A stretch of 64,000 nt of DNA, from contig CACNWB010000001.1 in NCBI GenBank assembly GCA_902624095.1, positions 1-64,000 on the forward strand. Reading direction: 5' to 3'. Shown piece by piece: positions 1-64,000 of this stretch. The notes beneath the pieces were generated by a model. That model was not told where the DNA came from. It made no database searches and worked only from the letters and a program-made list of their open reading frames with translations. This DNA is from an uncultured PS1 clade bacterium (GTDB lineage Bacteria; Pseudomonadota; Alphaproteobacteria; RS24). The translations under genes and the position numbers were made by a program. Numbering within the stretch: the first letter of the stretch is position 1; each line of letters opens with the position of its first letter.

Positions 1-32
1 TTGAGGCGCGCGAGGGCGTGCCGCTTCCCTGA
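1..32 (+). CDS. 3' end of an upstream coding sequence (partial)
   Basis: Reading from base 3, the first codons encode EAREGVPLP followed by a TGA at 30-32, 30 bases before the next start. This is probably the tail of the gene preceding the LLM oxidoreductase, but the fragment is too short to identify and could be chance. Confidence 0.3.
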   Translation, partial: EAREGVPLP

Positions 33-62
33 CACTGCCAGATTTGAACAGGACACTCTGAT

Positions 63-1148
63 ATGAGCCGACGCCCCAACGCCGAAATTAGCTGGTTCTC
101 CGCCCTGTGTGACGATGATTACCAGTTTCTGGGGTTAGAAGACCCTGCCTTGAAAGCCAGCTGGCCGCATTGCCGCAATATCGCCCTCGTTGCCGAGGCC
201 AATGGGTTTGACAATATATTGCTGCCGTCGGGTTATACGCTGGGTATGGACTCGATCGCATTTGCCAGCGGCATTGCGCCGCTTCTCGAAAAAATGCGCC
301 TGCTCGTGGCCGTGCGCTGTGGCGAAATGTGGGTCCCACAGCTCGCGCGCCAGCTAGCGACACTTGACACCATGTTGGGCGGGCGCCTAACGCTCAATAT
401 TATATCCTCCGACATGCCCGGACAAACTTTGGAAAGCACACCGCGCTATCAGCGCACATTGGAAACCATGCATTCATTACGCGCTTTGTTGAACGGGGAG
501 CCCGTATCGGTGGATGGAGAATTTATAAAACTCGACATTGAACCGCCCCGCATGTCAACGCAAAGCGGAAACTGTCCGCCATTTTACTTTGGGGGTTTGT
601 CACCGCAAGCGCGCGATACGGCGGCCCAAGCGGCCGATGTGTTTTTAATGTGGCCTGATACCGAGCCTGCTGTGCAGGCCATTCTGGACGATATGCGTCG
701 GCGCGCCGAGACTTATGACCGCCAGTTGAAATTCGGATATCGAGCGCATGTCATTGTGCGCGAGACGGAAGCAGAAGCCCGCGCCGCCGCCGACCGACTC
801 ATCAGCAAGCTCGACGATGCCACCGGTGCGGACATTCGCAACAAATCACTAGACAGCCAATCGGTTGGCGTGCGCCGTCAGGCCGAATTGCGCGATGTAG
901 CATCGGCCGGAGATGATGGCGATTTCGTGGAACCGAATTTATGGACCGGCGTTGGTCGCGCGCGGTCGGGATGCGGGGCAGCCATTGTCGGCGACCCAGA
1001 CCAGGTGCTTGCCAAGATCAACCGCTACCGGGATATGGGCATTGAGGCGTTTATTCTGTCCGGCTATCCCCACAAAGATGAATGCGATCTTTTCGCCCGC
1101 TATGTTCTGCCCGAAATCAATCATGGACCGCTTGCGCTGAACGGGTGA
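63..1148 (+). CDS. LLM-class flavin-dependent oxidoreductase (SsuD-like)
   Basis: A 361-residue protein of the bacterial luciferase-like monooxygenase superfamily. The N-terminal half has the family's barrel strands (IALVAEANGFDNILLPSG, LLVAVRCGEMWVPQLARQLA, LGGRLTLNIISSD). The C-terminal third has the usual segment after an insertion (GDPDQVLAKINRYRDMGIEAFILSGYPH), close to alkanesulfonate monooxygenase SsuD. Such enzymes use FMNH2 and O2. The substrate is not readable from sequence. It is followed after 32 bases by a biotin carrier and a carboxyltransferase, so a catabolic role linked to an acyl-CoA carboxylase is an inference. Family call is confident, substrate is not. Confidence 0.9.
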   Translation: MSRRPNAEISWFSALCDDDYQFLGLEDPALKASWPHCRNIALVAEANGFDNILLPSGYTLGMDSIAFASGIAPLLEKMRLLVAVRCGEMWVPQLARQLATLDTMLGGRLTLNIISSDMPGQTLESTPRYQRTLETMHSLRALLNGEPVSVDGEFIKLDIEPPRMSTQSGNCPPFYFGGLSPQARDTAAQAADVFLMWPDTEPAVQAILDDMRRRAETYDRQLKFGYRAHVIVRETEAEARAAADRLISKLDDATGADIRNKSLDSQSVGVRRQAELRDVASAGDDGDFVEPNLWTGVGRARSGCGAAIVGDPDQVLAKINRYRDMGIEAFILSGYPHKDECDLFARYVLPEINHGPLALNG

Positions 1149-1180
1149 TTGCGGCTAGGTTTTCGTTCAGGGGGCTCGCG

Positions 1181-1402
1181 ATGAAAGTTACAGTTACAAG
1201 CGAGATTGCCGGACAGGTTTGGAAAGTGGTCGCTAGTGTCGGCGACGCATTGGCCGAAGACGATGTCATTATCATTCTCGAGTCCATGAAAATGGAAATT
1301 CCGATTCTCGCCCCGCGCGCCGGCAAACTGGCCACGCTGCATGTGAGCGAAGAGGATATGATTTCCGAAGATCAGGCTGTCGCAGAATTGGAAGTTCCCT
1401 GA
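1181..1402 (+). CDS. Biotin carboxyl carrier protein (single biotinyl domain)
   Basis: A 73-residue stand-alone biotinyl/lipoyl domain. The biotinylation motif ESMKMEI is present with the acceptor Lys at about residue 37, and the mirrored hairpin half ends AVAELEVP. I chose the ATG at 1181 because it begins MKVTVTSEIAGQV, the normal first strand of the domain; an in-frame ATG at 1082 would overlap the upstream gene. It ends 8 bases before the carboxyltransferase, so it presumably carries carboxybiotin to that subunit. No biotin carboxylase gene is visible here; it may lie upstream of the window. Confidence 0.9.
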   Translation: MKVTVTSEIAGQVWKVVASVGDALAEDDVIIILESMKMEIPILAPRAGKLATLHVSEEDMISEDQAVAELEVP

Positions 1403-1410
1403 GGTCGGTC

Positions 1411-2979
1411 ATGAGCTGGGACGCAGATATTGACGAGATCAACCGCCGCCGCGAGCTTGCCAAGCAACAAGGCGGCAAAGACGCCGTTGCACGCCATCAC
1501 GAAAAGGGCAGGCTGACCATCCGCGAGCGGATCGACACATTGCTTGATGCGAACAGTTTCAACGAAGTGGGCGAAGGCGCTGGTGTGCCCGAATATGACG
1601 ACAACGGCCAGCTTACCGATTTTCAGCCGGCAAATTTCGTTCTGGGCTTCGGCGAAATTAACGGGCGCCCGGTCATTGTGGGTGGCGAAGACTTCACCCT
1701 CAAAGGCGGCTCACCCAACCCGGCGGGCTTGCGGAAAAGCGTTTATGCCGAACAACTCGCGCTACAGTTTAAAGTGCCGCTCATCCGCCTGCACGAAGGC
1801 GGTGGCGGATCTGTCGGTGGCACTGGACAGGAAAAAAAGCGCCGCTCCTTGGGTGAACCGGTATTTTCGACATCACGCTTTGTACCACTGGCAGAAACCC
1901 TAGGGCATGTGCCGGTTGCCACTGCCGCGCTGGGCCCTGTTGCCGGATTACCGGCCGCCCGCCTCGTTGCCTCGCATTTTTCCGTTATGACCGAAAATGC
2001 CGCCGTTTTGATAGCTGGCCCACAAGTCGTCAAGCGCGCTTTGGGACACGATTTGACCAAGGAAGAATTGGGCGGCCCGCAGGTTCATTTAAAAAGCGGC
2101 GCCATAGACAATCTGGCAAAAGACGAAGAAGACGCGCTGAGCCAGATCGCGCGGTTTCTGTCTTACCTGCCCAACAATGCATGGGCGCGGGCGCCACGAA
2201 TTACCTGCAATGACCCAGTAGACAGATGCGAAGACACGCTTGCCAATATTGTGCCGACCGACCGGCGGCAGCCGTTTCAAATGCGCAAAATCATCGCCCA
2301 TATCGTTGACCACACCGCCGATGCAAGCAGCTTTTTCGAGATTAGTCGCAAATTCGGCCCCAGCCTTATCACGGGTCTTGCGCGCCTCAACGGGCATTCT
2401 GTCGGGGTGATTGGAAATGACTGCATGTTTTATGCCGGTGCCATGACAGCCGCCGCCGCGCAAAAACTTCGCCGTTTTGTTGATTTTTGCAACAGCTTTC
2501 ATTTGCCGGTTCTGAGTTTTGTCGATGAGCCGGGTTTTATGATAGGCCTTGATAGTGAAGCGGCGGGCACCATTCGTCACGGCACCGCGGCAATTTCAGC
2601 CGTGTTGCAATCGCGTGTCCCCTGGGCCAGCGTTCAGGTGCAAAAAGCCTTCGGCGTCGCTGCACAAGCTCATTTCGGACCTGCCCCTTACGTGCTGAGC
2701 TGGCCCAGCGCCGCCAGCGGTGCCTTGCCGGTCGAAGGCGGGGTGGCCGTGGCTTTTGCGCGCGAGATTGCCGCCGCGCCCGACCCGGCGGCGCGGCAGC
2801 GAGAACTGGAAGATATGTTGGCGATTAGCCAGTCGCCTTTCCCGCGCGCCGAGGGATTGAGTGTTCATGAAATTATCGACCCGCGTGAAACCCGTCCAAA
2901 ACTGGTGGCATGGCTGGAACTTGCCCAAGCCGCCCAAACCGACCCGCCGAAGCCATTTATGACGACTATGCGACCCTGA
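1411..2979 (+). CDS. Acyl-CoA carboxylase carboxyltransferase subunit
   Basis: A 522-residue member of the carboxyltransferase family (propionyl- and methylcrotonyl-CoA carboxylase beta subunits). Full length is normal for the family. N- and C-terminal crotonase-like halves are both present. The first includes GGGGSVGGTGQ and a VATAALGPVAGLPAARL segment. The second includes FVDEPGFMIG and the substrate-pocket region around AAISAVLQSRVPWASVQVQKAFG. It transfers CO2 from the biotin carrier encoded just upstream to an acyl-CoA. The true acyl substrate is not determined. The gene probably belongs to one operon with the LLM oxidoreductase and biotin carrier. Confidence 0.92.
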   Translation: MSWDADIDEINRRRELAKQQGGKDAVARHHEKGRLTIRERIDTLLDANSFNEVGEGAGVPEYDDNGQLTDFQPANFVLGFGEINGRPVIVGGEDFTLKGGSPNPAGLRKSVYAEQLALQFKVPLIRLHEGGGGSVGGTGQEKKRRSLGEPVFSTSRFVPLAETLGHVPVATAALGPVAGLPAARLVASHFSVMTENAAVLIAGPQVVKRALGHDLTKEELGGPQVHLKSGAIDNLAKDEEDALSQIARFLSYLPNNAWARAPRITCNDPVDRCEDTLANIVPTDRRQPFQMRKIIAHIVDHTADASSFFEISRKFGPSLITGLARLNGHSVGVIGNDCMFYAGAMTAAAAQKLRRFVDFCNSFHLPVLSFVDEPGFMIGLDSEAAGTIRHGTAAISAVLQSRVPWASVQVQKAFGVAAQAHFGPAPYVLSWPSAASGALPVEGGVAVAFAREIAAAPDPAARQRELEDMLAISQSPFPRAEGLSVHEIIDPRETRPKLVAWLELAQAAQTDPPKPFMTTMRP

Positions 2980-3023
2980 ACCCTCTGAATTCTAATAAGG
3001 CAAACTCAAAAAGGATATTTCCA

Positions 3024-4142
3024 ATGACAACAGGTAAACAGGTTTTTTCAACAATCACCAGCGCCGGCCAGCTTGAACTGAGCATTGCCGATGTCGAGAT
3101 ACCGACCCCCGGCCCTGATGATGTTGTCGTCCGCATTGAAGCCGCCCCCATCAACCCATCAGATATGGGCCCACTGTTCGGTCCAGCGACTATTGCTGAA
3201 GCCAACTTGCAAGACGCCAAGCTGATTGCGCCAGTACCTGAAAACCGATTGGGCATGGTGGCTTCACGCTTAGATCAGACATTGCCGGTGGGTAATGAAT
3301 GTGCGGGCACAGTTATTTCCACTGGAGAGAGCGACTCCGCCAAGGCTCTCGACGGCAAGCTTGTATCTATCATGCCCGGCGCTTCTTTCGCGCAATATGC
3401 ATGCGTGCCAGCCGCAACCTGCCTCCTTCACAATGATAAAACTACACCTCAGCGAGCGGCTTCATCTTTCGTCAACCCGCTTACAGCCTTATGTTTTCTC
3501 GAAACAATGCGGATGGAAAACCACACTGGATTACTACACACGGCGGCGGCTTCTAATTTGGGGCAGATGCTGGTCCGCCTATGCGCTGCCGAAAATGTGC
3601 CACTCGTCAACATTGTGCGATCGGAAGAACAGGCAGCAACCTTGCGCGCACTTGACGCCAAGCATATTTGCAATTCAGCCGATGCTGACTTCATCGACAA
3701 GCTAACAGAAACATTGATCGAGACCGGCATTACTCTGGGCTTTGATGCCATTGGCGGCGGCAAAATGGCCTCCGACATTCTCACAGCAATGGAACGCGCA
3801 GCTAGCCGCAATGCCAGCGGTTTGAACACCTATGGATCGTCTGAACATAAGCAGGTCTATCTCTATGGTAGCCTTGATTTCTCGCCGACGACGCTGAACC
3901 GCGCTTATGGCATGACATGGTCGATTGGCGGTTGGCTGATGCCCATACAGCTGGCACGCATTGGCCGCGAACGCACCGCCGAACTGCGCCAGCGCGTATC
4001 AGATGAGATTAACAGTATTTTCGCAAGCGACTACACGGCAGAGTTGTCTCTGAATGAGATGATCACGCCAGATGCTATCGCACGTTATCTGCCAAAAAGA
4101 ACTGGAGAAAAATATTTGGTTACTCCGCAGAAGGATCTTTGA
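3024..4142 (+). CDS. MDR-family (quinone oxidoreductase-like) dehydrogenase
   Basis: A 372-residue medium-chain dehydrogenase/reductase. The N-terminal GroES-like domain has VVVRIEAAPINPSDMG and LPVGNECAGTVISTG, and a Rossmann segment starts near LLHTAAASNLGQMLVRL. The zinc ligands of classical alcohol dehydrogenases are not evident, so it is probably of the zinc-independent NADPH:quinone or enoyl reductase branch. The start at 3024 is preferred over in-frame ATG 2910 because the latter overlaps the carboxyltransferase and the extra 38 residues are not family-like. Substrate unknown. Confidence 0.87.
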   Translation: MTTGKQVFSTITSAGQLELSIADVEIPTPGPDDVVVRIEAAPINPSDMGPLFGPATIAEANLQDAKLIAPVPENRLGMVASRLDQTLPVGNECAGTVISTGESDSAKALDGKLVSIMPGASFAQYACVPAATCLLHNDKTTPQRAASSFVNPLTALCFLETMRMENHTGLLHTAAASNLGQMLVRLCAAENVPLVNIVRSEEQAATLRALDAKHICNSADADFIDKLTETLIETGITLGFDAIGGGKMASDILTAMERAASRNASGLNTYGSSEHKQVYLYGSLDFSPTTLNRAYGMTWSIGGWLMPIQLARIGRERTAELRQRVSDEINSIFASDYTAELSLNEMITPDAIARYLPKRTGEKYLVTPQKDL

Positions 4143-4434
4143 CATAAACTATCTACAAAAAAGTAAAATTGCGCTGATAACTGCGGTTTGTTCCGCCTTG
4201 AGCCTTCCGATTGCCCCATCAGCACACGCAATGTTTGATGGTGCCGCCATTGTCTTGCCAACAGATGCGTTGGCCACTGGCAACCTTCTGAATGGAGTTG
4301 GATTTTCTGCTCTGCGAGCCGAGGATAAAAAACGTCTGAAAAGGCTGCGGGAGCGCTATCTCGAATTAAATCCGCGCAATGTTCCCGATATCAAGATTTA
4401 TGACATGGATACACCATTGCCCGGCGCAGACTAA
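4072..4434 (+). CDS. Small secreted protein, unknown function
   Basis: A 120-codon frame. Residues about 30-53 (KSKIALITAVCSALSLPIAPSAHA) are a convincing signal peptide with an AHA cleavage site. The mature part is about 67 residues, with a basic stretch (EDKKRLKRLRERY) and a proline-rich end. The only in-frame ATG, at 4072, lies inside the MDR gene and gives an overly long leader, so translation may begin later at a non-ATG codon. I do not recognise the family. It follows the MDR gene on the same strand and may be coupled to it. Confidence 0.5.
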   Translation: MLSHVICQKELEKNIWLLRRRIFDINYLQKSKIALITAVCSALSLPIAPSAHAMFDGAAIVLPTDALATGNLLNGVGFSALRAEDKKRLKRLRERYLELNPRNVPDIKIYDMDTPLPGAD

Positions 4435-4645
4435 TCAAAATGAAATATAAAAAAGTAGTTTGTAGGTAGTCGGAAAAGTTTTTTTTTGAACACGCGACGG
4501 CATTCAACCTATGTTCGTCAATAAATCCCTTATCTGAGTTTCACCAACAAATTACAGAAGCCCCTTTGTGATACGGCCAAACCTCGGAGGACCAGACGCC
4601 GCACTTTCTTTCTAGTGCTAAATTGGTAATCTCTCTACTCAACAG
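4435..4645. other. Intergenic region, no gene seen
   Basis: About 210 bases with a T-run near 4480-4488 and no convincing hairpin or protein-like frame. It presumably carries the promoter of the lactone-oxidase-type gene. A Shine-Dalgarno-like AGGTGGA lies at 4644-4650, directly before that gene. Confidence 0.4.
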
Positions 4646-5947
4646 GTGGAAGACGTTTTGCATACAAACTCTCATTGGCAGAATTGGTCCGGATCGATTG
4701 CACCGGCCAAGGCGCGGTTGGAAAACCCGCGCGATCTAGACGCATTGGCAAAACTTATCCGCGACGCGACGGGGCCTGTCCGTCCGGTTGGATCGGGGCA
4801 TAGCTGGCCGCATCTTGTTCCCAACGACCATCTGATTGTGCAACTCGACCATTTCAATCAAATCGGCAAGGTCGACACCGCCACCAAGCGGGCATGGATT
4901 GGCGCAGGTGCGTGCCTGCATGATGCCTCGCCGCAACTGGCCGAACAGGGATATGCGTTTCGCAATCTGGGCGATATTGACGTGCAAACGCTTGCCGGTG
5001 CCACCAGCACGGGCACCCATGGCACGGGCCAAAGTCTACAGGCATTGCACGCAGAAATTACCGGCCTGCGGTTGGTGACGGGCACGGGCGAGCAATTAGA
5101 AATCAGCCTCCACCGGAACAGCGACCGGCTGGATGGCGCGCGTGTGGCACTGGGTGCGCTTGGTGTGCTGACGGAGATTGAGGTTCAACTCGTCGAGAGG
5201 CACAAATTACGCCGCCGCATGTGGGCCGAAAAACACGACACATTGCTTGCGTGCGCAGAGAGCCTGTGGGCGGAGAACCGTAATTTCGAATTTTTCTATA
5301 TTCCGTTCTCGGGTTTTTCCTTCGGCCTGACGCATAATATCGTCGAAGCCGAGGATACTCCGCGCGCACCGGATTCCAGTGATACGGAAGTCATGCAGCT
5401 TAAAGCCTTGCGAGACTGGCTAGGCTGGATGCCGGCTTTGCGGAAATTTCTGCTATCGCGCGCCATTTCCGGCAGTCGGATTGTTGAGAATGTGGTGGGT
5501 GAAAGCTGGCAACTTCTGTCCAGCCAACGCAATGTGCTGTTCAACGAAATGGAATATCACCTGCCGGTTAATACCGGGCTCGATGCGATGGAGGAAGTAC
5601 GCCGCTATATTGAGCGCCACCGCCGCGACATATTTTTTCCGTTTGAAGCGCGCCGTACCAAAGCCGACACGGGCTGGCTGTCGCCGTTTCAGGGCGAAGA
5701 CCGCATTTCAATTGCGGTGCATTGCTATCACAAAGACGCGTATGAGTTTCTATTTTCCCATGTTGAGCCGATTTTCCGCAAAGCCGGTGGGCGACCGCAT
5801 TGGGGTAAACTCAACAGCTTGACGCATGATGGGGCTTGCGCGCTTTATCCAGATTTTGAAAATTTCAAAGCCTTGCGTCATGAGCTTGACCCTCACGGGC
5901 GCATGCTGAACTCCTATTTGGCGGATCTTTTCGAGGTTCAGCGATGA
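4646..5947 (+). CDS. FAD-linked oxidase, D-arabinono-1,4-lactone oxidase family
   Basis: A protein of up to 433 residues of the vanillyl-alcohol-oxidase/ALO flavoprotein family. The N-terminal FAD domain contains VGSGHSW, whose His is the typical covalent flavin site, and GATSTGTHGTG. The C-terminal domain has the family motif PHWGK near residue 395. These enzymes oxidise sugar lactones or alditols with O2 or another acceptor. Start: GTG 4646, or more likely TTG 4658, which has AGGTGGA at a better distance. The gene overlaps the next by ATGA. Substrate unknown. Confidence 0.87.
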   Translation: MEDVLHTNSHWQNWSGSIAPAKARLENPRDLDALAKLIRDATGPVRPVGSGHSWPHLVPNDHLIVQLDHFNQIGKVDTATKRAWIGAGACLHDASPQLAEQGYAFRNLGDIDVQTLAGATSTGTHGTGQSLQALHAEITGLRLVTGTGEQLEISLHRNSDRLDGARVALGALGVLTEIEVQLVERHKLRRRMWAEKHDTLLACAESLWAENRNFEFFYIPFSGFSFGLTHNIVEAEDTPRAPDSSDTEVMQLKALRDWLGWMPALRKFLLSRAISGSRIVENVVGESWQLLSSQRNVLFNEMEYHLPVNTGLDAMEEVRRYIERHRRDIFFPFEARRTKADTGWLSPFQGEDRISIAVHCYHKDAYEFLFSHVEPIFRKAGGRPHWGKLNSLTHDGACALYPDFENFKALRHELDPHGRMLNSYLADLFEVQR

Positions 5948-6762
5948 ACGCGGTCAATGCGGAATATTTTGTCAAACTGCAAAAGGCGCTGAAACGGGTC
6001 GGACTTGCCGAGCCGGTACTGGTGGTTGACCGACAGCGTCTTGATGCCAATATTCGGCAATTGAAAACCATGCTGCCTGCCAATATGGGGTTTCGCATTG
6101 TCGCAAAATCATTACCCTGCGGCCCACTACTCACGCATATCGCAACCCGCGCCGAAACCGCCAGGCTGATGAGCTTCAATGTGGCCATGGCACTGCAATT
6201 ACTAGACTTAATGCCAAAGGCCGACCAGCTTATGGGCAAGCCTTTGCCAGTTGCGGCTGTAAGTGGCCTGTTCGACACATTGCCCAAGCGCAAGCAGGCT
6301 GCGGCCGCGCGCCAAATTCAATTTCTGGTCGATACCCCACAACGCGTCATGGAAATGCGAAAGCTGGCGCGTCGGCAAAAACTCCCCTTGCGCGTTAATC
6401 TGGAAATTGATGTCGGTCTGCACCGCGGTGGCATGGAGCCTGGTGCCGCGCTCGGCAAAGTGCTAGACGCGCTGGTCACCACACCCGATCTCAAACTGAC
6501 AGGTCTTATGGGATATGAACCGCATTTGAGCAAAATTCCCAAACTAAAGGGCTGGCGAAATCGCGCGCGCAAAGGTGCCGCGGCGGTTTATAGGGCGGCG
6601 CGGGCGCAACTGGCCGCGCGCTACACACCGGCGGACATCGCCAATATGACCTTTAATATGGCCGGCAGGGTGGGCCAACACAAAAGCCAGCGCAAGCCCT
6701 GCGCGGTCGGTGTTTTCGCGCGCCGCCAGCCGGTCGCAGGTTTCATAAAAAGCGGGCGGTAA
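5944..6762 (+). pseudogene. 3'-truncated alanine racemase-fold PLP protein
   Basis: The N-terminal ~238 residues match the fold-III PLP barrel of D-threonine aldolase/D-serine dehydratase-like proteins. LVVDRQRLDANI and RIVAKSLPC (PLP Lys about residue 55) are present, then NLEIDVGLHRGG and LTGLMGYEPH. After NMTFN the expected glycine-rich barrel strand and the C-terminal domain, over 100 residues, are missing. The last 30-odd residues are instead the antisense of the convergent aldo/keto reductase gene. It is translationally coupled to the FAD-linked oxidase. Whether the truncated protein folds is doubtful. The break lies near 6655-6660. Confidence 0.78.
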
Positions 6763-7452
6763 ATCGGTGCTGGTCATCAGCGCACCGCCCCCCAGTGGCG
6801 ACCATGCCAGCGGCACCAAGCCAGTTTCCATGCACAAATCCAGATTGCCATCGCGCAGCATAGCAAGATTTGCCAGCGAATATTCGCATTGCAGTGCAAC
6901 CAGCGGCGCTTTTAAATGGGCTGCCAGCGCACGCACTTGCGCGGGTGTGTAATTCGAGACGCCGACGGCGCTTATTTTACCGGCGCCTACAAGACTATCC
7001 AGTGCGGCGGCGGTTTCGGCGGGGTGTGTAAGCATGTCGGGCCGGTGGATCTGATAGAGGTCGATATGTTCGGTGTTGAGACGCGCAAGCGAGGCATCGC
7101 AGGCGGAAGACAGATACGTGCTGTTTGCGACATAAGGAACGCCCGGAAAAATGCCACCCTTGGTTGCCAGTACCATGCGATTGCGCAATTCCGGCGCGCG
7201 TTCCAAAACCTGCCCCAGCAGGGTTTCGGCCTCGCCAAAAGCTTTGCCACCCCAGTCCAGCCCATAAACATCGGCATTGTCGACCAGTGTCAGACCAATA
7301 TCGAGAGCATGGGCGATGCGGTCGGTCGCGGTTCCGACATCCGTATTAACAAAGCGCCAGCAACCAAACCCAAGCGGGCCGACCTCAAAAGGCCCGATCT
7401 TGCGTTGGTCACCATTGACCAGATTTTCGTTCCCGCCTGTTTGTTTGCCCAT
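6544..7452 (-). pseudogene. 3'-truncated aldo/keto reductase
   Basis: Residues 1-261 are a good aldo/keto reductase: PLGFGCWRF, then LVDNADVYG with catalytic Asp and Tyr, ATKGG with catalytic Lys, YQIHRPD with catalytic His, and VGVSNY. After LALAFVLAHPA the reading frame enters the antisense of the convergent PLP-barrel gene, giving a basic Arg/His-rich tail of about 40 residues. The C-terminal cofactor-binding part of the family is absent. The start abuts the stop of the Gfo/Idh/MocA gene upstream. Activity is unlikely without the missing end. Confidence 0.75.
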
Positions 7453-8517
7453 TTATAGCCCCACTTCCTGCATCGAGACGATGCGGGCCTCAGCCGCCGC
7501 CATTTGCGCGGCCACGCCCATGGCAACCGCGCGGTGCCCGTCTTCAGCTGATACAATAACATCGGCCTCGCCCCGCACGGCCTTCAAAAATGCTTGGTTT
7601 TGAAAATATGTGGCACCCGAATGATAACCTGCATCAAGAATTTCCTTCTCGACATGCACGGTGTCAATTTGCATTTGCCAGTCGATGCGTGCGCCGCTTG
7701 CCACGATATTTTGCGGCAAAAGACACTCGACTTTTCCAGTTTCGCCAATAGCGCATAATTCTTCATTATGGCGTGAGGCTTCGGCGAACATACACAAATC
7801 AAGAAGCGCGCGCGCGCCATTTTCAAAATCGAAAATCACATAGGCGTTGTCGAGAATGTCCGGCACGTCGCCATTATAGTTTTCGTCGAGATGGTTCACA
7901 TCGCGTCCCGCCGAAGCCATCACGTGCACAGGCTCGCTGCCGATAATGCGCCGCATCAAATCGAAAAAATGACAGCACTTTTCCACCAGTGTGCCGCCGG
8001 TGTTTCGATTGAAACGGTTCCAATCGTCGACTTTTTGCAAAAACGGAAACCGGTGCTCGCGGATTGATAACATGTGCAGCCGACCAATCTCACCGGCATC
8101 CACGCGCGCAATCATGTCAGCCAAAGCTGGTTTGAAACGATATTCCATGCCGACCTGAAATATTTGTTTGCCCTCCGCGATACGGCTTAAAATTTCACGC
8201 GTATCGTCCAGCTTAGTGCACAGAGGCTTCTCGCACAAAATCGGCTTGCCAGTTTCCAGCGCCGAACGCAAAACATCTATATGGTGGAAATTCGGTGTGG
8301 CGACAACAAAAGCGTCGAGGCTTGGGTCGTCGAGCAATTTTTCGAAATCACTCACAGCCTGGACTTTGTGCGGGCACATGGCAACAGCTTTGTCACGCAT
8401 GCCGGCATGGGTGTCGGCAATGGCCCCCACGTACACGCCGTCTAGCAGGTTGAAATTTTGGATGTGTTCCTGGCCCATCATACCCGCGCCGATGAGCCCT
8501 ATAGATATTTCGCTCAT
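7453..8517 (-). CDS. Gfo/Idh/MocA-family oxidoreductase
   Basis: About 354 residues. N-terminal Rossmann fold ISIGLIGAGMMG, the family signature CEKPLCTK near residue 95, and a C-terminal alpha/beta domain with GGTLVEKCCHFFDLMR. These enzymes oxidise or reduce sugars and inositols with NAD(P). GTG at 8526 (overlapping the fatty-acid hydroxylase gene by 4 bases) and ATG at 8517 are both possible; the ATG matches family N-termini. It lies between the hydroxylase and the aldo/keto reductase with no gaps, so it is one transcription unit. Substrate unknown. Confidence 0.88.
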   Translation of the reverse strand: MSEISIGLIGAGMMGQEHIQNFNLLDGVYVGAIADTHAGMRDKAVAMCPHKVQAVSDFEKLLDDPSLDAFVVATPNFHHIDVLRSALETGKPILCEKPLCTKLDDTREILSRIAEGKQIFQVGMEYRFKPALADMIARVDAGEIGRLHMLSIREHRFPFLQKVDDWNRFNRNTGGTLVEKCCHFFDLMRRIIGSEPVHVMASAGRDVNHLDENYNGDVPDILDNAYVIFDFENGARALLDLCMFAEASRHNEELCAIGETGKVECLLPQNIVASGARIDWQMQIDTVHVEKEILDAGYHSGATYFQNQAFLKAVRGEADVIVSAEDGHRAVAMGVAAQMAAAEARIVSMQEVGL

Positions 8518-8522
8518 ATGCG

Positions 8523-9161
8523 TCACATGCCCGAATTGCGGTTTTGGGGATTGAAATTATCGAGGTGGCGAGCAGTTGTGCTTTTAGGAATTTCGTCAAG
8601 GTGTTTCCACGTGCCCAATATCATGTCGCCTAATGCATTGGTAATGCCCCAATTGTAGTTTTCATTGTGAAAATGATGGCGCATATGTGCGTCGCGCAAG
8701 GCCACGCCCATGCGCGTTTGCGGTCGGTAAGCTGGCGTGTGATGGGCAAGATGAACCCACTCGTAAAATAGATAATAGGCAATGGAACCTGCCAGCGGCA
8801 CCAGTGCCACGGTAATGCTCCAGCATACCAGCGCATAAAACAGATAGAGTTGTACCATCATGATTAAAATGGCGCTGGCCGGAGCAAACTGAAGCGCGCG
8901 GTTGGCCGGGTCGAGATGATGTCCGTGGTGCAGGCGGATTTGATAGTCACGCCAGCGCCCGGGCATGGGCGATAGGGCGCCATGCAGCACAAATTTGTGC
9001 GTGATCCACTCGTAAAAAGGGGCCGATACAACAACTAAAACAAGCCACGGCCAGTGTCCCCAGACAGCCAATTTCGAAATGGCCGCCAAGCTTGTAAAAA
9101 GTGCAAGGAATAAAAACTGTACACTTGTGTGGGTTATATAATCTTTGAAAATCACTTTCAT
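8523..9161 (-). CDS. Fatty-acid hydroxylase / sterol desaturase family membrane protein
   Basis: A 212-residue membrane-bound di-iron protein. Histidine clusters HKFVLH, HHGHH, HLAHH and HMRHHFH appear in the order expected for the fatty-acid hydroxylase superfamily, with hydrophobic segments at residues ~15-50 and ~95-130. It probably hydroxylates or desaturates a lipid at the inner membrane. It starts 21 bases after lptD and overlaps the next gene. Co-transcription with lptD suggests, but does not show, a role in envelope lipid modification. Confidence 0.88.
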   Translation of the reverse strand: MKVIFKDYITHTSVQFLFLALFTSLAAISKLAVWGHWPWLVLVVVSAPFYEWITHKFVLHGALSPMPGRWRDYQIRLHHGHHLDPANRALQFAPASAILIMMVQLYLFYALVCWSITVALVPLAGSIAYYLFYEWVHLAHHTPAYRPQTRMGVALRDAHMRHHFHNENYNWGITNALGDMILGTWKHLDEIPKSTTARHLDNFNPQNRNSGM

Positions 9162-9182
9162 CCCGGCATCTCCGTCATGAAG

Positions 9183-11285
9183 CTACCAATCGGTGTTTGG
9201 CGCATTGCCGCCTAATGTACGCAGTGCAAATACGAGCCTGACTTGTGTTTCTGGTTCGATGGTACCGACCTGGCGATGGTCGCGGTCGAACAACACTTGC
9301 ACGTATGTGCAATCATCCTGATAGGTCAGATGAACCTCGTCACGAATGCGGTCGCTCAATTCCAGATCCTGCTGGAAGCGTGCACCAAAATGCCAGTGGT
9401 CAGAAATGCGGACATCCAGCCGGCTTGTCAGTTCTTCGCGCGGCGTGGCATTACCTACTTGGCCGGTATCCAAAAATGTGTAATCTGCTCCCGCTGAAAA
9501 CCGCTTTCCTTGAAAGTGAGCCCCTGTACGTTGCCTTAAAATTTGGCCATTTTCGCGATCGATACGCAGATTTTGTGACAGCGATAACCCACCATATCCG
9601 ACTTCGGCTTCGGTGATGACGGCCGATGCCTCGTCGCTAAAACCGGACGACGTGGAGAAATTGTCGTTTGACAGATTATATGACTGGCCGACGAAAAAGC
9701 TTGTGCGCAGACCGTCAGCCGTTTCCAGCGTGTGCCCGACCCCGTAATTGATGCGGCTAGTTTCATCTTCTGGCGCAGCGAGGCTAAAAAGATTACTGGC
9801 GCTTAATTCATATATGGCACTGGTCCGATAGGGGATCCGGTCAAAGCTGTCATTGTCGGTCGTTAGAACAAGTTGGGCCTTGGGCTTTAGGGTTTGCCGA
9901 GATGTAGGTGCACGGCGAACCAGTGGATAAGACAGGGTGGCACCGAAGCTGTCGGCGGCCAATGTCTCAGTTTCTGAATTCGGCAAGCCGGCTTGGGGGC
10001 CGTGCTCGTCAAACATATAGGCATCAAATTGGGCTTTGTTTTCCAGATTCCAGACAAAACCTGCCTCGGAAATATATCGATATGACCAGTCAAGCCGAGT
10101 GCTGGCCTTGGTGACATCAACTCCCAAATCGCGCGCCGAATAGGACACGCGATTGACCAATTGCATTTGCCCGTCTAGCGGAGCATTGGCAAATTGCTTG
10201 ATATAGGTGACGTCGGGCAGAATAAGGTCAACAGTATTGGATGTTTCATCACTCAGCGTATTGCGGAACTGGCGAACATTGATGTTTAGATAATCGTCCC
10301 CGTAATAGCGCGACACATCAATGCTGTTGGTCAGCACATCGGCATTTGAAATCTGATACCGGCGGAAAAACAAATCGTCGCTCGGTTCGTTGAGGGAAAA
10401 GCTGGTTTGCCAGCTGCGCGTGTTGAATGTGCCGCTGCCGATGAGCCCACCGCGAAAATCATGTTCACCGTCTGCTTTATCAAGCGTGCCCTCGGGTTGG
10501 TGGGCGTAAAAATCCAAAGAGTAGCTGCCTTGGCGTGTGAGATGACGCCAATTGCCATCAAGGACCACGCCCTCCTTTTCGGTGAAGCTGGGCGACAGTG
10601 TCAAATCGTAGTTTGGTGCCAATGCAAAGTGGTAAGGCGTGCGGATGCCGGCGCCGAAGTCGGATTGCGAGGTAAAAGACGGTGTCAGGAAACCACTGCG
10701 GCGCTCGACGGCAGGTGCGGCGTGGCGCAAATAGGGTGTGTAAAACACCGGTACACCCATCACCTCCAGCCGCGTATTGCGGTAGATGATGTCCTGTTTT
10801 TCTTCATCCTTGATGATGGTTTGCGCGCGTAACTGCCATAAGGGTTCTGCGTCGGGGTCCACGCATTCTGGGCATGCCGTATAAATTGCGCCAGAAAGTT
10901 CAATGCGGGTCGCTTCGGTGCGTGCTGCTTGCGCTGCCCTCAGCCGCGTGTTGTTCTCCAGATAGGTTTTGATTTCTGTGATGGCCCAATGCTGCATCGC
11001 TTCGTCGAGTTCCATTGCCATCGCGTAAGACTTTGTGCCGTCTTTTTGTGTGAAAACAACATTGCCAGTAACCAAAATGCGCTGTTGGCTTTTGATCCAG
11101 ATCAACTGATCACCGGACACGCGTTCATCCTCAAACGCGACCAGCACATTGCCTTGCGCGTTAATATCTCCGGTCGCATCGTCAACCGAAATTGTGTCGG
11201 CTTCTAGAAATGATTGTTGCTGAGCTAGTACAGGGCTCGCAATCAGAAAGAGGGTCGAGAAAATAAAAGCAGAGAAGTAGCGCAT
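9183..11285 (-). CDS. lptD: LPS-assembly outer-membrane protein LptD
   Basis: About 700 residues. Signal peptide MRYFSAFIFSTLFLIASPVLAQ, then the OstA/jellyroll domain (FLEADTISVDDATGDINAQGNV, RVSGDQLIW). The alphaproteobacterial CPEC segment follows, then MGVPVFYTPYLRHA and RRSGFLTPSF, and a long beta-strand-rich barrel. LptD inserts LPS into the outer leaflet. The start at 11285 is chosen because it gives a clean signal peptide; ATG 11333 would add 16 polar residues. The usual alphaproteobacterial neighbours surA, pdxA and ksgA are absent; it is followed by a fatty-acid hydroxylase instead. Confidence 0.94.
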   Translation of the reverse strand: MRYFSAFIFSTLFLIASPVLAQQQSFLEADTISVDDATGDINAQGNVLVAFEDERVSGDQLIWIKSQQRILVTGNVVFTQKDGTKSYAMAMELDEAMQHWAITEIKTYLENNTRLRAAQAARTEATRIELSGAIYTACPECVDPDAEPLWQLRAQTIIKDEEKQDIIYRNTRLEVMGVPVFYTPYLRHAAPAVERRSGFLTPSFTSQSDFGAGIRTPYHFALAPNYDLTLSPSFTEKEGVVLDGNWRHLTRQGSYSLDFYAHQPEGTLDKADGEHDFRGGLIGSGTFNTRSWQTSFSLNEPSDDLFFRRYQISNADVLTNSIDVSRYYGDDYLNINVRQFRNTLSDETSNTVDLILPDVTYIKQFANAPLDGQMQLVNRVSYSARDLGVDVTKASTRLDWSYRYISEAGFVWNLENKAQFDAYMFDEHGPQAGLPNSETETLAADSFGATLSYPLVRRAPTSRQTLKPKAQLVLTTDNDSFDRIPYRTSAIYELSASNLFSLAAPEDETSRINYGVGHTLETADGLRTSFFVGQSYNLSNDNFSTSSGFSDEASAVITEAEVGYGGLSLSQNLRIDRENGQILRQRTGAHFQGKRFSAGADYTFLDTGQVGNATPREELTSRLDVRISDHWHFGARFQQDLELSDRIRDEVHLTYQDDCTYVQVLFDRDHRQVGTIEPETQVRLVFALRTLGGNAPNTDW

Positions 11286-11941
11286 ACAGGTTTCGTTCTC
11301 GTTTTTAAAATGCAATCCCAATTTGGTTAGCACATTCGACGAAGACCACCAAACGCGAGATAAAAAGAATACGAGCCTATTCGCATAGCGGAAAAATGAA
11401 ATTTGCCGCGCTAGGTATAGATATCACAGAGCATAATTGAAGCTATGGGCTCCGGATATATCAGCATGGCTTTTGTTGGTCTTCTGGCTAAGTGTCATGA
11501 GGATGTAGCTCTTGATGTCAACCCTTAGCGCGTCGACGGAAACAATCTCAAGGACGCGCAAAGAGCTTCTGAGATTTTTTTCTGGAAAATCGTTCCTTGG
11601 CGCCGGCGGCCGCACTCTATAGGTGACGCGCATGTTGTAGCTGCTGCTTTCGGCCAAGCCTTTGGTAAGGGGGGAGTTGATTACGCTTTTTTCGCGTTGA
11701 TAAGGCACCTGCATGATTTACAACATTCGCCCTTACACACGGTACGACAGGGCCGTGCTCGTACCAAGCCGCGTTTGTCACTGACCGAAATTTTGCTTGC
11801 AAAAAGTGTGTGGGTTTAGATTCTTGCTGCTAATCATTGTCCAGAAACTGGCGCAAGGAAGCCAAATAGCGCTGGGCCTTTTTCGAGGGCACATAGTGAG
11901 TGAGTTGCGGTCGGATTAGTCTGCCTGTTTAAATCAGCTAT
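11286..11941. other. Gene-poor gap with possible coding relics
   Basis: About 650 bases between wecA and lptD. A 96-codon minus-strand frame (11424-11714) is not recognisable to me. Directly downstream of wecA, minus-strand bases about 11930-11832 read as PQLTHYVPSKKAQRYLASLR before a stop, and look like the C-terminal relic of a protein, but no start exists. The rest is unremarkable. I see no terminator. This marks the boundary of the polysaccharide island. Confidence 0.4.
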
Positions 11942-12994
11942 TTATCTGAGGTATTCACGCAAGCTGCCAATCCGCAAAACGGTGTAATAATAACTAGGAA
12001 CAAAAGCTATAAATCCAATAATACTCGACGCTTCATCTAAAAAAGTTGTCAGTGCATAGCCTAGCCAGAAGGCTCCTATGGCAGATAAAATAAGTATCAG
12101 CAGGGTCCGGCGGGGAGAAAAGCCTGCTTCTATTATTCTGTGGTGTAGATGTTTGCGATCTGGAGCCATTGGCGAACGGCCGCTGGCAGTTCGGCGAACG
12201 ATAATACTCAACATATCGGTAAGGGGTATAGCAATCAGCCATAGACACAGGCTCGCTGGTATAGGCGGGATACCGGGACGCCCGCTTTCTTGGCTAGCAC
12301 CGATAAGAGCTACCGCGACCAAAAGGCCGACTAGCATGGAGCCGCTATCGCCGAGAAAAATTTTTCGACCATTGAAGACTTGCAGATTAAACAATAAAAA
12401 CCCTGCCAGTGCGCCCGAAAACAAAACCCCGAAAAAAGCATAATCAGGCGGTATCGAGCCATAAAGCAGATTAAAGGTGAGATTGATATGGGTCATAGCC
12501 AGCAGGGCCATGCTGGCCGATAGACCGTCGATGCCGTCAATAAAGTTAAACGCATTTATTGTGGCCGCTATAGCGAGTACAGCAATTACTTTGTGCAAAA
12601 CGCTGAAAGTCGACATGGCAAAAATTTCGTGGAAAACACCAATGTCGTCAACATACAAATTCTCCCCAATCACAACAATGGTTGCTGCGGCAATGTGAGA
12701 TATGAGTTTGAGACGCGCGGGAATGGGTTGCCGATCATCAATAATACCTAACATGACCAGCATGGTGCCAACAAAAACAATGCTCCATGCAGGGTTCGGT
12801 ATCAGAAAAATAATGCCGGTCATGACGACCAGCCAAATAACAGGACCGCCGAGCAGGGGAATTTCACCTTCATGAGTTTTGCGCCCATGTGGCCGATCAA
12901 CTAATTGCAGTCGAATGGCCAGCGGTCTTAAGGCGACGACCAACACAGTTGCCAGCAAGGTAGAAACAACGGATATGTATATTAGCGTAAGCAC
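11942..12994 (-). CDS. wecA: Undecaprenyl-phosphate sugar-1-phosphate transferase (WecA/MraY family)
   Basis: A 350-residue polytopic membrane protein of glycosyltransferase family 4 phosphotransferases. Conserved motifs: GIIDD with the catalytic Asp pair, NAFNFIDGIDGL, IFLGDSGSM and the C-terminal RKHLHHR loop, with about 10-11 membrane helices. It would transfer GlcNAc-1-P or a related amino sugar phosphate to undecaprenyl phosphate to start polysaccharide assembly. It follows the Wzz-type gene by 12 bases on the same strand. WecA is the closest role; the exact sugar is not known. Confidence 0.88.
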   Translation of the reverse strand: MLTLIYISVVSTLLATVLVVALRPLAIRLQLVDRPHGRKTHEGEIPLLGGPVIWLVVMTGIIFLIPNPAWSIVFVGTMLVMLGIIDDRQPIPARLKLISHIAAATIVVIGENLYVDDIGVFHEIFAMSTFSVLHKVIAVLAIAATINAFNFIDGIDGLSASMALLAMTHINLTFNLLYGSIPPDYAFFGVLFSGALAGFLLFNLQVFNGRKIFLGDSGSMLVGLLVAVALIGASQESGRPGIPPIPASLCLWLIAIPLTDMLSIIVRRTASGRSPMAPDRKHLHHRIIEAGFSPRRTLLILILSAIGAFWLGYALTTFLDEASSIIGFIAFVPSYYYTVLRIGSLREYLR

Positions 12995-13006
12995 AGCGAG
13001 ATATCT

Positions 13007-14149
13007 CTAAGCGTTCTGTTTTCGCTGCACTATGGAGTGACGTATAAGCACAAAAATAATCGCAATCATGCCGCTAATTAAGGCCGCGAGTACCACGATT
13101 AACGGTTTGGATACTGATGGTTCAAATATCATTGCGTCTAAATCATAACCAACAGCAGTAAAAGATCGAGCATCAGCTAAAGGTGTTAGTTGAACACTTT
13201 TTTCAATTCGTTCCAAGCGCTTATCGGTTTTAAGCGCACGAAGATCTGCCGCCATTTCTGGATAATTTGGGATATGTAGCAAAACTTTATTATCTTTATT
13301 ACGGTCTTTGATCAGAGCGATTTCTTTTTCGAGTGCACTAAACCCACGTAAATAGAGCGGCAAATCTGTGTTGACGTTGATGCCAATGCCATTCGTGCCG
13401 CGTGTCGCCAGACCAGCTTGATTATCGGCAATGCCTAACTGGCGTGCGATCGCGGCTTGCTCGGCCAAGTTTGCAAGGCGGGCTGCGGTATTAATTTCAT
13501 AATTGGCAAGCGCATTGGCAATGGACGTTTCGATCGCGTCAATTTCAAAATTTAGGCTGGACTCGATGGAGCTTTGCAGATTGGAAATTCCGTTCAAATT
13601 ATCGAGGCGGATGCCCTCATTAGTCGCATTCAACGCCTGGGTAACGATCTTACGCGCCAATTCTTTGTCGCCAGAGGGAAAACGAAGTGTAATCTGAAAC
13701 GAAATTCCTGGATCACTTAATAAGTCGTAGCGCCTGCCTACTTTCGACAATTTCTCCCGCTTTTCAATTTCACCGCCGTTAAAATTGATAAATTCTGGAT
13801 CAAGTTCAGCATGAGCTTTGGAAAAGAATTGGCCCCGGCGTAATTCAGCAATGAATGCATTAAATAGATCTTTCGAAAGTATGACGCCTTCATGGCCAAT
13901 CAGTTTATCCCCGGCATAAATTGGCTGCGAAATGCCTGGCGTGTCATTGAGGGGCGCAAAGGCTGCCATCTGCGTTCTATCGAGCGCAACAATATCAAGT
14001 CGACCTTCAAAGCTGGGGGGTAAAATCAGTGTGTAGGCGGCGGCGAGTATCACAGAAATACTAGTAATGGCGCCAATGAGCCATTTTCCATCCCAAATGA
14101 TTTCGATAAGTTCAATTGGATCAATTTCGTCACTCGCGACGTCTTGCAT
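13007..14149 (-). CDS. Wzz-type polysaccharide chain-length determinant
   Basis: A 380-residue protein with the polysaccharide co-polymerase layout. A short cytoplasmic start (IDPIELIEIIWDGKW) precedes a first helix at about 28-48. A long periplasmic part follows, with coiled-coil-like stretches around residues 200-310, and a final helix lies at about 350-372. No Walker kinase domain is fused. It should control polymer length. It is transcribed with wecA and divergently from the MarR-NusG pair. Confidence 0.83.
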   Translation of the reverse strand: MQDVASDEIDPIELIEIIWDGKWLIGAITSISVILAAAYTLILPPSFEGRLDIVALDRTQMAAFAPLNDTPGISQPIYAGDKLIGHEGVILSKDLFNAFIAELRRGQFFSKAHAELDPEFINFNGGEIEKREKLSKVGRRYDLLSDPGISFQITLRFPSGDKELARKIVTQALNATNEGIRLDNLNGISNLQSSIESSLNFEIDAIETSIANALANYEINTAARLANLAEQAAIARQLGIADNQAGLATRGTNGIGINVNTDLPLYLRGFSALEKEIALIKDRNKDNKVLLHIPNYPEMAADLRALKTDKRLERIEKSVQLTPLADARSFTAVGYDLDAMIFEPSVSKPLIVVLAALISGMIAIIFVLIRHSIVQRKQNA

Positions 14150-14310
14150 GACTACTCCGTAACAAATTTCCTCTGTTTACTCACAAAATCATCTTCTTGA
14201 AAAGCTTTTTTCTTTACTTGCAATGAAATAAAGGCGTGTTGCTTTGAAAATGATCGTTGCGTTGATCACCTAGCTCAATTACTTTGTGTTCATTGTATGA
14301 ACAGCTAGCC

Positions 14311-14334
14311 GTCGGGGTGGATTTCACCCGCGAC
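14311..14334 (+). promoter_or_regulatory. Leader hairpin upstream of the MarR-NusG operon
   Basis: An inverted repeat: GTCGGGGTG, five-base loop GATTT, then CACCCGCGAC, pairing almost perfectly with one bulged base. It lies 27-50 bases before the MarR-type start and directly before the ops-like sequence. It could be an RNA hairpin or a repressor operator. The role is inferred from position only. Confidence 0.5.
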
Positions 14335-14347
14335 TGCGGTAGCATGC
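14335..14347 (+). promoter_or_regulatory. ops-like (RfaH recruitment) element
   Basis: The bases TGCGGTAGCATGC match 11 of 13 positions of the E. coli ops element GGCGGTAGCGTGC, including the core GCGGTAGC. The site lies 14-26 bases before a regulator gene that is followed by a NusG/RfaH paralogue. Recognition of ops by RfaH is established in enterobacteria; its use here is inference. Confidence 0.5.
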
Positions 14348-14360
14348 GGGAAAATAAACT

Positions 14361-14735
14361 ATGTCCATTGAGCATAATAAGGGAGATCACGACAGCGAGA
14401 CTGAGAATGAGATCGAATTGCGGCTTTTGGCGAGGCTTCAAGAAAGGCCTGATGTATCTCAACGGGGCCTGGCTGCGGATCTAGGTGTCAGCCTCGGCAG
14501 TATAAATTTTTGCTTGAAGGCTCTTACGGCAAAGGGCTTTGTGAAAGCTGAGAATTTTTCGAAAAGCAATAACAAATTGCGCTATGCCTATTTGTTGACG
14601 CCCTCTGGCATTGCCGCCAAAAGTCGTCTTACGGCTTCGTTTCTGAAGCGCAAGCGTGCTGAGTATCGACGTTTAGCTCACGAGATTGCTGATTTGGAAG
14701 CGCAAATGCGGCAGGATAAAGCTGAGCATGAATGA
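14361..14735 (+). CDS. EPS-associated MarR-family transcriptional regulator
   Basis: A 124-residue protein with a winged helix-turn-helix at about residues 20-85 (LARLQERPDVSQRGLAADLG, then SINFCLKALTAKGFVKAENF). A basic coiled-coil tail follows (KRKRAEYRRLAHEIADLEAQ). This matches the EPS-associated MarR family found beside polysaccharide loci. It overlaps the NusG-like gene by ATGA, so the two are translationally coupled. It probably controls the island; the target site is unknown. Confidence 0.85.
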   Translation: MSIEHNKGDHDSETENEIELRLLARLQERPDVSQRGLAADLGVSLGSINFCLKALTAKGFVKAENFSKSNNKLRYAYLLTPSGIAAKSRLTASFLKRKRAEYRRLAHEIADLEAQMRQDKAEHE

Positions 14736-15253
14736 TGGAAGTTAGCTACTGTAATGAGGCCAGATGGTATGTGGCGCAAGTCAAGCCCAGTAGCTTTGCG
14801 CGCGCCGAAGCCAATCTCGACAGGCAGGGCTTCGAAACCTTCATGCCTCAGCGCCGCAAGACCGTTCGTCATGGGCGGCAAATGCGTGATGTGCTTTGCC
14901 CGGTTTTCCCCGGCTATTTATTCATCAAATTCGGACTGGAACGCGCTGATTGGCGCAAGATCAATTCAACCTTCGGGGTCAGTAAATTGATCAGCTTTGA
15001 GGCCGGCAAGCCCGCGCCCGTTCCCGACGCATTGATAGCGGGTTTGCGCGCGCGATGCGATAACCACCATGTTCTTCAGCCGCTGGATGAATTGCACACC
15101 GGAGTGCGTGTGCGAATGCTGTCAGGCGCTTTTGCAGAATTTATCGGTGAGGTTGAAGAAATGGTCGCCAATGATTGCGTGAGATTGTTATTTGAACTTA
15201 TGGGCCAGACGACGCGGGTTGATGTTCCGCGGGGCGATGTTGAAAGGATTTGA
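14732..15253 (+). CDS. NusG/RfaH-like transcription antitermination protein
   Basis: A 173-residue NusG paralogue. The N-terminal NGN domain begins ARWYVAQVKPSSFARAEANL and includes VFPGYLFIKF. The C-terminal KOW-type domain runs from GVRVRMLSGAFAEFIGEVEEM to the end. The position in a polysaccharide locus and divergence from housekeeping NusG suggest an operon-specific elongation factor like RfaH. Specialisation is inferred from context; no second nusG is visible for comparison. Confidence 0.87.
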   Translation: MMEVSYCNEARWYVAQVKPSSFARAEANLDRQGFETFMPQRRKTVRHGRQMRDVLCPVFPGYLFIKFGLERADWRKINSTFGVSKLISFEAGKPAPVPDALIAGLRARCDNHHVLQPLDELHTGVRVRMLSGAFAEFIGEVEEMVANDCVRLLFELMGQTTRVDVPRGDVERI

Positions 15254-15259
15254 AGTTAA

Positions 15260-15873
15260 TTGGTTTTCTATGAAACACTTCAAAAAATTAAATCGCGTAA
15301 GGCGCATATCGGCGTCATTGGGCCCGGATACGTTGGCCTTCCGCCCATCAGCCGTTTTATTAAGGGCGGTTGTCAGGTTACTGGCTTTGATATTGACCGC
15401 GCGAAAATCGATAAGTTGATGCACGTGAATGTTATACTCAGCATATTAATCGCGAGCAAATTGCGGCCATGTTCAGCAGCGGACGTAGGCATGTGACGGA
15501 TGCTTTTGACGCGATTTCCGAGGTTGACGCGATTGTCGCATCAAATTCGACGCGCAAATAACTCATTGCCGATTAAATTATTGCCAAGCAACCACAAGTT
15601 GTTAGCGTTTATCGTCTCACTACAAAGGCCGGAACGGATAAGTTCCGCTAATCCGCCATGCGAGGTATTATAAAGCGCATCAATGCAAAGAGTGTTGAAC
15701 TTGTCGCCCATGAGCCACATCCCGATGACGAGCGATTTATTAAGTCAGAATTCGTGAATGAATTGAAAAATTTCAAGACCCGCTTCGACGTAATTTTCGC
15801 CAACCGTGTGGTCGATACATTGAATCATGTGCGTGATAAAGTTTTCACACGGGGTTTGTCCGGAAATGACTAA
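15260..15873 (+). pseudogene. Decayed, apparently chimeric nucleotide-sugar dehydrogenase
   Basis: The 5' part reads as the N-terminus of a UDP-HexNAc dehydrogenase (KAHIGVIGPGYVGLPPISRF, then after a frameshift QHINREQIAAMFSSGR and AISEVDAIV). Stops follow around 15558. The 3' part (QPQVVSVYRLTTKAG..., a stop, then GIIKRINAKSVELVAHEP and DKVFTRGLSGND) resembles the C-terminus of a UDP-glucose dehydrogenase. The central catalytic region, including the Cys motif, is absent. The relic ends 8 bases inside manC, preserving an old overlap. It is not functional. Confidence 0.82.
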
Positions 15874-17293
15874 GATCATACCTATCATTCTATCGGGCGG
15901 TGCCGGCTCACGCCTGTGGCCTATCTCGCGGCGCATGCATCCAAAACCCTTTATGGAAGTTGCAGGAAAGCCGCTTTTAGCGCATGCCTTGGAGCGTGCG
16001 GCACTTGTTGCCCAAGAAGCTCTTATCGTGACCAATCAAGATCTTTATTTCCTGACTGAAAGCTTGCTGGAAAATACACCTAAAGCGCCGAAGGTTTCCT
16101 ATTTGTTGGAGCCAAAGGGGCGCAATACCGCACCGGCCGTCGCCCTGGCTGTTCGGCATATTCAAAAATCCCATGGCGACCACGCCATATGTTTGGTGCT
16201 GGCGGCCGATCATCTAATTTCTGACGACGCGGCATTCGAAATTGCCGTTGGACAAGCAGCCGAGCAGGCAGAAGCGGGCAATCTCGTCGTGTTCGGTATT
16301 CGCCCAACCAGCCCGGAGACGGGCTATGGGTATTTGGAAGTCGCCGCGACGGGAGACACACCGCAAACACTCAAAAGCTTCGTTGAAAAGCCCGACCGCT
16401 GCACCGCTGAGACGTACCTCGCTGAGGGGCGTTATTATTGGAACAGCGGCATGTTCTGCTTCACCGTCGGTGTGATTGCCCAAAATATGGCTGCATATGC
16501 GGGTGATGTGTGGGATGCATCAGAAGCGGCATTCACCGAGGCGCTAGAAGAAGCAGGCGTGACCCGGTTTGCCGAAGACAGCTTCATCGCCCAGCCAAAT
16601 ATATCTATTGATTATGCGGTGATGGAAAAGGCTGAGAGGATCTCGATGGTACCGGCAGGCTTCGGTTGGTCCGATGTCGGTAGCTGGGACGCTGTCGCCG
16701 GGGTGCATGCGGCCGACGAGAATGGCAATAGTTCAGTTGGAGGCGAGAAAGTGTATTTTGTCGAGGCGCAGAACACTCATGTCGAAATTACCAGCCATAC
16801 GGAAAAGGTGATTGCCGCTATCGGTGTTAATAATATGGTCATCATCGATACACCGGACGCTCTGTTGGTAACCGACCGCGCCAAATCTCAGGATGTAAAA
16901 CTGGTGGTTGAGGGTTTGAGGGTCGTCGCGGAATCCGAATTGACCGAACTACCAGCCATCGTGCACCGGCCTTGGGGCACATATGCGACGTTGAAACAAG
17001 AGGAGGGCTATCAGATCAAGCGCATCACCGTCGCGCCGGGCCAGAAGCTTAGCCTGCAGTATCACCATAAGCGCGCCGAACACTGGGTGGTGACGCAAGG
17101 GCAAGCTATGGTGCAAATCGGTGAGGAAGAATTTGAAACCGGCCCCGGAGAATATCGCTACATTCCATTGGGCGAAAAACATCGGCTGGCCAATGTTGGT
17201 GAGACTGAACTAGTGCTGGTTGAGGTTCAGGTTGGATCTTATTTAGGCGAAGACGACATTGTGCGTCTGGATGATGTTTATGGGCGTGATTAA
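15866..17293 (+). CDS. manC: Mannose-1-phosphate guanylyltransferase / mannose-6-phosphate isomerase
   Basis: A 475-residue bifunctional type II enzyme. The N-terminal nucleotidyltransferase has ILSGGAGSRLWPISRRMHPK and FVEKPD. The C-terminal cupin isomerase domain has QKLSLQYHHKRAEHWVVTQG with its metal-binding His and Glu. It supplies GDP-mannose, the precursor for the Gmd and Fcl enzymes encoded at about 52-54 kb. The start at 15866 gives the canonical N-terminus MTKIIPIILSGG; the earlier ATG 15827 lies within the dehydrogenase relic. Confidence 0.93.
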   Translation: MTKIIPIILSGGAGSRLWPISRRMHPKPFMEVAGKPLLAHALERAALVAQEALIVTNQDLYFLTESLLENTPKAPKVSYLLEPKGRNTAPAVALAVRHIQKSHGDHAICLVLAADHLISDDAAFEIAVGQAAEQAEAGNLVVFGIRPTSPETGYGYLEVAATGDTPQTLKSFVEKPDRCTAETYLAEGRYYWNSGMFCFTVGVIAQNMAAYAGDVWDASEAAFTEALEEAGVTRFAEDSFIAQPNISIDYAVMEKAERISMVPAGFGWSDVGSWDAVAGVHAADENGNSSVGGEKVYFVEAQNTHVEITSHTEKVIAAIGVNNMVIIDTPDALLVTDRAKSQDVKLVVEGLRVVAESELTELPAIVHRPWGTYATLKQEEGYQIKRITVAPGQKLSLQYHHKRAEHWVVTQGQAMVQIGEEEFETGPGEYRYIPLGEKHRLANVGETELVLVEVQVGSYLGEDDIVRLDDVYGRD

Positions 17294-17307
17294 GAAAAGG
17301 GCTGAAA

Positions 17308-18624
17308 ATGAGTAGGTTAGGGCAAATTAAGTCAAAGCGGGCGGTCATCGGCATTGTCGGTCTTGGATATGTTGGCCTACCTTTGGCGCAGGCATTTTGC
17401 CAGCAAGGTATAAAAGTTGTTGGTTTTGATATTGATCAAGAGAAAATAAACTTAATTGAACAGGGCAAGTCCTATATACACCACATTGGTGATGAGGTGA
17501 TTGGCGCAATGCGCTCGGACGGGCTGTTCGAAGCAACCTCAAATTTTCCAAAAATTGCAGAAGTTGATGTCATCATCATCTGTGTTCCGACGCCGCTGTC
17601 AAAACATAGAGAGCCAGATCTTGGACCTGTTCTGGGAACTGGCGAGGCAATCATGCCACACCTCCAAAAAGGCCAATTGGTGGTTTTGGAGTCAAGTACC
17701 TATCCCGGCACTACCGATACTGAACTTGCCAATGTTCTCGAGAAGTCTGGTCTGAAAAAGGACGAAGATTTTTATCTTACCTATTCGCCGGAGCGTGAAG
17801 ATCCTGGAAATGAGACTTTTTCAACCTCAACCATTCCGAAAATTGTTGGTGCTGACACACCGGAAGCACGCGAAATGGTGGCAGCCGTTTATGAAGGTGT
17901 TATCAGCAAAGTTGTTCCGGTTTCAAGTTCGCGAACGGCTGAGGCTATCAAACTAACGGAGAACATTTTCCGCTCTGTTAATATTGCCTTGGTCAATGAA
18001 TTGAAAGTAATTTTTGACGCCATGGATATTGATGTGTGGGATGTGATTGACGGCGCAGCGACCAAGCCTTTTGGGTTCATGCCATTTTATCCGGGGCCTG
18101 GCTTAGGCGGGCATTGCATCCCTATTGACCCGTTTTACCTGACCTATAAGGCGCGCGAATATGAGGTCCCGACACGCTTCATTGAGTTGGCTGGTGAGAT
18201 TAATGCTAAAATGCCACAATTGGTCGTTGGCAAAACGGCACAAGCTCTGAGCCTAATTTCGCAAAAAGCCCTCAATGGCGCAAACATTCTTATCGTCGGC
18301 ATGGCCTATAAAAAAAATGTCGACGACATGCGCGAAAGCCCATCTCTGATTCTGACCGAGTTATTAGAGTCTGAAGGAGCCCACGTGGCGTATCATGATC
18401 CATTTCTGCCGATCATTCCACATACGCGGGAGCATGACGAGCTTGCAGGTCGTGAAAGTGTTGATCTAACTCCTGAAATCGTTTCGGGATTTGATGTCGT
18501 GCTGATCAGCACAAATCATGATGGCGTGGATTACCAATTGCTCGCAGACGACGCTAAAATTATTGTCGATACAAGGAATGCCATGAAAGAATTTCAAGGC
18601 CGAGCGGTCGTGGTGAAGGCGTAA
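17308..18624 (+). CDS. wbpA: UDP-N-acetyl-D-glucosamine 6-dehydrogenase (WbpA type)
   Basis: A 438-residue nucleotide-sugar dehydrogenase. NAD domain IGIVGLGYVGLPLAQAF, VIIICVPTPL, catalytic Cys in GPGLGGHCIPIDPF, and the C-terminal UDP-binding domain with AYKKNVDDMRESP. The HHIGDE and FEATSNF features fit UDP-HexNAc rather than UDP-glucose dehydrogenases. It would make UDP-GlcNAcA, the first step towards UDP-GlcNAc3NAcA. The next three genes encode the rest of that route and overlap it in series. Confidence 0.9.
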   Translation: MSRLGQIKSKRAVIGIVGLGYVGLPLAQAFCQQGIKVVGFDIDQEKINLIEQGKSYIHHIGDEVIGAMRSDGLFEATSNFPKIAEVDVIIICVPTPLSKHREPDLGPVLGTGEAIMPHLQKGQLVVLESSTYPGTTDTELANVLEKSGLKKDEDFYLTYSPEREDPGNETFSTSTIPKIVGADTPEAREMVAAVYEGVISKVVPVSSSRTAEAIKLTENIFRSVNIALVNELKVIFDAMDIDVWDVIDGAATKPFGFMPFYPGPGLGGHCIPIDPFYLTYKAREYEVPTRFIELAGEINAKMPQLVVGKTAQALSLISQKALNGANILIVGMAYKKNVDDMRESPSLILTELLESEGAHVAYHDPFLPIIPHTREHDELAGRESVDLTPEIVSGFDVVLISTNHDGVDYQLLADDAKIIVDTRNAMKEFQGRAVVVKA

Positions 18625-19595
18625 TGGCTAAAGTCGCAGTCATAGGATGCGGACACTGGGGCAAGAACCTTGTCCGAAATTTCGCTGAACTAGGTGCATT
18701 AGTTGCGATTAGTGACCTCAACAGTGAATTAGCTGCTCAATTTAGCATTCAGTTCAATTTGCCTGCGCTTGATTTTGACGCCATTTTGGTAGGTGATTGC
18801 GATGGTGTCGTTATCGCGGCGCCTGCGCCCTTGCATGCTTCATTGTCGAAAAAAGCACTTGTAGCGGGCAAGCATGTTTATGTCGAAAAGCCCTTAGCCA
18901 TGACATTGGAAGAGGCTGATGTGATGATTGAGGCGGCGGCCCGTGCTGACCGGCAGTTAATGGTTGGACATTTGTTGCAATATCATCCTGTGTTTGCTCA
19001 CTTACGCGATATGGTGAGCCAAGGCGAATTGGGTGCGTTGCAATATGTCTATTCCAATCGCTTGTCATTGGGGAAAGTGCGGTCGGCGGAAGATGCAGTC
19101 TGGAGTTTTGCGCCACATGATATCTCCATGATTTTGTCTCTGGCAGGTCAACAGGTAAAAACGGTCCGTTGTGAAGCGTCAGATATTTTGCAAAACGGCA
19201 TAAGTGATACGGCTAACATCCATATCTCCTTTGAAAATGGCTTAAAGAGCCATGTGTTTTGTTCATGGCTACATCCTTACAAGGAACAAAAGCTAGTCGT
19301 TATTGGTGATAAGGGTATGGCAATTTTCGACGATAAAATGGACTGGGATCAAAAATTGGCCGTTTATGACCATGTAATTGACATGGATGAAACCCCGCCA
19401 GTACCTCATAGGTCAGAAGTCAAATACGTGAAAGTCCCCCAAGGCGAACCCTTGAAGGCAGAATGCCAATACTTCCTGGATCTAATAGACGGCGAAGCAG
19501 ACCCGCTGACAGACGGTGCTGAGGGTCGCCGCGTATTGCAGGTCCTTGCTGCCGCAAGTGCTTCCATTGAAAGCGGCGAAACAATATATGCCTGA
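18624..19595 (+). CDS. wbpB: UDP-GlcNAcA 3-dehydrogenase (WbpB/WlbA type, Gfo/Idh/MocA)
   Basis: A 323-residue Gfo/Idh/MocA protein. [20 protein letters not shown] matches the WlbA/WbpB N-terminus, [10 protein letters not shown] is the family signature, and [10 protein letters not shown] contains the catalytic-region His. It shares one base with wbpA and 8 bases with the acetyltransferase gene. In the known pathway it oxidises C3 of UDP-GlcNAcA, giving the 3-keto substrate for the aminotransferase. Confidence 0.9.
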
Positions 19596-20181
19596 TTACT
19601 CAGAACGTTTTGATGGTGTTTTCGTGCATGAGTCTTCGTATATAGATGCTGGTGTTGAGATTGGCTCTGGCACAAAGATTTGGCACTTCTGCCACATACT
19701 CGGTGATACGCGGATAGGTAATGATTGCTCTATGGGCCAAAACGTTGTGGTAGGGCCCAATGTGACGATTGGCAATAATGTTAAAATCCAAAATAATGTT
19801 AGTGTTTATGATGGCGTGACGCTCGAAGATGGTGTGTTTTGTGGACCCTCTTGTGTTTTTACTAATGTCCATAATCCGCGCTCAGAAATTATTCGCAAAG
19901 ATGAATATCGAAAAACCGTTGTGCGCCGCGGGGCGTCAATTGGAGCCAATGCTACAATCGTCTGCGGGCATGATTTGGGTGCTTATTGCTTTATTGCAGC
20001 TGGTGCGACGGTAACTAAAGAAGTGCCGCCGCACGCGCTTATGGCCGGAACACCGGCCAAGCGCATCGGTTGGATGAGTAAGGCTGGCGGTCGCTTAGGC
20101 GACGACTTGGTTTGCCCAGAGGACGGCACTAAATACCGTCAAATTTCGGACAATCAGATTGAGGAAATAGATAGTGAGTGA
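19588..20181 (+). CDS. wbpD: UDP-2-acetamido-3-amino-2,3-dideoxyglucuronate N-acetyltransferase (WbpD type)
   Basis: A 197-residue left-handed beta-helix acetyltransferase. Hexapeptide turns run from [16 protein letters not shown] to [20 protein letters not shown], with the family-typical insertion [13 protein letters not shown] and the end [12 protein letters not shown]. It acetylates the 3-amino group made by the WbpE-type aminotransferase. I chose ATG 19588 because it starts [16 protein letters not shown] like the family. ATG 19516 lies deep in wbpB. Confidence 0.92.
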
Positions 20182-21295
20182 ATATTCCGTCCCAGTCCAA
20201 TTTATAGATTTAGCTGCGCAGCAAGCAATAATTCGTGATGATATTGATGCTGCCATTGCGCGCGTGCTTGACCACGGCCAGTACATTATGGGGCCTGAGG
20301 TCAAACAGTTTGAAAATGATTTAAAGGTCTATACTGGTGCACACCATGCGCTGAGCTGTGCCAATGGAACGGATGCGCTGACATTGGTTTTGATGGCTTG
20401 GGGGATAGGCCCGGGTGATGCGGTGTTTGTGCCTAGCTTTACTTATGTTGCATCAGCTGAAACACCAGCGCAGCTCGGAGCGACGCCTTTTTTTGTTGAT
20501 GTATTAGAAGACAGTTTCAATATTAACCCTGCCAGTTTCGATCAGGCCATCGAAGAAGCTAAAAGACTTGGTCTTCGTCCAGCGGTCGTAATTGCAGTTG
20601 ATTTGTTTGGACAGCCCGCTGATGTCGATGCAATTTCTGGCATTGCGCGATTAGCTGATGTTAGAGTATTGATTGATGGTGCGCAAAGTTTTGGGGCATC
20701 CAGTCACGGCAGAAAAGTTGGCACAATGGGTGATGCCACAACCACCAGTTTTTTCCCTGCAAAACCTCTCGGATGTTATGGAGATGGGGGTGCGGTCTTT
20801 ACGCAAGATGATGAACTAGCTGAACTTATCAACTCAATTCGACTGCATGGTAAAGGTAGTGAGAAATATGATAATGTGCGTATCGGTTCAAATTCTCGTC
20901 TTGATACCATACAAGCCGCCATTTTAATTGAAAAATTAAAAATTTTTCCTGATGAATTGATTGCTCGTGAAAAGGTCGCGAAAGCCTATGAAGCGGGGCT
21001 TTGTAATACTTACAAAACCCCACGAATAGCTCCAGGTCTAAGAAGTACTTGGGCGCAATATACACTAATTCTAGAAAATCGTGACATTGTTCAGGCTAAG
21101 TTGAAAGACTATGGTATACCTACTGTAGTTTATTATCCAAAAGCACTGACACAGCAAAATGGTTATTCCCGTTTCCCAATTGTGTCAACGGGAGTTAAGG
21201 TGTCCGAACATTTAGCCGAAAAAGTTTTGAGTTTACCGATGCATCCATATTTAGAAAAAAAGAATATTAACGAAATAATTTCGAAGATCGTTTGA
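20174..21295 (+). CDS. wbpE: DegT/DnrJ/EryC1 aminotransferase (WbpE type)
   Basis: A 373-residue PLP sugar aminotransferase with a GTG start overlapping wbpD by 8 bases. Motifs: [33 protein letters not shown], the Asp of [12 protein letters not shown], and the PLP Lys in [16 protein letters not shown]. It aminates the 3-keto UDP-sugar produced by the WbpB-type enzyme. With wbpA, wbpB and wbpD it completes UDP-GlcNAc3NAcA synthesis. Composition becomes AT-richer towards its 3' end, where the low-GC stretch of the island begins. Confidence 0.92.
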
Positions 21296-21375
21296 ATAAA
21301 AAATTTTCCTTATGAAAAAAATAAAAAGTGGTGAGTTTTTACATATAAGTAATTGTTGCCCTCATCTGATTTGAC

Positions 21376-22689
21376 ATGAAAACTCTAAAAAACCGCATAG
21401 GTGATGCTGGATTTTTTAAGCAAAACCTCTTGCGTGTAGCAAGCGCTTCTGGATTAGCTAAAGCATTTACCTTTATTTCAATGCCTGTGCTATCTCGATT
21501 TTACGCTCCGCAAGATTATGCTCTATTTGCTGCTTTTATTGCCGTTTATACAATTATTACGTCTTTTTCAACCTTGCGATTTGAATGGTTAGTCCCGAAC
21601 GCAAAAAACGAGCAACAAGCAGCTGAATTAATTGCAGCTGGTTTTTGCGCAGTAATACTTAATGCTCTGTTGTATACTTTAGTAATATTTATGGCCCAAT
21701 CTACTATAGAAAATTGGGTTTTTGAGGACATCACACTGCCAGAATTATGGCCTATAATCTTTCTAGTTGTATTAATTATTGGTTCTATTCAATATTTGAT
21801 TAATGGATGGTTAATTTATATCGGTAACCTCTCCTATTATGCCCTAGGGTTAGTATTCCAGAGTATTTTTACACCAGTGACAAGTATACTTTTTGCGATA
21901 TTAGTTCCAGACACGATTATGTCTGACAGTGTTAAATTGATACTTGCATTTACAAGCGGCCTATTAATTTCCTGCCTTATATTATGCATCGCGCATCGAT
22001 CTGAGTTTAAGGCTTTTTTTTCTGTGAAAATTCAAAGCGTATGGAGTAATTTCCAAAGAAATAAAAAATTACTTGCGGCATCAGTTTTAGTCAGTTTGGT
22101 AAATGCGGTTTCTTTAAATACTTTATTATTTCTCATTGGCTTTCTGTTCGGAAATAGTGTGATGGGAATTTATGCAATGGCTCAGCGATTTGTTTTTGCC
22201 CCTGTGAGCGTACTTGTATCTTCTGTTTCTTCAAGTTTTTGGGCAGAAACAGCTCGTCTTGCAAAAAAAGATTTTTGGGAGCTAAGAAGGTTTTATATTC
22301 GTTCGCTAAAACTATTAGCCATTATAGCAGTCTTTGCAGCACTTCTACTTTTCGGTCTAAGTTTTTTCGTTGAAGAAATACTTGGGCCAGATTGGAAAGG
22401 AGTGGGCTTGATGTGTGTGGCATTAATGCCACTTGTTATAGCTACGGTAGTCTTTAGTCCAACAAATCATTTAGTTGTATATGAAAAACAGACTTACCAG
22501 CTAATCAGTGACACTGCAGGAATAACATTAGCCGCTATAACAATGGTTGGCTTAAGTTATCTAGAAATTCCTACAATGCTAATAATCTTTTTCTCAATGA
22601 ATTTTATAGCAATGGGATATTTTGTCCAATGTTGGCTACATTTTTATGTACTATCGCATCTATTAGAAAACCTTACTAATTCGCAATAA
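21376..22689 (+). CDS. Wzx-type oligosaccharide flippase
   Basis: A 437-residue AT-rich polytopic protein with about 12 predicted membrane helices. The N-terminus (LLRVASASGLAKAFTFISMPVLSRFYAPQDYALFAAF) is typical of polysaccharide transporters of the Wzx/MATE-like family. It should flip undecaprenyl-linked repeat units to the periplasm for the polymerase encoded at 26.1 kb. Specificity cannot be read from sequence. Confidence 0.87.
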   Translation: MKTLKNRIGDAGFFKQNLLRVASASGLAKAFTFISMPVLSRFYAPQDYALFAAFIAVYTIITSFSTLRFEWLVPNAKNEQQAAELIAAGFCAVILNALLYTLVIFMAQSTIENWVFEDITLPELWPIIFLVVLIIGSIQYLINGWLIYIGNLSYYALGLVFQSIFTPVTSILFAILVPDTIMSDSVKLILAFTSGLLISCLILCIAHRSEFKAFFSVKIQSVWSNFQRNKKLLAASVLVSLVNAVSLNTLLFLIGFLFGNSVMGIYAMAQRFVFAPVSVLVSSVSSSFWAETARLAKKDFWELRRFYIRSLKLLAIIAVFAALLLFGLSFFVEEILGPDWKGVGLMCVALMPLVIATVVFSPTNHLVVYEKQTYQLISDTAGITLAAITMVGLSYLEIPTMLIIFFSMNFIAMGYFVQCWLHFYVLSHLLENLTNSQ

Positions 22690-22957
22690 ACAAATGATAT
22701 GTGCAGTGTTTTTCTTTTGTATTTAGTCCTTGAAAATTTATAAGGCATTGTTTCGGGCGTCAGGGAAATATGATTGATTGTAAAATTTATAAAACATTTG
22801 ATGTTTTTCGGTTCCGATAGATTCATATTTTATTTATTGGTGGATTGTATTTATCGGAAATTTCTAAATTATATTCCTAACCTATTTTTTTATCGCAGAC
22901 AGCGTAAGTGGTTCTGAATAATTTTCAAGCAACCTTGCAGGATTGAGGAGATTGGAA
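22690..22957. other. AT-rich intergenic region, nothing identified
   Basis: About 270 very AT-rich bases between the flippase and methyltransferase genes, without protein-like frames. A new promoter is plausible, but no site stands out from the background. Confidence 0.3.
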
Positions 22958-23701
22958 TTGTCATTAAATTTAGAAGATACGAGCAGTTATAATTTTTGGT
23001 CACAGCAAGCTGCCAGCCTCCATCGTTATGATACCGAGAAATTTTACCGAGAGAAGGCTGACGAACACGTTCATCTTATGAGAATAAATGATCGCGAGGT
23101 GGGGGCAATTGACTTAGGCTGTGGAGCTGGAGAATTGCTGCAGCATTTAATGTCTAAAGTATATATTAAGACCGCATTAGACTATTCGGAGTCAATGCTT
23201 TCAAGAGCAAGATCACGTTTAGGGAACGATGCACCAGAATTAAAGAATGCAGATGTATTTGATTACCTTAGTGATACCGAAATACCAGTCTGGCTAACTA
23301 CAGGCGCACTAAATCAATATTTAAGCCCTGCCCAGATAACCAACTTAATGAAAATTTTCCAAGCGAATTTAAATGCTCAGTCATTCTATTTGTTCGACTG
23401 TGTTGATCCAATCCGATATGATTTGTTGAGCTTTGGTATCAGTTTTAACCCAGAGGACATGGTTACTGATAAATTACCCGTGTATAAGCGTTTATCTAAG
23501 TATTTGCGTCGAGTCCATTTGCTATTCCGAATGATTAATAAGGACTCAAAAGATTTTAGTTACTTAGGCTCGCCATCAATGGGATATGGATACCTGCCTA
23601 AATTTTGGTTGAAGTTGGGCAATGATTTAGGTTTATCAATCCAGATAGCCAGCTCGCGACATTATGAATATAGGTATCATGTCATCTTTAATAAAATCTA
23701 A
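22958..23701 (+). CDS. SAM-dependent class I methyltransferase
   Basis: About 247 residues. The SAM-binding motif I is AIDLGCGAGELLQHL, followed by ALDYSESMLSRAR and the motif IV-like VWLTTGALNQYLSP. I chose the TTG at 22958 because AGGAG lies 7 bases upstream; TTG at 22943 is also in frame. It probably methylates a sugar or an intermediate of this locus. It overlaps the FemAB-like gene by about 20-40 bases. Confidence 0.8.
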   Translation: MSLNLEDTSSYNFWSQQAASLHRYDTEKFYREKADEHVHLMRINDREVGAIDLGCGAGELLQHLMSKVYIKTALDYSESMLSRARSRLGNDAPELKNADVFDYLSDTEIPVWLTTGALNQYLSPAQITNLMKIFQANLNAQSFYLFDCVDPIRYDLLSFGISFNPEDMVTDKLPVYKRLSKYLRRVHLLFRMINKDSKDFSYLGSPSMGYGYLPKFWLKLGNDLGLSIQIASSRHYEYRYHVIFNKI

Positions 23702-24671
23702 TACTAATGCACATGAACGCAGGCATCGTTATCGTCAGCATTCAGATTATACGCTGGAGCTGCCCTTATTTAGTAAGGGATGGTGGCTTGATGCAGCTGC
23801 TGGGGAAACGAACTGGGATGCTGTATTTGTTGAAAAAGGCGGAAACATAATTGCGTCAATGCCTTTTGTAATTAGACGGTCGAAAGGCTTTGTTAAGCTG
23901 ACGCAACCAGTCCTGACGCAGGCTCTCGGACCATGGATGTCCTCTAGTACTGCTAATTATGCCAAAACGCTTCAGCGCGAGAAAGAATTGTTAACAGCCC
24001 TTTTTAATAAATTACCCAAACATCACGTGTATTCACAAAATTGGCATCATCAGCAGACAAATTGGCTTCCTCTACATTGGCAAGGATATGAACAAACTAC
24101 ACGCTACACCTATCGTCTTCCAGATATTTCAGACGAACATTATCTCTGGACAAATTTTTTAGAAAATATACGTAGAGAAATAAGAAAAGCGAAAAATCGA
24201 TTTTCGTTAATCGTTCGTGATGACCTTTCAATTGACGATTTCCTTGACCTTCATGAGCAAACGTTTTCTCGGCAGGGCAAAAAAATACCTTATTCTAGGG
24301 AACTGGTAAGAAATATTGACTCAGCTTGTTTGCAGCGTAATTCCAGAAAGATACTTATTGCTGAAGATAATGAGGGTAAAAGGCACTATGGCGTCTACAT
24401 TGTATGGGACGAAAATACTGCTTACTATTTGATGGGAGGAAGCAATCCCGTTTTTCGAACTAGTGGGGCTGCAAGCCTGTGCATGTGGGAAGCTATTCGT
24501 TTTTCATCGACTATTGCGAGTAGTTTCGATTTTGAAGGTTCCATGCTTGAACCTGTAGAGCGATTTTTTAGGTCTTTTGGAGCAAGGCAAACTCCGTATC
24601 ACAACGTTTCATTTGTGTCTTCAAACTTTCTGAAGATAATTCTTTTTTTAAAAAACGTCACACATGATTAG
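23664..24671 (+). CDS. FemAB/GNAT-like acyltransferase
   Basis: A 335-residue protein resembling FemAB-like GNAT proteins of exopolysaccharide loci. It has WDAVFVEKGGNIIASMPFVIR, a central NIRREIRKAKNRFSL helix, and the C-terminal acetyltransferase-like core AYYLMGGSNPVFRTSGAASLCMWEAIRFS. These transfer acyl or aminoacyl groups. An alternative start is ATG 23679. It is flanked by a methyltransferase and a deacetylase, suggesting a sugar-decoration module. Donor and acceptor unknown. Confidence 0.75.
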   Translation: MNIGIMSSLIKSNTNAHERRHRYRQHSDYTLELPLFSKGWWLDAAAGETNWDAVFVEKGGNIIASMPFVIRRSKGFVKLTQPVLTQALGPWMSSSTANYAKTLQREKELLTALFNKLPKHHVYSQNWHHQQTNWLPLHWQGYEQTTRYTYRLPDISDEHYLWTNFLENIRREIRKAKNRFSLIVRDDLSIDDFLDLHEQTFSRQGKKIPYSRELVRNIDSACLQRNSRKILIAEDNEGKRHYGVYIVWDENTAYYLMGGSNPVFRTSGAASLCMWEAIRFSSTIASSFDFEGSMLEPVERFFRSFGARQTPYHNVSFVSSNFLKIILFLKNVTHD

Positions 24672-24676
24672 ATAAA

Positions 24677-26065
24677 ATGACTATTCGTCGATTTACAAAC
24701 GAAAATTTCCAGGAGGCTGAATTGGAATTATCGGCTTCTGGTATGCGATGGATAGAATCGGTTTTGTCTGAGCGATTTGGACACATGTGGCGCTTGGCTC
24801 GGTATGAAGAAGGTATTGAGTTGCGTTTGAGGGGTGCTAATGGCTCCATCCTGTTCGACACCGAATGTTCTGCTTTTGCTGTAATTGGCACGTCGGAGCT
24901 TCCTTATTCGTCTTGGGATGCAGAAAATGAGGGATTGGAGGCAGTTTTAGGCAAGGCTCTTCCCGCGCCAGGAGTTTCGCAGATGCCATCGCCTCTCATG
25001 GAAAAAAGAAATGGAGATCACGTAATCCATTATGACATTATAGGTCTTATTTACTGGATGTTTGCTCGGATTGAGGAAATTGGACGCAAAGACCTCGATG
25101 CTCATGACCGTTTTCCAGCAACTTCATCTCATGCATATAAACACGGTTATCTGGAGCGCCCCATTATTGACGAATGGTTCCATGTTCTTGGGCAGGTAAT
25201 TCAACGTCAATGGCCGAGTATAGTATTAAAAAATCATTCCTTTGACGTGAAAGTTTCTCATGATGTGGACAGACCCAGTCGGTCAGGTTTTCTCACGCCA
25301 AAACAGCTGTCACGAGCTATAGGTTATCATGCTATTAAAAAAAACGATTTTCGAAGCGCTCTCAATACACTTTGGGTAAGAATGAATTCAAGAAAAAGAC
25401 TGCACCCTTCTGATCCATTTAACACTTTCGATTGGATTATGGATTTTTCTGAGGAGCAAGGGCTGCGGAGTGCTTTTTACTTCATTGTTAGCAATAATGA
25501 TGCTCATGACGCTGACTATCGCATGGATCACCCAGCGATACGTAGACTGATGCATAAAATAAATCAACGTGGCCACGAAATTGGCCTACACCCCAGCTAT
25601 GTTACCTATGACAAACCAGACATCCTTGCCCGTGAGGCTGATTACCTTCGTCGCATCTGCGCTAAAGAAGACATTAAACTTAATGGATTGGGTGGCCGAA
25701 TGCACTACCTGCGTTGGTGTCATCCCATTACTATGATGGCATGGGAAAGAGCAGGTATGAGTTATGATAGCTCTCTTGGTTATGCGGATTCTGCCGGTTT
25801 CCGGTGTGGCACTTGCTTCGAATACCCTGGATTTGATCCTGTATCGCAAGAAGCGCTTTCGTTACGCATTCGTCCGTTGATTGCCATGGAATGCTCAGTG
25901 ATTGACTCAGGCTATATGGGTCTAGGAAATGGGGCGGAAGCCCTAAAAAAGTTTGTTTCTCTAAAGAATACCTGTCGAGCACTTGGTGGCACATTCACAC
26001 TGCTTTGGCATAACTCAAATATTTTCGGAAATGAAAATTTATATAAGGAGGTCGTAATAGCCTGA
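24677..26065 (+). CDS. Polysaccharide deacetylase-family protein
   Basis: A 462-residue protein. The first ~180 residues form an extra domain that I do not recognise. The NodB-like deacetylase part follows: VKVSHDVDRP gives the Asp motif, GHEIGLHPSYVTY the metal-binding His pair, and FTLLWHNSNIFG the C-terminal His. No signal peptide is seen, so it probably acts in the cytoplasm, perhaps on a lipid-linked or nucleotide sugar. It starts 5 bases after the FemAB-like gene. Confidence 0.82.
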   Translation: MTIRRFTNENFQEAELELSASGMRWIESVLSERFGHMWRLARYEEGIELRLRGANGSILFDTECSAFAVIGTSELPYSSWDAENEGLEAVLGKALPAPGVSQMPSPLMEKRNGDHVIHYDIIGLIYWMFARIEEIGRKDLDAHDRFPATSSHAYKHGYLERPIIDEWFHVLGQVIQRQWPSIVLKNHSFDVKVSHDVDRPSRSGFLTPKQLSRAIGYHAIKKNDFRSALNTLWVRMNSRKRLHPSDPFNTFDWIMDFSEEQGLRSAFYFIVSNNDAHDADYRMDHPAIRRLMHKINQRGHEIGLHPSYVTYDKPDILAREADYLRRICAKEDIKLNGLGGRMHYLRWCHPITMMAWERAGMSYDSSLGYADSAGFRCGTCFEYPGFDPVSQEALSLRIRPLIAMECSVIDSGYMGLGNGAEALKKFVSLKNTCRALGGTFTLLWHNSNIFGNENLYKEVVIA

Positions 26066-26146
26066 TGCTCAAGGATTTTAAATCCTCCAGGTTGACTTAA
26101 AGCAGGTACTATTTTGACCCCCAAAAAAATTTAAGAAAAAAAGATT

Positions 26147-27433
26147 TTGCGTAAAAAATTTGTATCTTCCTTTCAAAGCCAAATTATGGCTGCATTCATA
26201 ATACTTATCGTCTTAGATGGTTTGTATATAACTGATCGATTGATTGCCCTATTTGTTCCCATTAGGTATGGGCTTCTTGGATTTATACTTGCTGGATCAG
26301 GCACCTTCCTTCTGTCTAAACTTAAATTGGGCGCCATTAAAAAAAATCAGTTTTATGCAATTGTTTTTCATCTAATTTTACTGTCGTATGGTTTGTTTTT
26401 AAGCTCGATTAATGGCGGTTATGTTCTCTTCGAGTCCAGAGAACTCATGTATACCTTTCTCGCATTATTCTTAACTTTGGCATTAACTTTAGAACTCAAT
26501 CGAAATTCAATATTTTTCAATTGGTCTATCAGTAATGCGTCATCGATTAAATATTATAAGGGGCAAATAAATTTAAATTTATTTCTGATAATTTTACTGA
26601 TTATCTCTCCTTTCCTACTCTATATTTTTGACGCGGTTGAACTGCGCCCAATTCCCCGGATAAATTTCGATCTATCGGCCGCTGACGGAGGTTACTTGCA
26701 GGCTACATCAAAATTTTTTGGTTTAGGGGCTATATTGCTATTGTTCATCGCTTTGCAGGAAAAAACCCTTACGTTGAGCATCTTTTTCTTATCAATTTCG
26801 TTCGTGATGCTTGGTTTGTCCGGCCTAGGCGGAGCCAGAGGCGAGTTCCTAATTTGTATATTAGTTATGTTTTTTCTTTTGTTTAGTTTCCCGACTAGAA
26901 AAAAGAATTTGTTCTTAATCCTCACTTGTTTTGGCGCCTTATTCTATTTTTTTTCGTTCTTCGCCGAAACCCTTGATGGTTTAAAAATCGTTCAAAGGTT
27001 CTCAGTTCTTGGCTCCGGCAATTTTGGGGCTAGGGATCAATTGCTTATTCAATCCTTCCATCTTCTTGGTGAGCGGCTGGATTGCGCTCTAATTGGATGT
27101 GGCTTTAATTATTTCCAAGTTCACTTTGGCTATGGATACGGAACGTATCCTCACAATGTTTTTGCCGAGCTTTTGATTACCTTCGGTGTTCCTCTAGGAG
27201 GGGCAGTCGTGATTCTAGTTTGCATGGGCGTGGCGTTTGGATTTTTAAATTCAATCAAACGTACCCCTTTGTTTTGGGTCTTCCTCTACTTTCTAGGTAT
27301 TAATTTAAAAAGTGGTTCACTTCTCGGATTAACTTCAATACCGGTTTTACTATATTTTTCACATATAGGAATTTTCGCTACCCTGGTGCTCGGCACTTCC
27401 GTAAAGCTGGAAGGTAAAAATCAGAATGCTTGA
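26147..27433 (+). CDS. Wzy-type O-antigen polymerase
   Basis: A 428-residue protein with about 10-12 membrane helices and a large loop ending in YGTYPHNVFAELLITFGVPLGG, the pattern of O-antigen polymerase/ligase proteins (Wzy_C). The start is TTG 26147 or a later codon such as ATG 26186. In a Wzx/Wzy system it joins repeat units in the periplasm. It shares 8 bases with the HisF relic. A separate WaaL-like gene lies at 47.9-49.2 kb, so this one is better read as the polymerase. Confidence 0.8.
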   Translation: MRKKFVSSFQSQIMAAFIILIVLDGLYITDRLIALFVPIRYGLLGFILAGSGTFLLSKLKLGAIKKNQFYAIVFHLILLSYGLFLSSINGGYVLFESRELMYTFLALFLTLALTLELNRNSIFFNWSISNASSIKYYKGQINLNLFLIILLIISPFLLYIFDAVELRPIPRINFDLSAADGGYLQATSKFFGLGAILLLFIALQEKTLTLSIFFLSISFVMLGLSGLGGARGEFLICILVMFFLLFSFPTRKKNLFLILTCFGALFYFFSFFAETLDGLKIVQRFSVLGSGNFGARDQLLIQSFHLLGERLDCALIGCGFNYFQVHFGYGYGTYPHNVFAELLITFGVPLGGAVVILVCMGVAFGFLNSIKRTPLFWVFLYFLGINLKSGSLLGLTSIPVLLYFSHIGIFATLVLGTSVKLEGKNQNA

Positions 27434-27738
27434 ATCAGTTGAGTATGCAAAAAAAATTCAAGGTTTCGGCGCTGGAGAGTTGATAGTGGGTGCAATTGAT
27501 AGAAAGAGAACCGGAAAGGGTCACGATCTTGAGCTACTTAACAGTGTAGCAAATGAAGTTGACATTCCTGTGGCGGACTTGGGTGGAGATGAATTATTGC
27601 TGCATTCGGCCGACGCAAAAAATAGCATACCACTATCCGGTCTAGCGGCTGGCAACCTGTTTATATTCTACGGTAAGGATAAGGCAGTATAAATTACTTA
27701 TTCCAAATATTCAGAAATTGAAAAGTTGCTAGGTTAGG
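27426..27738 (+). pseudogene. HisF-like relic, 5'-truncated with internal stop
   Basis: The frame matches only the C-terminal ~100 residues of polysaccharide-locus HisF proteins: YAKKIQGFGAGELIVGAIDR, then GHDLELLNSVANEVDIPV and AAGNLFIFYGKDKAV. A TAA at 27690-27692 interrupts the usual AVLITY sequence; beyond it the frame continues as ITYSKYSEIEKLLG to a TAG. The first ~150 residues are missing and the catalytic GGAGS loop is altered. It lies directly before an intact amidotransferase gene. The intact HisF at 37.0 kb is the comparison. Confidence 0.83.
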
Positions 27739-27742
27739 TTTT

Positions 27743-28885
27743 ATGAAAGATAAAAATTGGCAGGTTTGCTCTCGGTGTGTAATGGATACCACCGACTGGA
27801 CGATAACATTTGATCTTAACGGCATATGTAACCATTGTTACCAATTTGACAACGTCACTTCAAAAAACTGGTTTCCAGGCGATAATGGGAAAAAATTACT
27901 AGACAATTTAGTGAGCAAAATCAAGCAAGAAGGCAGAAAAAACGAATATAATTGTATACTCGGCATGTCAGGCGGAGTTGATAGTTCATACCTAGCTTTG
28001 GTCTTGAAAGATTATGAACTTCGTCCTCTTATTGTCCATGTGGATGCCGGATGGAATAGTGAGTTGGCGGTGCACAATATCGAGCAAATTGTCAAATATT
28101 GCGGTTTTGACTTACATACGCATGTTTTAAATTGGGAAGAAATAAAGGACCTGCAGCTATCTTATCTAAAGGCGTCTTTAGCAAACCAAGACGTTATTCA
28201 AGATCATGCATTTTTTGCATCTTTATATTCTTTTGCAGTTCAGAATAAAATTAAGTATGTGTTTAATGGTGGAAATATTGCAACGGAATCCGTGTTTCCC
28301 AGCTGTTGGCATCATGCTGCCATGGATTCCATCAATCTGAAGGCAATTCATAAGAGGCATGGAGTACAAAAATTAAAAGATTATAAGACACTTAGTTTTC
28401 TTGAATATTATTTTTACTACCCCTTTATCAGGGGTTTAAATGTTATACGCCCCCTTAATTATATGCCGTATAATAAAAAAAATGCCACTCGCATTTTAAA
28501 GGAGAGAGTGGGCTTCAAAGAATACGGAAGGAAACATGGTGAGTCACGGTTCACAAAATTCTTTCAAAATTACTACCTTCCAAAGAAGTTTAATATGGAT
28601 AAGCGCAAACCGCATCTATCTAGCCTAGTTTTGTCTGGAGAAATATCTCGCAGTGAAGCTTTGCATTCCTTAAGTGAACCGCTATACGAAAAAAAGGAAT
28701 TAGATGAGGATAAGTCGTTTGTAGCTAAAAAATTGGGTATATCTAAGGAAGAATTAGAGCGTTTAGTTATGGCCCCAAAGGGGCATTACTCTCAGTATGC
28801 AAATTGGGATTCTAGGTATAAAATAATGGTGAGGACTAAATCAATAATTGAAAAAATAACTGGGAAAAAGATCAAAACATATTAG
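27743..28885 (+). CDS. N-acetyl sugar amidotransferase (WbpG/PseA family), copy 1
   Basis: A 380-residue ATP-pyrophosphatase amidotransferase. CSRCVMDTTDW and CNHC supply paired Cys, the PP-loop is CILGMSGGVDSSYLALV, and HVDAGWNSELAV and FNGGNIATES are family motifs. With HisH- and HisF-like partners these enzymes convert an N-acetyl group into acetamidino, as in P. aeruginosa O5 and legionaminic or pseudaminic derivatives. No HisH gene is adjacent and the neighbouring HisF is a relic, so it would need the partners encoded at 36.4-37.7 kb. It is AT-rich, unlike copy 2. Confidence 0.88.
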   Translation: MKDKNWQVCSRCVMDTTDWTITFDLNGICNHCYQFDNVTSKNWFPGDNGKKLLDNLVSKIKQEGRKNEYNCILGMSGGVDSSYLALVLKDYELRPLIVHVDAGWNSELAVHNIEQIVKYCGFDLHTHVLNWEEIKDLQLSYLKASLANQDVIQDHAFFASLYSFAVQNKIKYVFNGGNIATESVFPSCWHHAAMDSINLKAIHKRHGVQKLKDYKTLSFLEYYFYYPFIRGLNVIRPLNYMPYNKKNATRILKERVGFKEYGRKHGESRFTKFFQNYYLPKKFNMDKRKPHLSSLVLSGEISRSEALHSLSEPLYEKKELDEDKSFVAKKLGISKEELERLVMAPKGHYSQYANWDSRYKIMVRTKSIIEKITGKKIKTY

Positions 28886-29198
28886 CCTCGATATTAGATA
28901 GTATTTTTCGTACAAAAAGCACGTATTTCATAATTTCGCTTATGGCTTTCAAAAATATTATAGAGCCTGTCCTCCTTAGTCTTTTCTATGTTTTTATTAA
29001 TCACCGCTTTTCAAAGATATTAAACAGCGCTTCAAATAGTGAATTTCTCCAATCAAATATGCGGGCATGAAGAGGTATATTTTCAAATTGGGCTTTCTTC
29101 CCTTTTTATTTACGAGAAAGTGTTCGTTGTGGTTGCAATATGTGTAAATTTTTTCACCTTTCTTCAAATGCTTAATATAGGGCATAAATAATAATCTA
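28886..29198. other. AT-rich gap, no gene assigned
   Basis: About 310 bases. A minus-strand frame at 28997-29290 could encode 97 residues but overlaps the start of the glycosyltransferase and has no recognisable domain. In DNA this AT-rich it is not convincing. Confidence 0.35.
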
Positions 29199-30344
29199 AT
29201 GAATAATTTACATATAATTATGAATAATTTTGAAAACGAAAGCCGCGTGTTGAGACAGATTGGTAGCGTTTCTGCCTTAACAGATATCAATCACGTATAT
29301 GTTGCTTCGTTATGCGGTGAAGGGCAAATAACAGAAGAAAAAATAAACGAGAAGGCGTCAGTAAACAGGTTTCCCCTACGTTCGCAACGTTTTTCAAGGG
29401 GAGCATTAATCCAAGTTATAAAGTATATTGAATTTAGTTTCAGAATTTTTCTTTTCTATAGGACTAAAAATATAAGATTGGTCAATGTTCACCATTTGGC
29501 TTTGCTTCCTTTGGGTTATCTAATGAAGTTAAGTTGTGGCGCAAAACTGATTTATGATACGCACGAACTCGAAACAGAAACGCATAGCCTAAAAGGCATA
29601 AAGAAGAAGTTAGCCAAGGTTGTTGAGCGTATTTTCATCAAAAAAGTTGAGCATATTTTTGTTGTAAGTGAAAATATTGCCGATTGGTATGAGGAAAAAT
29701 ATGCAATTAAAAGGCCTACGGTATTAATGAATGCTCCACGTCTCACTAAGGTTAATCCGAACAATTATTTTAGACAATATTTTAGCTTAAGGCCTGATCA
29801 GAAAATTTTCTTATATCAAGGCGCCTTAATGTTCGGACGCGGTATTGAAGACATCATTGCAGCTTTCTTAACCCGAAAAGACGACACTGTTGTTGTGATA
29901 TTTATGGGTTATGGACTCCTCGAGGAACTTGTTGTGAGAGAAGCAAATAAATCCGAAACCATCTATTTCCATCCTGCAGTGAGCCCCCATCAATTATTAA
30001 AATATACGGCTTCAGCTGATTTTGGCCTGTCGTTAATTCAAAGCACCTGTCAAAGTTATTTTTACTGCATGCCAAATAAATTATTCGAATATCTTATGGC
30101 TGGTTTACCGGTACTCGTTTCCAATATGAAGGAAATGGGAGAGTTTGTAGAAAAATATGAAGTTGGCTTTGTTGCCAAGGATAGTCGAGTGGGCTCAATT
30201 AACAGTGCCGTTGACGAAGCCCTTACAGCTGACCTCGACAAACTCCAACAGAACGCTGTGAGCGCATCGATAATACATTCCTGGGAGGTGCAGGAAAAAA
30301 AGATGATTGCGGACTACCAAATGTTGCTGAACAGACTTAATTGA
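29199..30344 (+). CDS. Glycosyltransferase, GT-B fold (GT4-like)
   Basis: A 381-residue protein. The N-terminal domain includes LIYDTHELETETH, a feature of GT4-type transferases. The C-terminal donor domain includes KIFLYQGALMFGRGIEDII, FMGYGLLEELV and the CMPNKLFEYLMAGLPVLVSN acceptor/donor loop. It should add one sugar of the repeat unit at the membrane surface. Linkage and sugar are not readable. Same strand as the island, AT-rich like its neighbours. Confidence 0.87.
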   Translation: MNNLHIIMNNFENESRVLRQIGSVSALTDINHVYVASLCGEGQITEEKINEKASVNRFPLRSQRFSRGALIQVIKYIEFSFRIFLFYRTKNIRLVNVHHLALLPLGYLMKLSCGAKLIYDTHELETETHSLKGIKKKLAKVVERIFIKKVEHIFVVSENIADWYEEKYAIKRPTVLMNAPRLTKVNPNNYFRQYFSLRPDQKIFLYQGALMFGRGIEDIIAAFLTRKDDTVVVIFMGYGLLEELVVREANKSETIYFHPAVSPHQLLKYTASADFGLSLIQSTCQSYFYCMPNKLFEYLMAGLPVLVSNMKEMGEFVEKYEVGFVAKDSRVGSINSAVDEALTADLDKLQQNAVSASIIHSWEVQEKKMIADYQMLLNRLN

Positions 30345-30871
30345 CTGATATCTCACAAATAAATAACCGTAAGAAGAATCCTGTGGTTTATCATTTAAAT
30401 TCGGTTCGCCCGTAGCCTGGCTTGAGTGCGCTTGTAAGGATATGTACCTTTTGCACGGATAGCGGTGATGATGTATCGCTGATCGTTGTTGAAGGGGTTG
30501 GTGCCAAGGAATTAAATGAGGTAAGTATTTATCTCGATTGTCAAACTAAGGATCACGTAGATCTATACTAACAAAATCTTGTGTACGATGGTCGGAAAAT
30601 TCTGAGCTAATTAGTCTTTAATTTATAACTTATTCGTCTATAAAATTGTGTCTGACCAGCATTATGTCGCATATTTTTTAATTTCTATTGTTGAAAAGTT
30701 AAATGACATCGAGAGTTTAGAAATAGTGGAGGCACAATTTGCGCCGATCATTCGACTCAATATGATTCTGTCAGTGGCATCTCCCAACATCTTTAAGCAA
30801 ATAGCTTTTGACCAAGCAGTTCATTATTTAGCCGATTAAAAAATCAGATATTTAACTTGGAAATAGGGAAA
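30345..30871 (+). pseudogene. Gap with N-terminal glycosyltransferase relic
   Basis: Bases about 30370-30535 read, with at least one frameshift and stop, as the start of a GT4 glycosyltransferase. KNPVVYHLNSVRP appears in one frame, then LVRICTFCTDSGDDVSLIVV in another. That is the usual YHLNSVHP and GHDVSLIV layout. Nothing downstream continues the protein. A 63-codon frame at 30648-30839 is not recognisable. The relic marks the junction where AT-rich sequence gives way to the GC-richer wecB segment. Confidence 0.5.
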
Positions 30872-32011
30872 ATGAAAAAAGTATTGTTGGTATTCGGCAC
30901 CCGCCCGGAGGCAATAAAAATGGCTCCTGTCTTCAAAGAACTAAAGCGTCACTCAGATTTGCAAGTTAAGGTGGCTGTCACTGGGCAGCATCGCGAGATG
31001 CTGGATCAAGTGCTGCGGTTGTTCGGGATAAAACCAGACTACGACCTTAAAGTGATGAAACCTGGACAAGGCCTGACCGAGATAACCGCAGCCGTTTTAG
31101 TTGGTCTTAAGCCTATATTGAAAGGATTTGCGCCCGATTTATTGCTTGTACATGGAGATACCGCTACTACGCTCTCAGCATCGATTGCAGCATATTACCA
31201 GCAGATCCCTGTCGGGCATGTCGAATCGGGTTTGCGCACCGGCAATATTTATTCGCCGTGGCCGGAGGAGATTAATCGAAAGTTAACAGGTTCTATTGCT
31301 CAACTCCACTTCGCCCCAACAAAAAAGGCTGCCTCCAACCTGAAATCTGAGGCAGTGCCAGTATTCGGTATTTCGATCACGGGAAATACCGTCATTGATG
31401 CGTTGCTGGATGTAGTTAACAGGCTCGAGAACGATCCGCAGCATAGTGCCACCCTCGACAGGGAATTCGGAATAGACCCGACCAAGCGTTTGATCCTTGT
31501 CACCGGACATCGTCGCGAAAGCTTTGGGCGCGGTCTTGAGCGTATTTGCGATGCACTTGCTACCATAGCAAAACGGGAGGACGTCCAGGTCATTTATCCG
31601 GTCCATCTGAATCCCAACGTGAAAGGTCCTGTCGAGACCAACCTCGCGGCGCTGGAACGCGTGAGGCTCATAGCGCCACAGGATTACCTGCCTTTTGTCC
31701 ATTTGATGCGACGCGCGGATATCATCCTCACTGACTCTGGTGGCGTGCAGGAAGAGGCACCGTCTCTAGGCAAGCCGGTTCTGGTAATGCGCGACACTAC
31801 CGAGCGACCTGAGGCGGTGGACGCTGGAACGGTCAAACTGGTCGGTACAGACGCCGACCTTATCGTTCGAGAAACGGCATCGCTGCTCGATGATCAAGCG
31901 GCATATGAGGCTATGTCCCGCGCGCACAATCCCTACGGTGATGGATTGGCCTCACAGCGCATCTGCGATGCCGTTTTATCATTTTTTTCCATCAACGAGG
32001 ATCAGCAATAA
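30872..32011 (+). CDS. wecB: UDP-N-acetylglucosamine 2-epimerase (non-hydrolysing)
   Basis: A 379-residue protein with [57 protein letters not shown] and [17 protein letters not shown], all family landmarks. It converts UDP-GlcNAc to UDP-ManNAc, the substrate of the dehydrogenase encoded next, with which it shares one base. ATG 30872 is preferred over TTG 30857 because it gives the canonical N-terminus [13 protein letters not shown]. The pair points to ManNAcA in the polymer. Confidence 0.94.
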
Positions 32012-33273
32012 TGTCTGAACTTCCCTTCAAACGCATTTCAGTCATCGGGCTTGGGTACATTGGCCTACCCACTGCCGCCTTGTTCGCTTCGCACAAAGTT
32101 GAAGTGGTCGGTGTAGATGTGAACCAGAACACGGTCGACTCAATCAATCGAGGAGAGGTCCATTTCGTTGAGCCTGATCTCGACTTGGTGGTCCGCGAAG
32201 TAGTGAAAGAAGGCTATCTAAGGGCCACCACTGTTCCTGAACCCGCCGAGGCGTTTCTTATTGCGGTGCCAACTCCGTTCAAGGGAGACCAATATGCCCC
32301 CGACCTTGGTTTTGTAGAGGGCGCGGCGCGGGCTATCGCGCCAGTCCTTCAGGTTGGCAATCTAGTTATCGTGGAAAGCACGTTGCCCGTGGGGGCAACC
32401 GAGGCAATGGCTGGCTGGCTAGCCGAGGTGCGCCCCGACCTGCGCTTTCCTCAGACTGCTGGGGAAGGCTCTGACATTTACGTGGCCCACTGCCCAGAAC
32501 GCGTGCTACCCGGCAAGGTGATGCAGGAATTGATCACCAACGACCGCGTGATTGGTGGCATTACGGCTGTTTGTTCAGCCCGCGCTAAGGCTCTTTATGA
32601 GACATTCGTCACGGGCGACTGCGTAATCGCAAGTGGCCCTCGCGTGGCCGAGATGGCAAAACTGACCGAGAACAGTTTTCGCGATGTAAACATCGCTTTC
32701 GCCAATGAGCTTTCGTTGATCTGCGACAAGACAAACATTAACGTCTGGGAATTGATCTCACTCGCCAATCGACACCCGCGTGTGCACATTCTACAGCCTG
32801 GTCCAGGAGTCGGCGGCCATTGTATTGCTGTAGACCCCTGGTTCATCGTTTCCGCTGCTCCTGAACAAGCACGCCTGATGCGCACCGCCCGCGAGGTCAA
32901 TGATAGCAAGCCGAAGTGGGTGATAGAGAAAGTCCATGCGGCGATAGGCGCCCACCTAACGCAGCACCCAGGCAAAACCGCCGCAGATGTCACGTTAGCC
33001 GTCTATGGTCTCGCCTTTAAACCTGACATCGACGACCTGCGCGAAAGCCCAGCACTAGCGATCGCCAAGCGCTTGGCTATGCAGCACCCTGGTCCTTTGT
33101 TGATAGTTGAGCCAAACATCGAAAAGCTGCCATCTGGCCTTGAAAACGCGCTCATGAGTGACGGTAGCAACGTATCTGCCGATGTCCACGTAATGTTGGT
33201 TGATCACCAAAGCTTCCGCAATTCCGCCAGTCCTGTAGGAAGCATCGTCGACACGCGCGGTGTCTGGCATTGA
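32011..33273 (+). CDS. wecC: UDP-N-acetyl-D-mannosamine dehydrogenase
   Basis: A 420-residue nucleotide-sugar dehydrogenase. VIGLGYIGLPTAALFAS, FLIAVPTPFKG, catalytic Cys in GPGVGGHCIAVDPWFIV, and YGLAFKPDIDDLRESPA. The sequence features and the upstream wecB fit oxidation of UDP-ManNAc to UDP-ManNAcA. It is clearly distinct from the WbpA-type enzyme at 17.3 kb, so two uronic acid routes exist in this island. Confidence 0.93.
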   Translation: MSELPFKRISVIGLGYIGLPTAALFASHKVEVVGVDVNQNTVDSINRGEVHFVEPDLDLVVREVVKEGYLRATTVPEPAEAFLIAVPTPFKGDQYAPDLGFVEGAARAIAPVLQVGNLVIVESTLPVGATEAMAGWLAEVRPDLRFPQTAGEGSDIYVAHCPERVLPGKVMQELITNDRVIGGITAVCSARAKALYETFVTGDCVIASGPRVAEMAKLTENSFRDVNIAFANELSLICDKTNINVWELISLANRHPRVHILQPGPGVGGHCIAVDPWFIVSAAPEQARLMRTAREVNDSKPKWVIEKVHAAIGAHLTQHPGKTAADVTLAVYGLAFKPDIDDLRESPALAIAKRLAMQHPGPLLIVEPNIEKLPSGLENALMSDGSNVSADVHVMLVDHQSFRNSASPVGSIVDTRGVWH

Positions 33274-33413
33274 TCAATCTAGGTGGAAGATTGAGCCGGC
33301 AAACTGAGAACAAAATGCATCTAACCCCGCGAACCGACCTGGACAGCAACAAGAGACCTCTGCACCAAAGTAGTTTACCAATGAGATGACCAAACTTAGG
33401 GGCCGCGGAACAT

Positions 33414-34067
33414 ATGACCGACGAGAACAAACTTGATAGACATCTTAGTCCATTAAAGGAATTTTGGTATCTTCTTTCGCGAGGGATGAAGAGATTACGA
33501 CCCGCAGCGATCAGAAATTCTGATATCCACGCCACATCCAAAGTGGAACCTGGCAGCCAAGTAGTTGCCAGCCAGTTCGGTTGCCACTCCTATTGTGGAT
33601 ATGATTGTGTATTTTTGAACACATCGGTTGGTGCTTTCTGTTCTATATCTGACAATGTCGTCGTTGGCGGCTCCAATCATCCGATGCACTTCGTTTCGAC
33701 GAGCCCAGTCTTTCTGTCTCACCGAGATAGCGTAAAGGCAAAATTTTCGAATTTTGATTACCTGGACTTGCCAAGAACACATATCGGCAACGACGTGTGG
33801 GTGGGTCACAGCGCCCGTATTTGCGCAGGTGTCAATATTGGGCACGGTGCCGTTGTTGCGATGGGCAGCGTAGTAACTAAAGACGTACCACCTTATTCCA
33901 TAGTAGGCGGGAACCCCGCACGAGTGCTGCGCATGCGGTTTTCAGATGATATAATTAATAAGTTGCTTGCAACAAGCTGGTGGGACCTGCCCGACAACGA
34001 ACTAGCCCATTGGGCAGCTTTGTTTGATGATCCAGAAAAATTCTTGCATGCGTGGGAACGAAAATGA
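33414..34067 (+). CDS. CatB-like O-acetyltransferase (hexapeptide repeat)
   Basis: A 217-residue left-handed beta-helix protein. Hexapeptide turns surround [20 protein letters not shown] and [20 protein letters not shown], with the catalytic-type His in [14 protein letters not shown] and the end [16 protein letters not shown]. It probably O- or N-acetylates a sugar residue. It overlaps the next glycosyltransferase by ATGA. The acceptor is unknown. Confidence 0.85.
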
Positions 34068-35206
34068 GGGTTTTGCACCTGTGTTTATCTGCTTTCTATA
34101 TTGACGAAGCAGGATACCAAGAGAACCATCTGGTCCGTCAGCATGTGAAAGACGGTCACGAGGTTCTCGTAATTGCCTCGACCGAAACCTTCGATGGAAA
34201 AGGTGGCCTAGAGTACAAAGAGCCGGGAAGCTATTTAGGGTCTGATGGAGCAAAAGTCATCCGCCTTCCATATGTGAAATGGTTGCCACACAAAATCGCG
34301 CGAAAACTTCGTTTTCACCCTAGTGTTTATGAGTTGATGAAGGATTTCAAACCTGAGGCGATCCTTTTCCACGGTTGTGCTGGCAACGAGATTGTTACTG
34401 CAGCAAATTACGCCTCTGAAAATCCTAATGTACTTCTATATGCAGACAGTCACGAAGACTATAACAACAGCGCCCGTGGCTTTGTTTCGAAAAATATTCT
34501 GCACCGGCTGTATTACAGAAACCGGCTTCAGACCGCTTTGCCAAAGATCCGGAAAATCTTGTGCATCAATATCGAATCCATGAATTTTGTAGCGGAACTT
34601 TACGGAGTTCCAAAGAGCCGGCTCGAATTTTTTCCCTTAGGCGGGAAAATTTTGAAGCAAGGTGAGATTTCCGATAGAAGAGCGAAAACTCGCTCTCGAC
34701 ACAAGCTGCCGGACGACACGTTTGTTTTTCTTCAGGCCGGGAAGATGACATCTCGCAAAAAGCTTGCCGATAGCCTCGAAGTGTTTTCCAGACTAGAGGG
34801 CAATCATCTGAGATTTTGGATTGCGGGCCTCCTAACCGAAGAAACCAAGCACGATTTGACGGCAATGATCGAAGCAGACGCTCGGATTAGCTTTCTAGGC
34901 TGGAAAAGCCCAGAGGAACTGAACGACCTTCTGTGTGCAGCCGATGCATATGTCCAGCCTGGAACACAATCAGCAACTATGCAGAATGCTTTATGCTGTG
35001 GCTGCCCCGTTATCATTGACGATGTGCAAAGTCACAAACCCTATCTCGATGCCGGTGCAACACTCGTACGTGATAGATCAAGCCTGCTAAATGCCATGCA
35101 AGATGCGCTAAACTGGAATAATGAACAAAAACGCGCCACTGCGCTAATCTTTGCCCGTGCAAAATTGGATTACCAAAAGCTTTCCAAGCGCATTCTAAAT
35201 GCCTGA
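34064..35206 (+). CDS. Glycosyltransferase, GT-B fold
   Basis: A 380-residue protein starting [20 protein letters not shown], with a C-terminal domain containing [44 protein letters not shown] and [15 protein letters not shown]. The layout is that of GT4-like transferases. ATG 34064 overlaps the acetyltransferase stop, and its own stop shares one base with the amidotransferase start, so these genes are tightly coupled. The sugar is unknown. Confidence 0.82.
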
Positions 35207-36384
35207 TGGAAATTTCAACAATTACTGAGGCATTAAAAGTGATCCCGTTAACCCGACCTTACCAAGTCTGTACGCAGTGCGTGATGGACAATACCGATTC
35301 TGCAATCATCTTCGATGAGAATGGTGTCTGCGACCATTGCCTCGATTTCGAGCAGAACGTCAAACCTAACTGGCACACCGACGAGCGAGGGCGCGCCGAG
35401 ATTGCAAAGATCATCGACCAAGTTCGCGCTGCCGGCAAGGGGCATGACTTCGACTGCATCCTCGGCCTGAGCGGCGGGTTGGACAGTTCGTACATGCTGC
35501 ACCTTCTGGTCAAGGAGTTTGGCCTACGTCCGTTGGTGTTCCACGTGGATGGCGGATGGAATAGTGACCTAGCAGTGAACAACATCCAGATGCTGGTTGA
35601 GAAGCTGAGCCTCGATCTGTTCACTGAGGTGATCGACTGGGAAGACATGCGTGACTTTCAGCATGCCTTCTTCAAATCCGGTATATCGCAGATTGACATC
35701 CCGCAGGACCATGCTTTTGTCGCCACGCTCTATAAGTTTGCCAACAAGTACGGCGTTAAGCATATCATGAATGGCGGCAACATCTCGACGGAGTGCGTGC
35801 GCAACCCACTCGAATGGTTGTATTATGCCACGGATATGCGGTTGATCAATGATATCCGCCAGCAGTTTTGTACACGGCCTCTGACCAACTATCCGTTCAG
35901 TTCAGTTCTTTATCACAAGTTCTATCTGCGTTACATAAAACGAGTTCAGGTAGTTCGCCCACTGAACTACCTGCCTTTTTCAAAGGAATTGGCAATCAAT
36001 ACTTTGCGAACCGAATACGACTGGCAGGCCTATCCGCAAAAGCATTTCGAGAGCCGTTTTACCAAGTTCTTTGAAGGCTTCTGGATGCCGACGCGTTTCG
36101 GTTATGACACGCGCAAAGTTCAGTTCTCATCTCTGATCCTGACGGGCCAGATGACCCGTGAGGAGGCGCTCGAAAAGCTGAAGGTCCCAGCCTATGACCT
36201 GGAGTCCATTAACGACGAATTCGCCTATATTGCTAAGAAGCTAGGCATAAGTGTCGACGAATTGCGCCACTTCCATACAATGCCGATTAAGACTTACAAG
36301 GACTATCGCAACCAGGAGGCGCTCTTTAATTTGGGTGCCAAGGTTCTGCGCGCGGTCGGCTTTGAACGTTCCATCAAGCGATAA
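35206..36384 (+). CDS. wbpG: N-acetyl sugar amidotransferase (WbpG family), copy 2
   Basis: A 392-residue amidotransferase with CTQCVMDNTDS and CDHC cysteine pairs, PP-loop CILGLSGGLDSSYMLHL, HVDGGWNSDLAV and MNGGNISTECV. Together with the HisH- and HisF-like proteins encoded just downstream it should turn an acetamido group into acetamidino, as in ManNAc3NAmA synthesis by P. aeruginosa WbpG-HisH2-HisF2. The set is complete here, unlike copy 1 at 27.7 kb. Codon composition is GC-richer than in copy 1. Confidence 0.92.
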   Translation: MEISTITEALKVIPLTRPYQVCTQCVMDNTDSAIIFDENGVCDHCLDFEQNVKPNWHTDERGRAEIAKIIDQVRAAGKGHDFDCILGLSGGLDSSYMLHLLVKEFGLRPLVFHVDGGWNSDLAVNNIQMLVEKLSLDLFTEVIDWEDMRDFQHAFFKSGISQIDIPQDHAFVATLYKFANKYGVKHIMNGGNISTECVRNPLEWLYYATDMRLINDIRQQFCTRPLTNYPFSSVLYHKFYLRYIKRVQVVRPLNYLPFSKELAINTLRTEYDWQAYPQKHFESRFTKFFEGFWMPTRFGYDTRKVQFSSLILTGQMTREEALEKLKVPAYDLESINDEFAYIAKKLGISVDELRHFHTMPIKTYKDYRNQEALFNLGAKVLRAVGFERSIKR

Positions 36385-36388
36385 TATC

Positions 36389-37006
36389 ATGTTGTGCATC
36401 ATCAATTATGGCTCTGGAAATTGTTGGGCGATCGCCAATATCTGCGAGCGTGAGCAGATCCCCTATATGATCACTAGCGATCCCGAGAGTTTGGAAAAAG
36501 CTACTCATTTCCTTCTGCCAGGAGTCGGTGCCTTTGATCCAACGATAGAAACATTGCGCAAAACGGGTATCGTGACTGCTCTGGAAGCACAGGTGTTAGG
36601 AAATGGCAAGCCAATCATGGGCATTTGCGTCGGCATGCACCTGTTGGCTAATGGCAGTGACGAGGGGAAGAGCAATGGTCTTGGCTGGATACCTGGCCAT
36701 GTCACTCGCATCAACACCCGAACTTTGAATCAGCTACCACATCTGCCACATATGGGGTGGAACGAGATCAAGGGCAACCCTCAAGACTCGCTGCTGACCG
36801 GTATCGATCTTGGTTGCGGCTTCTATTTCCTGCATTCCTATTATTTCGATGCAGATGATGGATCAGACGTCGTTGCGCGGGTTCAATATGGCATGGAATT
36901 TCCTTGCATCGTACGAAGGGGTAACGTTATCGGCGCTCAGTTTCATCCGGAAAAGAGCCATTCCAACGGCACTCGCCTGATCAAAAACTTCGTAGGAGTA
37001 GCTTGA
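36389..37006 (+). CDS. hisH: HisH-like glutamine amidotransferase
   Basis: A 205-residue class I glutaminase. Oxyanion-region LLPGVGAFDPT, nucleophile Cys in GICVGMHLL, and the His and Glu of AQFHPEKS complete the triad. It supplies ammonia from glutamine to the WbpG-type amidotransferase via the HisF-like protein. ATG 36389 is preferred: the 46 residues from ATG 36251 are read from the wrong frame of wbpG. Its stop shares a base with the HisF start. It is probably the polysaccharide paralogue rather than the histidine pathway copy. Confidence 0.92.
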   Translation: MLCIINYGSGNCWAIANICEREQIPYMITSDPESLEKATHFLLPGVGAFDPTIETLRKTGIVTALEAQVLGNGKPIMGICVGMHLLANGSDEGKSNGLGWIPGHVTRINTRTLNQLPHLPHMGWNEIKGNPQDSLLTGIDLGCGFYFLHSYYFDADDGSDVVARVQYGMEFPCIVRRGNVIGAQFHPEKSHSNGTRLIKNFVGVA

Positions 37007-37749
37007 TGCTAAGATCGCGGGTTGTACCGTTTCTTTTGTTGCGGGGCAATGGGCTGGTGAAGACCCAGAAATTCGGAGACCCTAAATACGTTGGGGACCC
37101 AATCAACGCGGTAAAGATCTTCAACGAAAAAGAGGTTGACGAATTAACTCTCCTCGATATTGACGCAACGGCATCGGGCCGGCCTCCTAATATGGCATTG
37201 CTCAAGGATATCGCGGCGGAAAGCCGGATGCCCTTGTGCTATGGTGGGGGCGTTTCAGATGCTGAGACTGCTGCTCACATCATCACGTTGGGCTATGAGA
37301 AGGTTTCAGTGAGCCACGCCGCCCTCGAACGCCCTGATCTCGTGCGCGAGATGGCCGAGCGTATTGGTTGTCAAAGCGTGGTGGTTACGATCGATGTCCG
37401 CAGCGAAGGTATTTTCGGCAGTAGCTACAAAGTTTACTCGCGCAACGCCAAACTAAAACACAAGATCGACCCGGTGGTATTTGCCCGGCAGTGTTCTAAC
37501 CTGGGCGCTGGCGAGATCGTGCTGAACTCGATCGACCGCGACGGCATGATGCACGGATACGACCTTGACCTCGCGCGTAAGGTTCGTGAACAGATCACTA
37601 CCCCCATGACTGTCGTTGGTGGGGCTGGTTCTACCGACCACGTGCGGGCTCTAACCGAAGAATTGGGGCCAATCGGTGCCGGTGCTGGCAGCCTATTCGT
37701 GTTCAAAGGCAAGTACCGCGCCGTGCTAATCAGTTACGAGCGGCCTTGA
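37006..37749 (+). CDS. hisF: HisF-like protein of polysaccharide amidination
   Basis: A 247-residue TIM barrel with KFGDPKYVGDPINAVKIFNEKEVDEL, CYGGGVSDAETA, IDRDGMMHGYDLDL and VVGGAGSTDHV. The N-terminus reads RVVPFLLLRGNGLVKT: residue 11 is Leu where the catalytic Asp of true HisF lies. That fits the polysaccharide paralogue, which passes ammonia to WbpG. TTG 37003 precedes ATG 37006; the ATG overlaps the hisH stop. Confidence 0.92.
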   Translation: MLRSRVVPFLLLRGNGLVKTQKFGDPKYVGDPINAVKIFNEKEVDELTLLDIDATASGRPPNMALLKDIAAESRMPLCYGGGVSDAETAAHIITLGYEKVSVSHAALERPDLVREMAERIGCQSVVVTIDVRSEGIFGSSYKVYSRNAKLKHKIDPVVFARQCSNLGAGEIVLNSIDRDGMMHGYDLDLARKVREQITTPMTVVGGAGSTDHVRALTEELGPIGAGAGSLFVFKGKYRAVLISYERP

Positions 37750-37781
37750 ATTTCTCCTTTTTTGCTTCTAATCAATTAAAA

Positions 37782-39902
37782 ATGAGACAAATCCTTCAAA
37801 ACCTCTCCACGGGTGAGTCCCAAATTGTCGAAGCGCCCGCACCGCAGGCGCGTCAGGGCAATCTTTTAATCGACACCACCGTATCTTTGATTTCCCCTGG
37901 GACCGAGAGGATGTTGGTTGATTTCGGAAAATCCAGTCTGATCGAAAAGGCGCGCAGCCAGCCGGACAAAGTGCGGCAGGTGCTTGACAAGGTGGCAACT
38001 GACGGTTTGATGACTACCGTGGATGCAGTGCGCTCGAAACTCGGGCAACCGATCCCTCTGGGTTACTGCAATGTTGGTCTGGTTCGCGACGCAGGGGCGG
38101 AGGGGTTCAAGCCAGGTGACCGTGTCGTATCTAATGGGCCCCATGCGGATGTGGTCAGCGTACCCAAAAACCTCTGTGCGAAAATTCCCGAAAGTGTTAG
38201 CGACGAGGCTGCAAGTTTCACCGTGGTTGCCAGTATAGGGCTTCAGGGGATGCGTCTTGCTAAGCCTACCTTGGGAGAGGCTTTTGTGGTCACAGGCGTT
38301 GGCTTGATCGGCCTATTGACCGTGCAGATGTTACGCGCGCAGGGCTGCCGCGTTTTGGCCATCGATTTCGACGTGGCCAAACTGGAACTGGCACGCGGCT
38401 TTGGCGCCGAAACCTGTAACCCTGGTGCGGGGGAAGATCCTGTAGCTGCAGGAATGGCCTTTAGTCGCGGACATGGCGTGGACGGTGTGATCGTTACAGC
38501 CGCGACCAAGTCAAGCGATCCTATCACCCAGGCCGCGCAGATGTGCCGTAAACGTGGGCGTATCGTGTTGGTTGGCGTGACTGGACTGGACCTCAACCGC
38601 GCCGACTTCTTCGAGAAAGAACTGACCTTTCAGGTGTCCTGCTCCTATGGACCCGGCCGCTATGATCTCACATATGAGGAAGGTGGTCGGGATTATCCAT
38701 TTGGTTTTGTACGCTGGACTGAGCAACGAAATTTCGAAGCGGTTCTGGATATGCTGACCTCAGGAGCATTGGATGTAGGCGCCCTCATCAGTCACAGTGT
38801 GCCTTTTGATGATGCCCCGCGCGCCTATCAGTTGTTGTCATCAGACAGGGCTGCACTCGGCATTCTACTGAAATACACACAGGCCACCGAGCAGCGCCAT
38901 GTACGCGACGTTACCTTAAACGACAGAGTTCATGAGGCCTCCGGCAAAGCGGTTATAAGCTTTGTCGGGGCAGGCAATTACGCCTCTCGCATATTAATCC
39001 CGGCCTTCAAGGCCTCTGGAGCGACCCTGCACAGCATCGCCTCAGCTGGCGGGATTAGCGCGGTCGCGCATGGGAGGCGGACTGGCTTTGTGAAGGCCAC
39101 CTCAGACACCGACGGGTTAATCGCCAACCCGGAGATCAACTCAGTAGCCATCGTAACGCGGCACAACAGTCATTCCCGTCTGACAGCCCAGGCATTGCGC
39201 GCTGGCAAGCATGTGTTCGTTGAAAAGCCCCTGGCGTTGACGCATGAGGAACTCGCCGACGTAAAAAATGCGCATGCTGAGAGCGGGACGCTCCTGATGG
39301 TTGGTTTCAATCGCCGCTTTGCTCCGCAGGTTCAGACAATAAAACGGCTCTTGGGTAAGGTGACAGCGCCCAAGAGCTTTATAATGATGATGAATGCGGG
39401 CTCGATATCCGCTGATCATTGGACGCAAGATATTGCGACGGGTGGTGGGCGGATTATCGGAGAGGCCTGTCACTATATTGACCTCATGCGGTTTCTAGCT
39501 GGAGCTCCGATCACATCGGTTCAAGCTCGGCGCATGGGCGACACAAATGCGGAGTCGATAACTGAAGACAAGGCTTCTATCACCTTAGGATTCGAGGACG
39601 GGTCTTTCGGAACCATCCATTACCTTGCCAATGGCGGTGCGTCCTTCGCCAAGGAGCGGATCGAGGTCTTTGCGGCCGGACGAACCTTGCAGATCGATAA
39701 CTTCCGGAAGATGCGCGGCTTCAATTGGCCTGGCTTCAAGAAACAGAATCTTTGGCGTCAAGATAAGGGTCAGGCACTTTGCGCAACAGCCTTCGTGCAG
39801 GCAGTCGAGGCTGGCGGCGCAGCGCCGATCCCGGCGTCTGAATTGTTTGAGGTCGCCGAGGTCACCATCGACGTGGCTGAAATTCTGCGTGCCCAGACGT
39901 GA
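37782..39902 (+). CDS. Bi-domain oxidoreductase (MDR plus Gfo/Idh/MocA fusion)
   Basis: A 706-residue fusion. Residues 1-360 are a medium-chain dehydrogenase (SLISPGTERMLVDFGKSSL, VTGVGLIGLLTVQML). Residues about 370-700 are a Gfo/Idh/MocA domain (AVISFVGAGNYASRILIPAF, HVFVEKPLALTHEEL, GRIIGEACHYIDLM). Such fusions are common in EPS loci, usually beside a heparinase-like gene as here. ATG 37782 starts MRQILQNLSTGESQIVEAP like the family. Substrate unknown. Its stop overlaps the next GTG start. Confidence 0.88.
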   Translation: MRQILQNLSTGESQIVEAPAPQARQGNLLIDTTVSLISPGTERMLVDFGKSSLIEKARSQPDKVRQVLDKVATDGLMTTVDAVRSKLGQPIPLGYCNVGLVRDAGAEGFKPGDRVVSNGPHADVVSVPKNLCAKIPESVSDEAASFTVVASIGLQGMRLAKPTLGEAFVVTGVGLIGLLTVQMLRAQGCRVLAIDFDVAKLELARGFGAETCNPGAGEDPVAAGMAFSRGHGVDGVIVTAATKSSDPITQAAQMCRKRGRIVLVGVTGLDLNRADFFEKELTFQVSCSYGPGRYDLTYEEGGRDYPFGFVRWTEQRNFEAVLDMLTSGALDVGALISHSVPFDDAPRAYQLLSSDRAALGILLKYTQATEQRHVRDVTLNDRVHEASGKAVISFVGAGNYASRILIPAFKASGATLHSIASAGGISAVAHGRRTGFVKATSDTDGLIANPEINSVAIVTRHNSHSRLTAQALRAGKHVFVEKPLALTHEELADVKNAHAESGTLLMVGFNRRFAPQVQTIKRLLGKVTAPKSFIMMMNAGSISADHWTQDIATGGGRIIGEACHYIDLMRFLAGAPITSVQARRMGDTNAESITEDKASITLGFEDGSFGTIHYLANGGASFAKERIEVFAAGRTLQIDNFRKMRGFNWPGFKKQNLWRQDKGQALCATAFVQAVEAGGAAPIPASELFEVAEVTIDVAEILRAQT

Positions 39903-41707
39903 GCTTCAGCCTGACACAGGCCAGGACTTACGCTCGGCTCGGGCCGACAAACATCGCACGAATTGCGGTCTATAGATTGGGATTAAAAAGCGGATGGCAT
40001 CCGGTTCAGCGGCTGATGGCTCCGGTAGCGCAGCCACCGTTTTTTCGGGATATTGAAGCGCGCAGCCAGAAGGCCGAACCGAACCACAGCTGGGACGACA
40101 GTCTCTGTTGGTTCGGCTGCCGCCGCGTGCCGTTGCCCGATACTCCGCCCGACTGGTTCGCCAACCCATTCTCGAAAACTACCCAACCCGACGCCAGCCG
40201 CGACTGGTGGCACATCCCGGATTTTGGCACCGGGGATATCAAGGGGCTTTGGGAGCTATCGCGTTTGGATTGGGCTATCGCCTGGGCAACGACTTCGGCC
40301 TGTGGTGATGCGCAGGCTCTGGAACGCCTGAACTTTTGGCTTGCCGACTGGACCTATCGTAATCCCCCCTACAAGGGGCCGAACTGGAAATGCGGGCAAG
40401 AGGCCTCAATCCGGGTGATGCACCTGGCTGCTGCAGCCTGGGTTCTTGGGCAGGATCGGACGCCGGAAAAAGGCCTCGTTGACCTTTTACGCACGCATTT
40501 GCAGCGCATCGCGGCAACAACGTCTTACGCGATCGGTCAGCAGAATAACCACGGCACTTCTGAGGCTGCCGCGCTGTTCATCGGTGGCAGCTTTCTGGCT
40601 GGTCACGATTGCCGGGCTGACGCTTGGTCAAGTAGGGGGCGGCGCTTGCTGGAAGATCGCGCGGCGCGCCTTATTGAGACCGACGGCTGTTTTAGCCAGT
40701 ACTCGGTGACCTACCACCGCGTTATGCTGGACACGTACTCTCTGGCCGAGGCGTGGCGCAGGTATCGCGATATGCCAATGTTTTCTGCACAGCTTAGGGA
40801 ACGCCTTGCGGCGGCGACGGATTGGCTTTGGAGTATTACCGAGGCCGAGACCGGTGACGCGCCTAATATCGGTGCGAACGACGGCGCGCGATTGTTGCAA
40901 CTGACCGGCACCGACTACCGTGATTTTCGTCCTTCGATCCAACTCGCAGCTGCGTTATTTCGTGATTCCGATGCCTTCGGTCCTGGGCCTTGGAACAGTC
41001 CCCTCGGCTGGCTTGGTGTAAAAGGGCGAAAGACGTATCGCGCAGCCTCTAGCCAAAGCTTTGATAGGGGCGGTTATCATTTTCTTCGAAATAAATCGAG
41101 CTTGGCGGTGTTGCGTTATCCACGGTTCCGCTTCCGCCCCAGTCAAGCGGACGCTCTGCATGTGGATCTATGGCACAAAGGGGTCAACCTGCTGCGCGAT
41201 GCCGGAACGTATAGTTATAATGCAGAAGGTGCCGAATGGTTCTCAAGTACAGCAGCGCACAACACCATCGAGTTTGATGGGCGCGACCAGATGCCTCGAC
41301 TGGGGCGGTTTCTTTTCGGAGACTGGCTCGAGGCTGAAACAGTTGAACCTGTTTTGGATGATGGAGTTAAAGCAAGTGCAGAGGCGGCATATACGGATGC
41401 TCGAGGTGCTCGGCATCACCGGGCGGTAACACTTAGCGCTGTTTCTTTAATTTGCCGGGATACGATATCCGGGAAATTTGAAGCGGCATGCTTGCGTTGG
41501 CGATTGGCGCCCGGTGAATGGCACATTGAAGGTGATATTGTCCGAAATGGAAATTGTTCGATTGCGATTGAATTCGATGGCATGTCGATCTTCCCTACAC
41601 TCGGTACCACGGAGGAGTCTCGCTACTATCAGCAGAGAATAGCGATTCCGGAGATCTGGGTGGAGGTGAGACGACCTGGAATATTCGTCACGAAAGTCAC
41701 ATTCTGA
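39899..41707 (+). CDS. Heparinase II/III-family protein
   Basis: A 602-residue protein with a GTG start. The N-terminal alpha-toroid contains WKCGQEASIRVMHLAAAAWVL and GQQNNHGTSEAAALFIGG (Asn and His of the family). The C-terminal beta-sandwich includes DALHVDLWHKGVNLLRDAGTY and SSTAAHNTIEFDG. No signal peptide is seen. In EPS loci this family is predicted to be a uronic-acid polysaccharide lyase or modifying protein; it would suit the ManNAcA-type sugars made here. Function unproven. Confidence 0.87.
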   Translation: MSFSLTQARTYARLGPTNIARIAVYRLGLKSGWHPVQRLMAPVAQPPFFRDIEARSQKAEPNHSWDDSLCWFGCRRVPLPDTPPDWFANPFSKTTQPDASRDWWHIPDFGTGDIKGLWELSRLDWAIAWATTSACGDAQALERLNFWLADWTYRNPPYKGPNWKCGQEASIRVMHLAAAAWVLGQDRTPEKGLVDLLRTHLQRIAATTSYAIGQQNNHGTSEAAALFIGGSFLAGHDCRADAWSSRGRRLLEDRAARLIETDGCFSQYSVTYHRVMLDTYSLAEAWRRYRDMPMFSAQLRERLAAATDWLWSITEAETGDAPNIGANDGARLLQLTGTDYRDFRPSIQLAAALFRDSDAFGPGPWNSPLGWLGVKGRKTYRAASSQSFDRGGYHFLRNKSSLAVLRYPRFRFRPSQADALHVDLWHKGVNLLRDAGTYSYNAEGAEWFSSTAAHNTIEFDGRDQMPRLGRFLFGDWLEAETVEPVLDDGVKASAEAAYTDARGARHHRAVTLSAVSLICRDTISGKFEAACLRWRLAPGEWHIEGDIVRNGNCSIAIEFDGMSIFPTLGTTEESRYYQQRIAIPEIWVEVRRPGIFVTKVTF

Positions 41708-41709
41708 TC

Positions 41710-42945
41710 ATGCATGTTCTTTATTTCCATCAGCATTTCTCAACTCCAGAAGGGGCAACGGGAACACGATCTTACGATATGGCGCAAGCCTTGATTCGCG
41801 AGGGCCACGGCGTAACCATGGTTTGTGGGAGCTATTCTCAAGGTAAAACTGGTCTTCTTTTGCCGTTTAAAAATGGCTTTCGTCGTGGCTTTGTGGATGG
41901 CATCGATGTAATTGAGTTTCAATTAAATTACGGTAACGATATGGGGTATCTAAAGCGCACTTGGGCATTTATTAAATTCGCATTTTCATCGACAAAAGTA
42001 GCTCTCCTTGAACCAGCGGATATAGTTTTCGCAACTTCAACGCCATTGACGGCTGGCATTCCGGGGATTTGTGCACGCTGGATTAGGAGAAGGCCATTCG
42101 TCTTCGAGGTCCGTGATCTATGGCCTGAGCTTCCCAAAGCAATGGGAGTGATCACTAACCCAGTTTTTTTGTGGTTTATGGCAGTTATGGAGTGGATTTC
42201 CTACAAGTCTGCAGATCGCCTTATCGGGCTTTCACCGGGAATTGTTGAGGGGATAGCCGCGCGGGGAATTGATAAGTCACGCATCGCAATGATCCCTAAC
42301 GGGAGTGATATCGATTTTTTCTCGGCGACCACCCCAATGTGGCGACCAGAAAATGTGAAGGAAAAGGATTTCCTTGCAATTTTTGCAGGAACTCACGGTG
42401 TCGCAAATGGACTCGATGCGGTTCTGAGTGTGGCTGCAATATTAAAGCGGGAACAACGAAATGATATCAAAATCGTATTGATAGGCCACGGTAGCGAAAA
42501 GGCTTTATTAATGAAACGAGCAGAGAGTGATGCACTTGATAATGTAATTTTTCTTGACCCTGTTGCTAAAACGAATGTTGCTGGTTTGATGGCTGGGGCC
42601 GATATTGGTTTGCAAGTTTTGGCAAATTTTCCGGAATTCTACCGCGGCACTTCGCCTAACAAGTTCTTTGACTATATCGCATCGGGCCTTCCTGTTTTAA
42701 ACAACTACCCAGGATGGTTGGCAGACATGATACAAAAATATAATTGTGGATATGCAGTTAAGCCCGAAATGCCGGAATTATTCGCCGATTCCCTTATTAG
42801 AGCGGCTGATAATCCGGATGAAACTAAAAAGTTAGCCAAAAATGCGCAGAATCTAGCCAAGAGACATTTTGACCGAAGAACTCTTTCTGCGGCTTGGGTG
42901 GAATGGGTGTTAGAAACTCAAAAATCTACTCGTACCGGTTGGTAA
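41710..42945 (+). CDS. WbuB-type glycosyltransferase
   Basis: A 411-residue GT4 protein. HQHFSTPEGATGTRSYDMAQ, FVFEVRDLWPELPKAMG, RIAMIPNGSDIDFF and SPNKFFDYIASGLPVLNN match WbuB and related transferases, which add N-acetyl-fucosamine or similar sugars. It begins 2 bases after the heparinase-like gene. Donor not certain. Confidence 0.9.
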   Translation: MHVLYFHQHFSTPEGATGTRSYDMAQALIREGHGVTMVCGSYSQGKTGLLLPFKNGFRRGFVDGIDVIEFQLNYGNDMGYLKRTWAFIKFAFSSTKVALLEPADIVFATSTPLTAGIPGICARWIRRRPFVFEVRDLWPELPKAMGVITNPVFLWFMAVMEWISYKSADRLIGLSPGIVEGIAARGIDKSRIAMIPNGSDIDFFSATTPMWRPENVKEKDFLAIFAGTHGVANGLDAVLSVAAILKREQRNDIKIVLIGHGSEKALLMKRAESDALDNVIFLDPVAKTNVAGLMAGADIGLQVLANFPEFYRGTSPNKFFDYIASGLPVLNNYPGWLADMIQKYNCGYAVKPEMPELFADSLIRAADNPDETKKLAKNAQNLAKRHFDRRTLSAAWVEWVLETQKSTRTGW

Positions 42946-42998
42946 AAAAAATAATGCGGCTTCTCATTAAAAGAAAAATACATGAAATTGACGTCTGA

Positions 42999-43415
42999 TT
43001 GGGGAAATGTTTGTTTTGCGCCGCATGGTACCAAAATCAGTTTCAGGCCGTTTTGGAGAATACAGATGTATTATATTTCTCGACTTTTTGTTCTGAGGAT
43101 TGGCGCCACGGTCAATCCCTGAACAATCTTGTTGATTATATGATTTCCGGGAAGCCAATCATTGGTTCTTATAGAGGATATCCGTCAATGAAAAACGAGG
43201 CAGATTGTGGTTTATTTGTCGAAGCCGAAAACCCTCAGGCGCTTTTTGAGGCTTTTGTCTTCATGCTGGAAATGCCGACCGCCGAGCGCATTAAAATGGG
43301 TCAGCGAGGATCCAAGCGGATTTTAGTAATCCGTCGCTATTTGAAGCTGGCCGAAAGCTTTTCTGACAGGCTCGATGAAGCAACTGATAAATATAAAAGT
43401 TCCGAACATGCTTGA
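42999..43415 (+). pseudogene. C-terminal remnant of a GT4 glycosyltransferase
   Basis: The 138-codon frame corresponds only to the last third of a glycosyltransferase: QFQAVLENTDVLYFSTF, then GQSLNNLVDYMISGKPIIGS, YRGYPSMKNEADCGLFVEAE and a helical end. The whole acceptor domain and the first half of the donor domain are missing, and no homologous sequence precedes it within the 53 bases after the WbuB-type gene. It still overlaps the aminotransferase start by 8 bases, preserving the old coupling. Confidence 0.8.
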
Positions 43416-44547
43416 ATCATTTGTTGACGTCGTCCGTGAAATTTATGGAGATGGTTTCGTTCCTCTGCACAGGCCGATTTTCTCTGAACACGAGAAAAAC
43501 AGTGTGGCTAAAGTTATTGAAAGCAATTTTGTTTCATCGGCGGGTATGGAAATTGAGGTCTTCGAACGCGAAATGGCCGAATACACTGGTGCAAGCTATG
43601 CCATAGCCACAGTCAACGGCACGGCTGCATTGCATGTTTCGCTAACTCTGGCCGGCGTTAGCGCCGGAACCGAGGTTATCACGCAAGCGGTCAGTTTCGT
43701 TGCTACGGCGAATGCCATTTCATACTGCCAAGGTAAGCCAGTATTCATAGATGTTGAGCGTGACACAATTGGTATGTCTCCTGAGGCGCTAGCAGCGTTT
43801 TTGCAGGCCAATGTTGAAATGCGTCATGGGCAAGCCTTTAACAAGGCTTCTGGCGCACCTATCAGCGCTTGTGTGCCGATGCACAGTTTTGGTCATCCTG
43901 TGCGCATTGATGAAATTGCCGATATCTGTGCTGCCTTTAATATCGCTCTGGTCGAGGATTGTGCCGAATCTCTAGGAAGCCATATCGGCGGCACGCACAC
44001 TGGGCGGGCCGGAAAATTTGCTACTTTCAGTTTTAACGGAAATAAAATTATTACTACCGGCGGTGGAGGGATGATCATCACCGATGACGAAGAATTAGCT
44101 CAGCGTGCCAAACATCTAACGACGACATCAAAACAACCGCACGCTTATGAGTATTTTCATGATGAAGTTGGATTTAATTATCGAATGCCTAATTTAAATG
44201 CTGCAATGGGTCTGGCGCAAATAGAGAAATTGGATAATTTCTTATCACAGAAGCGGATTGTAGCAGAAAGCTATCGAGACTTTTTTGCGTCATTGCCCAT
44301 GGAATTTGTATGGGAGCGCGAAGGTACAAGGGCCAATTTTTGGCTGAATTGTGTGTTGTGCGAGGACCTGGCGGCGCGCAATACATTTTTAGAATATACA
44401 AATGAGGCGGGTATCATGACGCGTCCACTGTGGCAGATGCTGAATCGCTTGCCCATGTATGAAAATTGCGAGACAGACGCTTTGACTCATTCAAATTTTC
44501 TAGCTGAGCGACTGGTAAATATTCCCTCCAGCGTTCCAAAAATTTGA
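43408..44547 (+). CDS. LegC-type sugar-nucleotide aminotransferase
   Basis: A 379-residue PLP aminotransferase of the LegC subfamily. FVDVVREIYGDGFVPLHRPIF is the typical start, followed by TVNGTAALHVSL, LVEDCAESLGSHIGG and the PLP Lys in FSFNGNKIITTGGGGMI. It aminates the 4-keto-6-deoxy sugar made by the dehydratase encoded next. ATG 43408 is preferred over 43375. With the dehydratase and a nearby GNAT it could make a bacillosamine-like or legionaminic-pathway sugar; no NeuB-like synthase is present, which favours the former. Confidence 0.9.
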   Translation: MLESFVDVVREIYGDGFVPLHRPIFSEHEKNSVAKVIESNFVSSAGMEIEVFEREMAEYTGASYAIATVNGTAALHVSLTLAGVSAGTEVITQAVSFVATANAISYCQGKPVFIDVERDTIGMSPEALAAFLQANVEMRHGQAFNKASGAPISACVPMHSFGHPVRIDEIADICAAFNIALVEDCAESLGSHIGGTHTGRAGKFATFSFNGNKIITTGGGGMIITDDEELAQRAKHLTTTSKQPHAYEYFHDEVGFNYRMPNLNAAMGLAQIEKLDNFLSQKRIVAESYRDFFASLPMEFVWEREGTRANFWLNCVLCEDLAARNTFLEYTNEAGIMTRPLWQMLNRLPMYENCETDALTHSNFLAERLVNIPSSVPKI

Positions 44548-44560
44548 ATCGAAAAGGACG

Positions 44561-45751
44561 ATGATGAACACTCTAGGCCTTATTGGACGAAGAACAGAAT
44601 TATTTGGCACGGATATTGGGCGCTGGGATGCCGAATTGCGCGATATTGTGGGAAAGTCCCGATTTTTGGTCATTGGGGGCGCAGGATCAATTGGCCAAGC
44701 GGTTACGCGTCAAATATTCAAAAGGCATCCTCGTTGTCTCCATGTCGTTGATATAAGTGAAAACAACATGGTAGAACTCGTGAGGGACATTCGGAGCACC
44801 CTTGGATACATTGACGGTGAATTTCGGACTTTCGCTATTGATTGTGCCAGCCGAGAATTTCAAGCACTCACAAGTCAAAGCCAAGGATATGACTATGTTC
44901 TTAATCTTTCGGCACTTAAGCATGTGCGGAGTGAAAAAGACCCGTTCACCTTGATGCGCCTGATTGAGGTCAACATTCTTAATACCATTAAGACAATTCA
45001 AACGGCTAAGCAGAAAGCGAGCAAAAAGTATTTTTGCGTATCTACTGACAAAGCCGCAAATCCGGTGAACTTAATGGGCGCGAGCAAGCGCATCATGGAG
45101 ATGTTTCTGATGCGTGAGAGTGAATCGATAGAAATTTCGACTGCCAGATTCGCGAATGTCGCTTTTTCGGATGGCTCACTTTTGCATGGGTTTAATCAAC
45201 GTTTCGCCAAACAACAGCCTATTTCGGCTCCCAATGATGTGCGACGCTATTTCGTTACACCCCAAGAATCCGGGGAGCTTTGCCTTATGTCGTGTTTGCT
45301 CGGTGAAAATAGAGACATATTTTTCCCGAAATTGAGTGACCAGCTTCATTTGACAACTTTCTCCGACATTGCTGAGCGCTATCTCAATAATCTCGGGTAC
45401 GAGCCCTATCATTGTTCGACGGAGGAAGAGGCCAGAGAGCGGGCTCATGAATTAATCGCATACAAGCAATGGCCTTGCTATTTCTTCAAGTCAGATACAT
45501 CGGGAGAAAAGGACTATGAGGAATTTTTCACTGAGAATGAGACTTTGGATATGGAACGATTTAACGATTTAGGCGTGATCAAAAACGAAGCCGTTTACAA
45601 CGCTAAAATGCTCGATAAGTTCTTAGCTTCGATAGATGACCTCCGATCCCAGGCGGTCTGGGAAAAAGCCAAAATTGTCGATTTATTTCATGAAATGATA
45701 CCTGACTTTGTTCACAAAGAGACGGGCAAAGATTTGGACGGCAGAATGTAA
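44561..45751 (+). CDS. UDP-N-acetylglucosamine 4,6-dehydratase family protein
   Basis: A 396-residue SDR of the polysaccharide-biosynthesis dehydratase family. FLVIGGAGSIGQAVTRQIF binds NAD, LNLSALKHVRSEKDP follows, and STDKAANPVNLMGASKR is the active-site region with the MxxxK variant of this family. It forms a 4-keto-6-deoxy sugar for the aminotransferase upstream. The start may be either of two adjacent ATGs. It is a soluble form without the membrane domain found in PglF. Confidence 0.9.
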   Translation: MMNTLGLIGRRTELFGTDIGRWDAELRDIVGKSRFLVIGGAGSIGQAVTRQIFKRHPRCLHVVDISENNMVELVRDIRSTLGYIDGEFRTFAIDCASREFQALTSQSQGYDYVLNLSALKHVRSEKDPFTLMRLIEVNILNTIKTIQTAKQKASKKYFCVSTDKAANPVNLMGASKRIMEMFLMRESESIEISTARFANVAFSDGSLLHGFNQRFAKQQPISAPNDVRRYFVTPQESGELCLMSCLLGENRDIFFPKLSDQLHLTTFSDIAERYLNNLGYEPYHCSTEEEARERAHELIAYKQWPCYFFKSDTSGEKDYEEFFTENETLDMERFNDLGVIKNEAVYNAKMLDKFLASIDDLRSQAVWEKAKIVDLFHEMIPDFVHKETGKDLDGRM

Positions 45752-45753
45752 AT

Positions 45754-46419
45754 ATGCAGCGCTTTTTCGATCTTATTTTGTCGGGCACGGCTTTAGCCAT
45801 ACTTTCGATTATTTTGTTGCCTCTCATGCTCGTTTTGAGACTGACCGGGGAGGGAGAAGTTTTCTTCTTACAGGATAGGGTCGGGCGAGGGGGAAAAATT
45901 TTCAAGCTCTATAAATTTGCAACAATGCTCAAAGACAGCCCCAACATGGATACAGGCACTGTCACAGTCAAAAATGACCCGCGCGTGCTGCCATTAGGTC
46001 GATTTCTCCGCAAAACGAAAATTAATGAATTACCTCAGCTCATAAATGTTTTTGCGGGTGATATGAGTGTGATTGGACCCCGACCTCAAACGCAGAGATG
46101 TTTTGATGCATTTCCCGCAGCGTCGCAGAAAGAAATAGTCAAAGTCCGACCCGGCCTTTCGGGTATTGGGTCAGTTTTCTTTCGAAATGAAGAGGCCATG
46201 TTAAATGAAGCAACGAATGTAAATGAATTTTATGACGATACCGTTATGCCTTACAAAGGAAAGCTGGAAGAATGGTATGTGTCACACATAAATATTTACT
46301 ATTATTTCATCCTTATTGGGGCAACGGTGTGCGTTGTTCTTGGTTTAAACCCTAGATTACTAAGCCATCTATTCGTTGGCTTGCCGACTCCGCCGAAAGA
46401 GCTGGAAGCATGGATATGA
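45754..46419 (+). CDS. PglC-type undecaprenyl-phosphate sugar phosphotransferase
   Basis: A 221-residue monotopic phosphoglycosyltransferase. The N-terminal re-entrant helix (RFFDLILSGTALAILSIILL) precedes VFFLQDRVGRGGKIFKLYKF and KTKINELPQLINVFAGDMSV, ending in IGPRP. The small size fits PglC, which uses UDP-diacetamido-bacillosamine. Neighbouring dehydratase, aminotransferase and GNAT support that substrate. It is a second possible initiator beside the WecA-type enzyme at 11.9 kb. Confidence 0.9.
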   Translation: MQRFFDLILSGTALAILSIILLPLMLVLRLTGEGEVFFLQDRVGRGGKIFKLYKFATMLKDSPNMDTGTVTVKNDPRVLPLGRFLRKTKINELPQLINVFAGDMSVIGPRPQTQRCFDAFPAASQKEIVKVRPGLSGIGSVFFRNEEAMLNEATNVNEFYDDTVMPYKGKLEEWYVSHINIYYYFILIGATVCVVLGLNPRLLSHLFVGLPTPPKELEAWI

Positions 46420-47018
46420 CATCTGGAAACCTTGAAATGGGCACCTATCAAGCCGCAGCACGTCTACACTGTGATCTGATAACAGAGGGTTTTTTGACCA
46501 CGCTAGGTGTTCCGTTTCTTACTCTGCTCTATCGTTCAATTGATCAAGATAGTGATAGCGCATTCTTGGTGGAGGGGGTTGACGGAGAGGTTGTCGGATT
46601 CGTAACTGGCACCTCTGGGATGGGAAGAATTTACAGCAGGCTCTTACTTCAGCCGCATCGGCTTTTATTTGCCTTGAAGGGTTGTTTGTTTTCACCTTTG
46701 AAAATCTATGGAATTCTGGAAATCCTAATGTTTAGTATAATTAAAAAAAATTCGATGCAGCTGCCAAGCGAAGAATTGCTCTCTATTGTTGTGCGCAGAG
46801 ACTTTCAAGGAAATGGCTTTGCAGAAAAGTTGTTTGGCTCCCTTTGCGCTCATTTTGCGTCGAAGGGTGCTCAAAGTTTTAAGATTATAGTGGGAAACGA
46901 CCTTGATCGGGCTCATGCTTTCTATAAAAAAATGGGATGTATCCCCTGCATTGAACTTCAGGTACACAGAGGAAATAATTCAATAGTATATATCAAACAT
47001 CTGAAAGCCTCAGACTAA
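46410..47018 (+). CDS. GNAT-family N-acetyltransferase
   Basis: A 202-residue GNAT protein overlapping the phosphotransferase gene by 10 bases. The acetyl-CoA site is seen as LLSIVVRRDFQGNGFAEKLF (R/Q-x-x-G-x-G/A type), followed by DLDRAHAFYKKMGC. It could acetylate the 4-amino sugar made by the preceding genes, in place of the PglD-type hexapeptide enzyme. That role is inferred from position. Confidence 0.82.
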   Translation: MDMTSGNLEMGTYQAAARLHCDLITEGFLTTLGVPFLTLLYRSIDQDSDSAFLVEGVDGEVVGFVTGTSGMGRIYSRLLLQPHRLLFALKGCLFSPLKIYGILEILMFSIIKKNSMQLPSEELLSIVVRRDFQGNGFAEKLFGSLCAHFASKGAQSFKIIVGNDLDRAHAFYKKMGCIPCIELQVHRGNNSIVYIKHLKASD

Positions 47019-47160
47019 TATATAGAAAAATGGCTTTGGATGCCTAGTTTTTGCAGTTTAGAAAACTCGATATTATGGCTTTGTAATATGCGAGGTATCA
47101 TTTTTATGCCATGTATTAGTTTCAAGGTCTTCACTCCGTCATCACATATCTCAAGCTGGC

Positions 47161-47472
47161 CTGAGCACTGCTCCAGTCTCCCCTCCGAAAAACCTATATG
47201 CCTATGAAGATACAAAACTTGAACGGCTGGCTGCAGGATATCTGTTTGCTATATGTAAGGCGCATGCATTCGTGGATGGCAACAAAAGAAACGCCTGGGC
47301 AGCCATGCGCACCTTTTTAATCATTAATGGCGCGGAGCTAAAATTTGGTGATCTGGAAGCGATCAGGTTTGATGAACAGGTGGCGGCGAGTATTTTCGAT
47401 TTTGAGGATGTGTCTGCGTGGATCAGCGGGCGCTTGGACATGTTGCAATCGTTTTTTACAAAACGAAGCTAA
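47161..47472 (+). pseudogene. 5'-truncated Doc-type (Fic fold) toxin relic
   Basis: The frame from about 47188 reads NLYAYEDTKLERLAAGYLF, then HAFVDGNKRNAWAAMRTFL, the active-site Fic/Doc motif H-x-F-x-D-G-N-K-R, and a Doc-like end. The N-terminal portion, which should precede NLYAYED, is not present and no ATG or antitoxin gene is found upstream. A GTG at 47272 opens a 66-codon frame that could be made, but the protein would be incomplete. A leftover toxin-antitoxin module. Confidence 0.72.
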
Positions 47473-47519
47473 TGTGTCAGTCGGCGCGTTTATCTCACCC
47501 TTGATCTAAATTCTGATAA

Positions 47520-47927
47520 TCAGATTTTATAGCGTTTACTGGTCTTAAATTGCCCTATAGAGATTCGGTTTTTTTCAAGAATAGCCGTTACCCATTTAGG
47601 TGCGCGACCTCGACCACTCCACTTTTCCGGACCCTTTGGGTTTTTATATTTGTAAGCAACCTTAAGACGCTTGTCGGTTTTCCTAGTAGGTTTCGCTTTT
47701 ACCCTGGCCGCCATTGTTTTCTTGGCAACTGGTCTTTTACGCCCGGTTTTCGAGGGTCGTTTTCCGAGCTCCAATTCGGGTATATCACCGATTGACAGTC
47801 TATGTTTTTTTAAAACAGCAATAATGGCTATTGCTGCAGCCTTGCGCCTGGCACGGCGCTTATTTTCCGTTTCAATATTACTAGCAAATTTTGCTAAGTC
47901 TTTATCGCTTAAGTTTTCTAGTTTCAT
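47520..47927 (-). CDS. H-NS-family DNA-binding protein
   Basis: A 135-residue protein. An N-terminal coiled-coil oligomerisation region (LSDKDLAKFASNIETEN) and a basic linker precede the H-NS core YKNPKGPEKWSGRGRAPKWV. ATG 47927 is preceded by GGTGGAG and is preferred over GTG 47939. It lies beside the Doc relic, on the opposite strand to most of the island. It could silence the AT-rich island DNA. Composition is close to its neighbours. Confidence 0.9.
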   Translation of the reverse strand: MKLENLSDKDLAKFASNIETENKRRARRKAAAIAIIAVLKKHRLSIGDIPELELGKRPSKTGRKRPVAKKTMAARVKAKPTRKTDKRLKVAYKYKNPKGPEKWSGRGRAPKWVTAILEKNRISIGQFKTSKRYKI

Positions 47928-47947
47928 AAATAGCTCCACCTACAATT

Positions 47948-49180
47948 TTAAACATTATTTCGATGTTCGCGTTGATACAATATACTCATGTAAAAATATA
48001 AAAATCCAAGGCTAGCGAGAAGCCAACTTTGCCACAACGAATATGAAAAAAGTAATAACCCGCATATGGCCGCAAGGGTCGCCGTATGTGTTGCACGCCC
48101 CGCATTATCAAAGCGCAAATTGAGGAGCCACCAAAACGCCGCTAAAAATAAAATAGCGCCTAAATAGCCAAATTCAAAAATAACCTGCAATGGAAAATTG
48201 TGCGCATGAACAAGGGAATAGGGAAGGTTTCGTTCCCGCGCCAGCTCTATGTAGTTATTCAGATTGTCCGGAGAGAAATTTTTCGTCGACCTTAGGCCGT
48301 GGCCGATTAGAGGTTTAGATAAGGTTTCGCTGGCATACGTATAGTAAATCCACTCTCTATATTCGCCTGACGCCTCCTGCTTAATAATTTGGGGTGCATA
48401 ATTTTGCACGAAATTATTCTCGAAGCTTTTCAAAAATATTATAGGAGAAAGGAGGAGGCCGATGGCTGTAATGGCAAAGATTAATCTTCTGCCGTCATAT
48501 TTGTAAAAATATGCAAATACAAAAGCGATGACGCCGAGCAATATCGCCAGAAATGCCGTCTGGCTATTCGAATTGGCCGTAATAAAAAATGCAATTGCGA
48601 TAATTGGTACGAAAAGCCACCTTGCTCTAGGTCCGTAAAATCCCGCAAGGGGGAACAAGAAAACAGGAAATAGGGAAAGGGATCGATTGCTTTGACGTAT
48701 CAGTTCAATGTTAGCAAACGAAACTTGGGTGGAAATTTCATCCATTAGCCTCGGTAACTCAGGCCAAAGCAACGGATAGGAGCCGATAGATATTGAGACT
48801 ATAATACCGAATAGTAACGAAGCGCTCAGTAGATGTTTGAACCTGTCCTGCTCCTCAAGTGGCAGACCCTCAAACGTAATACACAGACAGGCGGTGAAAA
48901 CGACAACCAAGATTAAAACGAAATAAGTGCTGCCGCCATTTTCCGCTTGCGACCATAAAAGGCTGAGACCCATAAAAATTAAAAATGGAAACGCAAAGAT
49001 GAATTTGCGCCATTCTACGCGTTTAAACTTTTCCGGTTGCATCACGACGGCAATGAAGGCCATGAGTCCTGATATCGCCATCAAGGGAGCAAACCCCTTG
49101 GTTGCAGTCCCCAAAACTGGTCCTACAAGCAATAGAAAATATAACGCGGCGCGGCCAATTTTTTCTGATGTTTTAGCCAT
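47948..49180 (-). CDS. O-antigen ligase-family membrane protein
   Basis: A 410-residue polytopic protein with about 11-12 helices and the WaaL/Wzy_C signature GHGLRSTKNFSPDN, followed by LVHAHNFPLQVIFEFGYLGAI. It would join the undecaprenyl-linked polymer to lipid A-core. ATG 49180 is chosen; a start at 49219 would overlap the FkbM gene. It and the FkbM methyltransferase form a minus-strand pair. It could instead be a second polymerase. Confidence 0.85.
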   Translation of the reverse strand: MAKTSEKIGRAALYFLLLVGPVLGTATKGFAPLMAISGLMAFIAVVMQPEKFKRVEWRKFIFAFPFLIFMGLSLLWSQAENGGSTYFVLILVVVFTACLCITFEGLPLEEQDRFKHLLSASLLFGIIVSISIGSYPLLWPELPRLMDEISTQVSFANIELIRQSNRSLSLFPVFLFPLAGFYGPRARWLFVPIIAIAFFITANSNSQTAFLAILLGVIAFVFAYFYKYDGRRLIFAITAIGLLLSPIIFLKSFENNFVQNYAPQIIKQEASGEYREWIYYTYASETLSKPLIGHGLRSTKNFSPDNLNNYIELARERNLPYSLVHAHNFPLQVIFEFGYLGAILFLAAFWWLLNLRFDNAGRATHTATLAAICGLLLFSYSLWQSWLLASLGFLYFYMSILYQREHRNNV

Positions 49181-49190
49181 AATTAAAACT

Positions 49191-50066
49191 TCATGATTGA
49201 ACTTTTTCCAAAATGACATTCATCCTAGTTATTGATCGGCCAACATAACCCTTAGTTTTGATCAATGCCAACAAGTCTCGCTTCCATTTCGTGTGATTAT
49301 TTTCAATGACAATTATCTGTGGCAATAGCTCTTGAGGCGCCTGCTCTAAAAATGGAATTAGGACGGCCTCTTCGTAACCTTCGATATCGATTTTCATACC
49401 GTCGAGCCGATTAATATTTTTGTCTTTTAAAAGACCAATTAATGTTCTCACTCGAATTTCACTAACCTCTCCAGAAGCGGCTTCACCTTCCTCTAGAAAT
49501 CTGCTCTCGCCAAAATTATTATCCGGTGTGAACAGCTTCATTATGCCATCGCGGGTTCCTAGACCAACAAAAATGGGTTCAATCGGTAAATCAGGATTTA
49601 TAGATAAATTGTATGCAAGGCGACGAGAAACAATTGGGTGCGGTTCGATAGCCAAAATTCTAGTATTTTTAAAATTCTTAAATGCTGCTGCTATTGAAAA
49701 GCTGTAAAGTGCGATATTGGCCCCAATATCGATAAATACGGCATTGTCCTTAGCTAATGACGCAAGAGCTTGACGTTCCTTAAAATCAAAAAATTGCGGA
49801 GCATAAAGAGCGCGCTTTTCAGATAAGTTGCCTTCCTTGTGCAAACGCATGGGAAAGCCAAATAATTCAATATCAACTTTTCCACTGACGCCTAAGGCTG
49901 CAAAGCGGCGTAAAATGAACATCAAACGGCGTCCAAGCCAATTAGTTGGCAACCTGCGGGTGACATTGATAAGGCTACGGGCAAATATTCCAGGTCGATA
50001 AGTGCCGAATGGCGAGTTATCATCGAATGAATGACGGTTATGGCTCATTTGATTGCCGATTACCAC
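49191..50066 (-). CDS. FkbM-family methyltransferase
   Basis: A protein of up to 291 residues with the class I SAM motif AVFIDIGANIALYSFSIAAA, then RILAIEPHP and the FkbM end motif GMKIDIEGYEEAVLIPFLEQ. The GTG at 50066 or ATG at 50048 may start it. FkbM-type enzymes often O-methylate sugars in LPS and glycoprotein loci. It precedes the ligase gene by 10 bases. Confidence 0.87.
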   Translation of the reverse strand: MVIGNQMSHNRHSFDDNSPFGTYRPGIFARSLINVTRRLPTNWLGRRLMFILRRFAALGVSGKVDIELFGFPMRLHKEGNLSEKRALYAPQFFDFKERQALASLAKDNAVFIDIGANIALYSFSIAAAFKNFKNTRILAIEPHPIVSRRLAYNLSINPDLPIEPIFVGLGTRDGIMKLFTPDNNFGESRFLEEGEAASGEVSEIRVRTLIGLLKDKNINRLDGMKIDIEGYEEAVLIPFLEQAPQELLPQIIVIENNHTKWKRDLLALIKTKGYVGRSITRMNVILEKVQS

Positions 50067-50260
50067 ATTGTGAAGCGATAATTAAAAAAATCAAAAAATA
50101 ATTCGGGGGATGTTAGACAAGCCGCCAAGGTCTTGGGCGACTTCCAAGTTAAAACCGCAGACATAGCTTTTACTTCAGACGCGAACTCCATACACAACTA
50201 CCAATAATTAAATTGCACGCAAACCCCTTCTTCGTTATACGCGTTTTCATTGAGGAAAAA

Positions 50261-51196
50261 ATGGAAATTTTGGAAAATCCCATACGCATATTAATCATTA
50301 AGCTCGGTGCATTGGGCGATGTGATAATGGCGGAAGGTGTCATGCGTCGCATTCGACAGCATTACCCCAAAGCCCACATTACCCTGATGACCGAACCGCT
50401 TTATGCGCGGTTTATGAACAAAGCGCCTCATTTCAATGAGGTGCTCCCTTACAAGCGAGTACCGCGTTGGCATTTTGCCTCGCAACGCGCCCTCAAGGCG
50501 CGCTTGAGGTCAGGAAATTATGATTTGGTGATTGACCTGCAGAATTCCTCTCATTCGCGCCGCTTTCAATCCTGGCTTCAAGACTCTTTTATTTCTTCCA
50601 CCTCAAAATACGCTGATATTAGGTATCATCGAGATGCATCGCGAAATCTTGCGTCGCGGGAGTATTTGCGCGAGCAGGTTGAAACCATCGGTATTGATAT
50701 GTCTGCTAGTTATCTTTCCGATTTGACTTGGGCGTCGGAGAATATTTCGCACGTATTGGCACAGCACAAGATAAAAAATGCCTTCGCTCTATTGGTGCCG
50801 GGCTCAGCCGCGCGCCATCCCCAAAAGAGATGGCCCGATTTTCCGGCATTGGTCGAAGAATTGGCGGCGCGCAATATTCAGGCCGTTACCGCGCCAGGAC
50901 CCGATGAGTATGATTTATGTGCCGGCTTGCCGGCAACCATGCTGATGGATGGCGATAAATTCCTAACCCTCGGTCAGTTGGTTGGCTTGGCAAGCCATTG
51001 CGAATTTGTTGTCGGCAATGATACGGGCCCGACACACATGTTGGCCGCAGCACGTACAAAAGGTGTGGCTCTGTTCGGCAGCAATCACAGTCCGGCGGCA
51101 AATACCGGCATTGGCGAGATTTATCAGATCGTTGAAAAACCGACCGTGAAGGACATTTCGGTCCCAGAAGTGTTGGCCGCAATTGACCGGCTTTAG
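50261..51196 (+). CDS. Glycosyltransferase family 9 (heptosyltransferase-like)
   Basis: A 311-residue GT9 protein. IRILIIKLGALGDVIMAEGVM, LVIDLQNSSHSRRF, LVPGSAARHPQKRWPDFPAL and VVGNDTGPTHMLAAA match heptosyltransferase-family proteins of LPS core synthesis. ATG 50261 is preceded by TGAGGAA; TTG 50213 is less likely. The donor may be ADP-heptose or another core sugar. It converges on the DUF6165 gene with a 4-base overlap. Confidence 0.9.
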   Translation: MEILENPIRILIIKLGALGDVIMAEGVMRRIRQHYPKAHITLMTEPLYARFMNKAPHFNEVLPYKRVPRWHFASQRALKARLRSGNYDLVIDLQNSSHSRRFQSWLQDSFISSTSKYADIRYHRDASRNLASREYLREQVETIGIDMSASYLSDLTWASENISHVLAQHKIKNAFALLVPGSAARHPQKRWPDFPALVEELAARNIQAVTAPGPDEYDLCAGLPATMLMDGDKFLTLGQLVGLASHCEFVVGNDTGPTHMLAAARTKGVALFGSNHSPAANTGIGEIYQIVEKPTVKDISVPEVLAAIDRL

Positions 51197-51588
51197 GTAA
51201 AATCCGTATAGGATTTTTCTTCAATAATGGTCGCACCTGTCAGTAAATTGATTTCTTTTTTTACTGCGGCGCGTTTGTCATTGGTAATATAAACAGCCCG
51301 CGCCAAGTCGATGAATTTTTGCCCGAAGTCTTTTTGCGCCTCGCAAGCTCGAATATCATCTTCTATCTTCCAGAGTGCTTCATTGATGGCTCTCAACTGT
51401 GTTGCCAGATCTCCAAGCCCATTAATGCCGCTCAGATGAGCATCACGTGTGGCGCTTAGCACCGATAACTCATGTTTCACATTTTTCAGCTTGTCCACAT
51501 CTGCAATGCGGTCGGATTTGATTTCGAGAATGGTGATCTTGTCAATTAATTCGCCGCTCCCGATTTCAGTCATAATGGATTGGGTCAT
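51193..51588 (-). CDS. DUF6165-family protein
   Basis: A 131-residue protein of unknown function recognised from GSGELIDKITILEIKSDRI, INEALWKIEDDIRACEAQK and the end EEKSYTDF. It is predicted helical, without signal or membrane segments. Relatives occur near LPS-core and glycosyltransferase genes. It overlaps the GT9 gene end to end by 4 bases. Confidence 0.8.
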   Translation of the reverse strand: MTQSIMTEIGSGELIDKITILEIKSDRIADVDKLKNVKHELSVLSATRDAHLSGINGLGDLATQLRAINEALWKIEDDIRACEAQKDFGQKFIDLARAVYITNDKRAAVKKEINLLTGATIIEEKSYTDFT

Positions 51589-51598
51589 GTTTACCTCG

Positions 51599-51757
51599 TC
51601 AAATATTCTCCAATAATTTTCCGAATATCAGCCATGAGCTCGTTTAGGCTTTCCTCCGAACAAATTTTATGCCGCTGGCTTAGCGCCCCACACTTTGACC
51701 CATCATATTTCAGCCAGGCATAAAAACCGACTTTTTTATCTTACCCGCGTTGTTAGG
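51599..51757 (-). other. Possible 3' remnant of a lost gene
   Basis: On the minus strand, between fcl and the DUF6165 gene, bases about 51745-51599 read VGFYAWLKYDGSKCGALSQR, a further 23 residues, and GEYLTR before TAA. The stretch looks protein-like, yet an in-frame TAA lies just upstream and no start codon is suitable. Family not recognised; it could be chance. Confidence 0.35.
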
Positions 51758-51790
51758 TTGCACAGAAGATCAGGGCAAAGAGTTTCATCA

Positions 51791-52729
51791 TTAGGATTGA
51801 GCCAAATTATCCAGATACCAGTTAAACGCGTCAGACAAACCGTCAGTGAGAGGTATCTGCGCCTGCCAACCAAGATTATTGATCAGGGTTGTGTCGAGAA
51901 GCTTGCGCGGCGTGCCATCCGGTTTTGTCGGGTCAAATTTTAACATGCCAGCAAAGCCAACGGTATTTTTAACAAGCTCTGCAAGTTCTTTGACCGTAAT
52001 ATCCGAGCCGGTGCCGAGGTTCACATGTTGGGTGTCAGAATAATTTTTCAACAAAAAAACAATTCCGGCGGCGCAATCGTCAACATGTAAGAATTCGCGC
52101 CGCACATTACCGGTGCCCCACACTTCCATGTGCTCCTGCCCTTTGACATGAGCTTCGTGGCATTTACGCAAAAGCGCCGGCACTACATGGCTGGTTGCAA
52201 GGTCAAAATTGTCGCCGGGCCCATAAAGATTCGTTGGCATTGCCGAGATAAAGTCGCAACCATATTGCTTGCGATAGGCCTGACACAGTTTGATGCCGGC
52301 GATTTTGGCAATGGCGTACCACTCATTGGTTGGTTCAAGCGGCCCAGTCAGCAATGTGTCTTCGGCCATGGGTTGAGGCGCGTGTTTCGGATAAATGCAG
52401 CTTGAGCCCAGAAAAACGAGTTTTTCAACGCCCGCCTTATAAGCACTGTGAATAATATTGGTCTCAAGCGTGAGATTTTGATGGATAAAGTCGGCCGCAT
52501 AAGTGTCATTAGCGAGAATGCCGCCAACGCGTGCTGCGCATACAATCACCGCATGAGGTTTGGTTTGCGCGCACCAGTCCTCAACATCCGATTGGCGCAA
52601 CAAATCCAGTTCGTTGCGCGGGACTGTTGAAATTTCGCAATTTTCCGATGCCAACGCACGGCAGACGGCCGCGCCCACCATGCCATTATGTCCGGCAACC
52701 CAGACGCGTCTGCCAGCAAGATTATACAT
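51791..52729 (-). CDS. fcl: GDP-L-fucose synthase
   Basis: A 312-residue SDR. RVWVAGHNGMVGAAVCRAL, GSSCIYPKHAPQPM, the catalytic Tyr and Lys in EWYAIAKIAG, and NLYGPGDNFD are all as in Fcl/WcaG. It epimerises and reduces GDP-4-keto-6-deoxymannose, the product of the Gmd encoded immediately upstream on the same strand. The sugar supplied is L-fucose. Confidence 0.95.
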   Translation of the reverse strand: MYNLAGRRVWVAGHNGMVGAAVCRALASENCEISTVPRNELDLLRQSDVEDWCAQTKPHAVIVCAARVGGILANDTYAADFIHQNLTLETNIIHSAYKAGVEKLVFLGSSCIYPKHAPQPMAEDTLLTGPLEPTNEWYAIAKIAGIKLCQAYRKQYGCDFISAMPTNLYGPGDNFDLATSHVVPALLRKCHEAHVKGQEHMEVWGTGNVRREFLHVDDCAAGIVFLLKNYSDTQHVNLGTGSDITVKELAELVKNTVGFAGMLKFDPTKPDGTPRKLLDTTLINNLGWQAQIPLTDGLSDAFNWYLDNLAQS

Positions 52730-53803
52730 TCAAAATTCTGCCAGCTTTTTGGCGCTGTCGGGCAATCGGGCATTGTGTAAGGCTACCGACACCATTTCGC
52801 GCACAAGTTCCTCAAGGCCGATCTTAGCTTCCCAATTCAACAGTTTTTTGGCTTTGGAAGGATCGCCGATCAACAGGTCAACTTCTGTTGGGCGGAAATA
52901 ACGCGGGTCAATCCGTACAAGAATGTCACCACTGGCCGCATCTTTGCCCACCTCGTCCACGCCTTCGCCGTTCCAGACAATCTCCCTGTCAACTTGAGCA
53001 AAAGCCAGTTCGACAAAACGGCGCACGGTTTCGGTGCGACCTGTTGCCAAGATAAAATCGTCGCCATTATCGTGTTGCAGAATTTGATACATGCCCTCGA
53101 CATATTCGCGCGCATGGCCCCAGTCGCGCTTAGCGTCGAGATTGCCCAGATACAGGGTTTTTTGCTTGCCGGTTTCGATTGCCGCAACAGCCATGGCAAT
53201 TTTCTGTGTCACGAAAGTTTCGCCGCGCAGCGGGCTCTCATGATTGAATAAAATGCCATTGGAGGCAAACATGTTGTAGGCCTCTCGGTAATTGACACAG
53301 ATCCAGAAAGCATAGAGCTTGGCAACGGCATAAGGTGAGCGAGGATAGAACGGCGTAGTTTCGCTTTGCGGCACTTCTTGCGCCTTGCCGTATAGCTCTG
53401 ACGTCGAGGCTTGATAGAAACGGGTTTTTTCGGCCAACTTCAAGGTACGAATAGCTTCCAGTATCCGCAATGTGCCAAACGCATCGGCATTGGCGGTATA
53501 TTCCGCCGTCTCGAAACTGACCAGTACATGACTTTGCGCGGCCAGGTTATAAATTTCATCTGGTTCAATGGTCTGTATCAGCCGCATAATATTGCTGCTA
53601 TCAGTCAAGTCACCATAATGCATAAAGAAATTGACATTTTCGCCATGCGGGTCCGTGTAAATATCGTCAATGCGATGCGTGTTAAAAGATGATGCGCGCC
53701 GTTTCATGCCGTGCACGGTGTAACCTTTTTGCAGCAGAAATCGTGCGAGATAGGCACCGTCTTGTCCGGTTACGCCGGTTATTAAGGCTGTTTTGGTAGA
53801 CAC
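52730..53803 (-). CDS. gmd: GDP-mannose 4,6-dehydratase
   Basis: A 357-residue SDR with [52 protein letters not shown], and the active-site Tyr and Lys in SPYAVAKLY. Length and motifs are full. It makes GDP-4-keto-6-deoxymannose from the product of ManC. It abuts fcl with no gap and diverges from a second Gmd-type gene. Confidence 0.96.
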
Positions 53804-53956
53804 AGCAAAATCTCCTTACGAGCAGTGATTTGGTATACGCTCTGTTGTCGTTTGTCTTAGCCAAACCTGCCACATTTACTACGTTCTTTGCATACAGGTA
53901 CTGGTTTGTAAACCGAATGCAGGTTAGGTTGCGCGTTAGAATACAGGGGTTAAGAA
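53804..53956. promoter_or_regulatory. Divergent intergenic region between two gmd-type genes
   Basis: About 150 bases that must drive both operons. A short inverted repeat GGTTTGTAAACC lies at 53903-53914. No clear -35/-10 pair is visible to me. Confidence 0.4.
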
Positions 53957-54997
53957 ATGTCCGCAAAGAAGACGGCGTTGATAACGGGTGTAACCGGACA
54001 AGATGGCGCATATCTGGCAAAATTACTGCTCGAGAAAAATTATCGTGTGGTCGGTGCAGTGCGGCGCGCTTCAACCTTAAACTTGCCGCGTCTTGCAGCG
54101 CTAAATATCGATCGTGATGTGGAGTTACAAACGCTCGATGTGCAGGACCTTACCAGTATCGTTCGTATGATCGAAACCATTCAGCCGGATGAGATTTATA
54201 ATTTGAGCGGGCAAAGCTCGCCGCAAGCCAGTTTTCAGCAGCCGCTTTATACTGGTGAGACCTCCGGCCTTGGCACGTTGCGCTTATTGGAAGCGATCCG
54301 CCTAATGAATGCCAGGGCGCGGTTCTATCAAGCTTCCAGCAGCGAGATTTTTGGCCAGGCGCAGGGCGACATGCAAAACGAAGAAACTGATTTTCGGCCA
54401 AAATCGCCTTATGGCGTCGCCAAATTATACGCCCATTGGACGGTAATTAATTACCGTCAGGCATACGACCTGCACGCCTCGTCCGGCATTTTGTTCAGCC
54501 ATGAAAGCCCGCTTCGCGGGATGGATTTCGTGACCCGAAAAATAACCGCCACACTTGCGCAAATCGCTTGCGGGGGGCAGCAAATGTTGATGCTCGGCAA
54601 TCTCGACAATGCCCGTGATTGGGGCTTTGCCGGCGATTATGTCGAAGCAATGTGGTTGATGCTTCAACAGCGCGATGCCGATGATTACATAATCGCCAGT
54701 GGTAGTACCTATAAGGTGCGCAGATTTGTGACGCTGGCCGCAGCGGCAATGGGCATAGATATTGAGTTTGAAGGTGAAGGGCTGAAGACGCGCGGGATCG
54801 ATAAGAAAACTGGTCGCCAAATGGTTGGTGTCAGTGCCGATTTTTATCGCCCAAGCGAGCCCGACCCTCTGGTCGGCGACGCCTCGAAGGCTCATCGCAT
54901 CCTGGACTGGCAGCCGAAAATTGATTTTGAAAAATTGGTCATAATGATGGCTGAAAGCGACCTTGAGCGGGCTCGCAATGGGCAGGTTTGGTACTGA
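53957..54997 (+). CDS. GDP-mannose 4,6-dehydratase family protein, second type
   Basis: A 346-residue Gmd homologue. [57 protein letters not shown] and SPYGVAKLYAHW are conserved, but the sequence differs substantially from the adjacent gmd. Such divergent paralogues often feed GDP-rhamnose or GDP-perosamine-like pathways. No partner reductase or aminotransferase is next to it here, so the final sugar is unknown. Confidence 0.9.
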   Translation: MSAKKTALITGVTGQDGAYLAKLLLEKNYRVVGAVRRASTLNLPRLAALNIDRDVELQTLDVQDLTSIVRMIETIQPDEIYNLSGQSSPQASFQQPLYTGETSGLGTLRLLEAIRLMNARARFYQASSSEIFGQAQGDMQNEETDFRPKSPYGVAKLYAHWTVINYRQAYDLHASSGILFSHESPLRGMDFVTRKITATLAQIACGGQQMLMLGNLDNARDWGFAGDYVEAMWLMLQQRDADDYIIASGSTYKVRRFVTLAAAAMGIDIEFEGEGLKTRGIDKKTGRQMVGVSADFYRPSEPDPLVGDASKAHRILDWQPKIDFEKLVIMMAESDLERARNGQVWY

Positions 54998-55073
54998 TGA
55001 AAGCGCACGCGCCCCGCGATATTCTTTTTTTAATTTCTAGACTGTTTTTTCTGTCTTTTTGGAATTGGCTTAG

Positions 55074-56384
55074 ATGGACGCTGCGCAATCGCAGCGACAA
55101 ATTATGAGCCGAAAAGTAACAACACAGCAAGAACGCATTCGCGGCATGGGCCTGCTATTCGTCTGTTTGATGACGCTGGGCATGGGTCATTCATTATTTT
55201 TCGCTATCTTCCCTCCTCTGGCACGCGACCTTGGTCTCAGCGAGGTCCAGGCGAGCGCCATTTTCACCCTGTCGGCCGTTCTGTGGGTGTTGATGAGCCC
55301 GGTTTGGGGTCGGCGCAGCGATGTTTGGGGGCGCAAACCTGTCATTCTTTTGGGGCTAGTTGGTTTTGGCATCTCAACTGGCGGTCTAGCTTTGCTTCTA
55401 CTCATTGGTCAGCAAGGCTGGCTTCCGCTTATGACACTGTACATTTTGATGATCTTTATTCGCAGTATTTTCGGTCTATTTGGCTCCGGCTCGCCCTCGG
55501 CGGCGCAAGCATACATTGCCGACCGCACAACGCGCGAGGAGCGCACCGGAGGTGTCGCGGCCATTGGCGCAGCGTTTGGCATGGGGACAATCATCGGACC
55601 TGGGTTTGCAGCCGTATTGGCCGCAGTGCATTTGCTGGCGCCGTTTTTTGCGGTTGCGGTTTTCGCGCTTTGTGGCGCGGTGGCGATTGCTTTGTTTCTG
55701 CCCGAGCGGAAGAAACCGGCCGCGCGCCGCCCGGATTTACCGCCATTAAAAATTACCGATAAGCGCATCCGGGTTTTTTTGTTTCTGGGCGTTGCGGTCT
55801 CCACCATTGGCGCCGCGGTGATGCAAGTAGCCGCATTTTTTGTCATGGACACGATGCAATTGACTGGCAAAGAAACCGCGCAAGTGGTTGGTGTGGGTAT
55901 GATGGGCATGGCGATGGCTGCATTGTTCGCGCAATTAGTCATCATTCCGCGCATTAAAGCCTCGGTACGGGCGCTACTCGTAATAGGTATTCTCATCACC
56001 ATGCTTGGCATTTCCCTGCTGCTCATCCCAAATATGAATAGCGCCCTGTTTGCCGTGTCGCTGACACTGCAAGGGCTTGGCTCGGGTTTTATGCGACCGG
56101 CTGTAGCGGCTGGAGGCTCACTGGCGGTGACGCCAGAAGAGCAGGGCGCGGTGGCCGGTTTTAACTCGTCGACAGCTGCTGTCGGATTTGTTTTCGTGCC
56201 GGTGGTTCTGATGCCGCTATATCTGTATTCACCAACAGCTCCGTTTTGGGCTGCTTTCGTTCTCAGCGGCTTGATACTGATGACGACGCGTTCAAAACAG
56301 CTCGATGTGATGGAAGCACCAATAGACACGGAAAGCGTTGAAGAGGATGCCATGACTCGCCCCGATAGGCATAAAAACTTTTAG
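55074..56384 (+). CDS. Major facilitator superfamily transporter
   Basis: A 436-residue protein with about 12 membrane helices. The first-half loop motif is VWGRRSDVWGRKP, of the G-x-L-a-D-r-x-G-r type between helices 2 and 3. LFGSGSPSAAQAYIAD follows, and GMGTIIGPGFAAVLA contains a motif C-like G-x3-G-P. This fits a drug/proton antiporter-like exporter, but the substrate cannot be read. Confidence 0.9.
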   Translation: MDAAQSQRQIMSRKVTTQQERIRGMGLLFVCLMTLGMGHSLFFAIFPPLARDLGLSEVQASAIFTLSAVLWVLMSPVWGRRSDVWGRKPVILLGLVGFGISTGGLALLLLIGQQGWLPLMTLYILMIFIRSIFGLFGSGSPSAAQAYIADRTTREERTGGVAAIGAAFGMGTIIGPGFAAVLAAVHLLAPFFAVAVFALCGAVAIALFLPERKKPAARRPDLPPLKITDKRIRVFLFLGVAVSTIGAAVMQVAAFFVMDTMQLTGKETAQVVGVGMMGMAMAALFAQLVIIPRIKASVRALLVIGILITMLGISLLLIPNMNSALFAVSLTLQGLGSGFMRPAVAAGGSLAVTPEEQGAVAGFNSSTAAVGFVFVPVVLMPLYLYSPTAPFWAAFVLSGLILMTTRSKQLDVMEAPIDTESVEEDAMTRPDRHKNF

Positions 56385-56389
56385 TTTTT
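56373..56389. terminator. Symmetrical AT hairpin between convergent genes
   Basis: AAAAACT, loop TTT, AGTTTTT. It overlaps the stop codon of the MFS gene (plus strand) and reaches that of the hydrolase (minus strand). It resembles a bidirectional terminator, but the stem is weak. Confidence 0.35.
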
Positions 56390-57366
56390 TACCTAGTGAA
56401 AACTCCCTGAGCTTGCCAGTTTTCCATTTGCTGCTTTACGCTCGAAGCAAACGCCAGTGGCTGATCGAGCAATACATGATGGTGCGCGTTCAATAGATCA
56501 AAATGGGGCATATTAGGGCGCTGTTGCCTCATAAAGGCGATAATTTCATCGCGTGTAATGTTCTCCCAATCATGTGACAGCTCGCCAAACATGGCGGCGC
56601 TAGGCAACGCTAGGTTTTTATATATTTCCGGCCAGTCTTTGCCCAAAGGGAAGTCACGATACATATGCGGGTCGAACTTCCAAGTCCAGCCGCCATCGAC
56701 TTCATGGAGAGAATGTTCACCAATATAATCGACAATAAATTGGTTTGCGCAAGGTTGCTCTGGCTGCAATCGGAAGCGTGCCAGCGCCGTCTCGAAATCT
56801 TTATAGATCCGGGTCGGACGCGTTTCGCGCGGCCGCATGACGCCGTTTTCGTCCGTCTCCATATACCATTCTTCATGCGCATGCGGCGGGCGAACGTAAT
56901 AATCGCACATCATCAGGGCTGCTAACTCGCCAGGGAAAAGATGGCTGGTCATCAGGCTGACCATGCCGCCCATGGAATGGCCGATGATCGCCGGTTTGGT
57001 TGTAAAGCCGGCATCGCGTACCATGCTTATGACTGCCTCAGCCATAATTTCGCGGTTATATTCCTGCAGCCAACCGCTATCGCCCATACCCGGCAGGTCG
57101 AGCGAAATAGCATTGTAATAGGGGGTCAAAAGGGGTGCGATAAAATCATACCACCGCGCATGCGCGCCTCCACCATGCACCAGCACAATATTGGGTGTAT
57201 CGGCGCTAGGCCCACGCCACTGCCGATAGTGCAGTTTGGTTTGCCGGTAGGCGACAAAATGGTCTTGTGGCGCATTATCGAGGGCATCGCGGAACCATTG
57301 CGGTGCCTGATCAACTCGTTCTCCGGGTGGGAGCAGATCCTGCTGACCACCATTTAGCGTTTTCAT
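56389..57366 (-). CDS. Alpha/beta hydrolase
   Basis: A 325-residue alpha/beta-hydrolase-fold protein. The oxyanion strand is NIVLVHGGGAHARWYDF, the nucleophile elbow is IIGHSMGGMVSL, and a late His is in LLNAHHHVLLDQP. The substrate is not known. It converges on the MFS gene and diverges from rpmJ. Distinct from the second hydrolase at 57.8 kb. Confidence 0.88.
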   Translation of the reverse strand: MKTLNGGQQDLLPPGERVDQAPQWFRDALDNAPQDHFVAYRQTKLHYRQWRGPSADTPNIVLVHGGGAHARWYDFIAPLLTPYYNAISLDLPGMGDSGWLQEYNREIMAEAVISMVRDAGFTTKPAIIGHSMGGMVSLMTSHLFPGELAALMMCDYYVRPPHAHEEWYMETDENGVMRPRETRPTRIYKDFETALARFRLQPEQPCANQFIVDYIGEHSLHEVDGGWTWKFDPHMYRDFPLGKDWPEIYKNLALPSAAMFGELSHDWENITRDEIIAFMRQQRPNMPHFDLLNAHHHVLLDQPLAFASSVKQQMENWQAQGVFTR

Positions 57367-57490
57367 GAAAAACTCCTAAGATTGGAGCTTAATCTACATA
57401 AAAATTGTTGCTTGTGAAGCTCGATAATCATACCAGTGGAGTTGAGCTTTCAACCTAAAAAAAACCGCCATAGGTAGGATCTCCTCAGGC

Positions 57491-57519
57491 TTGACACACG
57501 ACATCGTGTCTCATATGTT
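57491..57519 (+). promoter_or_regulatory. Predicted sigma70-type promoter with internal palindrome
   Basis: TTGACA at 57491-57496, a 17-base spacer, and TATGTT at 57514-57519, about 54 bases before rpmJ. The spacer includes ACACGA-CA-TCGTGT (57496-57509), an inverted repeat that could be an operator. Confidence 0.5.
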
Positions 57520-57572
57520 CGCGTCTCGAAAAGCCAATTTTACAGGTTTTTAAACGATTTATGGAGGCGAAG

Positions 57573-57698
57573 ATGAAAGTTCGCAATTCGCTTAAATCAT
57601 TGCGCGACCGTCACCAAAAAAACCAGGTGGTTCGTCGGCGTGGACGTCTTTACGTCATCAACAAAGTTAATAAGCGCTTCAAGGCGCGTCAGGGTTAA
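57573..57698 (+). CDS. rpmJ: 50S ribosomal protein L36 (zinc-less, 41-residue form)
   Basis: A 41-residue basic protein. It starts [14 protein letters not shown], continues [19 protein letters not shown] and ends ARQG. The Cys/His zinc ligands of the classical L36 are absent, as expected for this alphaproteobacterial form. GGAGG is at 57563-57567. It is a single-gene unit with a predicted promoter upstream. Confidence 0.95.
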
Positions 57699-57751
57699 TC
57701 TAGTTTTTTGGCCGTGACCGGGCTGTTGCGGTTCCGGGCGGTTTATCTTCC

Positions 57752-58753
57752 ATGATTTATGCCATCCCGACATTATTGCTGGGCCTTTTTCTGGTGCTGT
57801 GGGCCCATGATGTTCGGTTGCGCCATCGCATCAATGCCGGATTGCCAGAAACCGGCGCCTATGTTTCCGTTCCAACAGCGCATTTGCATTATTTGGAAGC
57901 AGGCGCAGATAAAAAGTCCGACGACCGGCCAAGCATAATTCTTCTGCATGGGTCCAGCGGATCATCCTTCGACATGATGGCAACGCTGGGCGGCAAGCTG
58001 GCATCACAATTTCACGTGTTGTCTTTCGATCGGCCCGGTATTGCCAACAGTCGCAACCGCATTTCAAATCACGACATGTCCGACCCGCGCCGTCAAGCGG
58101 GTGCCATTTATGCTGCGGCCGACATACTTGGGCTCAAAAATCCGATTGTCATCGGGCATAGCTGGGGCGGCGCGGTGGCAACGGCTTATGCTATGCAATA
58201 TGGTGCCGAACTTACCGCGGCTTTGGCACTGGCGGCACCGCTTTATCCGTGGCGAGGGCGAGGCAGTTGGTATGAACGGCTGGTGACAACGCCAGTTATC
58301 GGAACAATTTTTGCCCATACGGTTTTGACAAAATACGGGATGGGCAAGCTCGATCAGGGCGTGCAGGGCAATTTTTTACCTGAGGCGCCATTTGCCGATT
58401 ATGTTCAACGCACGGGACTCGCGATCATTTTGCGACCAGGTCCGTTTATCGCAAATTCACTCTATTCGTTAGCGTTGAGCGGCCATCTGGTCGACATGCG
58501 ACGCGACTATAAAGACCTGAATGCTCCTCTTCTTCTGCTGAGTGGCGATAGCGACCGAACGGTTTCGGCGCAATTACACTCCGAACGCCTGCATGGTGAA
58601 AATCCGAATATAGGGTTGGTCATCTGGAGTGGCGCGGGCCATATGGTACAGCACACACGTGCCGATGAAATCGTCGCCATTGTCGCTCGTTTGGCCGATG
58701 GCGAAACTTTGATAGAAGGCCGTTTCGTCGACACTTACGGCTCTGTAAGCTGA
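57752..58753 (+). CDS. Alpha/beta hydrolase, membrane-anchored
   Basis: A 333-residue protein. Residues 1-20 form a hydrophobic anchor or signal (IYAIPTLLLGLFLVLWAHDV). The fold landmarks are IILLHGSSGSSFDMM, VIGHSWGGAVATAY (nucleophile Ser) and a late GAGHMVQH (His). It overlaps the next gene by one base (TGATG). Substrate unknown. Confidence 0.87.
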   Translation: MIYAIPTLLLGLFLVLWAHDVRLRHRINAGLPETGAYVSVPTAHLHYLEAGADKKSDDRPSIILLHGSSGSSFDMMATLGGKLASQFHVLSFDRPGIANSRNRISNHDMSDPRRQAGAIYAAADILGLKNPIVIGHSWGGAVATAYAMQYGAELTAALALAAPLYPWRGRGSWYERLVTTPVIGTIFAHTVLTKYGMGKLDQGVQGNFLPEAPFADYVQRTGLAIILRPGPFIANSLYSLALSGHLVDMRRDYKDLNAPLLLLSGDSDRTVSAQLHSERLHGENPNIGLVIWSGAGHMVQHTRADEIVAIVARLADGETLIEGRFVDTYGSVS

Positions 58754-59541
58754 TGCCGGAGGCTTTTTCAACTCGCCATAGTGATGGTGATGGACGTTTT
58801 TTGATCCTGTGCGACCATGCCAGCAATTACGTGCCGCCCGAACTGGACAATCTAGGACTGCCGCCAGAGCATTTGACGCGCCACATAGCATATGACCCCG
58901 GTGCGGTGGATGTGGCACGTTTTATTGCTGACAGTTTGAACTGCCCGCTGGTGGAAGCTGGTTTTTCGCGTCTGCTGATTGACCCCAATCGTGGGCTCGA
59001 TGATCCAACGCTGATTATGAAATTTTCCGACGACATTATCATTCCCGCCAATCGCGGCGTTGACCGCTTCAATGATTTAGAACTCTGGCAGTCACGTGTC
59101 GACAAATATTACAATCCATATCACAATGCGATTGCAGCCGCCCTCGCGCGCGCGGAGGCGCAGGAAATCGCGCCCATCATCTTGTCGGTTCACAGTTTCA
59201 CACCGGTATGGAAAGACAAGCCGCGCCCGTGGCAAGCGGCTGTCTTATGGGACAGGGATGACCGCCTGCGTAATCTGGCAATTTCGCATATGGGCCAATA
59301 CGAAGGGCTGAATTTTGGCGATAATGTGCCTTACTCTGGGCGGTTGAAAAATGACTGCCTGTATCGCCACGCAACACATAATGGGTTTGCGCATGCGCTG
59401 ATTGAATTGCGGCAGGACGAAATTGCCCAACCCAAGTGCGTAGAGTTGTGGGGCACGCGTCTTGTGGCGCTACTGCAGCAGGCGGCGGGGGATTGCGAAA
59501 TGACGGTGCGGCGGAATTACGGATCATGTTGTGACGCTTGA
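58753..59541 (+). CDS. N-formylglutamate amidohydrolase family protein
   Basis: A 262-residue protein with LILCDHASNYVPPELDNLGLP, HIAYDPGAVDVARFIAD and SVHSFTPVWKDKPRPW, landmarks of the N-formylglutamate amidohydrolase (HutG-like) family. Several members work on other N-acyl substrates, and no hut genes surround it, so a histidine-degradation role is not supported by context. Coupled to the upstream hydrolase. Confidence 0.9.
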   Translation: MPEAFSTRHSDGDGRFLILCDHASNYVPPELDNLGLPPEHLTRHIAYDPGAVDVARFIADSLNCPLVEAGFSRLLIDPNRGLDDPTLIMKFSDDIIIPANRGVDRFNDLELWQSRVDKYYNPYHNAIAAALARAEAQEIAPIILSVHSFTPVWKDKPRPWQAAVLWDRDDRLRNLAISHMGQYEGLNFGDNVPYSGRLKNDCLYRHATHNGFAHALIELRQDEIAQPKCVELWGTRLVALLQQAAGDCEMTVRRNYGSCCDA

Positions 59542-59642
59542 GGAGATTTCAGCAAAATTTTGACCAACAGCATCCACTCTTGCCCGTCACCGTTCATCTG
59601 CTATAGTCCCCGACAGAATTTCAGTCTCGAGGATTTAGCGAC

Positions 59643-59795
59643 ATGAACGATCAGAACGACAGCCATAATTGGGGTGACGAAATGGATCGGGGCGAGCACG
59701 AAACTACGTATGTTGCCTTCCTCAATTATTCGAAATGGGGCACTGTCGCGGTTATCGCCATTTTGTTGTTCCTGCTTGTATTCGTCTACGACTAA
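59643..59795 (+). CDS. aa3-type cytochrome c oxidase subunit IV
   Basis: A 50-residue protein with an acidic, polar N-terminus (NWGDEMDRGEHETTYVAFL) and a single C-terminal helix (VAVIAILLFLLVFVYD). It matches the small alphaproteobacterial aa3-oxidase subunit IV that binds the core subunits. The other oxidase genes are not in this window. It lies 38 bases upstream of pntAA. Confidence 0.85.
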   Translation: MNDQNDSHNWGDEMDRGEHETTYVAFLNYSKWGTVAVIAILLFLLVFVYD

Positions 59796-59833
59796 GTTCT
59801 TTGCTTTTCGAGCAAGGCAATTTTACGGAGAAA

Positions 59834-61108
59834 ATGATGACAGTTCAGCTCACCGTTCTTAAAGAAGAGCAGGCCAGCGAGACGCGCGTTGCGGCGTCTC
59901 CGGAGACGGTCAAGAAACTCAAGGCAATGGGTGTCTCCGTCACGGTTGAAGCAGGTGCCGGTGTCAAATCCGGTTTTAACGACAGTGATTTCAAACAAGC
60001 GGGCGCGTCGGTGACAAAGGCGATAGTGGCCAGCCTCAAAAAAGCCGATGTGGTGGTAAGTGTGCGCGCACCGTCTGCTGCGAAAATCAAATCCATGAAG
60101 CCAAATGCGTTGGTGATCGGGCAGTTGAACCCCTATCAGAACGCGGCGGGTGTGAAAACCATGGCATCGCAGAAAGTGCAGGCCATGTCTATGGAACTGA
60201 TGCCGCGCATCACGCGGGCACAATCGATGGATGTTCTCTCTTCGCAATCCAATCTCGCAGGCTACAAAGCAGTGCTGGATGCAACAGCGGAATATAATCG
60301 CGCTCTGCCCATGATGATGACTGCGGCGGGCACAGTACCTGCCGCGCGTGTTTTCATTATGGGAGCCGGTGTTGCGGGACTGCAGGCGATTGCGACAGCC
60401 AAAAGACTGGGCGCCATTGTTAGCGCGACAGATGTGCGCGCGGCGGCGGCTGAACAGGTGGAAAGTCTTGGCGCCACATTTGTCATGGTCGAGCTGGATG
60501 AAGGCGACAGCGGTGAAACCGCCGGCGGCTATGCCAAAGAGATGAGTGCGGATTATCAAAAACGGCAAGCCGAGTTGGTCGCCGAGCATATTGCCAAGCA
60601 GGATATTGTTATCTGCACGGCACTGATCCCTGGACGTCCCGCGCCCGAATTGGTCACACGCAGAATGGTTGAAAGCATGAAGCCTGGCTCGGTAATCGTC
60701 GACCTGGCGGTCGAACAGGGCGGTAATTGCAAATTGTCCAAGGCGGGCAAAGTTGTCCAACATAAGGGCGTGACACTTATTGGGCACCAGAATGTGCCGG
60801 GGCGTCTTGCCGGCAATGCCAGTGAATTATATGCGCGTAATGTTCTAAACTTCATTGATGCTTTTTTCGACAAAGACAAAAAGCTATTGGCAATTGACTG
60901 GGAAGACGAGATTGTTTTGGGCATTGGCCTGACGCGCGGTGGCGAAATTGTTCATGAGGCTTTGGCGCCACCCGCCAAAGCTTCATCTGCCAAAAAAAAA
61001 CCAGCAGCTAATAAAGGAACCAAATCCGCCGTCACGAGACGCAAAAGCGCTACCAAAACAGCAGCAAAAAAACCGGCACCACGCAAGCGCGTCGCCAAGG
61101 GAGCATAA
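59834..61108 (+). CDS. pntAA: NAD(P) transhydrogenase subunit alpha part 1, with basic tail
   Basis: A 424-residue protein. The NAD-binding domain has [21 protein letters not shown] and [31 protein letters not shown] and [12 protein letters not shown] are conserved. It forms the soluble NAD(H) domain of proton-pumping transhydrogenase with PntAB and PntB. Residues about 379-424 are an extension rich in Lys, Arg and Ala without acidic residues, containing two poly-A tracts in the DNA. The start is ATG 59834 or 59837, after GGAG at 59827-59830. Confidence 0.95.
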
Positions 61109-61110
61109 TA

Positions 61111-61434
61111 ATGGTTAGTGAAAGTATTTATCTTCTGAGCATTTTTGTTCTGGCGGTTTTTGTCGGCTACTACGTCGTATGGTCGGTGACGCCGGCACTG
61201 CATACTCCTCTTATGTCGGTAACCAACGCCATTTCATCCGTCATTATCGTCGGGGCCATTCTTGCTATCGGTGTTGATCTGGGTGTGTCTTCGGTCGATC
61301 TTGGCGATACGGACAAGGGATCAAGCCTGACACGGTGGCTTGGTTTTGGCGCAATTGTTTTGGCATCGGTCAATATATTCGGCGGATTTCTAGTCACCCA
61401 GCGCATGCTGGCCATGTATCGTAAAAAAGACTAA
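61111..61434 (+). CDS. pntAB: NAD(P) transhydrogenase subunit alpha part 2
   Basis: A 107-residue membrane protein with three or four helices, including [20 protein letters not shown], then [20 protein letters not shown] and [14 protein letters not shown]. It supplies the N-terminal membrane helices of the enzyme and lies between pntAA and pntB with 2-12 base gaps. Confidence 0.95.
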
Positions 61435-61446
61435 GTGAGGCTCGAT

Positions 61447-62862
61447 ATGGAATCGCAAAACCTTTCTACCCTCCTTTATCTTGCCTCCGGCGTGTTGTTC
61501 ATCATCGCGCTGCGCGGGCTCAGTTCGCCAGATACATCGCGACGTGGCAATTATTTTGGTATGGCGGGTATGGTCATCGCCGTTGCGACGACGCTGGCAC
61601 TGCTCGACAGTCAGGGCAGTGATGTCTGGTTTACCATAGTCGCAGGCATTGCCATTGGCGGCATCATTGGTGCGGCGATTGCCCGCCGCATTGCCATGAC
61701 GGATATGCCCCAGCTTGTTGCCGCTTTCCACTCGCTTGTCGGACTGGCGGCGGTCATGGTCGCTTGGGCCGCGTTTTTGTCGCCCGAAGCCTTTAATATT
61801 AGCGAAAATGGCCTTATCAAAACTGCAAGCCTGATTGAAATGTCGCTGGGCGTGGCCATTGGTGCCATCACATTTTCTGGTTCGGTAATCGCTTTTGCCA
61901 AATTGCAGGGTACGATGTCGGGCGCACCGATTTTGTTGCCACAGCGCCATGCTATTAATTTGGTGATCGCGCTGGCGATTGTCGCCGGTATTGTTTATCT
62001 GGTCGCCGGCGCGCCCCAAACGCATATAACGGCAGAAGTTTTTCTGTTCATTACGGTGTTGTCTTTCGTCATCGGGTTCTTGATAATTATTCCGATTGGT
62101 GGGGCCGATATGCCCGTGGTTGTATCCATGCTGAATTCCTATTCAGGCTGGGCGGCGGCCGGCATCGGCTTTACACTGTCCAATCTGGCACTGATCATCA
62201 CTGGCTCGCTGGTCGGCTCTTCTGGTGCAATCCTGTCCTACATTATGTGCAAAGGCATGAACCGTTCATTTATCTCCGTCATCCTCGGTGGTTTCGGGGC
62301 CGATGAAGCCGCCAGCGGACAAGATTATGTCGAGCAGCGCCCAGTCAAGCAGGGAAGTGCTGAGGATGCAGCCTTTATAATGAAAAATGCAGGTTCGGTC
62401 ATTATCGTGCCTGGTTATGGCATGGCCGTCGCACAGGCCCAACATGCGCTGCGTGAAATGGTGGATGAACTAAAAAAGAACGGCGTCAAGGTTTCCTACG
62501 CCATTCATCCGGTTGCCGGACGCATGCCGGGACACATGAATGTGCTGCTGGCTGAGGCCAATGTGCCTTATGACGAGGTGTTTGAACTGGAAGACATTAA
62601 CAGCGAATTTGCCCAAGCCGATGTTGCCTTTGTGATCGGCGCAAATGATGTAACCAATCCATCCGCTAAAACCGATCCAGCAAGCCCGATTTATGGCATG
62701 CCGATTCTGGATGTTGAACGCGCAGGCACTGTGCTGTTCATCAAACGTGGCATGGGGTCGGGTTATGCAGGCGTGGAGAATGAATTGTTCTTTCGCGACA
62801 ACACCATGATGCTGTTTTCGGATGCTAAGAAAATGGTCGAGAACGTTATCAAGGCTTTCTAG
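61447..62862 (+). CDS. pntB: NAD(P) transhydrogenase subunit beta
   Basis: A 471-residue protein. The membrane domain has about 8-9 helices with the proton-channel region. The C-terminal NADP-binding domain has VIIVPGYGMAVAQAQHALRE, HPVAGRMPGHMNVLLAEANV and FVIGANDVTNPSAKTDP. ATG 61447 follows GAGG and is preferred over GTG 61435. A clear terminator hairpin follows at 62892. Confidence 0.96.
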   Translation: MESQNLSTLLYLASGVLFIIALRGLSSPDTSRRGNYFGMAGMVIAVATTLALLDSQGSDVWFTIVAGIAIGGIIGAAIARRIAMTDMPQLVAAFHSLVGLAAVMVAWAAFLSPEAFNISENGLIKTASLIEMSLGVAIGAITFSGSVIAFAKLQGTMSGAPILLPQRHAINLVIALAIVAGIVYLVAGAPQTHITAEVFLFITVLSFVIGFLIIIPIGGADMPVVVSMLNSYSGWAAAGIGFTLSNLALIITGSLVGSSGAILSYIMCKGMNRSFISVILGGFGADEAASGQDYVEQRPVKQGSAEDAAFIMKNAGSVIIVPGYGMAVAQAQHALREMVDELKKNGVKVSYAIHPVAGRMPGHMNVLLAEANVPYDEVFELEDINSEFAQADVAFVIGANDVTNPSAKTDPASPIYGMPILDVERAGTVLFIKRGMGSGYAGVENELFFRDNTMMLFSDAKKMVENVIKAF

Positions 62863-62891
62863 CAGCAGCGAACCCAAACATGAAAAACATA

Positions 62892-62916
62892 AAAAAGCGC
62901 ATTCGGGGCGCTTTTT
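62892..62916. terminator. Bidirectional rho-independent terminator
   Basis: AAAAAGCGC and GCGCTTTTT flank a short loop, giving a strong hairpin with flanking A- and T-runs. It sits between the convergent pntB and rpsU genes and can serve both strands. Confidence 0.8.
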
Positions 62917-62949
62917 CATTTGCCGGCAACAACCGTAAATTAATCGGGA

Positions 62950-63174
62950 CTAGTATTTGCGCTTTCCCAGAACCAGCCCTTCACGCTGTGCTGCCTTACG
63001 CGCCAGCTTGCGGACGCGGCGCACACTTTCAGCCTTTTCGCGGGCGCGCTTTTCGGAGGGCTTTTCGTAATGATTGCGCAGCTTCATTTCGCGGAAGACA
63101 CCTTCGCGCTGAAGTTTTTTCTTCAGAACCTTATAGGCCTGATCAACATTATTGTCCCGAACCGAAACTTGCAC
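62950..63174 (-). CDS. rpsU: 30S ribosomal protein S21
   Basis: A 74-residue protein with [40 protein letters not shown] and a basic tail. It starts at GTG 63174 after AAGGAG. Its leader (63175-63230) holds two overlapping hairpins. Confidence 0.96.
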
Positions 63175-63198
63175 GTTTCACCGCTCCTTAGAATAATA

Positions 63199-63225
63199 GG
63201 GCGCAAACGCCCCCGATTGAGGGGG
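63199..63225 (-). promoter_or_regulatory. Overlapping alternative hairpins in the rpsU leader
   Basis: Read on the minus strand, CCCCC-TCAATC-GGGGG (63225-63210) and GGGCG-TTTG-CGCCC (63212-63199) share the G-run, so only one can form at a time. This is the layout of an attenuator or translational switch. No ligand or protein site is identified. Confidence 0.45.
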
Positions 63226-63345
63226 TGTTTAGCAAACCATGGGCTCAATGTCCACCCCTGTGTTGGCTTTTGCCTAGGAAGAAACATGTCCCTTATCCGG
63301 TAAAAACCGGTTGTATTAACAGCGCGTGCGACCCATATTCAACCC

Positions 63346-64000
63346 ATGGTTTTTGCTTATGACGATACTTATGACGACATTCGTAACGCGGTTCTAAACG
63401 CCGCGCTGCCCGAAATCGCCTTTGATGGCTGGTCGGAAGATGTTTTGGCCCGCGCCGGAAAAGCGGCGGGCATTGATGATAACAGCTTGCATCTGGCCTT
63501 TTCGGGTGGGGTAGGCGATCTGATTGCGGCGTTTTCAAAGTCGGGCGATGTGGCGATGCTGGCCGCGCTCGAGGCGCCCGGTGATATGAAAATTCGCGAC
63601 CGTATCCGCCATGGCGTACGGGTGCGTTTGGAAGCGGATGCCGACCACCGCGAAGCCGCGCGCCGTGCGGCGGGGTGGCTGAGCTTGCCCGGGCGACAGT
63701 TCTTGAGCGGGCGGTTGGCTTATGCCACGGCCGACCATATCTGGCACTGGGCTGGAGACACCGCCACCGATTATAATCACTACTCCAAGCGGCTGATTTT
63801 AAGCGGGGTTCTTGGCGCGACGCGGCTTGTATGGTTCGGCGATGAAAGCGACGGCAATGAAAAAAGCTGGGCGTTTCTTGACCGTCGCATTGAAAATGTC
63901 ATGCAATTTGAAAAAGCCAAAGCAAAATGGGAGGCCGCAACCGACGGCAAAACACCGTTTTCCGACTTTTTGGGCAAGCTGGCGAAACGGCGCTATAAAG
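63346..64000 (+). CDS. COQ9-family protein (3' end cut by the window)
   Basis: Open from ATG 63346 to the window end, 218 codons. Landmarks: VFAYDDTYDDIRNAVLNAAL, AGKAAGIDDNSLHLAF and YATADHIWHWAGDTATDYNH, then FLDRRIENVMQFEKAK. These are the COQ9 layout, a TetR-like fold with a lipid-binding region, implicated in ubiquinone synthesis. It is divergent from rpsU, a common alphaproteobacterial arrangement. Confidence 0.9.
   Translation, partial: MVFAYDDTYDDIRNAVLNAALPEIAFDGWSEDVLARAGKAAGIDDNSLHLAFSGGVGDLIAAFSKSGDVAMLAALEAPGDMKIRDRIRHGVRVRLEADADHREAARRAAGWLSLPGRQFLSGRLAYATADHIWHWAGDTATDYNHYSKRLILSGVLGATRLVWFGDESDGNEKSWAFLDRRIENVMQFEKAKAKWEAATDGKTPFSDFLGKLAKRRYK

Follow-up and report, generated by a model that had tools for sequence, protein, structure and literature searches.

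An intact sugar amidotransferase gene beside the remains of its own hisF, and a HisH-HisF pair that may serve two amidotransferases, in a bacterial polysaccharide cluster

The known three-gene set for the amidination of N-acetyl sugars encodes HisH, a glutaminase, HisF, an ammonia-conducting barrel, and WbpG, an amidotransferase of the ATP-pyrophosphatase type. In Pseudomonas aeruginosa O5 (WbpG with HisH2-HisF2) and Escherichia coli O145 (WbuX, TIGR03573), whose amidotransferases share family, motifs and the presumed amidine formation on an N-acetyl sugar with those described here, there is one amidotransferase per set, whereas the locus analysed here holds two diverged amidotransferases and one set. 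It has been proven experimentally that one glutaminase subunit, TrpG/PabA of Bacillus subtilis, serves two synthase subunits. However, those synthases are unrelated to WbpG, and at the present locus it is gene counts and conservation that point to sharing. Campylobacter combines two acetamidino synthases, PseA (Cj1316c) for Pse and PtmG (Cj1324) for Leg, with one named HisH-HisF pair, Cj1315c/Cj1314c (PMC12102941; PMC13317340), which we infer the two to share. The likeness to our locus is that both synthases are encoded in one region, there a flagellar glycosylation region; unlike here, the substrates are nonulosonic acids and no hisF relic has been described. A Legionella N-acetyl sugar amidotransferase, 8WEX, displays the zinc tetracysteine and the PP-loop (PMC10607449) in a structure that contains neither HisH nor HisF. 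No structure of an amidotransferase-HisF complex was found, and the literature located held no discussion of two amidotransferases sharing a HisH-HisF pair.

The DNA analysed, hereafter the window, comprises the initial 64 kb of a contig in a 1.55 Mb assembly of 50 contigs that is 73% complete. According to the ORF list and profile matches, a polysaccharide cluster spans about 15.8 to 50 kb of the window, with the following features.

17308..21295, + strand: WbpA-, WbpB-, WbpD- and WbpE-like genes of the 2,3-diacetamido-uronic acid precursor pathway (Pfam, NCBIfam)
from 21376: flippase
23664..24671, + strand: GNAT/FemAB-type (VimA-like) transferase of the copy 1 cassette (PF13480)
24677..26065, + strand: deacetylase of the copy 1 cassette, outside NF053580 (169 bits, cut-off 440) and so VimE-like only
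26147..27433, + strand: Wzy-like polymerase upstream of the relic (Wzy_C, 27.1 bits, below the gathering cut-off of 31.7)
27426..27737, + strand: hisF2 pseudogene (the relic), 3' third only, from about residue 152 to the end (NF038364, homology past the stop)
27743..28885, + strand: wbpG copy 1, N-acetyl sugar amidotransferase (TIGR03573; ATG at 27743, stop at 28885, 380 aa)
29199..30344, + strand: glycosyltransferase of the copy 1 cassette, with homologues by wbpG elsewhere
from 30857 and from 32011: WecB and WecC, between the copy 1 cassette and the copy 2 set
35206..36384, + strand: wbpG copy 2 (TIGR03573, 313 bits)
36389..37006, + strand: hisH2, glutaminase subunit (TIGR01855, 204 bits), inside a longer ORF, 36251-37006
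37003..37749, + strand: hisF2 of the AglZ/HisF2 family (NF038364, 339 bits, cut-off 310)
37746..39902, + strand: bi-domain oxidoreductase, marker of the copy 2 cassette (Pfam)
thereafter: a heparinase-like gene, then a LegC-type aminotransferase, a dehydratase and an initiating sugar transferase

Two further observations concern the cluster itself. A second Wzy/ligase-like gene (47948-49219, - strand; PF04932, 60 bits) gives it two candidate polymerases or ligases, and a short ORF at 42999-43415, just 3' of an intact glycosyltransferase gene, resembles by eye the 3' part of such a gene and is possibly another truncated gene of the cluster.

Copy 1 was described in the initial annotation as intact but without a HisH, and so it is. 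Its 380-codon frame is uninterrupted, the protein passes the TIGR03573 (WbuX) model with 305 bits against a cut-off of 203.2, and both the PP-loop (SGGVDS) and the zinc tetracysteine (CSRC...CNHC) are kept. The AlphaFold model (pLDDT 89) finds 8WEX as its top PDB match (Foldseek rank 1, probability 1.00, E 4e-14, TM 0.62-0.64), a match in fold but at only about 16% identity. The gene has no adjacent hisH or hisF2 of its own, only a truncated, stop-bearing hisF, and tblastn revealed no trace of a hisH for it in the window. Scans for promoters, terminators and RNA folds around copy 1 gave nothing above shuffles.

The relic ORF (27426-27692, 88 aa) matches NF038364 at positions 152-237 of 248 only, with 68.8 bits against the cut-off of 310; below the cut-off, partial and internally stopped, it is not a full-length HisF2/AglZ barrel. 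A chance match is negligible (E 1.6e-22 against intact HisF). The homology to HisF sets in at about 27432, within the stop codon (27431-27433) of the Wzy-like gene, whose 3' end overlaps the relic ORF and marks the deletion junction; it meets an in-frame TAA at 27690-27692 and goes on in the same frame to the natural HisF C-terminus (ITYSKYSEIEKLLG), with a stop at 27735-27737. The earlier description of a HisF cut at the 5' end and carrying a stop is therefore borne out. The best match, to the HisF encoded on a plasmid of Massilia litorea, runs through the stop (46% identity, 102 aa). The relic departs from 11 of 28 conserved positions, against a pooled 30 of 345 in intact HisF (p=4e-5); DRDG has become DRKR, and the stop sits in a conserved Leu codon.

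The copy 2 set at 35206-37749 is complete as claimed, with wbpG, hisH and hisF all intact and hisF2 scoring as a full-length barrel. The distance of 7.5 kb given for it agrees with that between the starts of the two wbpG copies; from the end of copy 1 to the start of copy 2 it is 6.3 kb. In the assembly, 73% complete, hisH2 is the sole HisH outside the histidine genes and hisF2 the sole intact HisF2; the remaining HisH and HisF lie only in a hisH-hisA-hisF group on another contig, and a genome search detected no WbpG, HisH2 or HisF2 beyond those of the two copies. A hisH belonging to copy 1 elsewhere in the genome, which had been named as evidence against supply in trans, is thus absent from the assembled part. 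Copy 2 wbpG is 66-68% identical to the wbpG of two loci, L211 and L212, that keep the order wbpG-hisH-hisF-bidomain oxidoreductase-heparinase. Oxidoreductase genes 61-70% identical to that of the window come after wbpG-hisH-hisF in these two and in L214, and a homologue adjoins a copy 2-type wbpG in L137 and L013.

The two amidotransferases are 40% identical and, in a tree of 114 proteins, fall into different, long-separated clades. The differences in base composition and gene order noted earlier are both real: copy 1 has 36% GC, with 36-44% from the flippase to 29199 across copy 1 and its low-GC neighbours, against 50-55% in the copy 2 region, and the relic and the relatives of copy 1 have the order hisH-hisF-wbpG against wbpG-hisH-hisF in copy 2. 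A complete copy 1-type cassette, hisH-hisF-wbpG, is carried by L015/L050 (53% identity), and the Massilia litorea plasmid reads Wzx-GNAT-GNAT-deacetylase-Wzy-GT-hisH-hisF-wbpG. This order in relatives implies a deletion that stripped copy 1 of hisH and most of its hisF. In the simplest history, one deletion would have taken hisH and 60% of hisF, and perhaps also involved the glycosyltransferase, now 3' of wbpG.

The other members of the cassette have counterparts in these relatives. The VimA-like transferase is 43% identical to the deacetylase-adjacent GNAT of the Massilia plasmid, and the VimE-like deacetylase has relatives there (38%) and in Oligella ureolytica (54%), each time with wbpG in the same cassette. 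Homologues of the glycosyltransferase adjoin wbpG in Marinospirillum insulare and O. ureolytica (47%) and hisH-hisF-wbpG in the Massilia plasmid (41%); those of the WbpA/B/D/E-like genes occur in the copy 1-type clusters of the Massilia plasmid and L050. Taken together with the WbpA/B/D/E-like genes and wbpG, the genes at 23664-26065 point to a 2,3-diamino-uronic acid, perhaps with both an amino-acid and an amidine modification. WbpA/B/D/E are likewise combined with VimA- and VimE-like genes in the Porphyromonas Wbp/Vim pathway, which as described has no WbpG step (PMC7468200), a comparison in which the window's VimE match lies below the curated cut-off.

By identity, the closest relatives of copy 1 are those of M. 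insulare (64%) and O. ureolytica (61%), orphan genes in draft genomes in which no HisF2 was found. In the former, a deletion of 10 bp shifts the frame at the first zinc motif; the latter has a 33-bp deletion and lacks one zinc Cys. Between the two, the pairwise omega comes to 0.21, compared with 0.11 in the two genes that precede them. Though numbers are small, these damaged orphans fit decay where no set is present. Their synteny had suggested that the copy 1 clade has long been orphaned, an idea we rejected since the relic and the Massilia plasmid show that a set was once present and both orphans carry lesions. In Marinospirillum, a short HisF match considered as a HisF2 turned out to be a histidine-type HisF fragment. 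L013, which has wbpG genes of both types, was considered as a reciprocal case and set aside as only suggestive: its copy 2-type wbpG has no hisH-hisF ahead of the oxidoreductase and no HisH was found in this MAG, but upstream of the copy 1-type gene the contig soon breaks off.

The state of copy 1 was assessed at the 90 positions where at least 80% of twelve reference WbpG agree. Copy 1 deviates from this consensus at 11 of them, the same rate as in intact relatives (pooled p=0.64), while leave-one-out departures among the references are 8-19 with one outlier of 43; the loss rates of relic and copy 1 differ (p=0.004). Pairwise Nei-Gojobori dN/dS was saturated for copy 1, and a codon branch model of nine sequences was therefore used. 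For the branch of copy 1 its estimate of omega was 0.055, which saturated synonymous sites make a rough value, and for the background 0.025 (difference p=0.44); neutrality of the branch, omega=1, was rejected (p=0.0009). In a simulation of neutral decay, the probability of finding no stop in copy 1 was 0.004 at 0.1 substitutions per site. Relaxed selection, the other finding that was to count against the proposal, was not seen, and to judge from its sequence copy 1 shows no decay.

With a probability of roughly 0.6, we consider that copy 1 is functional and shares the HisH-HisF of copy 2 in trans after the deletion of its own partners. Copy 1 would have arrived with a lower-GC polysaccharide cassette ordered hisH-hisF-wbpG, from which a deletion reaching from the Wzy gene to about codon 152 of hisF removed hisH and most of hisF; that the loss was tolerated is best explained by the complete set of the other type, wbpG2-hisH-hisF, in the same cluster. 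The copy 2 HisH would free ammonia from glutamine and the copy 2 HisF2 would hand it on, WbpG1 docking on this HisF2 to take its ammonia, and WbpG1 or WbpG2, each on its own sugar, would use ATP to convert an N-acetyl to an acetamidino group. The substrate of copy 1 is likely, from gene content, a 2,3-diacetamido-uronic acid, the presumed product of the WbpA/B/D/E-like genes at 17.3-21.3 kb. The initial annotation held that copy 1, if active, must borrow HisH-HisF in trans. Borrowing is indeed the best-supported account, in view of the gene counts and the lack of relaxed selection, but "must" is too strong, since free ammonia or the histidine HisH-HisF could serve and a few genomes have a WbuX without any HisF2. 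Two amidinated sugars, offered earlier as an alternative to sharing, are likely to go together with it, given the long separation of the two clades, while the state of the genes, with copy 1 undecayed and its hisF decayed, makes the replacement of either cassette by the other less likely.

How amidotransferases and HisF2 are balanced elsewhere was surveyed in 387 genomes of the same class and the window's own, with 80 above the WbuX cut-off, by counting full-length WbuX against HisF2; the tallies were made by hand, drafts are incomplete and related genomes are not independent. HisF2 is present in 48 of 54 single-copy genomes and absent from the other six, whereas 18 of 22 multi-copy genomes, the window's own included, have fewer HisF2 than WbuX/WbpG. 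When two all-orphan clades of the tree (13 and 3 rows) are left aside, the shortfall is seen in 9/17 multi-copy against 2/55 single-copy genomes (p=1e-5), where 1.3 would be expected instead of nine if each copy had lost its set independently. Five of the genomes so counted (G103, G204, G359, G362 and G395) have two WbuX types around one HisH-HisF, an arrangement so conserved that they are not fully independent. In the subfamily of copies 1 and 2, a single set lies between two intact WbpG genes in L103, and two WbpG go with one set in G432 and on an Azospirillum plasmid; in single-copy genomes of this subfamily (phylum survey), the set adjoins wbpG in all 11 readable cases. Some multi-copy genomes (G154, G173, G219, G258, G629 and G714) keep one set per copy.

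Several individual loci deserve mention. Two WbuX types with a single HisH-HisF recur in five genomes at L084, L085, L087, L096 and L122, a conserved two-to-one arrangement; L122 has three WbuX and two sets. At L097:3373-6014 (G359), stops interrupt the hisF beside an intact WbuX, and the same contig carries an intact set at a distance of 15 kb, which makes this a second case of the kind. L123:3204-4374 holds a second WbpG split in two ORFs right after an intact hisH-hisF-wbpG, by its sequence a mirror case in which the extra amidotransferase decays. A WbpG lineage without the zinc tetracysteine (QCSIGVLDT...RSHYYHDY; L103:13933-15216, L106:13502-14902, L115:4773-6080) nonetheless has hisH-hisF adjacent in L115. 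Finally, a fully supported clade of 13 WbuX (L088, L090, L092, L095, L098, L102, L105, L108, L110, L114, L125, L128 and L129) never has hisH or hisF in the locus.

Among other readings, the one that survives best is that copy 1 is dying, its partners lost and the gene unused, too recently for visible lesions. The pseudogene state of its hisF, the lesions in the M. insulare and O. ureolytica orphans and the pseudogene copies beside an intact set in L123, L106 and the Massilia plasmid all agree with it; we nevertheless hold it to be unlikely, given that there was time for 11 losses and a stop in the relic, with no excess of losses in copy 1, and that omega=1 was rejected on the branch of copy 1.

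It is more doubtful still that copy 1 works without HisH2-HisF2, on free ammonia or with the histidine-pathway HisH-HisF. Some members of the family may do so, considering that G444 carries two WbpG and zero HisF2 and that the six single-copy genomes without HisF2 (G070, G111, G121, G149, G295 and G369) include three, G111, G121 and G149, of the 13-WbuX clade. However, copy 1 is not a member of that clade but groups with set-associated relatives, and 10 of the 13 genomes in which the clade occurs carry a HisF2 at another place, compared with about 19% of the surveyed genomes. Moreover, transposon hits in the WbuX, HisF2 and HisH genes of a Sphingomonas isolate came from one colony-morphology screen (PMC11340318), which suggests by analogy that the dedicated partners are needed in vivo and that the histidine HisH-HisF, presumably present in that isolate, is no replacement.

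Very improbable is a dedicated hisH-hisF for copy 1 in the unassembled part, or a junction that is an assembly artefact: the assembly is fragmented and incomplete and the junction is known from it alone, but a misjoin would not produce a degraded relic with its own stop, the whole cluster lies on a single contig, and relatives hold hisH-hisF directly 5' of wbpG, where the relic now sits. That the 88-aa relic protein is itself functional, for instance as a mini-HisF adaptor, is scarcely credible: its ATG overlaps the upstream gene's stop and would permit translational coupling, but its conserved motifs are gone, the stop removes its C-terminus and no short HisF stands beside wbpG among the relatives examined.

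Beyond this locus we propose, tentatively and at slightly less than even odds, that HisH-HisF2 is a general ammonia module shared in trans by several WbuX/WbpG of different sugar specificity, that new amidinated sugars can be acquired by gain of a WbpG alone, and that the window would be a case where the redundant set was deleted after two cassettes were combined. Amidotransferase family, reaction and three-gene set are all known already, and the locus exemplifies, in well-preserved form, a recurrent arrangement rather than a new system. If sharing holds true, surface-sugar diversity would grow cheaply, the sugar-specific enzyme being swapped while the ammonia-supplying pair is held in common, and it would be explained why many genomes have more sugar amidotransferases than HisH-HisF2 sets. 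The locus, where the intact enzyme adjoins what is left of its own partner, offers a test case for the specificity of HisF2.
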